A stretch of DNA of 45,696 bases from a virus. The stretch is from positions 1 to 45,696 of the IMG/VR virus record IMGVR_UViG_3300042988_000457; one strand, 5' to 3'. The notes beneath the pieces are model-generated. The model worked only from the letters and a program-made list of their open reading frames with translations. It was not told the origin of the DNA and did no database searches. Position 1 is the stretch's first letter. Every line of letters starts with the position of its first letter. This document shows positions 1-45,696 of this stretch, piece after piece. The translations under genes were made by a program, and so were the position numbers.

Positions 1-590
1 TTGTCGGAAATTCAGGGCGGCATAAATTGATGACGACGGCTGATATTCTTGGCGGAAAAGTCAGTGATGAAGTATTGGAAGCAGCGGTTAAGCGAGCCAG
101 ACAGCAAGGCGGCAAGGTTCGCATGGACAAAGCGATTGAAGAAGAAGAAAAGCGAATTGAGGAACGCAAGAAGCGCGAGCAAGAAGAAATTGCCAAGAAA
201 GAAAAGTTAAAAGCCAAAGCAAAATTTACGTCGTCAAAAGTTAATCCATTTGATATTTTTCAAGTCAAGCCAGTTGAGCCTAGAGGTTGGGATAGGGCGA
301 AATCAATCTCTAAAAAAATGAAGGATATGCTTGAGGCTTCTGGTGTAAAAAATGTTAATGAGCTTGGTTATGCCAAAGCAAAGCAACTGTGTGGTGTTAT
401 TATTGACCGATGGAATAGAAAGCTTTGTAGTTTGGGGCAGGCAAGATTACTTACAAAATTTGGATATGAAAATGTTTCCGAAATGAAATTTGCCGATGCA
501 AGCAATCTAATCACAGCCGTAAAAAACAATGGTTGGAAGAAAGTAGAATTGTCGGCTATTGGAAATGAAACAAATGAAAATCCGTTTTAA
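1..590 (+). CDS. DEAD/DEAH helicase, C-terminal part (5' partial)
   Basis: The reading frame is open from the first base; from position 3 it reads VGNSGRHKLMTTADILGG, which is how the C-terminal part of phage superfamily 2 helicases reads after motif VI (GNSGRHKL followed by a LGG segment). The ATG at 30 is therefore probably an internal Met, not a start. The body has a long charged segment rich in Glu, Lys and Arg (about residues 35-75 of the visible part) and a C-terminal helical domain ending in a QARLLTKFGY...ASNLI...NNGW pattern, seen in other phage helicases. It is most likely the end of the gene that begins at 43450 and leaves the window at its right edge. Family assignment of the fragment alone is moderate; the junction argument raises it. 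Confidence 0.75.
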   Translation, partial: VGNSGRHKLMTTADILGGKVSDEVLEAAVKRARQQGGKVRMDKAIEEEEKRIEERKKREQEEIAKKEKLKAKAKFTSSKVNPFDIFQVKPVEPRGWDRAKSISKKMKDMLEASGVKNVNELGYAKAKQLCGVIIDRWNRKLCSLGQARLLTKFGYENVSEMKFADASNLITAVKNNGWKKVELSAIGNETNENPF

Positions 591-605
591 TTAAAGGAAA
601 TCAAA

Positions 606-821
606 ATGATACCGCCTAGACGAACAATGCCGGACGACATTAGCCTTGTTAAAATTTCAGAACTTCCATACGAGGGAAATTTTACAATAAAGTTTAACTC
701 TAAAGAACAGCTTGAAATGCTACAATCGTTTTTTGGAGTGCGGCGGACAAAGTTTGACATGGCATTGTTGGATGATAGAAAAAATCTAAAGTCTGTAATT
801 TTGACGTTTTCTTTCAAATGA
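606..821 (+). CDS. Small hypothetical protein with MIPPRR start
   Basis: A 71-residue protein preceded by a good ribosome binding site (AAAGGAAA, eight bases upstream of ATG) and overlapping the next gene by an ATGA. I do not recognise the family. It opens with MIPPRR, similar to the MIPQRK openings of the exonuclease at 37588 and the annealing protein at 38481. The body looks like a small alpha/beta fold with alternating hydrophobic strands. Its place right behind the helicase suggests an accessory role in DNA metabolism, but this is only context. Confidence 0.7.
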   Translation: MIPPRRTMPDDISLVKISELPYEGNFTIKFNSKEQLEMLQSFFGVRRTKFDMALLDDRKNLKSVILTFSFK

Positions 822-1738
822 GAATTGTAATAATAGAAACTTCTAGGGTTTCCGAATCTACTAGCATTGCCCATGTTAGAAATTCAATTGCGCTTCATGG
901 TGAATTTTTGAGGCTGGGATGGCATTCAATCTTGACAGATATTCATTCTGAAATGCCAGAGGGACAATTTGATTTAGTTTTGTTTTCTTATGCTTGCGGA
1001 TTTGCGGATTTTGCCAATGTTGAAAGACTTTTAGACCGTCAAAAATCATGCAAGGTTGGTTGGATAACAAATGAGTTTGAGCTTTTTGCAAATGAATTTG
1101 TTAAGAAAAGAATGCAGTTTATAATAACTAACTTTGTAAAGCCAGCCGTTAAAAAGGCGCACAAAAGCGATGTTTTCCACATGGCGAACCTGAATACGCT
1201 GATAGCAGAGCCTCGCCGCGCAGAAATTCCAAAGAAATATGGATGCTGCTATTATGGGACGTTTAGAAAATATCGGCAAAAGTATTTTGGCAAATATCTT
1301 ATTGGCGATATGATTCTTTCAACAAGCAAAAAAAACATTAGGGATTTCATTGATTCAGGCGCAAGCTGCTTGTTGACGGATAGATTTTGTTGGGAAAAGG
1401 AAAAGGAAACATTGCGGCTTTTTTCTGCATCGCTTTACATAGAGGACACAAAAACTCACGAAAATTTTAACTACATGGCAAATAGATTTTACGAGGGTCT
1501 TTATTGCAATGCGCCGTGTTTTTTTGATTCGTCATGCGTTGGAACAATTAAAAAAGACGCCTACTTTATAGATGATTATTTTATTGTAGATTCTCCGATA
1601 GAAATGGAAATCAAGTCAAAAGCAATTGACAGAGAAAAGCGAGAAAAGTATTTGCAATTAAATTCAGAAATCGCACTCTCCGAAAGAAAGAAATGCGTAA
1701 AGTCGGTATGTGAGTTTTTAAGCAATCAAATCAACTAG
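818..1738 (+). CDS. Putative GT-B type glycosyltransferase
   Basis: A 306-residue protein whose N-terminus (MRIVIIETSRV...) is a Rossmann-like first strand, followed by an FDLVLFSYA strand. The C-terminal half holds NYMANRFYEGLYCNAPCFFDSS, the pattern of the acceptor-strand region of GT-B glycosyltransferases (a conserved Glu in a helix before a loop that names the sugar-nucleotide site), and a final helix. Such enzymes in phages glycosylate modified DNA bases or virion proteins; no base-modifying hydroxymethylase is visible here, so the target is unknown. It overlaps its neighbours by ATGA upstream. The family call rests on fold-like pattern only. Confidence 0.5.
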   Translation: MRIVIIETSRVSESTSIAHVRNSIALHGEFLRLGWHSILTDIHSEMPEGQFDLVLFSYACGFADFANVERLLDRQKSCKVGWITNEFELFANEFVKKRMQFIITNFVKPAVKKAHKSDVFHMANLNTLIAEPRRAEIPKKYGCCYYGTFRKYRQKYFGKYLIGDMILSTSKKNIRDFIDSGASCLLTDRFCWEKEKETLRLFSASLYIEDTKTHENFNYMANRFYEGLYCNAPCFFDSSCVGTIKKDAYFIDDYFIVDSPIEMEIKSKAIDREKREKYLQLNSEIALSERKKCVKSVCEFLSNQIN

Positions 1739-1739
1739 C

Positions 1740-1880
1740 ATGAAAAAATGGTGCAAACATATTAAGTGGTTAATTACAAATGATGGAAAATTTGGCTGGG
1801 CGTATCAGGATTATCAGATTTGCGCGGCGTGGAAAGCGTGTCCAATTTGTTTAACAAAGAGACCAAAAATTAAAAAATGA
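1740..1880 (+). CDS. Tiny Cys/His protein, possible zinc ribbon
   Basis: A 46-residue protein starting MKKWCKHIKWLITNDGK with CKH near the start and CPIC at residues 34-37, spacing that would allow one zinc site. Four Trp residues and a basic tail suggest nucleic-acid contact. It begins two bases after the previous stop and ends in an ATGA overlap with the primase gene, so it belongs to the same transcription unit. Function unknown. Confidence 0.6.
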   Translation: MKKWCKHIKWLITNDGKFGWAYQDYQICAAWKACPICLTKRPKIKK

Positions 1881-2701
1881 AAACACTTTGGGCTAAATTT
1901 ACAAAAGAATCGCCTTGCCCATCGTGCAATCATTCGGACTGGACTTGTCGCTATGGTGACAAAATGTATATTTGTATGCGGGTTTCCAGTCCGATGCCAT
2001 CACGCGACGGCGGTTGGTATCATCGTTTTAGCGACGACAAAAAACCTTTATACATTCCTGTTAGAAAAGTTGAACGTCCAAAATTGGACATTGCTAAAGT
2101 CGAAGAAAAATTAGTCGAGGCTGATATTGATTCTTTGGCTAAAGAGCTTGGCGTTACAAAATTTTCATTGCAACAATTAGATGTTAAATGGAGTCAAGAA
2201 GAAAATGCTTGGACATTTCCGATGCAAGATGGCGATGGCAATGTAGTTGGTTATCGGACTCGTTACGAAGATGGTTCAAAGCGAGCTATTAAAAATTCTA
2301 GGCAGGGGATATTTGTGCCGGATATTGAGCCGCAAGAATTGTGCTTTGTGCCAGAAGGGGCTAGCGACGTTGCGGCTTTCTTATCAATGGGTTTGTATTC
2401 AGTTGGCAGGCCAACTTGCAATACAGGCGCACAAGAAATCAAAAAACACTTGTATCGAATGAGTCCTTTGATTAAACATATAATCATCGTAGCTGATAAT
2501 GACGAATTGAAGCAGCGACCAAATGGCGATACTTGGAGGCCGGGATTAGACGGCGCAAGAAAACTACAAAAAGAAATTGGTTCAAAAGCTGTTTGTATAA
2601 TTATTCCGCAACCGTATAAAGACGCTAGGGCAATGCTGAACAGTCTAGGCGCAAGAGCCGCTAGAGAAATGATTTACGACACAACACTAAATAAATTATG
2701 A
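1877..2701 (+). CDS. Toprim DNA primase with N-terminal zinc finger
   Basis: A 274-residue protein. The N-terminus has CPSC at residues 14-17 and two further Cys near residues 26 and 34, a zinc-binding module used by phage primases for template recognition. The middle and C-terminal parts hold a Toprim-like domain: VPEGASDVAAF (the conserved Glu) and IIIVADND (the acidic metal-binding pair), followed by a GLDGARKL helix. These are the features of DnaG-type and gp4-type primases, here without a fused helicase domain; the helicase is the separate gene that ends upstream. It is chained to both neighbours by ATGA overlaps. It should make RNA primers for phage replication. No DNA polymerase gene was recognised in the window. 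Confidence 0.8.
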   Translation: MKTLWAKFTKESPCPSCNHSDWTCRYGDKMYICMRVSSPMPSRDGGWYHRFSDDKKPLYIPVRKVERPKLDIAKVEEKLVEADIDSLAKELGVTKFSLQQLDVKWSQEENAWTFPMQDGDGNVVGYRTRYEDGSKRAIKNSRQGIFVPDIEPQELCFVPEGASDVAAFLSMGLYSVGRPTCNTGAQEIKKHLYRMSPLIKHIIIVADNDELKQRPNGDTWRPGLDGARKLQKEIGSKAVCIIIPQPYKDARAMLNSLGARAAREMIYDTTLNKL

Positions 2702-2865
2702 AATCCACAGTCGAAAAAATTGAAGCATTTGCGGAAGCGATTAAGGAATGGCGCAAAAAATGCAAGCGCAATTTGAAGGTATCGCCAATTCCCACGCCAC
2801 AACAATTTGAACTAGACCCTGAAAATGTATGGGTTAAAAAAACAATTAAGGAATTAGGATTATGA
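2698..2865 (+). CDS. Small charged hypothetical protein
   Basis: A 55-residue protein overlapping the primase stop and the next start, both by ATGA. It has an amphipathic N-terminal helix (EKIEAFAEAIKEWRKK) and a C-terminal VWVKKTIKELGL helix separated by a Pro-rich linker. No family recognised. The double overlap supports translation. Confidence 0.65.
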   Translation: MKSTVEKIEAFAEAIKEWRKKCKRNLKVSPIPTPQQFELDPENVWVKKTIKELGL

Positions 2866-3077
2866 CTCTCTGGCAATTAAAATTTCAGAAGTCCAATCCT
2901 TCTGAATGGAATATGGACGAATTTAACCTAGCTTGGAATTGGATTTTTCAAGATGGAATTGAGAGCTCGGTTTTAAGGCTAGGAATTATTCGTAGTAAGT
3001 CATTGCAATTACGTCGTCAAGGCGTAGAAAAAAGTGCGGAAATGGCTGCTTGTGAAGTTTGGAGGAAATGTTTATGA
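2862..3077 (+). CDS. Small hypothetical protein
   Basis: A 71-residue protein with start and stop in ATGA overlaps. It is rich in Trp and aromatic residues in the first half and basic in the second (SKSLQLRRQGVEKSAEMAA). I do not recognise it. It may be helical and DNA-associated, given its place after the primase, but nothing shows this directly. Confidence 0.65.
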   Translation: MTLWQLKFQKSNPSEWNMDEFNLAWNWIFQDGIESSVLRLGIIRSKSLQLRRQGVEKSAEMAACEVWRKCL

Positions 3078-3325
3078 GCCATCCAGAATACATTTCAGAA
3101 ATCAGGACATTTAATAGAAAGCCAAGACGATTTGATGCTGGCGGATACTTAACAATTAAGCGCAAAAGGCTTTATTTAAGACTCGCAGATTCAGCTTGGT
3201 TTATTGGTAATGGAAAATTCAAGTTGGAAAAAAGATGGCAAATTGTAAAAGATAATGTTTTGGATTTTAATTTGTATCCAATTGACATTAAAATGAATGA
3301 AGGCAAGCCCCCTAGATTCGTCTAA
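3074..3325 (+). CDS. Small hypothetical protein at end of early operon
   Basis: An 83-residue basic protein. The ATG at 3074 is preferred over the upstream in-frame ATG at 3059 because GGAGGA lies ten bases ahead of it and it overlaps the previous stop as ATGA. The second half shows an IKRKRLYLRLADSAWFIGNG strand-turn pattern. It is the last plus-strand gene before the convergent structural block. Its 3' end is one arm of an inverted repeat shared with the convergent gene. Confidence 0.65.
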   Translation: MSHPEYISEIRTFNRKPRRFDAGGYLTIKRKRLYLRLADSAWFIGNGKFKLEKRWQIVKDNVLDFNLYPIDIKMNEGKPPRFV

Positions 3326-3390
3326 CCCGCCGTTATCGCAGGCTTCGCTTTCCAATTAAGTGCCTCTCTCTGCCACTCTAGGGGACTTGC
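3303..3390. repeat. Inverted repeat linking two convergent gene ends
   Basis: The arm at 3303-3316 reads GCAAGCCCCCTAGA and the arm at 3377-3390 is its reverse complement with one mismatch. Each arm contains the last codons of one of two convergent genes. The 60-base spacer has no gene. It could form a long-loop hairpin that ends transcription from both sides, although there is no clear T-run, or be a duplicated site. Confidence 0.5.
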
Positions 3391-3848
3391 TTAAAACTGA
3401 AATGACCTCCAATGCGTAAGCCTGTATAGACCTTCCATCTATCGGCTTTAGATGCGCCTAAATCCGGCATCGCTTCATCGCATAAAATTTGGTCACATTG
3501 CTTTCTAGCCAAAAAGACTATTTTGATAAACGTGCCGTCAATGTCATAAATTGGGACACGACCACCGTTTTTGTATAAATCGTCGTGAAACCATGCGCCG
3601 CCCGCTATGCGCTGGTCATCTGACGCCATACAAAACGAGTCAACCAAAGTTGGAATAGAAGCTAAATCGCTAATCTGTCCTGTGACTAGCTCCAATACAC
3701 CGCCTGCAATGTCGCTACGAAGCCTTATGCGAGGCTCTTGAGCCATTAGCTCAAAAAGACCCGTCCTAGTATCTAAACCGCGTCTAGCGGACTCCCACGG
3801 CATTAGCTCGCGTGATGCAATCCACGGTATATCGAAGAAGCGATTCAC
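3378..3848 (-). CDS. DUF1353 family protein
   Basis: A 156-residue protein matching the pattern of the DUF1353 phage family: GQISDLASIPTLVD in the middle (the family has SDLASIP), then AGGAWFHDDLYKNG (HD..Y), then an ARKQCDQILCDEAMPDLGAS helix and a C-terminal YTGLRIGGHFSF segment. The biochemical role of the family is not known; in phages it often lies at the end of the tail or lysis region, as here after holin-like and lipoprotein genes. It overlaps the upstream gene by four bases. The stop codon lies in the inverted repeat. Confidence 0.75.
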   Translation of the reverse strand: MNRFFDIPWIASRELMPWESARRGLDTRTGLFELMAQEPRIRLRSDIAGGVLELVTGQISDLASIPTLVDSFCMASDDQRIAGGAWFHDDLYKNGGRVPIYDIDGTFIKIVFLARKQCDQILCDEAMPDLGASKADRWKVYTGLRIGGHFSFKQVP

Positions 3849-4117
3849 TTGGTATCAATAGTTTCTTTGGCCGATTGGTGTATTGGCTTCAAATCCGCGT
3901 CAACGTAGGAATAAAATTTTGCCGCTACTCCATTAGAATTGACCGGATTAACCAAATCAAAGCTACGAATTAAGCCAATCTGCAACACAATCTGATAAGG
4001 TGCAGGCGTTTGCACTTGCATACCAAATACGGTTGACTTGCGAGCTAATTGTGCTTTGTCAATGGCGCAGCCGCAGCTAATAGCGGCGACGATAATAAGG
4101 AATGATGCTATTTTCAT
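3845..4117 (-). CDS. Small predicted lipoprotein, possible outer spanin
   Basis: A 90-residue protein with a Lys start, a hydrophobic stretch (IASFLIIVAAI) and cysteines in SCGCA at residues 15-18 that could serve as a lipobox Cys. The mature part is short and polar. Small lipoproteins next to holins often serve as outer-membrane spanins or lysis accessories; this is inferred from position and size. It overlaps both neighbours by ATGA. Confidence 0.55.
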   Translation of the reverse strand: MKIASFLIIVAAISCGCAIDKAQLARKSTVFGMQVQTPAPYQIVLQIGLIRSFDLVNPVNSNGVAAKFYSYVDADLKPIHQSAKETIDTK

Positions 4118-4383
4118 GGTTTGTTAATAATCTGCGTGTCGGCTGTTTCAGTAATTGTATCAGGCTTTGGCTTGGTATTCAGATAGCGAAGCACTTCGAT
4201 AAATGTAACTGACGCCGCAACGCCTAATGCCTGTTGCCAAGTCAATCCAATTTTGGCTATTCCCATTGTCTCTACGGCATTTGTTCCGACGTAACCTAGA
4301 AGCGTAGAAGTTAATGTCTTAATCCAAGACAGATAAAGCCCTTCAAAATATCCGCGCCAATCTAGGTATTTTTTTATTGCCAT
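4114..4383 (-). CDS. Putative holin (r1t-like)
   Basis: An 89-residue protein with a basic-aromatic N-terminus (KKYLDWRGYFEGLYLSWIK), one or two hydrophobic segments (TLTSTLLGYVGTNAV and WQQALGVAASVTFIEVL) and a polar C-terminal tail. This resembles the r1t-like holin family, small membrane proteins that open the inner membrane at lysis. It sits with a second small membrane protein and a lipoprotein, which fits a lysis cassette. No endolysin was recognised nearby. Confidence 0.55.
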   Translation of the reverse strand: MAIKKYLDWRGYFEGLYLSWIKTLTSTLLGYVGTNAVETMGIAKIGLTWQQALGVAASVTFIEVLRYLNTKPKPDTITETADTQIINKP

Positions 4384-4384
4384 A

Positions 4385-4558
4385 TCAAAGTTTTTTCCAA
4401 ATGGAATAAAATGTGATTACGCTAACGGCGATGCCAGCTATCAATGCGCCAACGCGAAGCCACGGCTCAACTTGAGTCGCAACGCTTACAGCAAGTCCAC
4501 CGCCAGCAGAGCCAGCCGCAAACATTCCCTTGAAACCAGTAGTCAGATGTTCCCTCAT
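4385..4558 (-). CDS. Small membrane protein, second holin candidate
   Basis: A 57-residue protein starting MREHLTTGFKGMFAAG. It has a Gly/Ala-rich weakly hydrophobic segment (GSAGGGLAVSVATQV) and a strong membrane segment (VGALIAGIAVSVITFYSIW) ending in KKL. The start overlaps the stop of the upstream gene as ATGA, and its own stop lies one base before the next ATG, so translation is well supported. Two small membrane proteins together suggest a holin/antiholin pair. Confidence 0.6.
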   Translation of the reverse strand: MREHLTTGFKGMFAAGSAGGGLAVSVATQVEPWLRVGALIAGIAVSVITFYSIWKKL

Positions 4559-4953
4559 AATTTCCTAATGAATAAAAATGTAGGCGGCAAAACCGGATTT
4601 GGAAGCGTAATCACATTGGTTTTAACCACGAAATCGGCTGTATCAAATTTGATACTAATGCTATTTGAACTTATAGAATCGTCAAATCCAAATGATTTGA
4701 TGGCTAGTTGACAAGGATTGCTAGGCAAATTCCAAGACTTGAAAGCGATTTCGTTAGTAGTGCCGTTGCACCATGCTTGGCCTACCCAAATGCCATTGGT
4801 TTGCGCGTAAAGCACATAGCTTTTAATAGGAGCAGAATTAGTCGGATGACTAAAGCTGACTGAATAATCTTGAGCATGAGCAACTGCGCCGATTAACAGC
4901 GCAATGACTAAAGCCCAAATTAGCTTAATCTCGTTAGCGTGATTTCTGTTCAT
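4555..4953 (-). CDS. Secreted fibronectin-III-like protein
   Basis: A 132-residue protein with a Sec signal peptide (hydrophobic LIWALVIALLIGAVAHA, cleavage likely after AHA). The mature part has strand-rich text, YSVSFSHPTNSAPIKSYVLYAQ then TNEIAFKSW, like a single fibronectin type III or similar beta-sandwich. It is placed directly after the long fibre, overlapping it by four bases, so it is probably a fibre partner or an exported factor. Role unknown. Confidence 0.55.
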   Translation of the reverse strand: MNRNHANEIKLIWALVIALLIGAVAHAQDYSVSFSHPTNSAPIKSYVLYAQTNGIWVGQAWCNGTTNEIAFKSWNLPSNPCQLAIKSFGFDDSISSNSISIKFDTADFVVKTNVITLPNPVLPPTFLFIRKL

Positions 4954-7900
4954 GGGGTGATGTTGTAGAGAATACCGTTTGTAAAATACAAAGTATTCGT
5001 TGAACCATTGCCGAAGATGACAGCGATATTCGTAGTCAATGCGCTAACAATAGTTGGCGAGACGATTACCGGATTTGTGATAGACGCACCCGTGATGATT
5101 GAATTTGTGATGCGAATACCGCTCACGACATTGGTAGCCATGTAAGAGGCGACTATGCTATTTGAAGTAAGGACGCCGACACCACGAACACGCCAGTCAA
5201 AAGCGTTGCCAATTCCAGCAATGTTAAGCGCATAGTTAGCGGGATTGTTGGTATTGATACCCATGCCACCAGCGGCTTTGATTAGGAATTGATTCGTGCT
5301 AGTGTCGGCAAATTGCGTTGACGTAGGTTCAAATCCACTCCAAACAAAAGAACCCGCATATTGCGCTGCTGCGTTGTATCCCAAAGCAAAAGTTCCATTA
5401 TTGACAGTATAGTTTCTTGCGCCAGCGGTAAAAGAATATGCGCCAGATGCCACGTTATTAGAGCCGCCAGCAATAAACGCTGCGTTACCGCGTCCAGAGC
5501 CACCAACTTCGATGCTGTTGCGAGTGCCGCCAGCAATTGAAGCCCCCCAAATAACAAAGCCAGCTTGTGCGGCAATGTCGTTATACGCACCAGCAACAAA
5601 GCTGTATTGCTCGTAAAGAGGCACACCATTTGAAAGACCTATTGCAATTCCTGTTTCGCCACCGCTACCACCACCAGTGGTGGATTCTGCAATTGTATCG
5701 CCATTTGGAAAACGAATGACACCACTAGCGTTTCCAATAGCAGAAACATAAAAATTAGTAGCTGTTACACTAACCGCATTCGTATAGTAGCCACCGCTAT
5801 TTGTGCCGTTCAGAATGTAGCTATTAGTAATACCCGCAAACTTTAGCGTCGTATTCGTTCCAAATCCATTCAATTGCTGAATGTAGCCACTACCAAGCAA
5901 ATTTGTAATCTGAACCAAACTTGCATAGGACAGGTTTGTAAATTGCAAGTTAGTAATACTAAAGCCATCGCCTGAAAATACAGAATTTGTTACAAGCGCA
6001 TTTGTAATAGCCGCACCAGAAACCAATCCCGCAGCATAACCGTTAGTCAAAAGAAATTGATTGGTAGCAGCCGTTGGCACTAGGCGTAAATATCCGTTCG
6101 TCAAAGCAACTTGGCTCGCCTGTGAGATAAACCAAGTTGTGTCGTTTGTTAATACAAACTTGTTGGTAGAGGCGACAGGAACTTCGGACAAATAATTACT
6201 GCCCGCAATAGCAGAGCCAACCCACAACTTGATACTGTTAGTATCAGCGGTTGACAAAAACCCATTTGTTGAGGCGGAATTTGTTAGAACCGAAGTGCCA
6301 TTGACATAAAGACCGCCAATAAAATTATTTGAAATTCCAAGCGTCGCTATTTTTGAATTTACTCCACTTTGGATAAGCCAAACATTTGTGCCATCGCTAT
6401 AGAATGCGCCATTTGTAAGCGAGCCGGAAAACGGACGCATAGAGCCTTCTAATTGAAACTGCGGGCGGGTTGAATCGCTGCTACCGCGAATACGAACCCA
6501 CGGAACAGACTTCCAATCTTTAGTGTGCTCGGATTCAGGGTTGTCGCCAAGCGAAGTTCCTCCATCGCCGTCTATCGTAAATGGATGTGTAAATACCCCC
6601 AATTGATTGGTCGTCCAGTAAGAGCTTCTCTTTTTTGTCAGCAATTCGTAGGATGCGCCCCATTGCCCGCCCAACCCATAAAAAGTTCCAACCCCGACAG
6701 CAAATCTTGCGTCTAATCCAGAAATGTTTGTTGATGCCAGATTGTGGCTATAGCCCAATGCCGCATCGCCAGTGCCAGTGCCATTAAGCGTTTCGTAGGT
6801 AAATTCGCCGCCTAATCCAGTGTAATTAAATTCAGACAAATAGGATGCACCAGATTGGCCGCCATTTATTGATACAATTTTTTTAGCATTAAATTGATAA
6901 GAATACGGGCCGTCAACGTCTGTTATAGTTGAATAAAAATTAACGACATCTTGGTTTAATACCGTTGACTCATTGGTAAAATAAAGAATCAGCGAGTTTG
7001 TTTGCGCCGGAATCCTTGCCTGAATAACATAATTGGTTGTTGCAAACTGATTTGTCGAAACAATTGGAATGTTTGCCGCCGTGATAAAACCATTCGTGCT
7101 AGGAATCAATGCCACAATTGAATTACTAGCCGATAACAGACGATTGTTAAAAACCACGCCGTTAGTAATTGAAGCAGTAACAAAACCATTCGTGGCGGAA
7201 TTAACATAATTGGTAGTGGCCAAACCGTTAGTGATAGACGCGGTTACAAAGCCATTAGTGGCTTGAACCAAAGAGGCTGCGTAATTCGTAGTGGCAAATT
7301 GATTCGTTGCCGCGACGGGGACTAGGCGCAAGTAGCCATTGGTAAGCGCGATTTGATTCGCCTGACTGATAAACCAAGTTGTGTCATTGGTAGTTACGAA
7401 CTTGTTCGTAGCCCCAATAGGTACAGACGTTAGGAATAAATTGGTTGCCGCGACTGGAATCTGTGAGAGATAACCAGCGGGGTTATTTGAATAAACCCAA
7501 TAGGCGATGTTAGTCGCTATCGGCAAAAAGCCATTGGTAGAAGCAAAGATTTGCAGTTGCAAAGTATTGCTTGCATTATTTAATTGACCAATGGTGACGT
7601 AACTAGACAAGAGGTTTGACCCTCCTGCATAGCGAATGTCAGAAGCATAAGCAGACCAAGCCCAAGTGCCTGCCGGATAAGTTGGCGCACCAACTACCAA
7701 ATCTACGGATGAAGCAGAGACGACGCCTAGATTCGTTGACTGAATCCAAACATTGCCGTCAACTCGTTTAGAAGTATTGGGGACTGTAATTGTAAAATGA
7801 TAGAAGCCAGCCACCGAGCTACCATAAATGTTGGTAAAAGTCGTTACACCGTTAGTATCAGTATATTGTGTCAACTTCCACGGCAATAAAGTTACTGCGC

Positions 7901-8096
7901 CGGATTGCTGAATGTTTTGAGCCTGTAATTGAACAGGAACATTTGTAACCTGATTAAGCCCAAATTGAGGGTCACGCAAATTAAATTGCAAGTCGGTAGC
8001 ACTACCAACCACCACTAGGGTTAGCAAAATCAGAATAGTTACAAAAATCTTTTTCACTTTATTAGAATTGTTAATGCTTTTGGCAAAGGAAATCAA
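4950..8096 (-). CDS. Long tail fibre / adhesin-like protein with signal peptide
   Basis: A 1048-residue Asn/Thr-rich protein. It starts with a signal-peptide-like segment (KIFVTILILLTLVVVGSA), then many repeats of the form PVAATNQFATTNY and TNGFVTASITNG. A block containing TNDTTWFISQA and ALTNGYLRLVP occurs twice, around residues 235 and 655, which shows internal duplication. The C-terminal third has NNVASGAYSFTAGARNYTVNNGTFALGYNA and an FVWSG/QFLIKAAGG segment, typical of the YadA-like head repeats used in trimeric adhesins and many phage fibres. It probably forms a trimeric receptor-binding fibre. The signal peptide is unusual for a virion protein. Confidence 0.75.
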   Translation of the reverse strand: MISFAKSINNSNKVKKIFVTILILLTLVVVGSATDLQFNLRDPQFGLNQVTNVPVQLQAQNIQQSGAVTLLPWKLTQYTDTNGVTTFTNIYGSSVAGFYHFTITVPNTSKRVDGNVWIQSTNLGVVSASSVDLVVGAPTYPAGTWAWSAYASDIRYAGGSNLLSSYVTIGQLNNASNTLQLQIFASTNGFLPIATNIAYWVYSNNPAGYLSQIPVAATNLFLTSVPIGATNKFVTTNDTTWFISQANQIALTNGYLRLVPVAATNQFATTNYAASLVQATNGFVTASITNGLATTNYVNSATNGFVTASITNGVVFNNRLLSASNSIVALIPSTNGFITAANIPIVSTNQFATTNYVIQARIPAQTNSLILYFTNESTVLNQDVVNFYSTITDVDGPYSYQFNAKKIVSINGGQSGASYLSEFNYTGLGGEFTYETLNGTGTGDAALGYSHNLASTNISGLDARFAVGVGTFYGLGGQWGASYELLTKKRSSYWTTNQLGVFTHPFTIDGDGGTSLGDNPESEHTKDWKSVPWVRIRGSSDSTRPQFQLEGSMRPFSGSLTNGAFYSDGTNVWLIQSGVNSKIATLGISNNFIGGLYVNGTSVLTNSASTNGFLSTADTNSIKLWVGSAIAGSNYLSEVPVASTNKFVLTNDTTWFISQASQVALTNGYLRLVPTAATNQFLLTNGYAAGLVSGAAITNALVTNSVFSGDGFSITNLQFTNLSYASLVQITNLLGSGYIQQLNGFGTNTTLKFAGITNSYILNGTNSGGYYTNAVSVTATNFYVSAIGNASGVIRFPNGDTIAESTTGGGSGGETGIAIGLSNGVPLYEQYSFVAGAYNDIAAQAGFVIWGASIAGGTRNSIEVGGSGRGNAAFIAGGSNNVASGAYSFTAGARNYTVNNGTFALGYNAAAQYAGSFVWSGFEPTSTQFADTSTNQFLIKAAGGMGINTNNPANYALNIAGIGNAFDWRVRGVGVLTSNSIVASYMATNVVSGIRITNSIITGASITNPVIVSPTIVSALTTNIAVIFGNGSTNTLYFTNGILYNITP

Positions 8097-8097
8097 G

Positions 8098-9345
8098 TTA
8101 AATTACTGCGCCGATATATTGCCAATTTGTTGGGTCGCCATTTGGAGCAACTGTTTTGAACGCAGGCTTATTTGCTTTGAAAACATATTGACCGCGATAC
8201 TTGAATGTGCCTGTGCCTGTATCAAGAGTTTTTGTCAGGTATCCGCTTGCGCCTGAATCGTCATAAACCATATCGCCGGGATAAAAGAATTGTCCAGAAA
8301 GGCTGTCGGCTGTCCATTTTCCGCGATAAATCAGCGGATTTGCCAAATAGCCGCCATTTGCATTTGCGTATGACGGAAAGCGATTTATTAAGTTTCCAAC
8401 TTGCAATTGGCTAAATCCATGGTCAAAACCAACGCTATTGCAAACGTAAGTTGACGTATCAGGGTTAAGCGATATTTGCAAGTCCATTCCGACAACCGCT
8501 AAAGGAATGAAGGTGTTTCCATAAAACGACTCAAGAGAATTTGGAAACAAATAATCCATCGTTGCAAAATTTGTAGTGGCTGACGGCTGTGTTTTTACGC
8601 ATCTAGCCCAAAGATTGATAGCAACCCCAAAATCTACGTCGTCAATTATCTCCGCGTAAAAAGCAACCCAAATGCCTGTTGGATTTTCTCCGTCAACTCC
8701 CATTTCCTTTCCAACCATGTCAGGCAATAGAAAGGAGTCATAATAAAGCAAATTGTGAGTATCATCCCTTCCGCTAATCAAAGTATCTTCGTCAAGCGAA
8801 AGCGTTACCGTGTTTGAATTTTCAACAAGCTCTTTAGAAGTAATTGGAGAAAAAAGAGTAGAATACTGATAGCCCGACTCTAAAGCAGTCCAAGTATCAC
8901 CAATCAAAATGCAATCAGTTTCAAAGTTGCCTACATTTTCAAGGTCGTCGTTGTAGGCATTATAATTTGGCCCGCCATAAGTTGAATCGTTATTGGACGC
9001 ATCCTTATAGCCATTTTTCCAATAGCGCGAGCGCACACTAATAAGCCCCGTGCGAATTTGAAACTTTAATGCGTTTTCGCCAATCTGATAAACTTGCAAT
9101 GGCAATATAGTCGGGTTTTGTTCTGACAATGGCGCACCTCCCGCTTTAACCCTACGAATCTTCGCTACGTCAGATTGCAATTTCGACAAGGCATTAGTGG
9201 CCGAAAATTGATTATCAGAATCGCGCTTATCCTTAATCCATTGCTTTGAAACCATGCCGGAATCACGCACCGAGCCGATAATAGACGACGACTCATTACG
9301 AGTTGCTCGTTTAGCTCTACTGATTGGCGTAGTGATAGTTGGCAT
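8098..9345 (-). CDS. Distal tail structural protein with carbohydrate-binding-like C-terminus
   Basis: A 415-residue protein in the tail block. The N-terminal 90 residues are helical and charged; the middle is strand-rich. The last 90 residues hold FFYPGDMVYDDSG and later YRGQYVFKAN...PTNWQYIG, a pattern like the small carbohydrate-binding modules (type 5/12) found at the tip of phage tail proteins. It lies two bases from the upstream gene and one base from the fibre gene. It may be a baseplate or tip protein that binds cell-surface glycans. Family not recognised as a whole. Confidence 0.55.
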   Translation of the reverse strand: MPTITTPISRAKRATRNESSSIIGSVRDSGMVSKQWIKDKRDSDNQFSATNALSKLQSDVAKIRRVKAGGAPLSEQNPTILPLQVYQIGENALKFQIRTGLISVRSRYWKNGYKDASNNDSTYGGPNYNAYNDDLENVGNFETDCILIGDTWTALESGYQYSTLFSPITSKELVENSNTVTLSLDEDTLISGRDDTHNLLYYDSFLLPDMVGKEMGVDGENPTGIWVAFYAEIIDDVDFGVAINLWARCVKTQPSATTNFATMDYLFPNSLESFYGNTFIPLAVVGMDLQISLNPDTSTYVCNSVGFDHGFSQLQVGNLINRFPSYANANGGYLANPLIYRGKWTADSLSGQFFYPGDMVYDDSGASGYLTKTLDTGTGTFKYRGQYVFKANKPAFKTVAPNGDPTNWQYIGAVI

Positions 9346-9346
9346 A

Positions 9347-10678
9347 TCAGACAGTCGTTACAAAGTCGTTAGCGTTTTGAGGGCCATCTTCACCTTTTTC
9401 AAGATAAAGCTGCTTATCCCATTGACCAATCGGCGCAATCTTCCAACGATGGATTAGCTTATACCAAGTGCGGCTATACTCTACTTCGTCAGCCATACGC
9501 AATGCCGACAAATTCACATCGCCTGTTATCGTCCTATCGCTAGAATACGATTGCGGATTGATTACAGCCAGATAATCAAAAATACTACCGCCGCCCAATC
9601 CGGCATCTTGAAATCCAGCTTCAATAGTGTCGTCGTTTGAATTTGTTCCAAGTGAGCCTCTGGCAAGCAATCCCTGAAAAGCATTGGGGTCAGTGAAATA
9701 ATCCGGCACTACGTCAAGCGGATTTTCACGATAGCCACCGGGATTTAGATAAGGCGGAGCAAAGAAATACTGACTCCAAGTTAATTCATATCCAACTTGA
9801 TAAGGGGTGTCTTCTTGACGCCAAAGTTTGCTGATAATTTCTTTAGCAGCGGCCAAAGCAATTGCAACTGGGTCATCGGGGTCTGTTAAATCAACAGAAT
9901 AACCAAGTAAATAATACGGCATATTACCGCTTGGCTTATTAGCGGTTATCCCGTCCCAGTTTTTTGGAGCAGTAGACTTTGCTTTAGGGTCAAAATCATC
10001 ATTCGGATAATTAATAGTCAACTTTCCGCTTTGTATTTGAGATACAATGTTATTTTGAATTAGCCCGTTAATGTTGTCCGCAGACGGATAAAAAGGAGAA
10101 TCGCGGTATGATTGAATCATACGCATAATCGTATTCTTAAATTCAGAGGCATCAACAGTTACGTCGCCAATAATAATCGGAGTCGCAACGCCAGCTTGAG
10201 GACTAATAGCCCACGCATAGCGAGGATGCTTGAGAATATCAATTCCTAATTCAACGGGAACAATTTGAAATTCATCAGGCGGAGTATCAAAGGAAATTGA
10301 TTCTGCCGTGTATTCAAGCGATGCCATGCCGCCGCGCATAGCCTGAATCTTGGATGATAATAGTCGCCAAACATTAGTGCTAGAATCTCTGAAAAATGAG
10401 CCACGCGGCAAATATGAAATACATTCATAAGCCTGCGCAAAGCTCATTTTTAGACGCTGTTGAAAAGTAGCTTGTTCAGCCCTTTCCATCATCGGATATT
10501 CAGGGTCTTGCTCTACTGAATAATTGCCTGCACCATTGCTAGAAAATACTTGTATCCCATTGATAGGGTCAGGCGTCCCAACTTTGCCGACAGGAAAATT
10601 ACCGTTGACCTGATTCGGCAATACTCTTACGCCGTCAGCCCTATCATATCCGCCTGTTGGCAAAGTTGGTAGCGACAT
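9347..10678 (-). CDS. Tail-associated structural protein, unknown family
   Basis: A 443-residue protein without signal peptide, rich in Pro, Tyr and Asp, between two tail proteins. Visible parts include an N-terminal extended segment (PTLPTGGYDRADGVRVLP), a helical part at residues 70-110 and a long mixed middle. I do not recognise a family. Its size and place between a 164-residue protein behind the tape measure and the fibre point to a baseplate or distal-tail component. Confidence 0.55.
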   Translation of the reverse strand: MSLPTLPTGGYDRADGVRVLPNQVNGNFPVGKVGTPDPINGIQVFSSNGAGNYSVEQDPEYPMMERAEQATFQQRLKMSFAQAYECISYLPRGSFFRDSSTNVWRLLSSKIQAMRGGMASLEYTAESISFDTPPDEFQIVPVELGIDILKHPRYAWAISPQAGVATPIIIGDVTVDASEFKNTIMRMIQSYRDSPFYPSADNINGLIQNNIVSQIQSGKLTINYPNDDFDPKAKSTAPKNWDGITANKPSGNMPYYLLGYSVDLTDPDDPVAIALAAAKEIISKLWRQEDTPYQVGYELTWSQYFFAPPYLNPGGYRENPLDVVPDYFTDPNAFQGLLARGSLGTNSNDDTIEAGFQDAGLGGGSIFDYLAVINPQSYSSDRTITGDVNLSALRMADEVEYSRTWYKLIHRWKIAPIGQWDKQLYLEKGEDGPQNANDFVTTV

Positions 10679-10679
10679 A

Positions 10680-11174
10680 TCACTTGATAAGCACGGGGTT
10701 GCTAATCATCTGTCCAGCTTCGCTAGTAGCAACCAAGCGCACAAATTGACCTTTAGTAACTTTGGTTTTGTCCAAAGCGCGGCTAGTCTGCCCTTCAATC
10801 GGCTTCCACACAGAAGATTCTTTCACGCCGTCAGAAACTTCCCATTGCAAAGTAGGCTCAATTTCAGAACTAATTTCTGCCACTAATTCATCTTCGCCTT
10901 TTTTGAACACAGGCGGATAAGATGTTTTAGGCTCGCAGGCGGTAGCAATCTTAACCAAGACTTCATGCGGAAATCCAAAGCCGTTACCAAATGCTTTTAC
11001 AAAAGTAGCTTGTTGCGAAATCTGAATATGGCGCATCCAACGTGCGTTATTAGCATCGGCAAATGGCACAGTTTGTTGCATCGTCGGAAAACCAAATTGA
11101 CGGTCAACAAGTTTTCCTGTCATCGTCACAATGCCGTCCTTAACCGTTACCGTTGTATCAATAATAGTTTTCAT
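10680..11174 (-). CDS. Tail-region protein with Ig-like C-terminus
   Basis: A 164-residue protein that starts in an ATGA overlap with the tape measure stop. The first 85 residues contain a VKDGIVTMTGKLV hairpin and the second half reads like an Ig-like domain (LQWEVSDG...WKPIEGQTS...VRLVATSEAGQMISNPV), as found on phage tail surfaces. Probably a minor tail protein; exact role unknown. Confidence 0.55.
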   Translation of the reverse strand: MKTIIDTTVTVKDGIVTMTGKLVDRQFGFPTMQQTVPFADANNARWMRHIQISQQATFVKAFGNGFGFPHEVLVKIATACEPKTSYPPVFKKGEDELVAEISSEIEPTLQWEVSDGVKESSVWKPIEGQTSRALDKTKVTKGQFVRLVATSEAGQMISNPVLIK

Positions 11175-12703
11175 GCGTTGCTAGTCATCAAATTCATTCC
11201 AAAAGGATTGCTGCTTCCGCCGCCTGCTCCCATAGCTTTAGCTATAAATTTTACAGCATCGGCGGTATCCTTCGTATTCTTGGCAGTCTGTTGGGCGTAA
11301 TTGTTTGTGCCGCCACCAACAACTAGGCCCATCTTTTCCCATGACGAAGCGGGAAGTTGTTTCATGTAAGATTGCGGAGTTGGAACGCCACCGCCTGCAT
11401 TTCCGCCAAAAGCATTTCCGGCGACTCTTTCTGCCAAATCAGCAACGGATTGCGACGAATCAATAATGTCTTGCAAAATCTTGTCAGTATCAAATCCTCC
11501 AATGCCACCAAGTCCGGGGACTTTAGAAAGCAAGTTGAGTGCTTTAGCGATTACAAAAGCAATGCTATCAGCAATCACTTTCATGCCATTAGCAAAGCCA
11601 GCTATCACCAATTCAATGACTCCGACTACGTTATTAAGCGCAATGAATAGCAGATTAAATGCACCAGCGACACCAGCGATAAAATCCGTCTTGCCTAGAC
11701 TCTCAAGAAAAGCATTCATGTTTTGAGCAAATGCCATGAAAGCAGGCGACATTGCATTAGCAACAATGTTCCAAATCGCTTGAAGATTTTTACCTAAAAT
11801 CGCAAATTCCCATCCAACGCCAGTCAATTCCTTGTTGGTTTTAGCCATCGTGTCGTTAGCGAATTGCAATTTAGGCGCAAGATATTCCAATGCTTTACCA
11901 AAGCGGATTACTTCTAATTCATGCACGCCTAAAATCTCTGCTAGGTTTTGGCGTTTAGTTGTAAAGCCTACGCCTAGTCCGCTCATTAGCGACTTCGCAT
12001 ACAGCTTGCGAGCATCATCGTAAGCCTGCGTAGTTTTCTTGACGGCGTTAATTAGCGACGTAAAAGCCATTCCAGCAGCTTTGATAAGCACAAAGTTTCT
12101 GACATAGCTTTCAGAGCCAAGCATTCCTTTGCCAGATTTTCCTCTGCCGATGTTTTCAAATGCCCTAGCACCGATAAATGGATTGAAGAAAGTCGCCAAT
12201 CCAGCAACGACATATTCCTTAATAGTGCCACCTTGCGGCTTATTGGCATCATTGCGCTTGTTGGTTGAAAAATCTTCCATTGCCAATTTAGCAAGGTTGT
12301 TTTCCATTTCGGAGAAGTTGACTTTAGGAATGCTGCCGCCTTGACGGCCAAGCAATTCCATCGCCTCAAATTTTCCAGCTTGTTTGCCGCCTAGATTTTC
12401 CTTACCAGCCTTAATGGCATCGTTCCAAAAATCTTGCATTTCTTTCAAGCGAGACTTGCCCCAAGCGTCAAAGATATTGAATGACTTTAGCTTTTTCTCT
12501 GCGCCTTTAGCAAATGAGCCTGCCGCCTTTTCGCCGTCGCCTTCAATCTGACTCAATTCAGATTGTCCCGCGCCTAGCCATTCGGCAAAATCAATCTTGC
12601 CACCCGTGCCGCTACCAATTCCGCCAACCTTTTTAAGCAAGCCGTCTAACGCAGAGTTAATTTGCTCTGCGCCTTCAAGTTGAAGATTTAAGACGTAATT
12701 CAT
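11171..12703 (-). CDS. Tape measure protein
   Basis: A 510-residue protein located directly after the tail chaperones, the usual site of the tape measure. It has an N-terminal MNYVLNLQLEGAEQINSALDG segment, long helices, several hydrophobic Gly/Ala-rich stretches (residues 290-400: AFNLLFIALNNVVGVIELV and neighbours) and a Gly-rich tail ending with NNYAQQTAKNTKDTADAVKFI, typical of tape measure C-termini. At about 1.5 Angstrom per residue it would set a tail near 75 nm. It overlaps the frameshift product upstream and the next gene by ATGA. Confidence 0.8.
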   Translation of the reverse strand: MNYVLNLQLEGAEQINSALDGLLKKVGGIGSGTGGKIDFAEWLGAGQSELSQIEGDGEKAAGSFAKGAEKKLKSFNIFDAWGKSRLKEMQDFWNDAIKAGKENLGGKQAGKFEAMELLGRQGGSIPKVNFSEMENNLAKLAMEDFSTNKRNDANKPQGGTIKEYVVAGLATFFNPFIGARAFENIGRGKSGKGMLGSESYVRNFVLIKAAGMAFTSLINAVKKTTQAYDDARKLYAKSLMSGLGVGFTTKRQNLAEILGVHELEVIRFGKALEYLAPKLQFANDTMAKTNKELTGVGWEFAILGKNLQAIWNIVANAMSPAFMAFAQNMNAFLESLGKTDFIAGVAGAFNLLFIALNNVVGVIELVIAGFANGMKVIADSIAFVIAKALNLLSKVPGLGGIGGFDTDKILQDIIDSSQSVADLAERVAGNAFGGNAGGGVPTPQSYMKQLPASSWEKMGLVVGGGTNNYAQQTAKNTKDTADAVKFIAKAMGAGGGSSNPFGMNLMTSNA

Positions 12704-13487
12704 TGCTTATTCTCTTTAGCCAGCTTTTCAATTTCTGACTTTATGTAACCGCCGATTTTCACGCCGGAAAATTGTAACCATCCATCATGGCTCATTGCCG
12801 CGCCTATCGCTGCGTAACCAAATTCCATTGGTATCTCACACAGCACTTGCTCCATCGTCTCCGAAGAAAAGTATTTACGATACAAGGCGTAATACGAAAA
12901 AATCCAGCCGACGCCATCAACGTCGCCTAGGTCTTTTGCTCCCGAAAAAAACTTATCTCGCCTTCTTTCTGAATTTCAGTCGCAATCTTTACTTTCGTTT
13001 CTACATGACGTTTCAATTGCTCAATAACCGCAAGCGTTACAAAGCGAGGAATTTCAGCGTCCCATTCCAATACAGTTTCTTCGGCTAGACGCTTAATTTC
13101 TTCTACGCCTTTAGATTTCAAAGTGCGATAGACTTCTTTCGGGTCAGTCGTAAAAACGTAGCAGATTTCAAATTCCTCTTGCGCCGTCCATTCCATTTCA
13201 GATTTCTTTTCGCCAGATTGCGTAGCTTGCTCCATCATTTTCAAGATAGGAGATTTCAACGCTTCCAAGACAATAAAATCTGACGGAACAATTCTATGGA
13301 CAGAATGACCGCAGATGTTAATTGCGCCGTTCAAAAATGCTCCGCGACTTTCGCCGGGAAGCGGTTTTGACATTGCTTTTTGAGCGCAAGATTGTTTGCG
13401 CTTGAAATCACGCCAACCGTCCATGTTGACGATTCGCAATGATTCTTCGTAAGTAATTTTAGGCGCAGCTTGAGAGAGTGTTTGCAT
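12700..13487 (-). CDS. Tail assembly chaperone GT fusion made by -1 frameshift
   Basis: The G reading frame (start 13487) contains a T7 run at 12951-12945. A -1 slip after the second TTT codon gives TCG GGA GCA AAA GAC and an open frame down to 12700. The predicted fusion is 262 residues: 181 from G plus 81 from the extension. The extension reads SGAKDLGDVDGVGWIF and then YRKYFSSETMEQVL, and has no start codon with a ribosome site of its own. In phage lambda and most siphoviruses the G and GT proteins lie just before the tape measure gene and chaperone its assembly. Position, overlap and slippery site all match this arrangement. Confidence 0.8.
12927..13487 (-). CDS. Tail assembly chaperone G (unshifted product)
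   Basis: A 186-residue protein made without frameshifting. It is helical and contains FIVLEALKSPILKMM followed by TAQEEFEICYVFTTDPKEVYRTL, the style of phage tail chaperones that begin by reading out a hydrophobic helix pair. It ends with REQKT just after the T7 slippery run. It lies between a small tail-tube candidate upstream and the tape measure downstream. Unshifted G should be the major product, with GT as the minor one. Confidence 0.8.
   Translation of the reverse strand: MQTLSQAAPKITYEESLRIVNMDGWRDFKRKQSCAQKAMSKPLPGESRGAFLNGAINICGHSVHRIVPSDFIVLEALKSPILKMMEQATQSGEKKSEMEWTAQEEFEICYVFTTDPKEVYRTLKSKGVEEIKRLAEETVLEWDAEIPRFVTLAVIEQLKRHVETKVKIATEIQKEGEISFFREQKT
12945..12951 (-). promoter_or_regulatory. 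Programmed -1 frameshift slippery site T TTT TTT
   Basis: On the minus strand the G frame reads ATA AGT TTT TTT CGG. The heptamer T TTT TTT fits the X XXY YYZ rule in the correct phase and lies five sense codons before the G stop at 12927-12929. The -1 frame is open for 81 codons after it. A homopolymer is also where sequencing errors occur, but the gene order makes programmed slippage the better reading. Confidence 0.75.
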
Positions 13488-13491
13488 AAAA

Positions 13492-13908
13492 TTAATGCAA
13501 GCCCGTCACCGCATTAAACGATTTGGCAGTAATCACTCGCATCCCCTCCCTTTTTCGGGATTGGTCTGACTTCATGCCAACCACAAGCATTGGCACGGAA
13601 TCGCCATAAGCGGAGAGCAAGCTAACCGTAGCACCAATGGCAGGCGGAGTTGTGGCCGTGTCGTCAATGACAGTAAGCTCAACATCAAAGCCCTTGTTAA
13701 GCAAAATGACGATGGCTTCAAATCCAGCGCATTGCTCAATGTCAATTTCTTCTACGCGAGCAGTTTGACTTGCGCTGACGACAATATAGCCAGCGTATTG
13801 ATTGCAAGTTCCCCAAACAATAGTAGTTGGCCCTTCTGCGGCAAATGCTCCGCTTACATCCGTCCCACCATTATTTGACACACTGTTTGCTGCTGTATTA
13901 AATGCCAT
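13492..13908 (-). CDS. Probable major tail tube protein
   Basis: A 138-residue protein between the tail terminator and the tail chaperones, the usual place of the tail tube gene. It is beta-rich (AGYIVVSASQTARVEEIDI, FEAIVILLNKGFDVELTVIDD, SVPMLVVGMKSDQSRKREGMRVIT), near the size of small tube proteins. I do not recognise a sequence family, so the assignment is by position and predicted fold only. Confidence 0.5.
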   Translation of the reverse strand: MAFNTAANSVSNNGGTDVSGAFAAEGPTTIVWGTCNQYAGYIVVSASQTARVEEIDIEQCAGFEAIVILLNKGFDVELTVIDDTATTPPAIGATVSLLSAYGDSVPMLVVGMKSDQSRKREGMRVITAKSFNAVTGLH

Positions 13909-13938
13909 AATCTAAAATTGTTGATTGTTAAGTTTTAC

Positions 13939-14445
13939 TTATACGACTTGCGAGACATTACTGCCATTTTGATAAACTGGCAACCTTAATTGTGTGCCAA
14001 TCCAAATTGAACATTTGAAAGCGTCAATGTTGAAGCCTTCGTCTTTACCCCATCTTCCTAAACCGATATAGTCAGGAACTTCATCGGTTACAGGGTCAAA
14101 GCGGATAAGGCGCAATACGTCGCGCATTTCTTCTGCTAAATCGAATAGCGGCCTGCCACCGCCTACACCATCGGAAAGATTGCCGGAACGAATAGCGTCT
14201 AGCCCTCTACCGCGTGAAATCATTACGTCAATATAGCGATTTACGCGTCCGGTAATATCACCGCCTGCAAAATTGACTCGCGCTTTTTCGTCCTCAAATA
14301 GAATAGCAATCTTGCAAGTCCCCGGCTTGTTCAAAAGGATTTCCCAAGCATGGACGAAATCAGATGCAATATACGCCTTCGCACCATCAATCTTGCCATC
14401 TAGGGCTTGCTGGATGGCATTACATTGATTTTTAATGCTACTCAT
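13939..14445 (-). CDS. Putative tail terminator / tail completion protein
   Basis: A 168-residue protein with RYIDVMISRGRGLDAIRSGNL, RPLFDLAEEMRDVLRLIRFDP and PDYIGLGRW, the sequence style of tail terminator proteins (lambda gpU-like), which cap the tail tube. It overlaps the connector gene upstream by ATGA and precedes the tail tube candidate, as in many siphoviruses. Moderate confidence because no catalytic motif exists to confirm it. Confidence 0.6.
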   Translation of the reverse strand: MSSIKNQCNAIQQALDGKIDGAKAYIASDFVHAWEILLNKPGTCKIAILFEDEKARVNFAGGDITGRVNRYIDVMISRGRGLDAIRSGNLSDGVGGGRPLFDLAEEMRDVLRLIRFDPVTDEVPDYIGLGRWGKDEGFNIDAFKCSIWIGTQLRLPVYQNGSNVSQVV

Positions 14446-15575
14446 AGACTGTTAGCCCCGAACAACACGCTCTTTTGCGTCCAAGCTGATACGGGCGAGA
14501 AGCTGCGCTTGTAAGTGCCGTCTAAAGTCTTTTCGCCTTCGCCAATGGCATAAAGCATATCACGCCAACATTTTGCGTTAGCGGTAAAGTTGTTCTTTTC
14601 GTCAGGCGCAAAGCGACGTTGCAATAGGCTGTAAGCGACAATATCCGCACAAGCTTGACGGACTTTTGCAGGCACAAAGCTGCTACCACCTTGCAATACG
14701 ACTAGTTGACCTACGACATAATCTGACCCACCATCCACGATAGACGGCGTTCCTGAAACCACATTAGCATCTGCCAATTGTCCAGATTCGTCAGAATAAT
14801 TCTGCGTCGTGTAAGTGACGGCTAAATTTAATCCCGTCCCCTTTTGCTGATAAATGTCAGCCCAATTCCAATTGCAATATAAATCCTCGTTACCAGTCCA
14901 AGTGTAATTTTCTTGGACAGTTGTTAGCGGATTGATATAGCGCAAGTAAGCTGGATACTGATTTGAGTCAGGGGCAACTTGATAATTTCCAGATTCTACC
15001 ACCGCGATTTCTGTAACCGCGCCATTAGCGTCAACGTCGCGGATTTGAATAATCGCTACCGTGCCAGTTTGCGCTAATGGCATCGGATAAATCGTCGAAA
15101 GATAACCGTTAATTTCTTCGGTTACATTGGTAACGATTTGATTATACGTCGTCAATACGTCGCCCGAAAATTCTCCTAGCGGCGGTTGTGCATCGTCGCA
15201 AGCCTGAATCAATGCAATAATTCCACCCACTTTAGTCTTGACGACATCGCTAGTCGTATATGGCTGCGGAATCAATTTTGCCGTAGAAATGTATGCTTCG
15301 GGGTCGTAACCGTAAGCGCGAAGGATTTGAGGCGCAGGATTGCCGCCCATACCGGGAATTGCTATTCCTGACACGCAAGGCGCAGGCGCAGGCGGACTAG
15401 GCACTAAGCCTCCCCAATCGCCACTAGGTAATCCGCTAGTATTAAATGCCTGCCAAGTTGTAGCTCCTAGACAGACAAAATAATTATTCGGCGTAGTATC
15501 TACGTCAAATCCGGCATCGCCCTTTCCGCCTGAAAGTTCGCCATTCGGATTGCCATGAAAATTAAAGATTGCCAT
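14442..15575 (-). CDS. Head-tail connector, DUF1320/gp36-like, with large insert
   Basis: A 377-residue protein. The ATG at 15575 is chosen over a TTG at 15584. The C-terminal part (VRQACADIVAYSLLQRRFAPDEKNNF then KCWRDMLYAIGEGEKTL) matches the helical pattern of gp36-like connector proteins of Mu-type heads, in which an aromatic/Arg helix is followed by an Ala-Ile-Gly-Glu-Gly turn. An N-terminal part (GNPNGELSGGKGDAGFDVDTTPNNYF) resembles short beta-rich capsid add-on domains. The family is normally near 140 residues, so about 200 residues are extra. Connector function is inferred. Confidence 0.5.
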   Translation of the reverse strand: MAIFNFHGNPNGELSGGKGDAGFDVDTTPNNYFVCLGATTWQAFNTSGLPSGDWGGLVPSPPAPAPCVSGIAIPGMGGNPAPQILRAYGYDPEAYISTAKLIPQPYTTSDVVKTKVGGIIALIQACDDAQPPLGEFSGDVLTTYNQIVTNVTEEINGYLSTIYPMPLAQTGTVAIIQIRDVDANGAVTEIAVVESGNYQVAPDSNQYPAYLRYINPLTTVQENYTWTGNEDLYCNWNWADIYQQKGTGLNLAVTYTTQNYSDESGQLADANVVSGTPSIVDGGSDYVVGQLVVLQGGSSFVPAKVRQACADIVAYSLLQRRFAPDEKNNFTANAKCWRDMLYAIGEGEKTLDGTYKRSFSPVSAWTQKSVLFGANSL

Positions 15576-15576
15576 A

Positions 15577-16644
15577 TCATTCAATCCTAGTGACTTTGAC
15601 GTAGCTGCCTGCCTTTAATGTATTAGTCCCTGTTGCAGTAGCAGAGCAAGACATGAAAAGATTTATTGGCGCATTAGTTAAGCGCAAAACAATAATGTGA
15701 TTAGCGGTAGAAGATTGCGCCGTGCCGCTTACAGGACGGTTTTCAGAAATTGGACGATTGCCTAAAAATGTGTCCAGCCCGCTAGTATTAGTTGCAAGAA
15801 TAAATCCCGGCGTGGGTGCGCCTTGCTCAAAGCCACTTGACCATCCAGCATAGCCGTTGCCATTAAATGCGCGGCTAGTAAATACATAGCCCATGTTCAC
15901 GGCGTTGGTAATCCAAGTGATGATATACGGCCTATCTGTGGATTGATTGCCCCTAGCAATAGCATTGACTTCAATCTCATACATTCCGTTATTCGTTATC
16001 GGCGCAACAATAGAATAACCAATGTGATTTGTAATGACTATGTTTGTTACCGTAAAATCATTGGTAGCGTAAAAAAATCTTGGCGTGAAGGTTGCCAAAG
16101 AAAATTGATTTGTAGCCGCAACTGGAATCGAAGTCAAAAACTGATTCGTAACGCTTGATGGAATCGTCAGGTTTGTCAATCCAGAGCCGTTGCCGCCATA
16201 GATTCCGCTGATTGAAAAGTTGCCAGACTCAAGTCTTGCCGACCCACCAATTGTTAAAAAATTAAAAACACTATCATCTGCGGTTATGTAATTTGTGTAG
16301 CTATTTGCCCTGTCAAAAAAACCTATTTTCCCAAATTGGTCAACCGAGCCTGAGATAAAATCAAACGAACCATTCGTCACCACGCCCATCCCCATAACGA
16401 TGCCTTGCACCGAATTAGTAGTTGTCCACGGAGCATTAGTGATAGCCGTATAAGAAAAGTTAGTAGCACCGCCGCCGCTACCGCCGCCAATCGCCGCTAA
16501 AGCATTAGCCGCATTAGTCTGACGCAGAAAGTTTGTCCCTAGAAAATCAGACGAAGGATAGACACTGAAAGCACTAAAGCAATTACTAGCAGCCCCCAAG
16601 TAAATGAAGGCTGCTAGTATAATTTTGCATAGAGAGGCTTGCAC
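15577..16644 (-). CDS. Fibre-like protein with signal peptide, related to the long fibre
   Basis: A 355-residue Asn/Thr/Ser-rich protein. Residues 1-25 form a Sec signal peptide (ILAAFIYLGAASNCFSA). After it come LGTNFLRQTNAANALAAIGG and repeats such as SIPVAATNQF, nearly identical in style to the 1048-residue fibre. The C-terminal 150 residues are strand-rich (YEIEVNAIARGNQS, HIIVLRLTNAPINLF), like a trimeric C1q/TNF-like knob. It lies between capsid decoration and connector genes, so it may be a capsid or neck fibre rather than a tail-tip fibre. Role inferred. Confidence 0.6.
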   Translation of the reverse strand: MQASLCKIILAAFIYLGAASNCFSAFSVYPSSDFLGTNFLRQTNAANALAAIGGGSGGGATNFSYTAITNAPWTTTNSVQGIVMGMGVVTNGSFDFISGSVDQFGKIGFFDRANSYTNYITADDSVFNFLTIGGSARLESGNFSISGIYGGNGSGLTNLTIPSSVTNQFLTSIPVAATNQFSLATFTPRFFYATNDFTVTNIVITNHIGYSIVAPITNNGMYEIEVNAIARGNQSTDRPYIITWITNAVNMGYVFTSRAFNGNGYAGWSSGFEQGAPTPGFILATNTSGLDTFLGNRPISENRPVSGTAQSSTANHIIVLRLTNAPINLFMSCSATATGTNTLKAGSYVKVTRIE

Positions 16645-16649
16645 CGAGA

Positions 16650-17132
16650 TTAAGCGTTAGCAAAACCAATGGTGACAACTTCGCTATTCGTGCCAGAACC
16701 AGCGCCAGCGGTAATGACGAATTTCAAGAACTGATAAGGATTGCCGTAGCTATCAAAAGGCATGGCGAAGTAATAGATAGCCGCAGAGCTACCAGTCACA
16801 GCGACAGGCGAGATAGTCAAGGTTTGCGCGACGGCAGGCGTCACATACGCACCAGCGACAGGCAGATTCGGCGCAATAGCCGCTGAACCAGTCGTCAAAT
16901 CGGCATTCGCAGCACTGACCGCAATCGTCACGCCGTCAGCCACGTTGCCAGCAATCGCCGGAACTTTCACCGCGATGCGGCCAAGTCGCCAAGCGTCACC
17001 GTTAGGCGCAATGGATTGCAAGTCCAATACGTCAGTCGTCACGTTCGCGCCAGCCGCAGGAAGGGCTTGCGAAACCGCGAGAAGCAAGTCAATCGGGCCA
17101 ATGTTATATTGCTGTTGTCCAAGAGTAGGCAT
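16650..17132 (-). CDS. Putative capsid decoration protein (Bbp16-like)
   Basis: A 160-residue Ala/Val-rich protein (NIGPIDLLLAVSQALPAAGANVTTDVLDL..., then VADGVTIAVSAANAD and FLKFVITAGAGSGTNSEVV). The pattern resembles the Bbp16 family of capsid-associated proteins, beta-sandwich proteins encoded next to the major capsid gene. It has no signal peptide, unlike the genes on either side. The resemblance is by pattern and location; a profile search would settle it. Confidence 0.55.
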   Translation of the reverse strand: MPTLGQQQYNIGPIDLLLAVSQALPAAGANVTTDVLDLQSIAPNGDAWRLGRIAVKVPAIAGNVADGVTIAVSAANADLTTGSAAIAPNLPVAGAYVTPAVAQTLTISPVAVTGSSAAIYYFAMPFDSYGNPYQFLKFVITAGAGSGTNSEVVTIGFANA

Positions 17133-17141
17133 AAATTTTAA

Positions 17142-17291
17142 TTAGTTTTTGTTTTGTTTTTCAGATTTATTGCGCGGCGGCAAAGTCGGCTTTTCTTCAA
17201 CTTTTTCCACAACTTTTTCAGGGGTCTTGACGACAGGATTAACCGCCGCCAAGACTTCCTTCAATTCATGTTTTGGAATTACGCCAGCCAT
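17142..17291 (-). CDS. Tiny Lys/Pro/Val-rich protein
   Basis: A 49-residue protein (MAGVIPKHELKEVLAAVNPV, then a Lys/Glu/Pro tail) placed between the lectin-like gene and the decoration gene with spacings of 4 and 9 bases. Highly charged and probably unstructured at its C-terminus. Small basic proteins of this kind next to capsid genes are common, but the function is unknown. Confidence 0.5.
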   Translation of the reverse strand: MAGVIPKHELKEVLAAVNPVVKTPEKVVEKVEEKPTLPPRNKSEKQNKN

Positions 17292-17295
17292 ACAA

Positions 17296-17880
17296 TCAGT
17301 AATTCACGTTGTTCTTACCAGCCGCCGTGCTAGCAGAATCGCTAGGCGAAGCCGTAATGCCAATCGCAATCCAGCGATTAGTAGATGCAACATTGCATTG
17401 AAAGGTAAAGTTGGTAGTCGTAACCGCCAAAATACCAGCCGGAGCATTAGTGTGCATACTAGTAACCACAACGACAGGCACTTGAGCATACGGCGCAGGG
17501 AATGTCACATTGGTAGCCAGCGTAGCCGTATTAAGGCTAGCACCAGATTGAATACGCGGAGTGCCGATATACGCCTGCCATGCCACGCTGCCGTTAGTAT
17601 CGGTTGAAATGGCGTTAAGCGTGAAATTCGTCGCAGTGACACGCGAATTTGTAGCTGTATTGATAAGCAGCGTCAAATTGGTAGTGTCAGAAAAGAATTT
17701 CATCACCGGAACGCTTTGGTAAGCGGTAGGGAATGCAACTGAATTGCTGACAATGCCAGTGTTCGTAATGGCAAGAACGCCAGATTGCGGAGGATTGACA
17801 CCCACTACGCCCGTCGCAAAGACGGACGTAGTAAGGCTCAAAGCCACAACCGCAAGAAGCAGTTTAAGCAAAGATTTCAT
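17296..17880 (-). CDS. Secreted two-repeat H-type-lectin-like protein next to capsid gene
   Basis: A 194-residue protein with a clear signal peptide (LLKLLLAVVALSLTTSVFA). The mature part holds two similar halves. The first is VAFPTAYQSVPVMKFFS...VTATNFTLNAI...WQAYIG; the second is VTFPAPYAQVPVVVVTS...VTTTNFTFQC...RWIAIG. Both follow the H-type lectin beta-sandwich plan (F..Y...P.V, then a NFT strand, then W-x-A-I-G). H-lectin domains bind sugars. The gene starts two bases after the capsid stop, where decoration proteins usually lie. Confidence 0.6.
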   Translation of the reverse strand: MKSLLKLLLAVVALSLTTSVFATGVVGVNPPQSGVLAITNTGIVSNSVAFPTAYQSVPVMKFFSDTTNLTLLINTATNSRVTATNFTLNAISTDTNGSVAWQAYIGTPRIQSGASLNTATLATNVTFPAPYAQVPVVVVTSMHTNAPAGILAVTTTNFTFQCNVASTNRWIAIGITASPSDSASTAAGKNNVNY

Positions 17881-17881
17881 A

Positions 17882-18925
17882 TTAGTTCAGAATCAAGCGG
17901 CTAGACGGAACAATAGAGTCAGTCGGAATGATACGAATGTTGCCAGCAGTAGGCAGATTCGTCGGCCAAGCAGCGGTAGGCGCAGCATTGCTAGTCCAAT
18001 CACGATTACCAGACTGAACCATGTTCGTCACCGTGCGGGAAGCCTGCAAAGAGGCAATCGCATTTTGAGTGGCAAAGCAAAGGTCGGGCTTTTCAGTAAT
18101 CGGGAACTTCGCCCAAAGCTGACTAACCAAAGCGTCAGTCAACGGATAGGTGTAAGTGCCGTTAGCCTGAATCGTCGCATCCACGTTGATAATCGCGCCG
18201 ACAGCATGATAATTCGCCATAGAAGTTCCAATCCAACCAAAGGTGTTAGCAACCCAAGCGGTGCGATAGGTAGGCGTATTAGCCGTGCTATCCGCGCCAC
18301 TGGTGCGCTGTTGACGCCACGTATTCATACGAATGCCTTGACCCTTACCAAAGAGCCAATGGACACCTTGCGGCCCCTGCTTGATGAACCAGACCGTTTG
18401 GCATTTGCCAGCAGCCGTGCCACCAGCGTCAACCACTTGGTCAATCTTCAAGCCCGTGCGAGAGTCAACTTGGGTGCGTTGGACAGCCAAGAAGTCAATA
18501 AGGCCGGGAGGCCCACCAGCGTCGTTAGCAGAGCCAAGATAGAATTGCTTGCCAAGTTCCAAAGCTTTTTGGCGCATAGCCGCACTAGCATGGAAGCTCA
18601 AGATGCTGCCAACCGGATTATCGGCATTAGCTTCTTCAAGATAATCTTCCGGCACTTCCATTTGGCAATCAAACGGGAAGCAGTTGAAGCGTTTGCGGTC
18701 AAAAGACGGCGCAGACAGTTGGACGCCACCGCCGATAGAGCGGAAACCAGCGTTAGAACCAACCGCCGTCATAATGGTAGCGTTGTAATAAATATCAGTA
18801 ATCGGACGACCCAAAACGAGGTCAATTTCCGGTGCGACATTCACAATGTTGTCAACCAAGCCGACAACAGCATCGCCGCCTTTAAGTGCGGTGATGTCTT
18901 TCAGTGTTACAAATTGATTAGCCAT
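17882..18925 (-). CDS. Major capsid protein
   Basis: A 347-residue protein right after the protease-scaffold gene. Typical features are an N-terminal helical arm, the FNCFPFDCQMEVPEDYLEEA segment, KALELGKQFYLGS (spine helix), the GPPGLIDFL turn, VWFIKQGPQGVHWLFGKGQG and TFGWIGTSMANYHAVGAIINVDAT. These match the HK97-fold capsid group seen in Bordetella phage BPP-1-type and related siphoviruses. No long delta-domain precedes it, consistent with scaffold being supplied by the upstream protein. High confidence. Confidence 0.85.
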   Translation of the reverse strand: MANQFVTLKDITALKGGDAVVGLVDNIVNVAPEIDLVLGRPITDIYYNATIMTAVGSNAGFRSIGGGVQLSAPSFDRKRFNCFPFDCQMEVPEDYLEEANADNPVGSILSFHASAAMRQKALELGKQFYLGSANDAGGPPGLIDFLAVQRTQVDSRTGLKIDQVVDAGGTAAGKCQTVWFIKQGPQGVHWLFGKGQGIRMNTWRQQRTSGADSTANTPTYRTAWVANTFGWIGTSMANYHAVGAIINVDATIQANGTYTYPLTDALVSQLWAKFPITEKPDLCFATQNAIASLQASRTVTNMVQSGNRDWTSNAAPTAAWPTNLPTAGNIRIIPTDSIVPSSRLILN

Positions 18926-18935
18926 AAGATTTTAG

Positions 18936-19940
18936 TTATTTAGAGGCGCGTTCCTTCATTTCTTCAAGCGTAGTGCCGTAAGTAGCTGTCCAAGATTTTT
19001 CAACCAAGTCCAAGCCACGAACGCCTTCAAAGTCGTTCTTTTTGCCTTCGCCCTTGTAAATCGCTTTCGCTTCGGTGGGAAGGATAGTGGAGTTTTTGGC
19101 AAGCACCTTGAGAAGCGGCAAGTCGAGTTTCGCCAAATCGTCAGACTTGTAAGCAACGCCTTCGTCGCTATAAGCCACGCGACCTTCGGATTGCATCTTG
19201 GCAATCACGCTGGATTTTTCGCTTTCAACCAAAGCGGCTTGCGTTTCGGTAGCGCGTTTCTGCAAATCGCCCAAGTCGGCTTGCACTTTTTCGATAGTCG
19301 GAGCAGCTTTAGAAAGCGTTTCGACGGTTTTAACGAGGTCGGCAACCGTCTTGGCAAGTGAATCTTGCGAAGCGGTAATAGACTCAAGCTTTTTCAATGC
19401 TTCTTGTTCCATAAGTTTAGTTTTTTCAGATTTTTTCTTTTCTTCGTCAGAAATTTCAGTATGCGTTTTGCAATCTTTATCGTTGCAATGCTCATTCGGC
19501 TTATCGAATTTAACCACCGAGAAAAATGATTCAGGGTTATTCGGCAAATCCACTACGGAAATCTCTTTAAGCAGCAATTCGGTAATTTGATTGCCGACAC
19601 GCTTAATCAGCTTTCCACCGATTGAAAAGCCTTTAAGGACGCCTTCCCTAATCTTTTGGACAGTGTTTTTGTCCACGATTTTAGCGGTAAAGTGCGTTCT
19701 ACCTTCATCATCCACAAAAGCGGAAATAGGGCGACCCGCAGCAATCGGCTGGTGCATTTCGCGCACTGTGCCGCATTGGAGGTAGGAAGGAATAGCTTTA
19801 CGCATCGCTTCCGCCGTCACAACTTCGCCATCTGCGTCAATCGCTTCCGTAGAAGCAATTCCAGAAACCATGAGAGTGCCGTCATCGGCTGCGTCAAACT
19901 TCTCAATCTTTCCGTAAAATTGCAGATTCGTTTTGTCCAT
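18936..19940 (-). CDS. Prohead protease fused to scaffold
   Basis: A 334-residue protein. The first 140 residues are an S78-type prohead protease: VSGIASTEAIDADGEVV, REMHQP with the catalytic His at residue 63, and LKGFSIGGK with the likely catalytic Ser at residue 106. A long Glu/Lys-rich coiled coil follows (residues 165-250), then a C-terminal helical part ending in VEKSWTATYGTTLEEMKE. Fusing protease and scaffold explains why no separate scaffold gene precedes the capsid gene. The product should cleave scaffold and self during head maturation. First gene of a minus-strand unit. Confidence 0.85.
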   Translation of the reverse strand: MDKTNLQFYGKIEKFDAADDGTLMVSGIASTEAIDADGEVVTAEAMRKAIPSYLQCGTVREMHQPIAAGRPISAFVDDEGRTHFTAKIVDKNTVQKIREGVLKGFSIGGKLIKRVGNQITELLLKEISVVDLPNNPESFFSVVKFDKPNEHCNDKDCKTHTEISDEEKKKSEKTKLMEQEALKKLESITASQDSLAKTVADLVKTVETLSKAAPTIEKVQADLGDLQKRATETQAALVESEKSSVIAKMQSEGRVAYSDEGVAYKSDDLAKLDLPLLKVLAKNSTILPTEAKAIYKGEGKKNDFEGVRGLDLVEKSWTATYGTTLEEMKERASK

Positions 19941-20072
19941 CTTTCAGACAAATACTTCATCATAAAATCTAATGCAAGCATTTTTTTCAATTATTTTTAC
20001 TTATACTTTATGGCTATGAGTCATTTACTATTGTCAATTAGGCGAAATCAGTAGAGGATTCTTATATCAAAT

Positions 20073-20327
20073 ATGTGGACAGACTCTAAAAAATGGCAAG
20101 AAATGAGGCGCAATGGCGGTCATGGCGTAGTTCGCTTTGACGTTTTTTGCGGTCAATGCAATAAGCAAATTGGTGAAGATGTTAGCGCGGATTGCATTTC
20201 CAAATGCGGACTTAATAGCGATAGCCCAATGGAAATCTTTTGCGATTCAGCTTGCGCCAAAGTCTATGAAGTCGAGAAAGGCGTCACGCTTTTTAATAAT
20301 GGTTGGCACAAAATTTTTACACCATGA
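20073..20327 (+). CDS. Small Cys-rich protein, first gene of plus-strand island
   Basis: An 84-residue protein with cysteines in FCGQCNKQIG and further on CISKCGL and CDSACAKVYE, spacing suitable for a zinc-binding treble-clef or knuckle. The start is separated from the divergent protease gene by 132 bases of AT-rich sequence that must hold both promoters, but no convincing -35/-10 pair is visible. It overlaps the next gene by ATGA. Function unknown. Confidence 0.65.
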   Translation: MWTDSKKWQEMRRNGGHGVVRFDVFCGQCNKQIGEDVSADCISKCGLNSDSPMEIFCDSACAKVYEVEKGVTLFNNGWHKIFTP

Positions 20328-20509
20328 AACCATCATTAGCAATCAAGCCATACACGTTAATGCTAGCTAAAATGCGCGTTATCAGTGTTTATAGCATCAT
20401 TGACAATCTGCCTTTAATCTCAAAAGTTGACGCTAAAGCTGCCAAATGGATTCAGGCAGAAGTTTATTTCTTCAACTACTTACACAATGTAAAATCTGGA
20501 AATTTATGA
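20324..20509 (+). CDS. Small hypothetical protein
   Basis: A 61-residue protein; the ATGA overlap at 20324 decides the start. It is helical (MLAKMRVISVYSIIDNLPLI and WIQAEVYFFNYLHN). Its stop overlaps the next start. No family recognised. Confidence 0.6.
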   Translation: MKPSLAIKPYTLMLAKMRVISVYSIIDNLPLISKVDAKAAKWIQAEVYFFNYLHNVKSGNL

Positions 20510-20706
20510 AATTGCTACTTCTAATTCCGGCTGCATTTCTGATTTTCTTTTTTATTGGATTTGCAACAAAAGCCAAGTATTACGCAAAAGAAGAATCAAA
20601 TCCGGCAAATGCAGTCCGCAAGCTGCTTGAATATTCTATTGGGCTAGCTTTCATTTGGACAATTCCAGTCGCCGGAATAACTCTTGCAATTTTAGCTTTC
20701 AAATAA
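20506..20706 (+). CDS. Small two-span membrane protein
   Basis: A 66-residue protein with hydrophobic segments at residues 2-20 (KLLLLIPAAFLIFFFIGF) and 44-64 (IGLAFIWTIPVAGITLAIL), joined by a charged loop (KAKYYAKEESNPANAVRK). The start is fixed by the ATGA overlap at 20506. A membrane-acting accessory protein, function unknown. Confidence 0.65.
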   Translation: MKLLLLIPAAFLIFFFIGFATKAKYYAKEESNPANAVRKLLEYSIGLAFIWTIPVAGITLAILAFK

Positions 20707-20709
20707 TTT

Positions 20710-20880
20710 ATGAATGTCTTAATTGTAGCCCATGAAAATTTTAACGGCAGAGATTTGAAAATAACTGTTCCATTAAGGCAGATTCAGGACATGGACAAGC
20801 ATTCAAATTTTAAGCTGTCCGACATTTATGAAATACTTTTGGCTCAAATGAAAAATCTAAAAGAAGGGAAATACAAATGA
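20710..20880 (+). CDS. Small hypothetical protein
   Basis: A 56-residue protein (MNVLIVAHENFNGRDLKITV at the start, Lys-rich at the end). It lies three bases after the membrane-protein stop and overlaps the next start by ATGA. No family recognised. Confidence 0.6.
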   Translation: MNVLIVAHENFNGRDLKITVPLRQIQDMDKHSNFKLSDIYEILLAQMKNLKEGKYK

Positions 20881-21086
20881 AAAAATATCGTCTCTACACT
20901 AGCGAGGGGATTCACACCATCCAATGTGACTCTATCAAATTCAAGAAATCCAAGAATGGATTAATCGCATTGCCAAAAGGTAGGAATAAAATTGAAGGCG
21001 TAACCGTCGCAATGGAATTGTCTGAATCTGCTAAAGTTATTGCAATGCCTGATTTTATGGGCCATGCAGAGGATGAAATTGTATGA
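20877..21086 (+). CDS. Small hypothetical protein
   Basis: A 69-residue protein with a strand-turn-strand start (YRLYTSEGIHTIQCDSIKFK) and a basic middle. Overlaps by ATGA on both sides. Unknown. Confidence 0.6.
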   Translation: MKKYRLYTSEGIHTIQCDSIKFKKSKNGLIALPKGRNKIEGVTVAMELSESAKVIAMPDFMGHAEDEIV

Positions 21087-21271
21087 AATCAATTATCCAT
21101 GATTGGCTTTGCAGTCAGCATAAAAAAGTTATTCATAAATGGATTTCTAGCCCTGTTGATTTTGGTTTCTACAGTCCAATGTCCGATTGGTCGGCCTTCA
21201 AAGCATTTAATCTCTATTCCGTTGACATTAAAAAATCAATCCGCCTTAACCCTAGAATTTTATTCAAATGA
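21083..21271 (+). CDS. Small hypothetical protein
   Basis: A 62-residue aromatic and basic protein (HDWLCSQHKKVIHKWISS). Start fixed by the ATGA overlap; stop overlaps the next start. It shares the segment YSVDIKKS / YPIDIK with the 83-residue protein at 3074 only loosely. Unknown function. Confidence 0.55.
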   Translation: MKSIIHDWLCSQHKKVIHKWISSPVDFGFYSPMSDWSAFKAFNLYSVDIKKSIRLNPRILFK

Positions 21272-21483
21272 AACCAGAAGTAGGAAAATGGTATTACGCC
21301 GAATACGGTTACGACATTGTTGCCGGAAAGTGTATCGCTGTATTTGAAAAGCAAGAAGCCTGCTTTCTTTCGTTTCGTTGGGGCGACCCATACAGGACTA
21401 ATCATTTAGTTGAAAATAATAGGATTCTTTCAGAGACTCAAGACCCAACGCTTATTGCAAAAATCAAAAGGATGTTCAAATGA
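21268..21483 (+). CDS. Small beta-rich hypothetical protein
   Basis: A 71-residue protein starting MKPEVGKWYYAEYGYDIVAG with several strands (KCIAVFEKQEACFLSFRWGD). The compact barrel-like pattern is common for phage accessory proteins. ATGA overlaps on both sides. Unknown function. Confidence 0.6.
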   Translation: MKPEVGKWYYAEYGYDIVAGKCIAVFEKQEACFLSFRWGDPYRTNHLVENNRILSETQDPTLIAKIKRMFK

Positions 21484-21686
21484 AATGCGAAGATTGTAAA
21501 TGGTGGGTTAGGCTTCCACAAGTTGTCACTGTTGAATCTTTGTTTGGAAAATCAATTGAAGTGGCTTACGAGTCCCCAAGAAAAGCTGGTGAATGCCGAT
21601 TTAATGCGCCAAATGAAATGGGCAAATTTCCAATTATGCTTCAAGAAGATTTTTGCGGTAAATTTAAGCAGAAAGAAAATCAATGA
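21480..21686 (+). CDS. Small protein with four Cys, possible metal site
   Basis: A 68-residue protein beginning MKCEDCKWWVRLPQ, with later Cys at AGECRFN and EDFCGKF. CxxC plus two distant Cys fits one zinc site. The same arrangement (CxxCxxW...C.....C) is common in short phage proteins of unknown role. ATGA overlaps on both sides. Confidence 0.65.
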   Translation: MKCEDCKWWVRLPQVVTVESLFGKSIEVAYESPRKAGECRFNAPNEMGKFPIMLQEDFCGKFKQKENQ

Positions 21687-21847
21687 AACAATCTAAAATC
21701 ATTTCAACTATTGCTAAAAATTGGGATAAGGCTAGGGAGGAAAAGCGCAAGTCGAATCGCGTTGTCCAATCAACCACACAGTATTTCCGCACGATTGATG
21801 GCGACACAATTATGACAAGCCGCCACTATTTCACAATCAAGATTTGA
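21683..21847 (+). CDS. Small basic protein ending the first plus island
   Basis: A 54-residue protein (MKQSKIISTIAKNWDKAREE, then KRKSNRVVQSTTQYFRT). The stop overlaps the end of the convergent gpG-like gene by 11 bases, as TCA-N5-TGA. No terminator fits between them. Function unknown. Confidence 0.6.
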   Translation: MKQSKIISTIAKNWDKAREEKRKSNRVVQSTTQYFRTIDGDTIMTSRHYFTIKI

Positions 21848-22325
21848 AATACTCGTCAACTATCCCTAGCTGTCTTTCCTCTGCAAAAGGCATGAGCCTG
21901 CTTCCATCTTTTACGATTGGATAATAGGGGCGATAAGGGACGCCGCGTCCGAATTGATGCTTGTCGGCATATGGCGAAGTATTAGTCATTGACGCGCTAT
22001 TATCTGTCACTTCATAGACGAATGAATATTTCAAGTGTGCGCCTGTGCCACCTTCGTATTTCGTCCCTTTAGCGCGATTTCTTTCTGCCTCACTTCTTTC
22101 AAGCGTTGCAAATTGACGGCCAATAATTCGCTTATACGCATCGCTTACTAGCAATTCGTCGTGCCACGGACGCATTGAGCCATTAGCCATTTCACCAAAG
22201 TTAGATTGCGTGAGAATGTCAATATCTTGTAGCATTTTAGCCAAAAGCTGGCGACGACTTTGCGGCGAGACTTTTGACTTTAGGCTCTTGAATAATGGCG
22301 TCCAATCGTCACGCAGGATAACCAT
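21837..22325 (-). CDS. Phage virion morphogenesis protein (Mu gpG-like)
   Basis: A 162-residue protein. The end (LKYSFVYEVTDNSASMTNTSPYADKHQFG then VPYRPYYPI) is the signature of virion morphogenesis / tail completion proteins of the Mu gpG type, which act at the head-tail joint. The ATG at 22325 is chosen because it gives a short overlap with the portal; an ATG at 22376 would overlap by 68 bases. It lies directly behind a Mu gp29-like portal, which matches Mu-like head gene order. Confidence 0.7.
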   Translation of the reverse strand: MVILRDDWTPLFKSLKSKVSPQSRRQLLAKMLQDIDILTQSNFGEMANGSMRPWHDELLVSDAYKRIIGRQFATLERSEAERNRAKGTKYEGGTGAHLKYSFVYEVTDNSASMTNTSPYADKHQFGRGVPYRPYYPIVKDGSRLMPFAEERQLGIVDEYFKS

Positions 22326-23865
22326 AGCGTTTTTTATCTTGAATAGATTTTCCCTGTTTATTGTCGCCGCCTGCATTTTCAGCAGGGTCAAATACTTCTA
22401 GCTTGATGCCAAAGGTATTCGTCAATTGCTGTTCTTCCGTCTTGGCTACGCGAATACCAGATAGATAAAGCGATTGGAATGTCCTAGCCATTAAAGCTTG
22501 CTGCGTAGGATTGATGCCGCCACGCACAGCACGGCAACGTCCTTTGTAGCCATTGATGCGAAGATAAGGCTCAAAGATTTGCTTCCATTGCATATCACAG
22601 AAAGCGCGCTTATCAAATAATGCCCATTCTTCTTTTACGTCGCTATGCAAGTCTGCCACGCCGCTACCACCCATCATGCCGCTGCCTTTAGACGACGTAG
22701 AAAGCGTTTGACCAAGAATAGCTTTAGTTTTTTGCGTGTCGCAACATTCGATAGTCTTGACATACGCATCTGCCATGCCACTTACTTGGACTTCTTTCAA
22801 TTCAATCTTCGCTTGTGGCGGCACGATTAAAGCATTGATTTTCGTCGCTTGATTAAATGCTTTGGTTAGCAAATCAAAGACGTTCTTATTCTGCGTCTGC
22901 GCGTAAGCGACGGCAAATGGCGAGCCATAGCGTTCCATACCACGCATCATCCAATCGCGCAAGTTAGCCGAATAAAACCACCACGGAATAAGGCTGCGTA
23001 GTGTGCCGCCAAAATTCTCACGCATTGACGCCGTAGCTACGTTAGCAGAATGCAGCACATGGCGCGTAGGGTCAGGCTTATAGCAATTAGCCATTGTCCA
23101 ATCAATCAGCCCATTGCCATAAGTGGAATAAAAGCGCAAATCTGCATGCCAATCGTTAGGATTCCAAATAAGCGCAGGATTTTGATTGACATTGTTGTAA
23201 GTGCCTAGCGATGAAATTCCAGCGACATCTTGATTAGGCATTGCGCCTGTATTCGTCAAAATGCCTTGTGGCACTACGCCGCCTTGCGGTGCAATACCAG
23301 TAGAATTGACATTCCAATAAGCGACTTTATAGGTAAAAAGCGGATAGGGAATAGGATGCAGCTTTTTAAGGCGATAATTGACAGGATGCTTGTATTTGTA
23401 TCTTTCCGCGCCGTCAACAGGCTCATAAATCTTTTCTGCACCAGCAATCGGCCAAATATGACCATTAGCCAAGTGTAATGAGCCTTCGCGCCAATTGTCG
23501 CAATTCACAATCATGTCCATAATCACTTCCGAAGCAATTACGTCGTCAGGATTATTCTTGTCCACAGGCTCAATAGATTCATTTTGCCCCATGAAGCTCA
23601 TAATTCGCTTACCCATTTCGGCTTGAATATGCGAATCGTTTTCAATCATGTCGCGGAATAAGGCGAATAGATAATAAGGCTCGCCACGTTCAGAAGTCTT
23701 GATTGCATTCTGAATATCAGCAAGATTTACGCTATTTCCGAATTGCGGAGCATCCCCAAGCCCTGATAATTTAGCGATAATCTCCGTAGGCAATACCATT
23801 GAGCCAGCCGAAATCAGCTTTTCAGCAAGTCTATTTTTGAAATTTTCTAGCATGGTGTTATTCAT
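22309..23865 (-). CDS. Portal protein, DUF935 (Mu gp29-like)
   Basis: A 518-residue protein. Diagnostic stretches are LFRDMIENDSHIQAEMGKRI near residue 70, WWFYSANLRDWMMRGMERYGSPFAVAYA (residues 290-320) and KTKAILGQTLSTSSKGSG followed by VADLHSDVKEEWALFDKRAF. These are the DUF935 portal hallmarks, including the LGQTLST loop and the HSDV segment. The portal is the DNA entry ring of the head. An Asn/Gly/Pro-rich insert near residues 190-240 is longer than usual. It sits between the gpG-like gene and the second plus-strand island. Confidence 0.85.
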   Translation of the reverse strand: MNNTMLENFKNRLAEKLISAGSMVLPTEIIAKLSGLGDAPQFGNSVNLADIQNAIKTSERGEPYYLFALFRDMIENDSHIQAEMGKRIMSFMGQNESIEPVDKNNPDDVIASEVIMDMIVNCDNWREGSLHLANGHIWPIAGAEKIYEPVDGAERYKYKHPVNYRLKKLHPIPYPLFTYKVAYWNVNSTGIAPQGGVVPQGILTNTGAMPNQDVAGISSLGTYNNVNQNPALIWNPNDWHADLRFYSTYGNGLIDWTMANCYKPDPTRHVLHSANVATASMRENFGGTLRSLIPWWFYSANLRDWMMRGMERYGSPFAVAYAQTQNKNVFDLLTKAFNQATKINALIVPPQAKIELKEVQVSGMADAYVKTIECCDTQKTKAILGQTLSTSSKGSGMMGGSGVADLHSDVKEEWALFDKRAFCDMQWKQIFEPYLRINGYKGRCRAVRGGINPTQQALMARTFQSLYLSGIRVAKTEEQQLTNTFGIKLEVFDPAENAGGDNKQGKSIQDKKRYGYPA

Positions 23866-23967
23866 AATCTTATTCAGCCTTCAAGTCAACATTAGAGAAA
23901 ATGATACTTGACAAATCAAGCAAGTTTTCCATTGGCAAGATTCAAATTCTGGGTAGAGTTGGAGGAA

Positions 23968-24156
23968 ATGAATGACAATATTACCAACCAACAAATCGCC
24001 AACTGCACCGGAGCATTAGCCAACGAGTTCAATCTTGCGGACATTGAAAAGATTGAGCGGATACTGAAAAGTCATTTTAATTCTGTCGCTCAAACGAACG
24101 AGCAAAAGCACGATGCTGACGAATACTTTAAGCAGCAGTTTGAGCAATCAAAATGA
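23968..24156 (+). CDS. Small helical protein with DADEYF motif
   Basis: A 62-residue protein. The ATG at 23968 is chosen for a GGAGG seven bases upstream. It is helical and ends KHDADEYFKQQFEQSK, almost the same as residues 8-23 of the minus-strand protein at 31623-31979 (NDADEYFRQQFSQSNE). That motif may be a shared binding peptide. First gene of the second plus-strand island. Function unknown. Confidence 0.65.
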   Translation: MNDNITNQQIANCTGALANEFNLADIEKIERILKSHFNSVAQTNEQKHDADEYFKQQFEQSK

Positions 24157-24350
24157 AAAACCTACCCCAACTTCTAAAATCTCTTGAACGGCTTGGATTT
24201 CAGATTAAAATATCAGAAGGGACAAAGCGTAAATTGTATCCGCCTGATAAAAATATGCCGTTTTACTCGCTTCATGTGGGAGAAAAAAGTTTGCATCCAC
24301 TACGTCGCTTCGCGGCTAAGAATTGGAATTTAGATTTAGAAAGCCTATGA
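24153..24350 (+). CDS. Small HicA-like hypothetical protein
   Basis: A 65-residue protein (LLKSLERLGFQIKISEGTKRKLYPPDK then FYSLHVGEKSLHPLRRFAAK). The helix, basic strand and a final helix with Leu-x-x-Leu-Arg-Arg-Phe recall the double-stranded-RNA-binding-like fold of HicA toxins, but the catalytic His of HicA is not in the usual place. Common small phage protein; toxin function is not supported. Confidence 0.6.
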   Translation: MKNLPQLLKSLERLGFQIKISEGTKRKLYPPDKNMPFYSLHVGEKSLHPLRRFAAKNWNLDLESL

Positions 24351-24475
24351 AAGAAATCCTAAAGCTAATAATCTGCGTATTTTTATTCTGGATTTGCTTT
24401 TTTTCAATCTGGCTAGTATTGACGCCGATATTGATTGTTGCAAATTGGTGCGATGATTTTGAGGAAAATAAATGA
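24347..24475 (+). CDS. Single-span membrane miniprotein
   Basis: A 42-residue protein with one hydrophobic segment (LIICVFLFWICFFSIWLVL) and an acidic end (CDDFEENK). ATGA overlaps on both sides support translation. Function unknown; it could be a membrane or superinfection-exclusion factor, but there is no evidence. Confidence 0.6.
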   Translation: MKEILKLIICVFLFWICFFSIWLVLTPILIVANWCDDFEENK

Positions 24476-24726
24476 AAGAAATACCTGTTTCAGAAATTAA
24501 AGAGCTAGACGTTTTGTTTGTGCCAGAGCTTTCCGGCGCACAGATTGTTCTAAAGCAGCATGGACAGCTAAAGCTAGTGCCGTCTTATTTTCTTGCCGAA
24601 AGTGATGACGACTCTTTTAGCGAGACGCTATCTAAAGCATCGTTTAGAAATCTGTCCTTTATCAATTCCGACAAAGCCGTAAAATGCGGCGAATTGAAAA
24701 AGCATTGGAAGATTGTCAAAGCCTAA
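24472..24726 (+). CDS. Small hypothetical protein ending second island
   Basis: An 84-residue protein (VSEIKELDVLFVPELSGAQIVL then acidic AESDDDSFSETLSK). The stop overlaps the terminase stop by 11 bases as TCA-N5-TAA, the same spacing as at 21837-21847. Function unknown. Confidence 0.6.
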   Translation: MKEIPVSEIKELDVLFVPELSGAQIVLKQHGQLKLVPSYFLAESDDDSFSETLSKASFRNLSFINSDKAVKCGELKKHWKIVKA

Positions 24727-27247
24727 ATGTCCTAGCATCCTGAATCAAATACTGCGATTGCTCCGCTTCAATCAATTCTGCTTCTACGTCAATATAATCA
24801 GGCGTGACTTTTTCTGATATAGATTGGAAATTGCCCATTTTGATTGGCTTGGCGGTTGATAGCAAGTTGGTGTAGGCCATAACTAGGCTGTTACGGCAGT
24901 TATGGACTAGCACCCCGTTAGCAAAGTATTCGTGGCAATCTTCTACTTCAAGGTTAAATACTTTTTCTATACGACCTTCGTAATTTTCCACTACATTCGC
25001 GTGAGCAAGTTTTGGTTTTTGCGTATTTGTATGCCTTGAATGTTTGTCCGCAAATTTGGCAATTTTTATCAATCCAGTTCCACTCGTTTCGTCGTTGCTG
25101 CGCGACCTTGCAATTGACATGGCAGAATTTGACTGTGTTATGCGAAGTGTAGACTTCAAAATCCTTTCCGCAGTATTGACAGACAAATTTTTTATTTGTG
25201 AAGCTTTTTCCGAGCGAAGTTGAATAATTTCGCTTTGAAAATTCTCGCGCTTCTTCGGTGTGATGCCATTCAACGGCGAGCTTTCTAATTGATGCAAGAT
25301 GAGCCAAATGCTTTTCGGTAAGCCTTCCAGCGTCATCGGCGTGTTTTTCTCCGTGCTGCTTTGCTGTAAGCATTTCGAGATTGGAAATGTCGTTGTTAAG
25401 CGTGTTTTTGTCTTTGTGGTGTATGTGGCATCCTTTAGGGATTTCTGAAAGTCCGTGATGATGCTTGTAAATTTCTTGGTGAAGCGAGAGGCTTTTCCCA
25501 GGAGACTTGATTTCACTTGTGAAATAGTATTTACGCAAGTGTGAGCGAGTCGAGTTTGGATAGCGGCGGAATTTTCTGCCGTTGAATACGATGGTTTCAG
25601 ATAGTTGAGACATATCGAAACTTTATCACCATTTCGCAAGCTGTCAAGCCTAGTCCATCCTTTTTTGTATTGCCAAATTGGATGATTGCAAGTTCCGATA
25701 AGCGATTTTCCATTGTCAAACAATAATTGTCGCGTTTTTTTTACGCCTGTGCTTCCGGCTGAAAGCACTTTACGCAATCCTTTTCTAGTCCAAACCTTGT
25801 CGCCAACTTTAATTTTTTCAATTGGCGTTTCTCCAAGTTCTGTCAATACCATTGTTCCGGCCACAAAGCAGGATTCTAGCTGGTCGTCCCCCCCGTTTTG
25901 GTTTTCAGAATCAAAATTGATTTTTTGAATATCATTCGGCTTCTTTTCATCGCATTGCGCCATCTGAATTTGCTGAATAAGTTCTGTGCAATTCTTGTGG
26001 ATAAAAAGTCTAGGCTGAATTTGCTTCTGAATATCTCCAAACATTTCTGCCATTTGCGCCCAAGCATTCACGCGGTCAATATGCACGGCTGTAAGCATCA
26101 ATCCGCGCTCCATGTATTCAGTCGCTACCGTGCCGCCGTCTTTGTCCACGCGAAAGCAATCCTTGCCAGCCGCGATAAATTCCAAGTCCTCTGGTATCAA
26201 TCCGCGTAGTGCTAGAATGTCCTTAATGTTCGCTGCGTGCTGTTCAATCGTCGTATTAGGCTCGCCATAGCTATCCGTGATAAAGACGCGTCCTGACTCA
26301 TCCTCGCAACAAAGCGTGAATGCCGTAGGATGGCTAAAGCCGTAGTCTAATCCCGCAAACCATCTTACAGTCGGGCATTTCTTTACGTCCAAATCAACTG
26401 TCTCATTCGGATACACATGGACGGTATCGTAGAAGTTGCTGAAAAAGCTACCCGCCATAAATTCCCAAGAGCCTTCAAGCCAAGCCATGCGTTGCCATCC
26501 GACTAGCGTTTGCAAAAATGCTTTGTATTCAGGATTGACAAATTTATTGTCGTCAACGGTTGAATGAATGTAGCGAGTATCTTTTTCCGTTCCATTTTTC
26601 CACGGGTCAACAAATTCTTTTTTATGCTCAATATGACTGATGCCGCCCGGATTTGTGTCCATGTATGCGCGGGGACGCCAATCAGTCTTATTTGTGCGTA
26701 AGCAAGACATGATATTTGTAATCTTGCTAGCGGAAAGCTGATTACACTCCATGATATAGATTAAGTCGTATTCAAGCCCCAAATACTTATCAATGTCTTT
26801 TTCGTCTTTGAAGTTTCCAAGAATGACTTGCGAGCCGTTGGCAAAATCAATTGTCTGCGCTTGCTCGCGGTAAGTATGCGGAAGATTGAATAGCAGCTTT
26901 TTACGGAAGTCAGCAATCTGTTCTTTATTTGCCCTACCGACTTTACGCAATGCCAATACTTTTAAGCCCTTAATTCGTTGGCAATCGTCGCAGAAAATTT
27001 GTGTAAGAATTGTCGTGCTTTTGCCCGACCCACGCCCGCCACCCGCAAGAATCTTTTTAGGCCCGTTTGGTAAATCACATTGACGACAAAGCGCGGCAAT
27101 CTCCAATTGCTTTTTCTGCATCGTCACGCCCGCCATCAAAAAGTTTTCGACTTGCTCTTTGCAGCATCCGGCTTCTTTAGCCATTTGACCAAATTTGATA
27201 ATCAAATCTAGTTGCTCTTGTTCGGCTTTAGAATATTTTTGAGCCAT
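24716..27247 (-). CDS. terL: Terminase large subunit interrupted by an intein
   Basis: An 843-residue precursor; the ATG at 27247 is used rather than a TTG at 27253. ATPase domain: Walker A GGGRGSGKS at residues 69-77, Walker B DLIYIME at 161-167. Nuclease domain: WFAGLDYGFSHPT near residue 285 and GGDDQLES just before residue 460. An intein occupies residues 460-783, between GGDDQLES and CRNSLVMAY. Removing it leaves a 519-residue terminase of normal size. The insertion point lies at the third acidic cluster of the RNase H-like nuclease, a conserved site as inteins prefer. The enzyme cuts and pumps DNA into the prohead. Splicing must occur before packaging. Confidence 0.85.
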   Translation of the reverse strand: MAQKYSKAEQEQLDLIIKFGQMAKEAGCCKEQVENFLMAGVTMQKKQLEIAALCRQCDLPNGPKKILAGGGRGSGKSTTILTQIFCDDCQRIKGLKVLALRKVGRANKEQIADFRKKLLFNLPHTYREQAQTIDFANGSQVILGNFKDEKDIDKYLGLEYDLIYIMECNQLSASKITNIMSCLRTNKTDWRPRAYMDTNPGGISHIEHKKEFVDPWKNGTEKDTRYIHSTVDDNKFVNPEYKAFLQTLVGWQRMAWLEGSWEFMAGSFFSNFYDTVHVYPNETVDLDVKKCPTVRWFAGLDYGFSHPTAFTLCCEDESGRVFITDSYGEPNTTIEQHAANIKDILALRGLIPEDLEFIAAGKDCFRVDKDGGTVATEYMERGLMLTAVHIDRVNAWAQMAEMFGDIQKQIQPRLFIHKNCTELIQQIQMAQCDEKKPNDIQKINFDSENQNGGDDQLESCFVAGTMVLTELGETPIEKIKVGDKVWTRKGLRKVLSAGSTGVKKTRQLLFDNGKSLIGTCNHPIWQYKKGWTRLDSLRNGDKVSICLNYLKPSYSTAENSAAIQTRLAHTCVNTISQVKSSLLGKASRFTKKFTSIITDFQKSLKDATYTTKTKTRLTTTFPISKCLQQSSTEKNTPMTLEGLPKSIWLILHQLESSPLNGITPKKRENFQSEIIQLRSEKASQIKNLSVNTAERILKSTLRITQSNSAMSIARSRSNDETSGTGLIKIAKFADKHSRHTNTQKPKLAHANVVENYEGRIEKVFNLEVEDCHEYFANGVLVHNCRNSLVMAYTNLLSTAKPIKMGNFQSISEKVTPDYIDVEAELIEAEQSQYLIQDARTFRL
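24899..25870 (-). mobile_element. Intein in terminase large subunit (324 residues)
   Basis: The N-terminal end CFVAGTMVLTELGETPIEKI has the intein block A pattern, with Cys1. GTCNHPIWQY matches block B (the TxxH His). The C-terminal end has NYEGRIEKVFNLEVEDCHEYF (block F) and ANGVLVHN followed by Cys (block G, His-Asn-Cys). All splicing residues are present, so it should be active. The 220 codons between positions 25613 and 24954 in this frame show no DOD/LAGLIDADG motif and read as Ser/Thr/Lys-rich sequence. That DNA instead carries an HNH gene in the -1 frame. Confidence 0.85.
24954..25613 (-). CDS. HNH homing endonuclease nested out of frame in the intein
   Basis: A 219-residue protein on the same strand as the terminase, in the -1 frame. 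It has a NUMOD-like start (FNGRKFRRYPNSTRSHLR), the HNH core GCHIHHKDKNTLNNDISNLEML (His65/His66, Asp68, Asn73/Asn74, Asn78), and two C-terminal zinc-finger-like parts (CQYCGKDF...FCHVNC and CQICGQTF...TCSREC). Its ATG at 25613 is preceded by an in-frame TAA, so it is not a simple extension of the intein. Its last codons overlap the intein block F coding. Standalone translation needs an internal start with only a weak ribosome site. It probably cuts intein-less terminase alleles. Confidence 0.85.
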   Translation of the reverse strand: MSQLSETIVFNGRKFRRYPNSTRSHLRKYYFTSEIKSPGKSLSLHQEIYKHHHGLSEIPKGCHIHHKDKNTLNNDISNLEMLTAKQHGEKHADDAGRLTEKHLAHLASIRKLAVEWHHTEEAREFSKRNYSTSLGKSFTNKKFVCQYCGKDFEVYTSHNTVKFCHVNCKVAQQRRNEWNWIDKNCQICGQTFKAYKYAKTKTCSRECSGKLRRSYRKSI

Positions 27248-27249
27248 AA

Positions 27250-27429
27250 TCAATCAACTTCGTAAAGCTGTTCAATCGGAATTTGAATGTAATGGGCAAG
27301 TGGCGTTCCCCAAAAAGATTCAAGACACACAGTTACTAGTTGCAATTTTCTGCCAGTCATTTCAGAAATTCGATAAATGTGTCCGTTCTGGTTTTTAACC
27401 CTAGCTCCGTATTTTATTTCTGTAATCAT
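27250..27429 (-). CDS. Small hypothetical protein upstream of terminase
   Basis: A 59-residue protein (MITEIKYGARVKNQNGHIYRIS, then CLESFWGTPLAHYIQIPIEQL). The sequence looks like a small SH3-like barrel. Its stop lies two bases before the terminase ATG, so the two are likely co-translated. Function unknown; a position before the large terminase makes a packaging accessory possible. Confidence 0.6.
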   Translation of the reverse strand: MITEIKYGARVKNQNGHIYRISEMTGRKLQLVTVCLESFWGTPLAHYIQIPIEQLYEVD

Positions 27430-27442
27430 TTGTCATTAAATT

Positions 27443-27481
27443 AAAAATGCGCCAGCCAATCTCCGAATAATTGACTGACGC
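27443..27481 (-). terminator. Intrinsic terminator/attenuator before the terminase unit
   Basis: On the minus strand GCGTCAGTCAAT (27481-27470) pairs with ATTGGCTGGCGC (27460-27449) over 12 positions with G-U wobbles, followed by ATTTTTAATTT. This is a usable rho-independent terminator for the small genes upstream, or an attenuator in the leader of the 27250 gene. Confidence 0.6.
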
Positions 27482-27544
27482 ACCCCACAAACACCACCAT
27501 CCACAACATTTGGACAGTAATGCAAAGTCAAATTATTAGCAAAT

Positions 27545-27688
27545 CTATTTTTTCATCGGAGGAATAAATGCCAATTTCGACAATGCGCCAAGCGTTTCGC
27601 TATACGAATAACCGCAATGCTTATAGATTTTAGCCATCGCTATTACAGCCTTTAATTCCTGTTTTTTAATTTTATCTTTTGTTTTCAT
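27545..27688 (-). CDS. Tiny basic hypothetical protein
   Basis: A 47-residue protein (MKTKDKIKKQELKAVIAMAK, then YSETLGALSKLAFIPP). It lies four bases after the metallopeptidase gene, same strand. Function unknown. Confidence 0.45.
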   Translation of the reverse strand: MKTKDKIKKQELKAVIAMAKIYKHCGYSYSETLGALSKLAFIPPMKK

Positions 27689-27692
27689 GTGT

Positions 27693-27953
27693 TTATTTTG
27701 TTTGTTTTCTATAACCATTGTTCCAAATCAATTTCGCTAAAGATTTTTCTAGCTTGATGATATTTCGCTCGCTTGCTGACGGAATAGCCAAGTGAAGCCA
27801 TTCATGGCATAATGTTGACAGATATTCTCGCTTTGACTGTCTAGGGTCAATTGTAATGGTGCAATCCTCTGTATCAGCCAAGCCTACGCAATCTTCAAGC
27901 TTTCGCCTTATGACGCGGAATTTTACTGACGGATTGACGCGAGCGCGAATCAT
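27693..27953 (-). CDS. Zincin-like metallopeptidase (HEWLH)
   Basis: An 86-residue protein with CTITIDPRQSKREYLSTLCHEWLHLAIPSASERNI. HEWLH fits the HExxH zinc motif, with a downstream Glu in ASERN that could be the third ligand. This small zincin pattern is seen in phage peptidases of unknown substrate and in the ImmA/IrrE group. It overlaps the exonuclease gene by ATGA. Confidence 0.7.
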   Translation of the reverse strand: MIRARVNPSVKFRVIRRKLEDCVGLADTEDCTITIDPRQSKREYLSTLCHEWLHLAIPSASERNIIKLEKSLAKLIWNNGYRKQTK

Positions 27954-28714
27954 TTTGCATTATCGGTATCGTTCTTTTTTGCTTCCTTATACGCTTCCAT
28001 TGAGCTTCCGCTAATAGTATAAATCTTTCCACAGCACTTGCATTTCATTTGATATTGTTTCGTTCCTGCGGCTGTTACGCGAGTCATATTTATTTTAACC
28101 GCCTCGCTAGCACAATGCGGACAAGTCCATTTACCGCCGTTATTCAATACTCCTGCATGAGATTTTACAGGCGATAGCAACACAATCTTTTTCCAGACTT
28201 TTTCAAGCACCACTACATCATGCTTGCAATAGCGGCTCATTTTAGCTAATGCTTTTGGGCATTGCTTCAAGCAAATGTCTTTCCACAAATCAAAATTTGT
28301 ATGCAGCTTTTTTCCGACTCCAAAGAATTGCGCCAAGTAATCTAGCTTATTGGAATTGAACATGAATTTGCGTCTAGCCCATTGCAGTGTATCGGCTGTC
28401 TTGTAAGTCGGAAATACAATTCCATGAAGGGCGCACCTTGTAGCGAAAAATGGCAAGTCAAAATTATCTCCGTTGTGCGCTACCAATTCGTCCGCCTGAT
28501 TTGCTATGTATGTGAATTTTTTTAGAAGTGATTTGTCGTCCTGATTTTTGTCCCATGTAAGAATTTCTGCCTTGCCCCCCTCCCATTTGTAGCCGATACA
28601 GATTATTTTTCTCTCTTTCAATATGCTTTCCGGCGTCACTGAAACCTTGTATCCAATTCTCCAATTTAAGCAGATATTAGGCGATGTTTCAATGTCCCAA
28701 AATAATCGTTTCAT
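27950..28714 (-). CDS. DEDD-type 3'-5' exonuclease with C-terminal zinc ribbon
   Basis: A 254-residue protein. Motif I is WDIET (Asp7, Glu9), motif II is HNGDNFDLPF (Asn81-Asp86) and motif III is YCKHD (Tyr162, Asp166), so all four acidic residues are present. A Cys pair at 198/201 and more Cys near 225-228 form a zinc ribbon. The set resembles YprB-like RNase H-fold exonucleases of phages. It could degrade DNA or process recombination intermediates. It overlaps the metallopeptidase gene. Confidence 0.75.
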   Translation of the reverse strand: MKRLFWDIETSPNICLNWRIGYKVSVTPESILKERKIICIGYKWEGGKAEILTWDKNQDDKSLLKKFTYIANQADELVAHNGDNFDLPFFATRCALHGIVFPTYKTADTLQWARRKFMFNSNKLDYLAQFFGVGKKLHTNFDLWKDICLKQCPKALAKMSRYCKHDVVVLEKVWKKIVLLSPVKSHAGVLNNGGKWTCPHCASEAVKINMTRVTAAGTKQYQMKCKCCGKIYTISGSSMEAYKEAKKNDTDNAK

Positions 28715-28745
28715 AGTTTCATTTTTTCCGACATTACGCCGATTA

Positions 28746-29255
28746 TCACTTATTGCAAGGCTTTTCTAATGCCAAGAATTTTTGCACTTCAATTGCTAAT
28801 TCGCCTCTGTCTTTTGCGACAATGGTATAATCAGCTTTTATGCCCTCTAGCTCTGTTTCGCTTTTGTGAGTATCATTTGAGGAATGATTTGACTTAATCA
28901 CGCGGATAATCTTGCCGCCTTTTGAGCGGATAAATTCGGCTTCGTTTTCAAAGCGCAAATCTGTGACGAAGATTGGTTTATCCAAATCGCATGGACGAAT
29001 CTTAATGCGCTTAATCCAATAATCTTTGGCGACAAGATTGCGGCGAAATTCAGTTGCCCAAAATTGAAGCATCGGTCTAAAAATATCTTTGTTGGCCTCA
29101 ATGTATTCTACCGTGAAACCTGTTACTTGGCTGACTTCAATCTTTACTTCATCGCCAAAAGCCACGCGCACGGCGTCAGGAATGATTTTTTTTACCTCTT
29201 TATAGAAGCTATCTTTCCCGTTTCTAGCTTTTCCCGTCAATCCATAGATTTTCAT
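28746..29255 (-). CDS. Deoxynucleoside monophosphate kinase
   Basis: A 169-residue P-loop protein starting MKIYGLTGKARNGKDSF, with Walker A at residues 8-15 (GKARNGKD). The pattern FGDEVKIEVSQVTGF, MLQFWATEFRR and FVTDLRFENEAEFIRSKGGKIIRV matches dNMP kinases of the T4 gp1 type. It supplies nucleotides for phage DNA. Four bases separate it from the methyltransferase gene upstream. Confidence 0.75.
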   Translation of the reverse strand: MKIYGLTGKARNGKDSFYKEVKKIIPDAVRVAFGDEVKIEVSQVTGFTVEYIEANKDIFRPMLQFWATEFRRNLVAKDYWIKRIKIRPCDLDKPIFVTDLRFENEAEFIRSKGGKIIRVIKSNHSSNDTHKSETELEGIKADYTIVAKDRGELAIEVQKFLALEKPCNK

Positions 29256-29258
29256 TTG

Positions 29259-30002
29259 TCAATAAATATGCTCGCGTTTTCCAGCGATAAACTTTTGTAG
29301 GTTGCTGCCTAAATAAATGTCATAAACATTTAGCATAAAGGACTGCTTTGGGATTTTCGGCAATGTTGCCGATTTTCGGTGAAATACAAAATGAAACGCC
29401 GAGTCAGACTCCCATCTGGAACCGTTGTTCCATTGTGGCGAGAAGTATTTAACCAGCTTTGTGCTATTTTCCCACCCGTGCTTTCTAGCGGCTTTAATCC
29501 ACCACTCATGCCCTTTCATGGTCTGATGTAGGTTGACGCCATTTACAAAATCCGGCTCTGATGTTGTGCTGATAATTAGCAATGTGTTCTGGCTGCTTGC
29601 GTTGGCAGCGTTTTGGAAGAATGAGCCGACTCCATCTTCTGTCAAATGCTCAACGACTTCCCATGCGGTTATAACATCGAATGATGTATCGAAGCTAAAT
29701 GGCTTTGTAATATCAGAAACAAACAGCTTATCGCCATGAATTCGCCAAGCCCCACGACCTTGTTTCTGTGACCAGTCCGAGCCTTCAATTCCAGCGGAGT
29801 TAATGCCGCGCTCAACGCATTCAGACACAAAATGACCGCCAGCACAGCCCAAATCTAACAGGCTAAAAATTGCCCCTTTACCATATAGCGCACAGAGTTT
29901 TTCAATAAATCTTTTGTTGACCGACAAGCATTTTCTAGTTCCCCACGGAACAACATGGTCTAGGGATGTTTCGGCAAGCGTTGATGATGATGTGAACTTC
30001 AT
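29259..30002 (-). CDS. Class I SAM-dependent methyltransferase
   Basis: A 247-residue protein with LLDLGCAGGHFV (SAM-binding motif I), GIEGSDWSQ (motif II acidic residue), FDVITAWEVVEHL (motif IV region) and TLLIISTTSEP (motif V). The set matches the Methyltransf_23-like group. The target is not visible from sequence; small-molecule, sugar or DNA modification are possible. A strong terminator hairpin lies ahead of it. Confidence 0.75.
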   Translation of the reverse strand: MKFTSSSTLAETSLDHVVPWGTRKCLSVNKRFIEKLCALYGKGAIFSLLDLGCAGGHFVSECVERGINSAGIEGSDWSQKQGRGAWRIHGDKLFVSDITKPFSFDTSFDVITAWEVVEHLTEDGVGSFFQNAANASSQNTLLIISTTSEPDFVNGVNLHQTMKGHEWWIKAARKHGWENSTKLVKYFSPQWNNGSRWESDSAFHFVFHRKSATLPKIPKQSFMLNVYDIYLGSNLQKFIAGKREHIY

Positions 30003-30034
30003 TTTATATTTTATTTATTTTTTATCATTTATTC

Positions 30035-30087
30035 AAAATAAAAGACCGCCGACAACTGGAAAATGACGAAACCAATCATCGGCGGCC
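30035..30087 (-). terminator. Intrinsic terminator with 16-bp stem
   Basis: On the minus strand GGCCGCCGATGATTGG (30087-30072) pairs with CCAGTTGTCGGCGGTC (30059-30044) over 16 positions, several of them G-U, with a 12-base loop and then TTTTATTTT. This should end transcripts coming from the small genes upstream. Confidence 0.65.
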
Positions 30088-30091
30088 ACAC

Positions 30092-30137
30092 ATGAAGCAA
30101 TCAGAAGTGAACCACGCCGGAAATCTAATTGCTTCAT
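30092..30137. repeat. 10-bp perfect inverted repeat
   Basis: ATGAAGCAAT at 30092-30101 and ATTGCTTCAT at 30128-30137 are exact reverse complements around a 26-base spacer. It lies in the gap after the gene ending at 30146 and just before the terminator, and may be an extra stem or an operator. Confidence 0.5.
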
Positions 30138-30145
30138 AAAATTAG

Positions 30146-30463
30146 TCAACTATTTTTCAATTGTTTTTTAGCAAGCTCAATCAATTCGGATTGGCTCATT
30201 GATTTTAGCTTTTCTTCCAAAAGAATATCTTCAATTTGTTCAACCGTCATCAATTCGTATTCTTTGGCGGATAAATTTGGAAGCGACTCCCCTTTATCAA
30301 TCGGCCAACCGTCGCCAATTGTATTGCCTGCATTTTTTACAAGTATTTCGGCTTCTTCTCTCGTGCCGACATAGCCAATGCCACGATAACCCACAGCCGC
30401 GCTTGCGATATTTTCCAGCTTGTCAATAGCCAGTTTTGAGATTAGATAAATTTTCATAGTCAT
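30146..30463 (-). CDS. Small hypothetical protein
   Basis: A 105-residue protein (MTMKIYLISKLAIDKLENIASAAVGYRGIGYVGT, then acidic and helical to the end LIELAKKQLKNS). The ATGA overlap with the gene upstream decides the start at 30463. A surface-type small protein; no family recognised. Confidence 0.65.
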   Translation of the reverse strand: MTMKIYLISKLAIDKLENIASAAVGYRGIGYVGTREEAEILVKNAGNTIGDGWPIDKGESLPNLSAKEYELMTVEQIEDILLEEKLKSMSQSELIELAKKQLKNS

Positions 30464-30630
30464 TTTTCTTTACGGATATAAACCGTATTCGGTGGAACAA
30501 GCGTTCCATCCATATTGGTTTCTACCCAAGTCCGTCCATTCATCAGCCATTCGTCGCCTTCAAGAATCATATCGCCTTGTTTAAGCTGATAATAGCCGGA
30601 TGGAATTTGTGTTTGTTGCGTGTCGTTCAT
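30460..30630 (-). CDS. Small hypothetical protein
   Basis: A 56-residue protein (YYQLKQGDMILEGDEWLMNG and TLVPPNTVYIRK). The small beta pattern is common in phage accessory proteins. Overlaps the next gene by ATGA. Function unknown. Confidence 0.6.
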   Translation of the reverse strand: MNDTQQTQIPSGYYQLKQGDMILEGDEWLMNGRTWVETNMDGTLVPPNTVYIRKEK

Positions 30631-30648
30631 TTGTTGTGTGTGATTAAA

Positions 30649-30715
30649 TTAGCCAATCAGCTACTTACTGCCGTCATAGCTTCGGATGACTTCAACTCTT
30701 TCGAGAATTGGCTAA
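30649..30715 (-). other. Structured leader: outer stem with inner hairpins
   Basis: On the minus strand TTAGCCAAT (30715-30707) pairs with ATTGGCTAA (30657-30649). Inside are CTCGAAAGAG with a GAAA loop and GTCAT...ATGAC around CCGAAGCT. The whole 162-base gap between 30631 and 30792 has no gene. It looks like a multi-arm 5' leader for the gene at 30630, but it does not match a tRNA. Confidence 0.45.
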
Positions 30716-30792
30716 CGGCTCGACTCTACCAACCATCGCAAATTTTTCAACAAGATTTTTGCGGATAAAGAAGGTAGTAGAATGGCTAATAA

Positions 30793-30888
30793 TTATCTTC
30801 CCTTGTCTAAATTTTTATCATGCCGCAAAACCTGATTGCGCTCCATCATTTTATACCAATCACGAAGTTGTTTAAGAGTCGGGTTCAT
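30793..30888 (-). CDS. Tiny hypothetical protein
   Basis: A 31-residue protein (MNPTLKQLRDWYKMMERNQV, ending DKGR). It starts in an ATGA overlap with the gene upstream, which supports translation. Function unknown. Confidence 0.45.
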   Translation of the reverse strand: MNPTLKQLRDWYKMMERNQVLRHDKNLDKGR

Positions 30889-31094
30889 ATTTCTTCCAAT
30901 GACTTTTTAGCCTCGACTAATGCGCCATTAATTTCGTCAATGGTTTTCAAAGCGTTTTCAGCCATTTCATGCTTTGAATGGCCGCGTCCAATAATGACAA
31001 TCTGCCAATCTTTTTTATCTGGCGAAAAGCTATTGCGTTTAATTTCAACTGCAATCCTATGTTCACCATCGTCGTTTGTGTGTGTTATTTTCAT
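30885..31094 (-). CDS. Small hypothetical protein
   Basis: A 69-residue protein with strands at the start (MKITHTNDDGEHRIAVEIKR, WQIVIIGRG) and a helix at the end (EMAENALKTIDEINGALVEAKK). No family recognised. Confidence 0.6.
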   Translation of the reverse strand: MKITHTNDDGEHRIAVEIKRNSFSPDKKDWQIVIIGRGHSKHEMAENALKTIDEINGALVEAKKSLEEI

Positions 31095-31132
31095 ATTTTG
31101 ATTGATTCTAGCCGATTAGTTCAAGCATGGCT

Positions 31133-31465
31133 TTAGATATTTTCCTTTTCTGGAAGTTCAAAAATGTAATGTCCGCCACGACGAGATTGCACCCATGAAA
31201 ACGCCCAAAATACAAGGTTATCTTGCATCGCCCCAATCATTGATTCATTTCCACTCAATCCGGCAGTTGATACATGATAGCGGATAATCTTTTTATCCTT
31301 AAAAAATTCGTCAACCGTATTTTCCTCTGACCAAAAATCAGGATAAGCCCATGCGGATTTAATGAAGTCCATTAGCCCATGAAAATCTTCATAGCTCCAA
31401 TTTTTGATAGCCTCAAGCGTTGCTTCTGTTGAATAACCGTCATCGTCCATTTGTGGCGTATTCAT
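31133..31465 (-). CDS. Conserved phage hypothetical protein with RRGGHYIF end
   Basis: A 110-residue protein. YHVSTAGLSGNESMIGAMQDNLVFWAFSWVQSRRGGHYIFE is a strongly patterned block that I recognise as typical of a small conserved phage family of unknown role. It has no catalytic signature that I can name. The start lies after a 157-base leader. Confidence 0.65.
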   Translation of the reverse strand: MNTPQMDDDGYSTEATLEAIKNWSYEDFHGLMDFIKSAWAYPDFWSEENTVDEFFKDKKIIRYHVSTAGLSGNESMIGAMQDNLVFWAFSWVQSRRGGHYIFELPEKENI

Positions 31466-31622
31466 AATATGTCCATCATTTACCCATGTCGTTTTAATGT
31501 GTCCAAATCCATTTACGGATTGAAGCGTTATACGCTACGCTATGTAAATGTTTTATCCCACCAATCGCAAAAAGTTACAAGCTAATTCTTACTGATTGGT
31601 GAAGGTTGGCGGATGGAGTGAA
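31466..31622 (-). other. Gene-free leader with nested hairpins
   Basis: CATTTAC (31510-31516) pairs with GTAAATG (31544-31550) around an AGCGT/ACGCT stem (31524-31536). CACCAATC (31559-31566) pairs with GATTGGTG (31594-31601). The gap holds no gene; these hairpins form the leader of the 31465 gene. A weak TGGACA-N17-TAAATG promoter-like pair is also present on the minus strand. Confidence 0.4.
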
Positions 31623-31979
31623 TTATTTAGGTTTATCAGCGTATATCTCACACGCTTCCTGATACGTTGGCTCAATTTTTAAATAATCCATTGCAGATAA
31701 AACCAGCTGGCACTGATGCGCTGATGCCGTCTGGCTAGTAGATAGCTTTGTTACTTCAAAAACAATTTTGTTTGCGTCGTTTAATTGAGATTGTAATTGC
31801 GCGGCGTATTCTATGCACGATTGATAAAGCGCGTCCTTAAATCCAAGCTCATTGTTTTTTCCAGAATGTATGCGCTGATAATTCTTTTCCACAATTTCAT
31901 GCAATGATTCGTTTGACTGACTAAATTGCTGCCGAAAATACTCGTCAGCATCATTTTTTTGTTGGCTAGTTTGATTCAT
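31623..31979 (-). CDS. Helical protein with DADEYF motif
   Basis: A 118-residue protein with a strong ribosome site (GGAGG). Residues 8-23 (KNDADEYFRQQFSQSNE) repeat a motif seen at the end of the 62-residue protein at 23968. The rest is helical (FKDALYQSCIEYAAQLQSQLNDANKI). Function unknown; the shared motif suggests a common partner. Confidence 0.65.
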   Translation of the reverse strand: MNQTSQQKNDADEYFRQQFSQSNESLHEIVEKNYQRIHSGKNNELGFKDALYQSCIEYAAQLQSQLNDANKIVFEVTKLSTSQTASAHQCQLVLSAMDYLKIEPTYQEACEIYADKPK

Positions 31980-32127
31980 TTCCTCCTTTATACCCCATCC
32001 AAAAATAATTTCAAGACTTTGTTGCGGATTTAGGAAGGTATAAGTTCTAGTAATTTTGAAATTTTTTTTCTAGCGACGAATTATTTTACCTATTAGGCGG
32101 TGTATAATTTTGAGACATGAGTTAATA

Positions 32128-32238
32128 GGAGTTGAAAAATAAAATACTCCGCCCTAGCACGTCTGCTAGTCCACCATGTTGATTCATGGCTTGCTGGTGC
32201 GATTCTCAACAAACCGTAGAGCTTTCGTCAGGAGTTAT
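32128..32238 (-). ncRNA. Candidate small structured RNA
   Basis: No gene lies between 31980 and 32268. On the minus strand a -35/-10 pair lies at 32267-32245, and downstream are hairpins: CCATG/CATGG (32174-32189), CTAGCA/TGCTAG with a four-base loop (32154-32169), and GGAGT/ACTCC (32128-32150), followed by a T-rich tract. The region 32146-32153 can also pair with GGCGGTGT at 32096-32103, so two folds compete. This fits a small RNA or a switch-like leader for the 31979 gene. Confidence 0.4.
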
Positions 32239-32244
32239 AGCCTT

Positions 32245-32272
32245 ATGATAGGCGAGTTAATAGATTTGTCAA
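32245..32272 (-). promoter_or_regulatory. Sigma70-like promoter TTGACA-N16-TATCAT
   Basis: Minus-strand TTGACA (32272-32267), 16 bases, TATCAT (32250-32245). It overlaps the end of the gene at 32269 and points into the structured region. Confidence 0.5.
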
Positions 32273-32481
32273 AAATCTTCTCCTTCTGCTCTGCACCACT
32301 TTCCGCTTCCATTCGCAAGAACAATTTCGTCAAACTGTCCTTTTTCGTTGTTAGTTACAAACCATACCCGCCTGCTTTCCATTATTTCAAACACCTTATC
32401 GCTTGCGCCCCAATGACCAAGCAGACCAAATAAAGCTGGTTTTTTGTTTTTTATATTATTTTCAACAGATTCAAATTCCAT
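32269..32481 (-). CDS. Small hypothetical protein, first of the leftward early unit
   Basis: A 70-residue protein (NKKPALFGLLGHWGASDKVFEIMESRRVWFV then GSGKWCRAEGEDF). It lies 20 bases from a strong promoter and is the first gene leftward of the control region. Function unknown. Confidence 0.6.
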   Translation of the reverse strand: MEFESVENNIKNKKPALFGLLGHWGASDKVFEIMESRRVWFVTNNEKGQFDEIVLANGSGKWCRAEGEDF

Positions 32482-32500
32482 ATCTAAATACTATCACCAG

Positions 32501-32529
32501 TTTATAGAAATAGAAAAATTTTTTTGCAA
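32501..32529 (-). promoter_or_regulatory. Sigma70-like promoter TTGCAA-N17-TATAAA
   Basis: Minus-strand TTGCAA (32529-32524), 17 bases, TATAAA (32506-32501). The predicted start would be near 32494, about 13 bases before the ATG at 32481. Together with the divergent genes on the right this marks a bidirectional control region. Confidence 0.55.
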
Positions 32530-32639
32530 GATGGCTAGGGCAAAGTCATTAAATTTAGAAAAATTACAGAGACAGCATATATCGGCAAGGCCGCGCCCCT
32601 AAGACATTATTTTCCGCTGTCCACCATCACCGCATTGCT

Positions 32640-32840
32640 TAATAACCTTAACTATCTAATCAATACTTACTAAAGCTTCCTTAGTAATAGCTTGGCACGA
32701 CAAATGTATTGTCCACTTGGCACGATTCTACTTTGGAATTAGATAGTAAAGCTTCCTAATTAATGCTTGGCACGGTTCCTGTTATTCAATTGCTGTGCCA
32801 ATCAATTAGTTAAAATATCTTAAAAAAAGTTAAAATAGCT
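32640..32840. promoter_or_regulatory. Repeat-rich control region / possible origin
   Basis: TTGGCACG occurs three times (32692-32699, 32718-32725 and 32767-32774), and its inverse GTGCCAA near 32795. Two of the copies end a longer repeat, TAAAGCTTCCT..(A)TAAT..GCTTGGCACG, at 32671-32699 and 32747-32774. ACTATCTAAT (32651-32660) has an exact inverse at 32738-32747, and TTACTAA/TTAGTAA flank AGCTTCC at 32667-32687. An AT-rich tract with GTTAAAATA twice follows. Such iteron-plus-AT architecture suggests an origin or an operator array for the divergent units. Confidence 0.5.
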
Positions 32841-32905
32841 CTTTACTCAATCGCCTGTTGGCGCGATACTCCCTTTGTCAGTTTAACCATTAACCATTGC
32901 ATTAT

Positions 32906-33106
32906 ATGACAATCAATCAAATCACATCTGCCCGCGTTGCCCGCGTCCTGTCTGGTTCTTCTACGCCCTTTAGCGACTTGTCGGCTATGGCCCTTAATGC
33001 CTCTGAAATCGCACAGGTTCGCCAATACGCGAGCGAGAATTATGCGAGCGATATGTTCACCCTTGCCAGTGCAGAATCGGCCTATTGCGCCAATGCTGGC
33101 ATTTAA
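32906..33106 (+). CDS. Small hypothetical protein, first of rightward unit
   Basis: A 66-residue Ala/Ser-rich helical protein (ITSARVARVLSGSSTPFSDLSAMALNASEIAQVRQYASE). The ATG at 32906 is used rather than an in-frame TTG at 32897. It opens the rightward unit from the control region. No family recognised. Confidence 0.6.
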   Translation: MTINQITSARVARVLSGSSTPFSDLSAMALNASEIAQVRQYASENYASDMFTLASAESAYCANAGI

Positions 33107-33139
33107 TCCGTGTTAAGAGAAATTCAACCATCAAATCAA

Positions 33140-33349
33140 ATGAAAATTAAATTCGTCAACCTTGTCACTGGTCAGTCATTCACGGTGTCCGCTAGTGACG
33201 CCAAGAAAATATGTGCGCTGTGCGAAACTGATATTGCGCTACCAGACAGAGGCTCTGTCAGCGTGTCGAGGGCACTGTATTGGCCGCTACATGACATTGC
33301 GGCTATCAGAAATTTAATCACCAATAACCATTACCACCTCACACAATGA
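33140..33349 (+). CDS. Small hypothetical protein
   Basis: A 69-residue protein (MKIKFVNLVTGQSFTVSASDAKKICALCETDIAL). The ATG at 33140 gives a beta-hairpin start without an odd leader. The stop overlaps the next start. Function unknown. Confidence 0.55.
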   Translation: MKIKFVNLVTGQSFTVSASDAKKICALCETDIALPDRGSVSVSRALYWPLHDIAAIRNLITNNHYHLTQ

Positions 33350-33558
33350 AAAATAAATCTGCTATCCAAAGTCTGATTGACGATGCCGCAAGCTTCGCCA
33401 TTGATTCGTCCACCGCTACACAAGCACAAGCCGAATTGAACGCGCTATTGGCCATTGTAGAAGCGGCTAAGCATCGAATTGACAAGCCCACCAGCAACGC
33501 ATCTCATAACGCTCTAGTTGAATCAATCCACACCCTCCAATCCATCACCAAAGGTTAA
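33346..33558 (+). CDS. Small helical hypothetical protein
   Basis: A 70-residue Ala-rich protein with two helices (QSLIDDAASFAIDSSTATQAQAELNALLAIVEAAKHRI). ATGA overlap with the gene before. Unknown function. Confidence 0.55.
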   Translation: MKNKSAIQSLIDDAASFAIDSSTATQAQAELNALLAIVEAAKHRIDKPTSNASHNALVESIHTLQSITKG

Positions 33559-33560
33559 TT

Positions 33561-33818
33561 ATGAAAACAATGACACTAGCTGAAATAGTCGAGGAATTGC
33601 CTATTAGCCATTTGACAAACACCGAAGATAACACGTTCTGGTATCAATCGGACTCCTTTGAAAGCCGATTTGCACATGAGTCGTGCAAGGTTGGCGACAA
33701 GTTTTACGACGGCAACAATGGTGACAAGTGGATTGTGCGAGCCGCAAACACTAGGCATCATCGCATAATCGTTGAAAACTTAACACAGCACGGCGCGAGG
33801 ATTGTATTCTGGGATTAA
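33561..33818 (+). CDS. Small hypothetical protein
   Basis: An 85-residue protein (MTLAEIVEELPISHLTN, then CKVGDKFYDGNNGDKWIVRAANTRHHRIIVENL). The beta pattern in the middle suggests a small barrel. Its 3' end overlaps the convergent terminase-small-like gene by four bases. Confidence 0.55.
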   Translation: MKTMTLAEIVEELPISHLTNTEDNTFWYQSDSFESRFAHESCKVGDKFYDGNNGDKWIVRAANTRHHRIIVENLTQHGARIVFWD

Positions 33819-34261
33819 CCAATCAATTTCCTAGCCGGAATAATCGTAACCTGTTGTGGTTTAGTGTCATCCAAGAAAACACGCTTCAAAGCATCAGTAA
33901 CAAGATTGATTTGCACGTTATTGGTTGTTACGGAAGATTCAGCAGACTTTCCATAACGCTCATCTGTAACGCTTAACAGCCATTGCTTACCGCGCCAATC
34001 AGGCTTTTGCTTAATCGCTTCGTTTCCATCCGTTATCGTCTCAATTTGCTCAAGTAACGTATTGATTTTGACTGACTTAAGCTTTTCAACGTATTTTGCA
34101 AACACCTCTTTGCGTCCAGCGCGATTAGTAAAACGGTAGAACTGGTCAGGATTCAAGTCTCTAACGTGGCAAGCTTCGGCGATTGTCAGCTTGCGAGTTC
34201 CAACGAGCTTGGCAACCTCTTTAAGGTCAGAGAGCGTAATTTGACGACGGCGCAACTTCAT
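33815..34261 (-). CDS. Putative terminase small subunit (HTH)
   Basis: A 148-residue protein with a helix-turn-helix start (LSDLKEVAKLVGTRKLTIAEACHVRDLNPDQFYRFTNRAG), then a helical oligomerisation part and a C-terminal WLLSVTDERYGKSAESSVTTNNVQINLV stretch, as in phage DNA-recognition terminase subunits. No other candidate small terminase was found near the large subunit, and this one lies 6.5 kb away on the same strand. Alternatively it is a DNA-binding regulator. Confidence 0.5.
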   Translation of the reverse strand: MKLRRRQITLSDLKEVAKLVGTRKLTIAEACHVRDLNPDQFYRFTNRAGRKEVFAKYVEKLKSVKINTLLEQIETITDGNEAIKQKPDWRGKQWLLSVTDERYGKSAESSVTTNNVQINLVTDALKRVFLDDTKPQQVTIIPARKLIG

Positions 34262-34584
34262 TTCCTATTCTGTTAGTCTAACGGCGGGAGAATGTCAATC
34301 GCTTTCGCGTACGTCCTAATGCGGAGGATTGTCAGACAAGGTTAGTTAGAACGTCGCATTTCTCTGCGGACACCAAAACAATCGTTTAATTGATTAAGCG
34401 AATTTTAATCGAATGAAGCAAAGCAGAATAAATTTAGAGCATATTTGTTGAACAACAAAGCTTCGCAATACCGCGTGGTAGTAGTTAAGTTTACTGATAT
34501 GGGGTGCGAAAAAACAAGCTTTATTTTTCTGCGATTCATTTCAGCCGCATAAATACTAGCGATTTTAGCGAAAATATATTTTTC
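34262..34584. other. Gene-poor region, no confident gene
   Basis: About 320 bases with no good ORF. It contains the leader of the 34261 gene with a TTGACA (minus strand, 34300-34295) but no matching -10, a short palindrome TTTGTTGAACAACAAA near 34446, and an AT-rich tail with ATTTT/AAAAT. I see no further function. Confidence 0.4.
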
Positions 34585-34803
34585 TTAAAATGCCATTTCT
34601 TTAAGAATTTTATAGCTAATGTTTGCAATGGTTTTATGATGCGCGATTGATAATCGCCAATAATACCAATGTGATTTGCATTTTGAAAAGTTGTTTCTAA
34701 TGGCTTTAATCCATCCGCAAAATTCTTTTCCAGTTGGCCGGATTGTCGGCTCGTTCCATCGGCTAGACATATCACGCATGATATGCCGAAAAGTTAGATT
34801 CAT
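34585..34803 (-). CDS. Possible small hypothetical protein
   Basis: A 72-residue protein from the ATG at 34803 (MNLTFRHIMRDMSSRWNEPT, later FSKCKSHWYYWRLSIAHHK). It has no clear ribosome site. The TTG at 34818 would start just at the end of another open stretch. Low confidence; the region may be decaying. Confidence 0.35.
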   Translation of the reverse strand: MNLTFRHIMRDMSSRWNEPTIRPTGKEFCGWIKAIRNNFSKCKSHWYYWRLSIAHHKTIANISYKILKEMAF

Positions 34804-35172
34804 TGGCTTTTCAATCAATTTCCCAATCTGTAAGCAAATGCTATGCCAAGCGTAAAAACCATATCAGCAATTACTAAAGACAGTTGCTTAATTCCTATAA
34901 GCCAATTGCGGACGATTGCTGGGCTTTTAGATTGTCGGCTATGTTTACCTATCCGCGCTTCAATCGTTCGTTATATCGCATTTATGTGCGTCCTGTTATT
35001 GGACACAATAAATATATTCAATGTTTGGCATGGTTTAAGCGGTGTCAGAATTTAATTTATTTTAACTTTTATTAAAAAAATGCTTGTAAGTTTTTGGAGA
35101 ATAGCCGATACTCTTATCAGTCAGGCGGACAATAAAGCGAGCCTGACAAATGACAATCAACTAATAAAAATT
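34804..35172. other. Region without confident gene; hairpin before the next gene
   Basis: On the minus strand an open stretch around 34817-34960 reads VRNWLIGIKQLSLVIADMVF and on to IAFAYRLGN, like a membrane protein, but has no proper start codon. At 35120-35147 GTCAGGC pairs exactly with GCCTGAC around a 14-base loop, a leader hairpin for the gene at 35173. No other element seen. Confidence 0.4.
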
Positions 35173-35466
35173 ATGCGGAAAATCACTAATCAAATCGTTT
35201 CGGCATTCATCGCCGGAAAATCTAAATCTAGCGGCAATTCATCCACTGACGGAAATGCAATGTTTCTTCATGGCAACAAGATTGCTGAAAAGCGCGATGG
35301 CAAGCTGTGGGTTACATTGGCAGGATGGAATACAGCTACAACCCGCGAGCGTGTCAACGGATTGTTGCGCGAGGCTGGTCTGACTGGTTCGTTTAATCAA
35401 AAAGACTTTGAGCCATATTTTAACGGCAAGCTAGTCTCTAGCAATGAATGGATTTGCGTCCAATGA
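35173..35466 (+). CDS. Conserved phage protein with TAGWNTxTTRERVNG pattern
   Basis: A 97-residue protein: MRKITNQIVSAFIAGKSKSS then MFLHGNKIAEKRDGKLWVTLAGW, NTATTRERVNGLLREAG and a final NQKDFEPYFNGKLV. I recognise this as a common short phage protein (DUF8033-like), role unknown. The ATG at 35173 follows a leader hairpin and is preferred over an ATG at 35080. Confidence 0.7.
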   Translation: MRKITNQIVSAFIAGKSKSSGNSSTDGNAMFLHGNKIAEKRDGKLWVTLAGWNTATTRERVNGLLREAGLTGSFNQKDFEPYFNGKLVSSNEWICVQ

Positions 35467-35552
35467 AAACCTACCTAATCATCCTTTACATAATCATCGG
35501 CGCAATTTTGGCCGATATGTTCAAACCTAAAAATGAGGAGAGCGCGGAATGA
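35463..35552 (+). CDS. Single-span membrane miniprotein
   Basis: A 29-residue protein: MKTYLIILYIIIGAILADMF followed by KPKNEESAE. Start and stop both in ATGA overlaps, so it is likely translated. Function unknown. Confidence 0.5.
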   Translation: MKTYLIILYIIIGAILADMFKPKNEESAE

Positions 35553-35767
35553 AAACAGAAAAACTTTATGCGGTAGTCAGCATTTACCGGAAAACAGGAC
35601 AAGAGACAACGCGCTTTGACTTGCGCCCAATGAATCACGCCGCAGCTTGTAATTTCATGGATTCATGTCGGAATGAGTTCACGGATTATCGGCTAATTGA
35701 TTGGCCGGAGAATCAGCCATACGAAGGAAAACCGCTTTATGCCGATGGATACCGCCGTAAACAATAA
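35549..35767 (+). CDS. Small hypothetical protein
   Basis: A 72-residue protein (LYAVVSIYRKTGQETTRFDLRPMNHAAACNFMDSC, then YRLIDWPENQ). Alpha/beta pattern of a small fold. ATGA overlap upstream. Unknown role. Confidence 0.6.
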   Translation: MKTEKLYAVVSIYRKTGQETTRFDLRPMNHAAACNFMDSCRNEFTDYRLIDWPENQPYEGKPLYADGYRRKQ

Positions 35768-35779
35768 AAAACTAACACT

Positions 35780-36004
35780 ATGGCAAAATATATCATTACA
35801 TTAAACCAATCCGGCCTACCCTGTGCCGTCATATTCAACGAAGCATTAACCCATAAAGACGTTGCGGGGAACATGAAAGTAATTTCCGCTGGCTTTGTAG
35901 AGGTAGGCTCGCATGAAGCAAATGTCTATGGCTTTTCCGAATCTCTAAACATCGCAAGCAATCCGCGTGACAAGGATTATATTGAACTAGCTTTGAACCA
36001 TTAA
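35780..36004 (+). CDS. Small hypothetical protein
   Basis: A 74-residue protein (YIITLNQSGLPCAVIFNEALTHKDVAGNMKVISAGFVEV). Strand-helix-strand start. Unknown role; good ribosome site is not visible, but spacing and composition suit a gene. Confidence 0.6.
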   Translation: MAKYIITLNQSGLPCAVIFNEALTHKDVAGNMKVISAGFVEVGSHEANVYGFSESLNIASNPRDKDYIELALNH

Positions 36005-36024
36005 CATAAACACAAAAAACAAAC

Positions 36025-36561
36025 ATGAAAATACAAATTAAATCAGTATTCGGAAAATTGCTATTTGAAGGCGATTTTTCCACAGTCGCGGAAGCGGTAA
36101 CTGCGGCTATTAAAGGCTCTGCCAACCTTCGCTATGCCAACCTTCGCTATGCCAACCTTAGCTATGCCAACCTTCGCTATGCCAACCTTAGCTATGCCAA
36201 CCTTCGCTATGCCAACCTTCGCTATGCCAAGGGCGCGGATTTAGCCATTGCAAAAACAAGAATTTTGCCAGAAGGCGACTTGATTGGCTGGAAAAAATGC
36301 GCCAATGGAAAGATTGTCAAACTGCTTATTCCTGCCGATGCAAAGCGAAGCCACGCTTTTGGCCGTAAATGCCGGGCAAAATTTGTAAAAGTTTTGGAAA
36401 TTAGCGAAGGGAAAGAAGCTTTTTCAATTTCTAATTTAACATTTGTTTATCATGTTGGCGAAATCGTTAGACCAACTGAACTGTTTTCAGATAATTGGAT
36501 GGAAGAATGTGAAAGCGGTATTCATTTTTACATTACTAAGATTGAGGCTGAAAATCATTGA
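36025..36561 (+). CDS. Pentapeptide repeat protein with C-terminal DUF5758-like domain
   Basis: A 178-residue protein. Residues 33-67 are pentapeptide repeats, seven copies of ANL(R/S)Y, giving a right-handed quadrilateral helix. The remaining 110 residues (KGADLAIAKTRILPEGDLIGWKKC, then FGRKCRAKFVKVLEISEG and HVGEIVRP...GIHFYI) match the C-terminal domain often fused to phage pentapeptide proteins. Function is unknown; pentapeptide helices can mimic DNA. Confidence 0.75.
   Translation: MKIQIKSVFGKLLFEGDFSTVAEAVTAAIKGSANLRYANLRYANLSYANLRYANLSYANLRYANLRYAKGADLAIAKTRILPEGDLIGWKKCANGKIVKLLIPADAKRSHAFGRKCRAKFVKVLEISEGKEAFSISNLTFVYHVGEIVRPTELFSDNWMEECESGIHFYITKIEAENH
36121..36225 (+). repeat. Seven 15-bp tandem repeats (GCCAACCTTCGCTAT)
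   Basis: Seven head-to-tail units of GCCAACCTT(C/A)GCTAT, differing at one position only (C in five, A in two). They encode the pentapeptide repeat of the overlapping gene and look recently expanded. Confidence 0.9.
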
Positions 36562-36624
36562 TTAACAAATTTTAACTTTTACCTTTACACAAGCAGAAAT
36601 AACTGATATAAACAGGAAAACGAT

Positions 36625-36828
36625 ATGTTATCAAAAGACGGATTTCATAAAACGACATACATTAAGCATCTGCTTAACGGCAAATTCACTAAACATCAAA
36701 TCGCCACAAAGCTGGCAAAAAAGTTTAAGATGAAAAAAACAACAGCGCGTAGGACGACAGACTGGCAATGCTCAATGATTAAAAAGCAAACGGGATTGCC
36801 AGCGAATTACAAAAGACCAATCATTTGA
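36625..36828 (+). CDS. Small basic hypothetical protein
   Basis: A 67-residue, strongly basic protein (TKHQIATKLAKKFKMKKTTARRTTDW). AGGAAAA precedes the ATG. A helix-rich, possible nucleic-acid-binding protein; unknown. Confidence 0.6.
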   Translation: MLSKDGFHKTTYIKHLLNGKFTKHQIATKLAKKFKMKKTTARRTTDWQCSMIKKQTGLPANYKRPII

Positions 36829-36831
36829 CCC

Positions 36832-36975
36832 ATGAAACTCAAACCATTCACCGAAAAAGATTTTTTCATCAATCCAGAAAAGCAGCCTGAACAACTTTGG
36901 AAACTGATTGAAAAATGGCTTAAAACAAACGAAGCAAAGCAATTTGAAAAAGATTTGGAAGAAATTAAACATTGA
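36832..36975 (+). CDS. Small charged hypothetical protein
   Basis: A 47-residue Lys/Glu-rich protein (MKLKPFTEKDFFINPEKQPE, then LWKLIEKWLKTNEAKQFE). It starts three bases after the previous stop. Unknown function. Confidence 0.55.
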   Translation: MKLKPFTEKDFFINPEKQPEQLWKLIEKWLKTNEAKQFEKDLEEIKH

Positions 36976-36978
36976 TAG

Positions 36979-37007
36979 TTGACAACCTAGCCGCTTTGGT
37001 TTATAAC
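36979..37007 (+). promoter_or_regulatory. Strong sigma70-like promoter TTGACA-N17-TATAAC
   Basis: TTGACA at 36979-36984, spacer of exactly 17, TATAAC at 37002-37007. This is the best promoter match in the window. The predicted start near 37014 would leave a leader of only about 11 bases before the ATG at 37025. Confidence 0.65.
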
Positions 37008-37024
37008 TAAAGCATGAATGAAAT

Positions 37025-37168
37025 ATGCAAGACAACAATACCGCCTCGAAAGCAGCAGCCCTGCTTGGCGCAATCGGAGGAAAATCAAAGTCAGCCGCTA
37101 AACGTGCCGCAAGTGCCGCTAATGGGAAACTTGGTGGCAGGCCAAAAAAAGCCAAAAAAGATTTGTAG
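37025..37168 (+). CDS. Small Ala/Lys-rich protein (GGRPKK family)
   Basis: A 47-residue protein: MQDNNTASKAAALLGAIGGK, a run of Ala/Ser/Lys, then NGKLGGRPKKAKKDL. This GGRPKK-ending small basic protein is a common phage type, probably nucleic-acid associated. It starts about 11 bases after the predicted transcription start. The HNH gene begins inside it in the +1 frame. Confidence 0.65.
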   Translation: MQDNNTASKAAALLGAIGGKSKSAAKRAASAANGKLGGRPKKAKKDL

Positions 37169-37586
37169 CGTTGCGGGATGCGGTAGAGAAGTTAGGTCTA
37201 ACGGAATGTGTAACGGGCATTGGCTGCGAGTTTCTCGCGGAGTTCGAGATTTGACTGGTAGGCCAATTAGCAAGTCGCTAAACAAGATTGGAAGCTTAAA
37301 TCCAAAATGGCGCGGTGGAGAAATTGGCGACGGGCATGGAAGGGTTTTGATTTATTCTCCGAATCATCCTAGGCCAAGTATGTATAAAACTCATGTTTAT
37401 AGGTATCGCTTGGTGATGGAAAAGCATTTAGGCAGATACTTGGTAAAAGGTGAAATTGTTCACCACAAAAACGGAATAAAAAATGACGACAGGATTGAAA
37501 ACTTGGAACTAATGACGCAATCAGAACACGCTAGGCTGCATTTCAAAGAAATGTGGGCGGCTAGAAAACAAAAACAAGGATACTAA
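37122..37586 (+). CDS. HNH homing endonuclease
   Basis: Two parts are visible: an N-terminal CSVAGCGREVRSNGMCNGHW zinc finger (four Cys/His) and a C-terminal HNH core EIVHHKNGIKNDDRIENLELM with further His (SEHARLHF). This is a phage HNH homing endonuclease, related in layout to the terminase intein HNH. The frame is open from 37014, but the overlapping small protein makes the ATG at 37122 the likely start (154 residues). It would cut a host or rival-phage target. No intron ends are obvious, so it looks free-standing. Confidence 0.7.
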   Translation: MGNLVAGQKKPKKICSVAGCGREVRSNGMCNGHWLRVSRGVRDLTGRPISKSLNKIGSLNPKWRGGEIGDGHGRVLIYSPNHPRPSMYKTHVYRYRLVMEKHLGRYLVKGEIVHHKNGIKNDDRIENLELMTQSEHARLHFKEMWAARKQKQGY

Positions 37587-37587
37587 A

Positions 37588-38259
37588 ATGATACCACAAA
37601 GGAAAAAAACCAAAGGGTTCACGGTATTTGACTGTGAAACTCTGCCGCAAGATGAAGCCCGATTGCTCGCTCGCGCTCCTGAATTTACGCCAGCGGCAAA
37701 CCTTAAAGACCCTGAAAAAATAGCGGCGAGCATTGAAGCAAAGCGAAAAGCCTATTTAGAAGATGCCGGACTGCATTGGTTAACGTGCGAAGTGGCTTTA
37801 ATCTGTCTAGGAAGCGATTCTAGCAACATTCAGGCTATCAGCGAAGGGACAGAGGCGGACAAACTAGAGAAGTTCCTATCAATCGCTAGTTACAACTTGC
37901 AAAACGGCATTAAGCTAATCGGCCATAACATTATCGGATTTGATTTGCCTATCATTATCAATCGCGCAAGGTTAAACGGATTGCGCATTCCTGAATCTAT
38001 TGGGCAAATGAATAACGGAAGATGGTATTGGAATGAAAACATTGTTGATACTTTACAGGTCGTCACGTTTGGCAATAAACAGGATATTGCTGGCAATAGC
38101 GTTGAAGCCATAGCTCGCTCGTGTGGCTTTCCTGAAAAGATTGGTAACAGCGCGAAGTTTTATGAAATCTGGCGTCAAAACAAAGCCGGAGCAATTACAA
38201 TGTGCAAAAACCATGTAGAGATTGAAATTCTGATAGCTGAAATGCTCAATTACAAATAA
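37588..38259 (+). CDS. DEDD exonuclease-like protein with altered motif III
   Basis: A 223-residue protein: motif I VFDCET (Asp15, Glu17), motif II IGHNIIGFDLP (Asn114, Asp119), and motif III MCKNHVEIEI, where the usual aspartate is replaced by His209 (His-Val-Glu instead of Asp-Val). This resembles RNase H-fold exonucleases of the 28 kb gene. The missing acidic residue may reduce or shift activity, or use Glu211. It opens with MIPQRK and lies one base after the HNH stop. Part of the recombination cluster. Confidence 0.7.
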   Translation: MIPQRKKTKGFTVFDCETLPQDEARLLARAPEFTPAANLKDPEKIAASIEAKRKAYLEDAGLHWLTCEVALICLGSDSSNIQAISEGTEADKLEKFLSIASYNLQNGIKLIGHNIIGFDLPIIINRARLNGLRIPESIGQMNNGRWYWNENIVDTLQVVTFGNKQDIAGNSVEAIARSCGFPEKIGNSAKFYEIWRQNKAGAITMCKNHVEIEILIAEMLNYK

Positions 38260-38272
38260 CAACAAACACAAA

Positions 38273-38479
38273 ATGACTATGAAATACTACTTCAATAAGC
38301 ACAACAGCCTTTCAGTTTGCTATAAAGTTCGCGGAAACTTTGTTTGGTGGTGGTCTTGGGTTTGGAATAAATGGGTTAAAGACACAATCGAAGGCTATAC
38401 TCCGTTTTCCGATAAAAAAACTTGGAAGCTTGTAACGCAGAAACAATTTGAAGCTAGAATCAAGAAAGGAATTATTTAA
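38273..38479 (+). CDS. Small aromatic hypothetical protein
   Basis: A 68-residue protein with an unusual run of Trp (NFVWWWSWVWNKWVKD). ATG at 38273 or 38279; both are in frame. Starting point uncertain. Probably packed fold or membrane-associated; unknown function. Confidence 0.55.
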   Translation: MTMKYYFNKHNSLSVCYKVRGNFVWWWSWVWNKWVKDTIEGYTPFSDKKTWKLVTQKQFEARIKKGII

Positions 38480-38480
38480 T

Positions 38481-39116
38481 ATGATACCACAAAGAAAACC
38501 CACCACAACGCCACCATGCGACGAGGCGCAATTAGTCGAAATGGGATTATCGCCTGTGCCTAAACAGCCGATTACTATTCCTGTTAAACAATCGCCATCG
38601 CAAGCTAAAGAGCAATCTGTCTCTGAATTATTGGCAGAGGCTTTTAAGAAGTCGTCGCAATGTCCTATCAGTAAGGATGAATCTGACGCTTTAATGGCTG
38701 ATTTTCCAGATGCCGACTTTGTGCGAGGCGCAGGCGGCGACAATAACCTTGTCTATTTGGAACATGGAGCATTGCGCCAACGCTTTAACAAAGTGCTTGG
38801 ACTTGGGCAATGGTCAATTACTTCAATTCGCTCTTGGTCGGAAGAATTTAAGACGGCAAAAGGAGTTGAAGGCTTTCATGTTTATTGCGAAGTCGCATTA
38901 CTTGTGCGTGGCTGCGTTGTTGGCTCTGCTGTTGGCAAAATGGATTACTTCAAAAACAATCCGTCGCAAACTTACGATGACGCGCATGAAGGCAGCAAGA
39001 CTGCCGCATTTCGTCGTGCAGCTAAAGAATTTGGTGTAGGCTTGCAAGCATACAGCAAGGATTGGGCTGAACAATGGAAGGCTAAATACAGCGGATTTAA
39101 TCGCCCTACTCGCTAA
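38481..39116 (+). CDS. RAD52-family single-strand annealing protein
   Basis: A 211-residue protein. The ATG at 38481 gives MIPQRKP. The core reads DADFVRGAGGDNNLVYLEHGALRQRFNKVLGLGQW, then YDDAHEGSKTAAFRRAAKEFGVGLQAYSKDW, which is the RAD52/RAD22 fold signature (a beta-hairpin plus a conserved Arg-Ala-Ala-Lys helix). Such proteins anneal complementary single strands. The N-terminal 60 residues are a Pro/Gln-rich linker. It sits with an exonuclease and a possible single-strand binding protein. Confidence 0.8.
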   Translation: MIPQRKPTTTPPCDEAQLVEMGLSPVPKQPITIPVKQSPSQAKEQSVSELLAEAFKKSSQCPISKDESDALMADFPDADFVRGAGGDNNLVYLEHGALRQRFNKVLGLGQWSITSIRSWSEEFKTAKGVEGFHVYCEVALLVRGCVVGSAVGKMDYFKNNPSQTYDDAHEGSKTAAFRRAAKEFGVGLQAYSKDWAEQWKAKYSGFNRPTR

Positions 39117-39117
39117 T

Positions 39118-39300
39118 ATGAAAACCACACAATGCAAAGGAAAATGTTGCAAACATGATGTTCAAATCTGTAAAGAAACATTTTTCGAAAACGGATTTGA
39201 TTGGATTTGCACCTTGCCTAAACGTCACGCAGGCCATCACATAGCTTGCGGCTGCCACAGTCACCACGATTTGAAAATCTGGAAACGAAATAAAAAATGA
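39118..39300 (+). CDS. Small Cys/His-rich protein
   Basis: A 60-residue protein with many Cys and His (CKGKCCKHDVQIC, HAGHHIACGCHSHH). It could bind one or two zinc ions. Overlaps the next gene by ATGA. Unknown function. Confidence 0.65.
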   Translation: MKTTQCKGKCCKHDVQICKETFFENGFDWICTLPKRHAGHHIACGCHSHHDLKIWKRNKK

Positions 39301-39485
39301 TTATGAAAATTAAACAATACAAAAGAATCCCACGAGGCTTTAGGCTGATTAAGCGCGGAATAATCAAGCAAGGCGATATTGTTAAGTATTGGTATCCCGG
39401 CTGCAAAATAATTGAGAATTGCGCCGGATTGGTTGGGTTAATGGCTTCAGAAACGAAGTCAGACATTTACCGCAAAATCAAATGA
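39297..39485 (+). CDS. Small hypothetical protein
   Basis: A 62-residue basic protein (KQYKRIPRGFRLIKRGIIKQGDIVKYWYPGCKII), like a small SH3-type barrel. ATGA overlaps on both sides. Unknown function. Confidence 0.6.
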   Translation: MIMKIKQYKRIPRGFRLIKRGIIKQGDIVKYWYPGCKIIENCAGLVGLMASETKSDIYRKIK

Positions 39486-39643
39486 ACAAAGAACAACTAA
39501 TCAAACAAGCAGAAGCATTTCACTGTCTGCTAGAATCCGCCCGTCAAATCCGCGATTACGCAGCGGCTAAAAACGCAGCAGAACATTTAGCAGAAATCTA
39601 TAACCGCTTAAATTCTGGTGAAGAATTTTGGCAAAACCAATAA
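39482..39643 (+). CDS. Small helical protein
   Basis: A 53-residue protein (MNKEQLIKQAEAFHCLLESA, then DYAAAKNAAEHLAEIYNRL), predicted two-helix hairpin. Start fixed by the ATGA overlap. Unknown function. Confidence 0.6.
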   Translation: MNKEQLIKQAEAFHCLLESARQIRDYAAAKNAAEHLAEIYNRLNSGEEFWQNQ

Positions 39644-39651
39644 ACACAAAC

Positions 39652-39924
39652 ATGAACATTAAAGAATTAGCTTCAATCTGCGGAAAAGATATTGTGATTC
39701 GACAACACGCCGGACAATTTAATCGCTGGACTGCGCAAATTGAACGCACTGAAACAAAAGAAAAAGAATGCGACGCATTTCTTGTAGGAGCGTATGGCGA
39801 TAGCGATTCGCCGCAAAATGCACTTGCAGACTATTGTGAAAAAATCTCAAACAAATTTTTCGTTATCAATGCAAATAGCGATACAGAAATGAGATTTCAA
39901 CTTGGAAAAATAACAACTGAATAA
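39652..39924 (+). CDS. Small hypothetical protein
   Basis: A 90-residue protein from the ATG at 39652 (MNIKELASICGKDIVIRQHAG, then acidic ALADYCEKISNKFFVINANS). Unknown; common phage small protein. Confidence 0.6.
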   Translation: MNIKELASICGKDIVIRQHAGQFNRWTAQIERTETKEKECDAFLVGAYGDSDSPQNALADYCEKISNKFFVINANSDTEMRFQLGKITTE

Positions 39925-39937
39925 GGAAAACTAAAAT

Positions 39938-40036
39938 ATGATAAGCCTAACCGTTTTAACATGGACAGCCTCGCTGTTCCTGCTAGTATTGTGTCTCTAT
40001 TTCGTCCAAAAATTCATTGACAACATCAAACATTAA
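39938..40036 (+). CDS. Single-span membrane miniprotein
   Basis: A 32-residue protein (SLTVLTWTASLFLLVLCLYF, then VQKFIDNIKH). A good AAGGAAAA site lies six bases upstream. Function unknown. Confidence 0.5.
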   Translation: MISLTVLTWTASLFLLVLCLYFVQKFIDNIKH

Positions 40037-40043
40037 CAAACAC

Positions 40044-40256
40044 ATGAGCCAACACGCAAAACAATCGAAAGAAAATGGCGGTAAAATTCCTTATCGTCCA
40101 TACAGCATCGCAAGCAATCAGTAAAACAAATTTGGCAAAGACGATATTCGTCCTAGCTATAAAAATGTTTTGACCCTCAAAGACGAAAACCAAGTGCCGA
40201 TTTATATTCAAGCCGCAAACGGACAAATTATTAACCAACAAAAACGCAACAACTAA
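40044..40256 (+). pseudogene. Small gene with an in-frame stop
   Basis: From ATG 40044 the frame reads MSQHAKQSKENGGKIPYRPY and ends at TAA 40122-40124 (26 residues). The same frame continues after the stop as NKFGKDDIRPSYKNVLTLKD, then QVPIYIQAANGQIINQQ, up to TAA 40254-40256, and looks like coding sequence. A single CAA-to-TAA change would rejoin the parts. It may be a recent nonsense mutation or a readthrough case. No ATG opens the second part. Confidence 0.5.
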
Positions 40257-40268
40257 CAAACAAAAACT

Positions 40269-41048
40269 ATGAGTGAAAATAACCTACCAGCAATCGGAAC
40301 TTACAAAGCGCGTCGCTATGACAAAATCAAAATTGGCCTAGCGAAAAACGGAAGCGGAAACCTTTGCGCTACATTTCCTAGCGAATTGATTGGCTCTAAT
40401 CCTGAAAACTTCCGCTTTGAACATACCATTGTGCTTTACAAAGCCGATGGCTCTCGACACGACGGAAACATGAAGTCTGTATTAGACAGCTTTCCGCAAT
40501 GGACCGTGAATGAAATTGGAGAGCTTGACCCTTACGACTTGGAAAACATCGAATTGAATGAAGATGGTAAGCCGGAATACGTTTTGGCTGACTGTTATCA
40601 TAAGGAAGGCAATAATGGGCGAGTATTTTTTAATGCCCAATGGCTTAATCCGCTGTCAAAAGCAAAAGCCACAGACCCCGAAGAAAAGGCTAAAGTGAAA
40701 GCCTTGTTTAGGGAAAAGTTTAAGCTCGCCGCCGCGCTTGTTAAAACGCCTGCCACGAAGCCGACGCCTGCGCCTGCCGTAGTGGCCGAAGTCGTAGAAG
40801 AAAAGCCCGCAGAAGTCAAATCTGCGCCAAAGCGAGCCGCTAAAGCCGCAAAGGTTGAGCCAACAAAGCCTCAATACGACACTAGCGAGGCAATTTTTGC
40901 CGCTTTGCTGAAGAAGCATAGCGATAAGAATGATGAAGAAGTCGCTAACCACGTTTGGTATCCGGCTTGTGACGAGCTATTTGGGGCAAATAATATGCCT
41001 GCTAATGCCGACGATTTGGCTAAATTGGCTGAAAAGTTGGGATTGTGA
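40269..41048 (+). CDS. Possible ssDNA-binding-like protein, Ala/Pro/Lys linker
   Basis: A 259-residue protein. The first 160 residues look globular with strands (FRFEHTIVLYKADGSRHDGNM, YVLADCYHKEGNNGRVFFNAQW), then a flexible Ala/Pro/Lys/Glu linker (residues 160-200) and a C-terminal helical part (AIFAALLKKHSDKNDEEVANHVW). The place right after the RAD52-like gene, as well as the fold-plus-linker style, suggests a phage single-strand binding or recombination factor. The family is not certain. Confidence 0.45.
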   Translation: MSENNLPAIGTYKARRYDKIKIGLAKNGSGNLCATFPSELIGSNPENFRFEHTIVLYKADGSRHDGNMKSVLDSFPQWTVNEIGELDPYDLENIELNEDGKPEYVLADCYHKEGNNGRVFFNAQWLNPLSKAKATDPEEKAKVKALFREKFKLAAALVKTPATKPTPAPAVVAEVVEEKPAEVKSAPKRAAKAAKVEPTKPQYDTSEAIFAALLKKHSDKNDEEVANHVWYPACDELFGANNMPANADDLAKLAEKLGL

Positions 41049-41139
41049 CAGATTTGGCGAAGGCGTTCTTTTTGACTGCTACGATAATGACGTAGAGTGC
41101 GCGATTGATAAGCGCGGGACGTTTTCGCCATTCAAATAA
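41045..41139 (+). other. Coding-like frame after the 259-residue gene
   Basis: In the +1 frame the bases across and after the stop at 41046-41048 read CDRFGEGVLFDCYDNDVECA, then IDKRGTFSPFK and TAA. It looks like protein but lacks a good start. It may be a recoded or broken C-terminal extension of the 259-residue protein. Confidence 0.35.
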
Positions 41140-41163
41140 AAAAACCAGTTTGCGGGACTGGCT
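41136..41163 (-). terminator. Minus-strand intrinsic terminator inside plus-strand genes
   Basis: Minus-strand AGCCAGT (41163-41157) pairs with ACTGGTT (41149-41143), loop CCCGCAA, then TTTTT. The T-run makes it a strong terminator for antisense transcription, although no minus gene is nearby. Confidence 0.5.
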
Positions 41164-41180
41164 AAAACCGCGAATTAAAA

Positions 41181-41438
41181 ATGAAAACAGCTAAACAATG
41201 GACGCTTGAACAACGGTTTTCCGAATCTGATACGCATGGACTTTACGGCTATGTCGAATTTGAGGCTGAAAAGTTTTGCGAATTGGTTAAGCAAATTCAG
41301 CTTGAAGCGGTGAAAGAGGGTTTTAGCCGTGCTGCAAAAGCGGTAGATGCAATGCGCGAATTTGGCGAGTCAGATTTGCGCTGTGTCTGCTCAAATGTTG
41401 AGTCTGTCGGAAACCAATTAACCATCGAATCATTATGA
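41181..41438 (+). CDS. Small hypothetical protein
   Basis: An 85-residue protein with a helical middle (FEAEKFCELVKQIQLEAVKEGFSRAAKAVDAM). Overlaps the Lar-like gene by ATGA. Unknown function. Confidence 0.6.
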   Translation: MKTAKQWTLEQRFSESDTHGLYGYVEFEAEKFCELVKQIQLEAVKEGFSRAAKAVDAMREFGESDLRCVCSNVESVGNQLTIESL

Positions 41439-41611
41439 AACCCTGTCCATGTTGCGGAAAAGAGCCTGAACCTTGTCAGCGTCCAATCGCCGGATATTCG
41501 TATTGGCACGATTGCGAATTTTTCTATTTGGAATTGCAAAAGTATTATCCGACTCAAATCCTAGCCGAAGAAGCATGGGATAAAATGATTGAAACGATTA
41601 GCGGGAAATAG
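41435..41611 (+). CDS. Lar-like small zinc protein
   Basis: A 58-residue protein starting MKPCPCCGKEPEP, with a later HDCEF, and ending LAEEAWDKMIETI. The CPCCG knuckle plus the EAW helix matches the Lar-type restriction-alleviation zinc ribbon family. Lar can weaken some type I restriction systems; whether this copy does so is unknown. Confidence 0.6.
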   Translation: MKPCPCCGKEPEPCQRPIAGYSYWHDCEFFYLELQKYYPTQILAEEAWDKMIETISGK

Positions 41612-41614
41612 TTT

Positions 41615-42370
41615 ATGTCACAAAAATCAATTCAAACGAGGATAGTAGAGTTTGTCGCTTTGCACGATAAAATTAAAAGCGGCTTTGCGGATTTGGGTGT
41701 CCATCTTCGTCGTATGCGCGATGAAAAACTTTGGGACGTAAAATATGCTAGCTTCAAAGATTATTGCGAGGACACAGTTGGCAGTTATTTGAAGGGCTAT
41801 CGTTTGATTGAAGCGTCTAAAGTGGCTAAAGAAATTCCAGAAGTGACTACGCAAGCCGCTGCTTTAGCTGTGTCTAAAATTCCCCCTCGTCAACAGAAGC
41901 AAATCGTTGGTCAAGTTGTCGAGTCAGGCCAACAAGTCAATGCTAAAACCATTGAACAAGCCGCTAAAAACTTTGAGCCGATTAAGGATAATTCAGGAAT
42001 GGACGTTCCTAAAGAATTGATACCATTTTGGAATAGGAATGAAGAAATTCAGTCAATGCTTGGTAATTTGCGCCGTATTCGTGGATTGCTAGAGAAAGCG
42101 CAAGGCAAACCCGCTATTATGGTTGGCGATGCTATCATGGAAGCCGCTATTCCGTCTGACCCATTGTTTCGCAAGATGGATTTACAAGCCTGTATTTCAA
42201 GATTGAAGATGATTGAATCAGAATTAAAAGGGACGAAATCTGATTACGTTTGTCCTGATTGCAATGGATTGCTGATTGAATCATGCGATTTATGCGCCCG
42301 TCGTGGCAGCATTAGCGAATTTTTCTGGAAAATGATTCCAGAAGAAAAACGAAACCTACGAAATAAATAA
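41615..42370 (+). CDS. ParB-like/KorB-like helical protein with zinc ribbon
   Basis: A 251-residue protein. Residues 30-70 (LGVHLRRMRDEKLWDVKYASFKDYCEDTVGSYLKGYRLIEAS) have the helical DNA-binding pattern seen in ParB/KorB-like and phage replication proteins; a long helical middle follows, then a C-terminal zinc ribbon (CPDCNGLLIESCDLC). A DNA-binding or replication-initiation role is likely but unproven. Confidence 0.55.
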   Translation: MSQKSIQTRIVEFVALHDKIKSGFADLGVHLRRMRDEKLWDVKYASFKDYCEDTVGSYLKGYRLIEASKVAKEIPEVTTQAAALAVSKIPPRQQKQIVGQVVESGQQVNAKTIEQAAKNFEPIKDNSGMDVPKELIPFWNRNEEIQSMLGNLRRIRGLLEKAQGKPAIMVGDAIMEAAIPSDPLFRKMDLQACISRLKMIESELKGTKSDYVCPDCNGLLIESCDLCARRGSISEFFWKMIPEEKRNLRNK

Positions 42371-42391
42371 ACACACAAATACTATAAAAAT

Positions 42392-42787
42392 ATGACACCT
42401 AGCACAGCTAAAAATTACTTGCCGCTTATTCAGGCGATGGTAGACGGAAAACAATTGCAAAAACTGTCAGGCGGCAAGTGGTATGATTTTTTGCCGCATA
42501 GTTCAATCAATTGGTCAGGACAGCCGGAAGAATACCGCATCAAACCAACTCCAACATTGCGTCCGTGGAAGCCGGAGGAATTTGTTTTTACACCAATTAA
42601 ACACAAAAATGGAGATTCTGTTTATTTTCCAATTTACAAAGATGACGAAGGCGTTGTGATTCGATTTAAGAACATTGTTGTAGATGGATTTGGGGAAACT
42701 CACGAAAAATGGGAAAAGCTTGCCCAATGGTATCTATACACAACCGACAACGGTGCGACTTGGCTACCTTGCGGAGTAGCCGAATAA
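42392..42787 (+). CDS. Conserved phage protein with YRIKP motif
   Basis: A 131-residue protein with AKNYLPLIQAMVDGKQLQ, then WYDFLPHSSINWSGQPEEYRIKP and RPWKPEEF. I recognise this as a frequent phage small protein whose role is not known. No enzyme signature. Confidence 0.65.
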   Translation: MTPSTAKNYLPLIQAMVDGKQLQKLSGGKWYDFLPHSSINWSGQPEEYRIKPTPTLRPWKPEEFVFTPIKHKNGDSVYFPIYKDDEGVVIRFKNIVVDGFGETHEKWEKLAQWYLYTTDNGATWLPCGVAE

Positions 42788-42842
42788 CAATTCTGCCGCA
42801 TGAGAGTGGCGAGTCTAACCGATTAGCTACGCGGCGAAACCA

Positions 42843-42877
42843 GACTTGGCGGTAGTCGGCAAAACTGCCGTCAAGTC
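42843..42877 (+). promoter_or_regulatory. Leader hairpin with 13-bp stem
   Basis: GACTTGGCGGTAG (42843-42855) pairs fully (with G-U) with CTGCCGTCAAGTC (42865-42877). It lies eleven bases before the ATG at 42889 and has no T-run, so it is more likely an mRNA-processing or protection hairpin than a terminator. Confidence 0.5.
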
Positions 42878-42888
42878 AACTTAAAAAT

Positions 42889-43086
42889 ATGACAACCACA
42901 AAATTTAATCCATATAATGATTATCTACGGGCTCAAAAACCAAAAGAAGCTAGGCTTTTAGCTAGGCGGCGAAAAAATAACGCATGGAATAAAATGCGTT
43001 ACGCAGAAGAACCATTGCACCGCGAAATTGTTTTACAAAAAGCCAAAGAGCATTACCAACAAAAGAAAAATGAAACTACCAATTAA
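42889..43086 (+). CDS. Small basic protein
   Basis: A 65-residue, Arg/Lys-rich protein (KEARLLARRRKNNAWNKMRYAEEPLHREIVLQKAKEHYQQKK). Probably DNA- or RNA-binding. It overlaps the resolvase-like gene start by 17 bases. Confidence 0.6.
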   Translation: MTTTKFNPYNDYLRAQKPKEARLLARRRKNNAWNKMRYAEEPLHREIVLQKAKEHYQQKKNETTN

Positions 43087-43447
43087 ATTTATGACTGAAC
43101 TTCCAAAGCGGATAAACATTCAACAACTATTTCCAAATGCCTCAAAAGATTTTATCGCTAGAAATTCCCCACAAACTGCCGTCGTGGAATCAGATATTGG
43201 GACTCCATCATTGGGCGAGAAAAAAGCTGAAAGACCAAATAGCTCAAGATTTCTTGTCCGCGTTACGAGCTTCCGAAAACGACTCCTTGACGAAGATAAC
43301 TTGTGCGAAAAATACCACGTTGACCTATGCCGATACGCTGGAATCATATCTTGCGACTCGCCAGATAAAGTCAAAATTGAAGTCGGACAAAAAAAAATTG
43401 GAAGCAAAGAAGTTGAAAAAACTCTAGTTGAAGTTTGGGAATTGTAA
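43070..43447 (+). CDS. RusA-like Holliday junction resolvase, frame carrying C-terminal motif
   Basis: A 125-residue frame from ATG 43070. Its second half reads RVTSFRKRLLDEDNLCEKYHVDLCRYAGIISCDSPDKVKIEVGQ, where LDEDN and the following LCRYAGII...CDSPD match the RusA acidic active-site pattern (D-DN...aGvi.dD). Its first half (MTELPKRINIQQLFPNASKD) is not RusA-like. The RusA N-terminal pattern lies in the other frame, so this protein alone may lack part of the fold. It overlaps the helicase ATG upstream by only two bases. Confidence 0.6.
   Translation: MKLPIKFMTELPKRINIQQLFPNASKDFIARNSPQTAVVESDIGTPSLGEKKAERPNSSRFLVRVTSFRKRLLDEDNLCEKYHVDLCRYAGIISCDSPDKVKIEVGQKKIGSKEVEKTLVEVWEL
43137..43427 (+). 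CDS. RusA-like N-terminal segment in an overlapping frame
   Basis: A 96-residue frame from ATG 43137. IPHKLPSWNQILGLHHWARKKLKDQIAQDFLSAL has the RusA N-terminal layout (Pro-x-x-Trp-Asn, then HWARKK helix). After this the frame becomes Lys-rich and less protein-like. A -1 slip at A AAA AAG (43220-43226) would join it to the frame that holds the LDEDN motif. It may therefore be the true start of one resolvase. Confidence 0.5.
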   Translation: MPQKILSLEIPHKLPSWNQILGLHHWARKKLKDQIAQDFLSALRASENDSLTKITCAKNTTLTYADTLESYLATRQIKSKLKSDKKKLEAKKLKKL

Positions 43448-43449
43448 AA

Positions 43450-45696
43450 ATGAAACTCTCTCTCCGTCCTTATCAGCAATCAGCAGTTGACTCGTCGTTT
43501 TTGGAATGGGAATCAAATGACTCTACGCTGATTGTGCTGCCTACGGCGTGTGGCAAGACCCTGACATTTGCGGGGATTATTGAGCGTATGCAGCCAAAGC
43601 GGGTTATGGTTTTGGCGCATCGTCAGGAATTGATTTGGCAGGCAAAGGATAAAATTGAGCGAGTCACAGGATTAAAAGCAGATGTTGAAATGGGTGAATA
43701 CCGCGCTTCGCAAGAAGGCTGTATGTTTCATCCGAAGGCGCAAGTCATTGTCTCTACAATTCAGACGCATATTTCTGGCAATGATGGCAATGGTCGAATG
43801 ACGAAGTTTGACCCGCATGATTTTGGATTACTGATTATTGACGAGGCGCATCATGCGGTTAGCGGTGGATACAAGAAAGTCATCGAATACTATCAGCAAA
43901 ATCCTACGCTGAAAGTTTTAGGCGTCACAGCCACGCCGGACAGAGGCGATGAAGAAGCATTGGGGCAAGTATTTGATACAGTTGCATACGACTATGAGAT
44001 TTTAGACGCAATTCATGACGGTTGGATTGTTCCGGTAGAGCAACAAATGGTAGAGGTCGAGGACTTAAATTTTGAATCAATCCATACAGTAGCAGGTGAT
44101 TTGAATAGCGGAGAATTGGCAGAGTTAATGACACGCGAAAAGCCGCTACATGGTGTAGCTAGTTCAACCATTGACATTATCGGCAATAAGCGCGGTATCG
44201 GCTTCGCATCATCTGTTGAACACGCTAGAATTTTGTCAGAGATTTTTAATCGCCATAAAGCAGGCATGGCCAGTTGGATTTGTGGCAAGACAGATAAAGA
44301 CGAGCGCAAAAAAATTCTGTCTGACTTTGGCAATGGAACAATTCAATTTCTTTGGAATTGCGGAGTGCTTTGTCTTGACGACAAGACAGAAATCTTAACT
44401 AGCGAAGGATGGATTGGAATTGACAGCATGACATATCAGCACAAGGTTGCAAATTGGGATAATGGAAATGTCTTTTTCAAAGAGCCAAAGTTTATTGTTC
44501 GCAGGGATAGACACGAAGGCGAAAAAATGGTTGTGCTTGAGACTAAAAATCGCTCAATTCGCGTTACTGGCGACCATAGAATGTTGTTCAAAAAATACAG
44601 CCGCGAGAATTTTGAAATCGTCCACGCATCTGATTTGGTTGGAAAAAGAGGATTTTTACCAATATCGGGAGAGTCTAAAGAATTTGAACTGACAATTGAA
44701 AATGAGCCTGAATTGACGGAAAAGCAGCTTAATAGAAACATTTCCGCAAATTCATACATCTTAAGAAAGTTGCATGGGTATTCGGATTTAGAGTCAAAAA
44801 TTGAGGCAAAAAAAAGAATTTTGCAGAATGAGTGCCTAAAATACACGCAGCCAAAAGAGCTAACAAATGATGATTGCAAGCTGATTGGATATTGGCTAGG
44901 CGACGGAAGCGTTGGTCGCGGAAATAAGGGCGGATTAACATATACGCTTTGTCAGGCGGCAAGAGATAAAAACATTTGCGACGAAGTGTCTAGGCTTCTT
45001 GAATCCTGTGGATTTGATTACAAAAAAAGATTTGTAAAAAATATATGCCTATGGTCAATGTCTCGCGGGACAGGTTTTGGAAATCAAAAAAGAAATGGAT
45101 TATATCGAATTGAGCCTTATCTGAAAAAGCTTGGAACAAATCTTTTTTGGGCGTTGAATCAATCTCAATTTGATTCTTTGGTTGCTGGCTTTTGGATGGC
45201 AGACGGCAATCATTATGATTTTGTAGAGCCAAATTTGCCAACAATGCGAATTTCAAATACCAAAAAGCCCATTTTAGATTTACTGCAAGCTATTGCTTGT
45301 GTTCGCGGTTATCGTGCCAGCATCACAGAAAGCAAGCCAAGAAATAAAAATTCTAATACTCTTTATTGCCTGTCTTTGACAAAAAGGACTCAACATGAAA
45401 TGACAAAGTATCGGCTTCAATTTGAGGATGGATGGAAGCCGGAAAGGGTTTGGTGCGTTACAAGCGACACTGGCAACATTATTACTCGCCGTCGCGGGAC
45501 TGTTGTTGTCACCGGAAATACAGAGGGATTTGACGATACAGGCGTTGAAATCATTTCAATGGCTAGGCCGACTAAAAGCCGCGCTCTATACGCTCAAATG
45601 GCGGGCAGAGCATTTAGACCGCATCATACTATCGCTAGCCAGCTAGGATTATGCCCTGCCGCCGCTGTTCGTCGTGCTATGATAGCCCGTAGCGTC
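43450..45696 (+). CDS. DEAD/DEAH helicase with intein (runs off right end)
   Basis: The frame is open from ATG 43450 to the last base (749 codons). Motifs: Walker A LPTACGKT (residues 30-37), motif Ia LAHRQE, DEAH IIDEAHH (Asp131), motif III GVTATPDR, then GVL|TEGFD motif V split by an intein at residue 308, and motif VI YAQMAGRAFRP. It is a superfamily 2 helicase of the type seen in many phages, acting in replication or recombination. The end of the gene appears at positions 1-590, with a short missing segment in between. Confidence 0.85.
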   Translation, partial: MKLSLRPYQQSAVDSSFLEWESNDSTLIVLPTACGKTLTFAGIIERMQPKRVMVLAHRQELIWQAKDKIERVTGLKADVEMGEYRASQEGCMFHPKAQVIVSTIQTHISGNDGNGRMTKFDPHDFGLLIIDEAHHAVSGGYKKVIEYYQQNPTLKVLGVTATPDRGDEEALGQVFDTVAYDYEILDAIHDGWIVPVEQQMVEVEDLNFESIHTVAGDLNSGELAELMTREKPLHGVASSTIDIIGNKRGIGFASSVEHARILSEIFNRHKAGMASWICGKTDKDERKKILSDFGNGTIQFLWNCGVLCLDDKTEILTSEGWIGIDSMTYQHKVANWDNGNVFFKEPKFIVRRDRHEGEKMVVLETKNRSIRVTGDHRMLFKKYSRENFEIVHASDLVGKRGFLPISGESKEFELTIENEPELTEKQLNRNISANSYILRKLHGYSDLESKIEAKKRILQNECLKYTQPKELTNDDCKLIGYWLGDGSVGRGNKGGLTYTLCQAARDKNICDEVSRLLESCGFDYKKRFVKNICLWSMSRGTGFGNQKRNGLYRIEPYLKKLGTNLFWALNQSQFDSLVAGFWMADGNHYDFVEPNLPTMRISNTKKPILDLLQAIACVRGYRASITESKPRNKNSNTLYCLSLTKRTQHEMTKYRLQFEDGWKPERVWCVTSDTGNIITRRRGTVVVTGNTEGFDDTGVEIISMARPTKSRALYAQMAGRAFRPHHTIASQLGLCPAAAVRRAMIARSV
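44371..45519 (+). mobile_element. Intein with LAGLIDADG endonuclease in helicase (383 residues)
   Basis: It begins with CLDDKTEILTSEGW (block A, Cys1), has TGDHRML (block B), two DOD motifs LIGYWLGDGS and LVAGFWMADGN, then VWCVTSDTGNIITRRRG (block F) and VVVTGN followed by Thr (block G). The penultimate residue is Gly rather than the usual His, a known variant; the +1 residue is Thr. The insertion lies within helicase motif V (VL|TEGFD). Spliced, the helicase motif is restored. Confidence 0.85.

Follow-up and report, generated by a model that had tools for sequence, protein, structure and literature searches.

A phage terminase intein with an HNH endonuclease gene overprinted out of frame on its linker, and the recurrence of this arrangement in related loci

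In this work, we describe an intein in the large terminase gene (terL) of a virus, found in a stretch of 45,696 nucleotides (IMG/VR record IMGVR_UViG_3300042988_000457, hereafter the window). We consider it very likely that the homing-endonuclease module of this intein is a complete and independently expressed HNH gene, overprinted in another frame on the Hint-domain linker, and that the whole element works as follows. Read-through in the terL frame would give a precursor in which the two Hint halves fold together while the disordered filler linker loops out, and the intein would then excise itself to leave an active TerL. A promoter located in the N-terminal codons of the intein would produce the HNH messenger, which would be leaderless-like in the window and would have a leader bearing a Shine-Dalgarno (SD) sequence at other loci. 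The HNH protein, which resembles I-HmuI and carries zinc-finger motifs, would cut intein-free terL genes, and the repair of the cut would copy the intein and the HNH gene together. Selection preserves the sequence of the HNH protein, the intein frame being merely kept free of stops, as the statistical comparisons detailed below show.

The same architecture is found in 83 other loci and in the same relative frame, which points to a conserved packing of a mobile gene in an intein and not to an accident. It also seems to us fairly probable that these loci represent a widespread lineage of phage and prophage inteins, in which the overprinted endonuclease has its own promoter (leaderless or SD-led) lodged in the synonymous positions of intein codons, its start and stop are fixed by intein motifs, and the linker is a stop-free filler. 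The association of inteins and homing endonucleases is usually described either as an in-frame fusion or as split genes. If our reading is true, overprinting would be a third standard way to join a splicing element and an endonuclease. In this recurrent and deeply diverged form, the endonuclease can stay an autonomous gene, probably with its own expression, with the intein frame intact.

The terminase intein and the gene nested in it

The terL ORF of the window (24716-27253, minus strand, 845 aa, first ATG at 27247) stays open across the intein. Pfam recognises in it Terminase_3 (E 4e-15), Hint_2 (E 1e-8) and Intein_splicing (E 7e-8), and the PHROG matches are concordant with those of Pfam, both at terL and at the nested HNH ORF. 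The intein is positioned near the C-terminal end of the nuclease domain, at what appears from the sequence to be the third acidic motif. An earlier note, made from the sequence of the window, had proposed a terminase intein with intact splice blocks and no in-frame endonuclease, and this is indeed what we observe. The residues of class 1 type splicing are all there (C1, T60, H63, N324 and C325); among 62 relatives, C1, H63 and N324 are invariant, and T60 and C325 nearly so. In the structure predicted by AlphaFold2 for the intein frame, both Hint parts reach a pLDDT of 95-98 and the overprinted linker stays mostly at 44-60. Through Foldseek, this intein matches the gp41-1, Ssp DnaB and Mtu RecA mini-inteins (E 2e-6 to 1e-3). 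From these motifs and from the predicted fold, we infer that the intein of the window would splice. It does not correspond to a canonical bifunctional intein, its endonuclease being in the -1 frame and its in-frame linker having no confident fold, nor to a split intein, since a single open ORF carries both of its halves. As for a group I intron, an Rfam search of positions 24000-28000 returned no intron family at E up to 1.

Table 1. Features of the terL locus in the window
Feature	Position	Strand	Evidence
TerL N-extein (ATPase domain and most of the nuclease domain)	25871..27253	-	Pfam Terminase_3/Terminase_6N, PHROG terL
Intein, 324 residues, C1 ... H63 ... HN324, +1 Cys	24899..25870	-	Motifs, relatives, Foldseek
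Hint N-terminal part, about residues 1-86	25613..25870	-	pLDDT about 97 through residue 80
In-frame intein linker overprinted by the HNH gene, without confident structure	25019..25612	-	pLDDT mostly about 44-60 in residues 90-280
Hint C-terminal part, blocks F and G, residues 285-324	24899..25018	-	pLDDT 93-98 from about residue 290; TIGR01443 intein_Cterm
TerL C-extein (CRNSLVMAY...)	24716..24898	-	Alignment to the uninterrupted site in L122 and L123
HNH endonuclease ORF, 219 aa, -1 frame of the intein; HNH_3 core and two four-cysteine zinc-finger-like motifs	24954..25613	-	Pfam, PHROG, conservation, AlphaFold2
TGA and TAA closing the HNH frame upstream	25623..25628	-	Spelt by intein G-D-K codons (GGT GAT AAA)
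HNH stop TAA	24954..24956	-	Spelt by block F residues Phe-Asn (TTT AAC)
Candidate sigma70-like promoter in intein coding sequence: TTGACA (25647-25642), 16 nt, TG-preceded TAAAGT (25625-25620)	25620..25647	-	10/12 matches

The nested HNH ORF is complete and is found exactly where the earlier note had placed it. It starts with an ATG at nt 258 of the intein, stops inside block F, and matches Pfam HNH_3 (E 2e-12) and phrog_15471 (E 2e-29). The catalytic H and N residues and the Cys residues are invariant or near-invariant in 52 sequences, H65, H66, N74, N78 and H87 being invariant. Modelled with AlphaFold2 on nested alignments, the protein has a mean pLDDT of 93.9. Its best Foldseek match is I-HmuI (1u3e; probability 0.99, E 0.016, local only), which is again the best match in a sequence-profile search of the PDB (E 7.6e-5).

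Both boundaries of this ORF are connected to the intein. Two conserved intein motifs, G-D-K and F-N, spell stops in the HNH frame, so that the HNH ORF fits between them. The closure of the HNH frame just before its ATG and the sharing of the last HNH codons with block F had both been noticed earlier, and both are borne out (Table 1). Throughout the family, the HNH stop is often set by the block F/G dipeptides YD, YN, VE and FD, whose codons give TGA or TAA in the -1 frame. Over the 219 HNH codons of the window, the intein frame contains no stop, where 3.2 would be expected from a permutation of the HNH's own synonymous codons (P(0)=0.01) and 8.0 from uniform synonymous codons (zero stops in 0/300 trials), and the third frame of the same region contains 15.

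Distribution of the arrangement and selection on the two frames

At the DNA level, a blastn search against phages gave no match to the window locus, and protein-level searches were required. With either frame as a query, tblastn leads to the same place in the terminase genes of Tetrasphaera phage TJE1, Acinetobacter phage Highwayman, Rhodobacteraceae phage LS06-2018-MD07 and a gut phage, and in each of the four the HNH is in the relative frame seen in the window and the TerL frame is open. The public records of TJE1 and Highwayman annotate TerL alone at this locus. Profile-guided scans of IMG/VR and of GTDB species genomes yielded 121 homologous loci, whose architecture was called with profiles of the Hint N- and C-blocks. 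Because the survey started from nested HNHs, the counts of nested, split and free forms that follow should not be read as frequencies in a population. In 84 of the 122 loci (the window and the 83 others), intN, HNH and intC are all present, a single open frame holds the intein blocks, and the HNH occupies the same -1 frame. Three further nested loci are covered only in part, another 11 are of the split type, in which TerL-IntN, HNH and IntC-TerL each have an ORF of their own, and in 19 no intein was detected. The HNH of L078, L083 and L088 is nested in the other frame, and that frame has no stops. The sole in-frame HNH that was found, in L116, has a ribonucleotide-reductase-like host protein. 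The earlier note had described the linker as overprinted by a separate gene and had suggested a search of related terminase inteins for an HNH in the same -1 frame; the 83 other loci answer on both counts.

The same-frame set is diverse, since its 87 loci fall into 84 clusters at 90% HNH identity and into 49 at 50%. Where the exteins can be identified, they are TerL in nearly all cases. Their contigs derive from metagenomes or belong to MAGs whose labels include Bacteroides, Parabacteroides, Nitrospiraceae, Thermoplasmatales and Methanomethylophilaceae. The nested family covers phages and prophages of diverse bacteria and also some archaeal MAGs. The HNH tree, with 19 label changes and few supported deep branches, is too deep to separate a single from a repeated origin of the nesting.

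The nested class is defined by its open intein frame, so the total absence of intein-frame stops in the 16,059 HNH codons of the 87 same-frame loci is informative when it is compared to the expected number (183 by codon permutation, 401 with uniform synonymous codons) and to the non-nested relatives. In the split and free-standing relatives, stops occur at about the permuted expectation. The codons concerned give the same picture: NTA before A or G is never used in nested HNHs (0/261) and is frequent in split and free-standing ones (95/157, p 4e-52), and the same is true of NTG before A (0/385 vs 41/133, p 3e-27).

The differences between 21 related pairs were also counted by codon position, and they number 1245, 1062 and 2046 at HNH positions 1, 2 and 3. 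The amino-acid identity of the HNH exceeds that of the intein frame in 21/21 pairs. HNH position 3 corresponds to codon position 2 of the intein frame, and since third positions vary most, the amino acids of the linker change freely. Indeed, no amino-acid constraint of its own is detectable in the linker frame over these 21 pairs; the identity of the intein frame is close to the value obtained for the third frame, which is not read, and a similar excess at third positions is seen in non-nested pairs. What is conserved in the HNH frame is thus the protein, whereas the intein frame shows conservation at its two ends and is merely held open in between. The earlier note had stressed that both frames stay open over 660 bases and had proposed to compare their rates. 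The comparison bears out conservation of the HNH frame as a protein and the intein frame is free of stops, but an equal constraint on the two is not what we find. The family therefore offers a natural experiment in overlapping genes, with one frame kept as a protein and the other only for its absence of stops, and with the controls (same-frame nested, other-frame nested, split and free-standing) available within one protein family. Inteins with such a dispensable and unconstrained linker may also be of interest to protein-splicing engineers.

Expression signals, mobility and competing explanations

In the window, the -10 box of the candidate promoter ends 6 nt before the HNH ATG, with a single-locus p of 0.03 against synonymous recoding. 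When the window region alone is scanned for consensus promoters, 2 matches are obtained, vs 5.1 in shuffles, so that this site is no evidence when taken individually. The signal comes from the comparison of loci: a sigma70-like score >7 is reached within 70 nt upstream of the HNH start in 69% of 68 loci, against 27-28% under a synonymous resampling null (p ~2e-10), as scored with a hand-set sigma70 matrix. In control windows taken 75-600 nt upstream of the start, such scores occur at the null rate. We considered that the intein motifs LDxL and GD/YND might by themselves create promoter-like sequence and discarded this idea, given that the enrichment survived both the synonymous-codon null and the upstream control windows. 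The distances between the -10 box and the ATG are clustered: in 11 loci, the window among them, the box ends exactly 6 nt before the ATG, where 2.9 are expected, and a second cluster is at about 15-40 nt.

The start codons themselves carry a second signal. The mean SD energy of the 72 single-ATG loci is -4.6 kcal/mol, vs -2.2 kcal/mol in 1716 control ATGs (p 8e-7), and it differs with the distance of the promoter: it is weak (-1.8) in the abutting group (n=13 with near neighbours) and reaches -5.6 in the distant group (n=36; p 0.005). A promoter abutting the ATG is consistent with a leaderless message, and the window, whose SD is weak (-2.8), is part of that group. Taken together, these sequence signals suggest that the HNH is probably expressed independently, from its own start and its own promoter.

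Concerning mobility, the two closest TerLs (L122, 76% identical, and L123, 67%) both lack an intein at this site; their empty sites read GGDDILEATRN and GDDYLENFRN, to be compared to LES^C...N^CRN in the window. Some pairs of loci are far more alike in intein and HNH than in their exteins: L086 and L087 are 71% identical in the HNH, 74% in Hint and 31% in the extein, and the corresponding values for L008 and L098 are 63%, 61% and 33%. In L079, the HNH is interrupted by a nonsense codon and the intein frame is intact. A Mantel comparison of the HNH, Hint and extein distances found them all weakly correlated (Spearman 0.22-0.29), with no clear decoupling, so that the case for mobility rests on individual pairs. 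The empty sites, the discordant pairs and the broken HNH of L079 would fit a homing cycle.

Two other routes of expression have to be weighed against an HNH gene with its own promoter. Programmed -1 frameshifting from the terL/intein frame would give a TerL-IntN-HNH fusion, and the geometry allows it: relative to the intein, the HNH lies in the -1 frame, into which a -1 slip would lead, and the HNH ORF often opens some codons upstream of the first conserved block. However, the overlap shows no enrichment of slippery heptamers (0.107 per locus vs 0.081 in controls), the window would need a slip after 25623, where there is no canonical heptamer, and the HNH start codons bear SD and promoter signals instead. 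We thus regard frameshifting as very improbable. The earlier note had asked for either an own translation start or some recoding; the enrichment of promoter and SD signals, with none for slippery sites, favours the own start, probably with its own promoter. The HNH could also be translated from the terL mRNA only, by internal initiation or coupling, in which case the promoter signal would be a coincidence. The SD reaches -4 kcal/mol or better in about 57% of the single-ATG loci, which would permit internal initiation on a long mRNA, but the promoter excess over the synonymous-codon null is strong only directly upstream of the ATG, and the loci where the promoter abuts the ATG are mostly without an SD. 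Translation from the terL mRNA only is possible, though we deem it unlikely.

The other alternatives concern the nature of the nested gene. An ordinary intein whose in-frame HNH was displaced by an indel or by an assembly error would make the nesting a decayed case or an artefact, as the earlier note had itself envisaged, and in-frame HNH inteins do exist, as L116 shows. But that example is not in a terminase, the shifted frame recurs in the 83 other loci in spite of their divergence, the intein frame is stop-free everywhere, and terL continues in frame past the intein. This conserved architecture led us to reject an in-frame ancestor followed by an indel, and we leave virtually no room for such an error. 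The idea of a dead relic, in which the HNH frame is open merely through a constraint on the linker frame, could draw on the codon usage of the window HNH, which is unlike that of the other genes of the phage (log-odds -0.04, vs 0.09 for the intein frame on the same DNA). It is hardly credible, since the asymmetry goes the opposite way, with HNH third positions varying most and HNH identity the higher one in every pair, and since the catalytic residues are invariant. Finally, the HNH could be a packaging factor working with TerL, like HK97 gp74, and not a homing endonuclease. HNH proteins beside terminases can participate in cos cleavage (PMC10448857), the HNH is tied to terL in most nested loci with an identified extein, and the free-standing relatives L011, L052 and L082 adjoin terS/terL. 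Against such a role, the nearest solved structure, by sequence as by fold, is an intron homing endonuclease, close TerL relatives do without the intein, the HNH of L079 is broken in an intact intein, and the HNH is found between the Hint halves, which is the usual place of intein homing endonucleases. A packaging factor is rather improbable in our view, and we favour a homing endonuclease.

Relation to known systems

In the fractured genes that Dassa et al. reportedly described in 2009, a free-standing endonuclease gene is found between the halves of a split intein. Some relatives of the window have this arrangement, namely L010, L041, L045, L066, L100-L103, L107, L110 and L111, whereas in the window and the 83 others the intein is in one open frame, presumably splices in cis, and has the endonuclease overprinted on it. 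The TerL inteins of mycobacteriophages are located in the ATPase domain; several of them splice, and two have endonuclease activity (Kelley et al. 2016, PMC5050341). The intein of the window differs from them by its place in the nuclease domain and by its out-of-frame endonuclease. The HNH_3 domain is common to the window HNH and to I-HmuI and other phage-intron homing endonucleases, but I-HmuI resides in a group I intron, while the window HNH is overprinted on an intein and ends in zinc-finger-like Cys motifs.

Out-of-frame HNHs have been described in mycobacteriophage methylase genes, in the ShiLan domain and in the Pacc40 gp60 insertion (Arsenault et al. 2025, PMC11855218). ShiLan and the window have in common an HNH gene that is out of frame in a phage gene, the host frame being open. 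ShiLan, however, lacks a Hint or splicing domain and presumably remains part of the protein, and the window has a complete Hint domain in a terL intein. The window family further differs by its promoter and SD evidence, by the frame-resolved selection tests, and by its occurrence in diverse bacterial phages and prophages and in some archaeal MAGs. How the ShiLan-type HNH is translated was a question raised and left open in that study (PMC11855218), and the hidden promoters would provide a testable answer to how hidden HNH endonucleases are expressed. The same study refers, for overlapping reading frames in actinobacteriophages, to Gosselin, Arsenault and Gogarten 2025 (bioRxiv 10.1101/2025.01.02.630785; actinobacteriophage inteins, 'non-canonical architecture') and, for overlapping reading frames, also to Gorbalenya 1998 ('Non-canonical inteins'). 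Going by the way in which they are cited there, isolated examples of an endonuclease out of frame in an intein may have been reported already. Relative to the known out-of-frame HNHs, what may be new is an open intein with an overprinted and apparently autonomous HNH gene, a kind of gene that annotation pipelines overlook.

HNH genes in a second frame and between intein halves

At three homologous loci (L078, L083 and L088), the HNH gene nests in the other alternative frame, which contains no stops, while 7-8 are found in the usual one (the relative HNH/intein frame common to the window and 83 other loci). This nesting is an overprinting solution separate from the usual-frame one. At the split loci listed in the table, the TerL intein is divided around the HNH gene, and the short IntC-TerL ORF often starts within the 3' end of that gene; these terminases probably trans-splice. 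At L044, a TerL that looks complete precedes a nested HNH, and the open frame enclosing this HNH ends by repeating the TerL C-terminus (CDAMRYACMW). The locus is either partially duplicated or carries an insertion of an unusual kind.

A Walker A intein, free-standing HNH genes and a broken HNH frame

The L122 TerL has no intein at the window's insertion site and carries one unlike the window's at the Walker A loop (GGGRG^P...HN^SGKS), with an in-frame LAGLIDADG-type sequence. Immediately downstream of the intein-free TerL of L052 and L082, whose insertion motif is unbroken (NDHSIDAVRYS, NNHCIDATRYALN), free-standing HNH-relative genes are found with their own promoter-like sites. In L079, the HNH contains an in-frame nonsense codon and the intein frame is still open, a case of an inactivated endonuclease inside an intact intein.

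Annotation and the remainder of the phage

TerL is the sole public annotation at the locus in Tetrasphaera phage TJE1 (HQ225832) and Highwayman (OZ038341), and the nested HNH gene is absent from both. The window's phage is distant from described phages, since its large structural-region ORFs have no PHROG match at 1e-4.

Positions and layout of the features discussed
Feature	Position	Remark
TerL and nested HNH region	L044:1284-3715	
TerL	L122:3-2609	closest relative of window's TerL
HNH with nonsense codon	L079:3477-4127	
Split loci (L010, L041, L045, L066, L100-L103, L107, L110, L111)		TerL-IntN / HNH / short IntC-TerL
Large structural-region ORFs	window 8098-9345, 11171-12703, 14442-15584, 4950-8096 (-)	no PHROG match at 1e-4
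Portal gene	window 22309-23865	recognisable
Head maturation protease-like gene	window 18936-19940	recognisable
Exonuclease gene	window 27950-28714	recognisable

Follow-up and report, generated by a model that had tools for sequence, protein, structure and literature searches.

Overlapping genes in two frames of a tailed-phage genome probably encode the two chains of a split RusA-like resolvase

Towards the end of virus record IMGVR_UViG_3300042988_000457, whose 45,696 bases were analysed in full (hereafter, the window), two same-strand reading frames overlap, and each carries a part of what looks like a RusA-like resolvase. The locus raises the question whether these parts are joined by ribosomal frameshifting, are remnants of a broken gene, or are produced as separate proteins. 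The window belongs to a tailed phage, as indicated by profile matches to portal, terminase and head proteins. The first of the two frames, referred to here as A, contains the motifs LPSWN and HHWARKK, and its segment LSLEIPHKLPSWNQILGLHHWARKKLKDQIAQDFLSALRAS resembles the N-terminus of RusA proteins. Frame B, which is the A frame shifted by -1, is free of stops over 43028-43447 and carries RLLDEDN, YAGII and DSPD; within it, FLVRVTSFRKRLLDEDNLCEKYHVDLCRYAGIISCDSPD corresponds to the RusA catalytic pattern. The two patterns that a sequence-only reading had placed here, N-terminal in the frame from 43137 and acidic C-terminal in the -1 frame, were therefore both confirmed. The features of the locus are as follows:

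43070-43447, + strand: gene B, catalytic (RusA C-terminal-half) protein of 125 aa; ATG at 43070 (alternative ATG at 43091), stop at 43445-43447
43100-43150, + strand: B, N-terminal leader, LFPNASKDFIARN region; common to many relatives, replaced or absent in others
43137-43427, + strand: gene A, putative RusA N-terminal-half protein of 96 aa, nested in the +1 frame of B; ATG at 43137, stop at 43425-43427
43152-43190, + strand: A, presumed first strand and loop, LSLEIPHKLPSWN; in the alignment W and N are invariant, P and S nearly so
43209-43283, + strand: A, predicted helix alpha-1, residues 25-49 (AF2 model of A)
43220-43226, + strand: heptamer A AAA AAG in frame A; present here, not conserved in relatives
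43245-43270, + strand: dual-coding core, A helix QDFLSALRA over B strand RFLVRVTSF, with selection on both frames
43289-43300, + strand: B, D-E-D-N catalytic motif, Asp74/Asp76 equivalent to E. coli RusA D70/D72 (invariant Asp columns; structural match to 1q8r, 2h8c and 2h8e)
43326-43358, + strand: A, C-terminal motif YADTLESYLAT in a predicted helix (AF2 helix 60-95), conserved independently of B
43355-43357, + strand: B, third acidic residue Asp96, equivalent to RusA D91 by spacing from a conserved Gly; invariant in the alignment

A helicase gene lies directly 3' of B, and DNA-metabolism genes are found upstream at 37-38 kb. The helicase (43450-45696; phrog_16, ResIII/DEAD) carries a LAGLIDADG-type intein-like insertion and runs past the window end. 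Elsewhere in the window, terminase profiles match the terminase large subunit (24716-27253, 845 aa) in blocks that stand apart, other matches falling between them (around residues 450-540), which suggests that it contains an intein or another insertion.

Relatives were collected by frame-B searches of IMG/VR, which returned 39, then 80 and then 53 loci in strongly overlapping sets, supplemented by three Verrucomicrobia genome loci and two genome loci from a phylum-wide search (L128 and L129); they include the archaeal virus BK063671 (L040), whose host is given as Methanomicrobiales. A search with the frame-A protein of one relative (L103) gave 20 loci, with identical layout wherever it was read. 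After collapsing, 91 distinct loci were obtained, and the RusA N-terminal motif was located in the +1 frame of the catalytic motif in 88 of them by an automatic test and by eye in the remaining three (L095, L097 and L129), which have longer spacing. Four more loci missed by the anchor pattern have the motif in +1 as well (by eye). The N-terminal half is thus in the +1 frame of the catalytic half at all 95 distinct loci, in phages, the archaeal virus and Verrucomicrobiota genomes, and the two-frame layout is far beyond chance. In the deposited annotation of BK063671.1 only the frame-A protein is given (vir555_00024, hypothetical), while the catalytic frame-B gene is unannotated.

At none of the 95 distinct loci was the RusA N-terminal motif found in B's own frame, that is, in the single continuous chain typical of the RusA family. 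The relative with one continuous frame and without the heptamer that the sequence-only reading had named as its refutation was searched for in vain at these loci, and no single-frame close relative was detected among viral contigs, in one genome-contig scan, among phages or in 387 Verrucomicrobiota genomes. The single-frame proteins that did turn up there (L132, L134 and L158) are ordinary distant RusA. That two halves of a single domain stand in different frames would by itself suit a decayed or wrongly sequenced RusA gene; against this, the same layout, with purifying selection, recurs at 95/95 distinct loci, which come from independent assemblies and include relatives with as little as about 30% identity. 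We consider such an explanation extremely improbable, and the sequencing error or mutation envisaged from the sequence alone is excluded by the presence of the two-frame layout in every relative found.

Both frames are kept open well beyond what codon usage would produce. For 53 lineages less than 80% identical, expected stops were obtained by drawing new codons according to the codon usage of the respective lineage while the better-constrained protein was held fixed. Across A's half, frame B contains 0 stops versus 57.4 expected and is open in 53/53 lineages. Across 40 codons of B's catalytic half, frame A contains 14 stops versus 74.2 expected and is open through that half in 48/53 lineages versus 12.8 expected, all 14 stops being confined to five divergent lineages (L129, L194, L197, L233 and L240). 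Control genes from the same loci gave 433 stops against 456 expected in the +1 frame and 538 against 665 in the +2 frame, which is near normal. As the lineages are related, the counts do not amount to a formal probability, but given how far synonymous sites have diverged, the contrast with these controls is large. Of the two things that were to be followed in relatives, the open frames therefore proved conserved and the heptamer did not, a heptamer of the type X XXY YYZ being present at this site in 5/40 relatives.

A frame-aware substitution count divides the locus into three zones. In A's first half, 5' of the overlap, changes that are silent in A and alter B are saturated, while A-altering changes are held down, and dNN/dNS of B reaches 1.33; A is constrained there and B is not. 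At 43245-43270 (about 26 bp), A-altering and B-altering changes are both held down, so that this shared stretch is under purifying selection in both frames. In the catalytic half, 3' of the overlap, the picture of the first zone is reversed: it is B that is constrained (0.06-0.25), and selection acts mostly on this frame. The third bases of B codons show what is kept in A: counted from the catalytic anchor, the B-synonymous third positions -43, -31, -28 and -19 are occupied by T in 34 to 36 of the 36 lineages, and these positions correspond to A residues i, i+4, i+5 and i+8, which form one helix face. The last three of them (-31, -28 and -19) sit on the DNA of B's strand. Conversely, when the 36 lineages are examined per codon, A-silent bases become fixed from offset -38 onward, where B's strand starts.

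Two lineages from GC-rich phages (L095 and L097) have about 11 extra residues between A's helix and B's strand. Their A helix ends upstream and shares no DNA with the B strand, and the codons there are free. This arrangement possibly represents an older or a different state.

Further downstream, unusual codon choices in B preserve the A motif ADTLxSYL, with z up to 9.8 (B third bases at +54, z 9.8, and at +66, z 6.1). In this region, a third-base T at an Ala codon occurs in 32/36 lineages versus 7.9 expected, and a third-base A at +63, mostly in the Ile codon ATA, in 23 versus 5.8 expected. Since the motif is maintained through B-synonymous choices, selection extends to the tail of A in most lineages; A stops soon after the helix in L233, L240 and L129.

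The arrangement of starts also fits translation of both frames. In six lineages each frame has its own start, the B start lying 3' of the A start by 5 nt (L041), 11 nt (L230 and L205, the latter with GTG), 14 nt (L207), 20 nt (L224) or 23 nt (L195), and in all six B-frame stops are present just 5' of the A start. Several tandem-start loci have Shine-Dalgarno-like sites, and in BK063671 AGGAGG stands directly 5' of A's ATG. Many other relatives have an upstream B start and a leader such as LFPNAS or IPxGYVEVRKGVYERI; the leader is absent in L094 and in five of the tandem-start lineages (L041, L205, L207, L224 and L230). Comparison of L041, L103-L119 and L205-L230 shows it swapped between unrelated short sequences (LFPNAS..., IPxGYVEVRKGVYERI or none), and in this respect the leader looks like an exchangeable module. 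In the window, no clear Shine-Dalgarno site was found for the A or the B start, and the exact starts given above are consequently tentative.

Taken together, stop avoidance and protein-level selection in both frames, with separate tandem starts in several lineages, bear out the proposals that both frames carry real protein sequence and form a dual-coding gene pair; that A and B are both real genes is strongly supported.

As for the identity of protein B, an AF2 model based on 40 sequences has 60 low-confidence residues, comprising the leader and a linker where the B sequence is free, followed by a confident strand-helix-strand-strand unit (residues 61-125, pLDDT about 92). A Foldseek search of this model against PDB gave nothing significant, and RusA was absent among the matches listed. 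After re-alignment with VIA-align, E. coli RusA 1q8r ranked first (Z 4.9, rmsd 2.6 over 63 residues, RusA 52-117), and 2h8c (Z 4.6) and 2h8e (Z 4.3) brought the number of RusA structures among the best four to three, with 63-64 residues aligned; as absolute values the RusA scores (Z 4.3-4.9) are low, with MIF-like folds following closely (Z 4.0-4.4). This ranking supports, without proving, a RusA fold for the modelled B half. BFVD matches of B include proteins named RusA. In B, D74, D76, D96 and K81 are invariant in 40 sequences, and by spacing the three acids match RusA D70, D72 and D91, the lysine being near the K76 position, one residue off the RusA spacing. B thus has three candidate catalytic acids and a nearby lysine, as RusA does, and L040 and L128, whose motif is DxDG, likewise retain the DxD pair and the later Asp. 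At the profile level, the RusA-like phrog_34 is matched by 16/40 members of the B family and PHROG RusA families by 11/19 composites of A and B. The window's own B alone matched no PHROG RusA profile, and the Pfam RusA profile was matched by neither A, B nor the composites. A sequence search of PDB with the window composite or a composite profile returned only unrelated weak matches and was set aside.

Whether A supplies the remainder of the fold is a separate matter, since both genes could be real and A still not be B's missing half; B would then act by itself or together with a host factor, while A would serve as a regulator or be a DNA-binding protein that is unrelated and overprinted. Some features of A would fit this. 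Modelled alone by AF2, it consists of helices, with a basic tail and without the first strand, and Foldseek found nothing for the model. Its resemblance to RusA at the sequence level is weak: A alone matches phrog_1682 in 2/41 cases (best E 0.033), and a profile-profile comparison with six canonical RusA proteins, a small set, aligned 12 columns weakly. Yet A begins with the RusA N-terminal pattern LxIPGxxPS(L/W)N, which is shared by L124 and L134, two single-frame RusA proteins, and the phrog_1682 RusA score is higher with native than with shuffled A in 5/5 comparisons. The folded part of B begins at RusA residue 52 and so is without the residues before it, and the shortest A (L233) ends directly after the first helix. 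A therefore looks, if weakly, like a homolog of RusA residues 1-51, and a partner of some other kind strikes us as unlikely.

The sequence-only reading had also offered programmed -1 slippage, by which the start of frame A would be joined to the end of frame B to give one RusA-like chain. The order of the halves and their relative frame suit such joining, and the heptamer A AAA AAG, known from dnaX-type -1 programmed frameshifting, was verified at 43220-43226 in the proper phase for frame A. Among 40 relatives, however, a heptamer of the form X XXY YYZ occurs at that site in five and at any other position in at most two, so that a conserved in-phase slippery site is absent and the occurrence of the heptamer is not beyond chance. 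Moreover, a frame reached by slippage is needed only after the slip site, yet B is stop-free upstream in 53/53 lineages; frameshifting leaves this, as well as the openness of A across most of B's half, unexplained. B has its own start and upstream stops in several lineages. A further difficulty concerns the dual-coding core: because the same bases encode the helix of A and the strand of B, no single -1 slip yields a chain with both, and slippage at A AAA AAG would delete the conserved helix of A. Slippage at this heptamer was accordingly rejected, and joining of the frames by programmed frameshifting, taken generally, is quite unlikely. In L095 and L097, where the helix ends before the B strand, a RusA of normal length would result from a -1 shift within the loop, and for these two lineages slippage is possible, as it is elsewhere as an additional minor route.

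We thus favour, with a probability of roughly 70%, the view that the locus is a dual-coding gene pair whose products form a two-chain (split) RusA-like resolvase. According to this proposal, each of two overlapping same-strand cistrons would have a start of its own and be translated from end to end in its own frame. The opening part of the RusA-type fold, from the first strand through the PS(W/L)N loop to the first helix, would come from A, to which a basic helical tail would be added in most lineages, including that of the window. In B, a short N-terminal leader and a linker of free sequence would precede the catalytic half, made up of a strand, the acidic motif, a helix and two strands. The two would associate non-covalently, as separate chains, and thereby rebuild a RusA-like junction-resolving nuclease. 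We infer that both chains are made in infected cells and, from the fold and the residues, that A and B bind each other and that branched DNA is cleaved. It also seems reasonably probable that the nuclease domain is now split between two obligate subunits with superimposed genes, in which the end of A's first helix and the start of B's central catalytic strand occupy one DNA segment, an arrangement that has persisted in an archaeal virus and in phages of different bacteria, no member of the clade with a single frame having been found.

Such a placement of complementary halves on shared DNA would tie the expression and evolution of A and B together and, if true, would offer a compact, testable system for the passage from a single-chain to a two-subunit enzyme. 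It also has a practical side, as annotation can retain one gene alone (frame A in BK063671) and so leave the enzyme hidden among hypothetical proteins. No report of a RusA divided into overlapping or split genes was found in the open-licence papers searched.

Among known systems, the locus shares with dnaX-type -1 frameshifting the A AAA AAG heptamer and its phase in the window, but the heptamer is unconserved in relatives and two separate chains are inferred here. The Rz and Rz1 genes of phage lambda are known overlapping phage genes that encode partner proteins. Like A and B, the genes of this spanin pair overlap on the same strand in different frames, and their two proteins act in one complex; unlike what appears to be the case for A and B, Rz and Rz1 are not the two halves of a single ancestral domain. 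Viruses commonly show overprinting, which usually gives a novel, unrelated second protein (PMC8227390). Overprinted viral genes share with the present locus selection in two frames on one stretch of DNA. However, in viral same-strand overlaps the partner of an old gene is usually new and unrelated to it, whereas the two frames here resemble parts of a single known fold, apparently as complementary halves of one enzyme. E. coli RusA (1q8r/2h8c; PF05866; phrog_34, phrog_1682) is likewise among the closest comparisons: the order of structural elements is the same when read over the two chains, invariant acids occupy the D70, D72 and D91 equivalents with a lysine near K76, and B's folded half superposes on RusA 52-117. 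The difference is that E. coli RusA is one continuous chain, whereas the apparent counterparts of its residues 1-51 and 52-117 are encoded here in separate frames that share their DNA.
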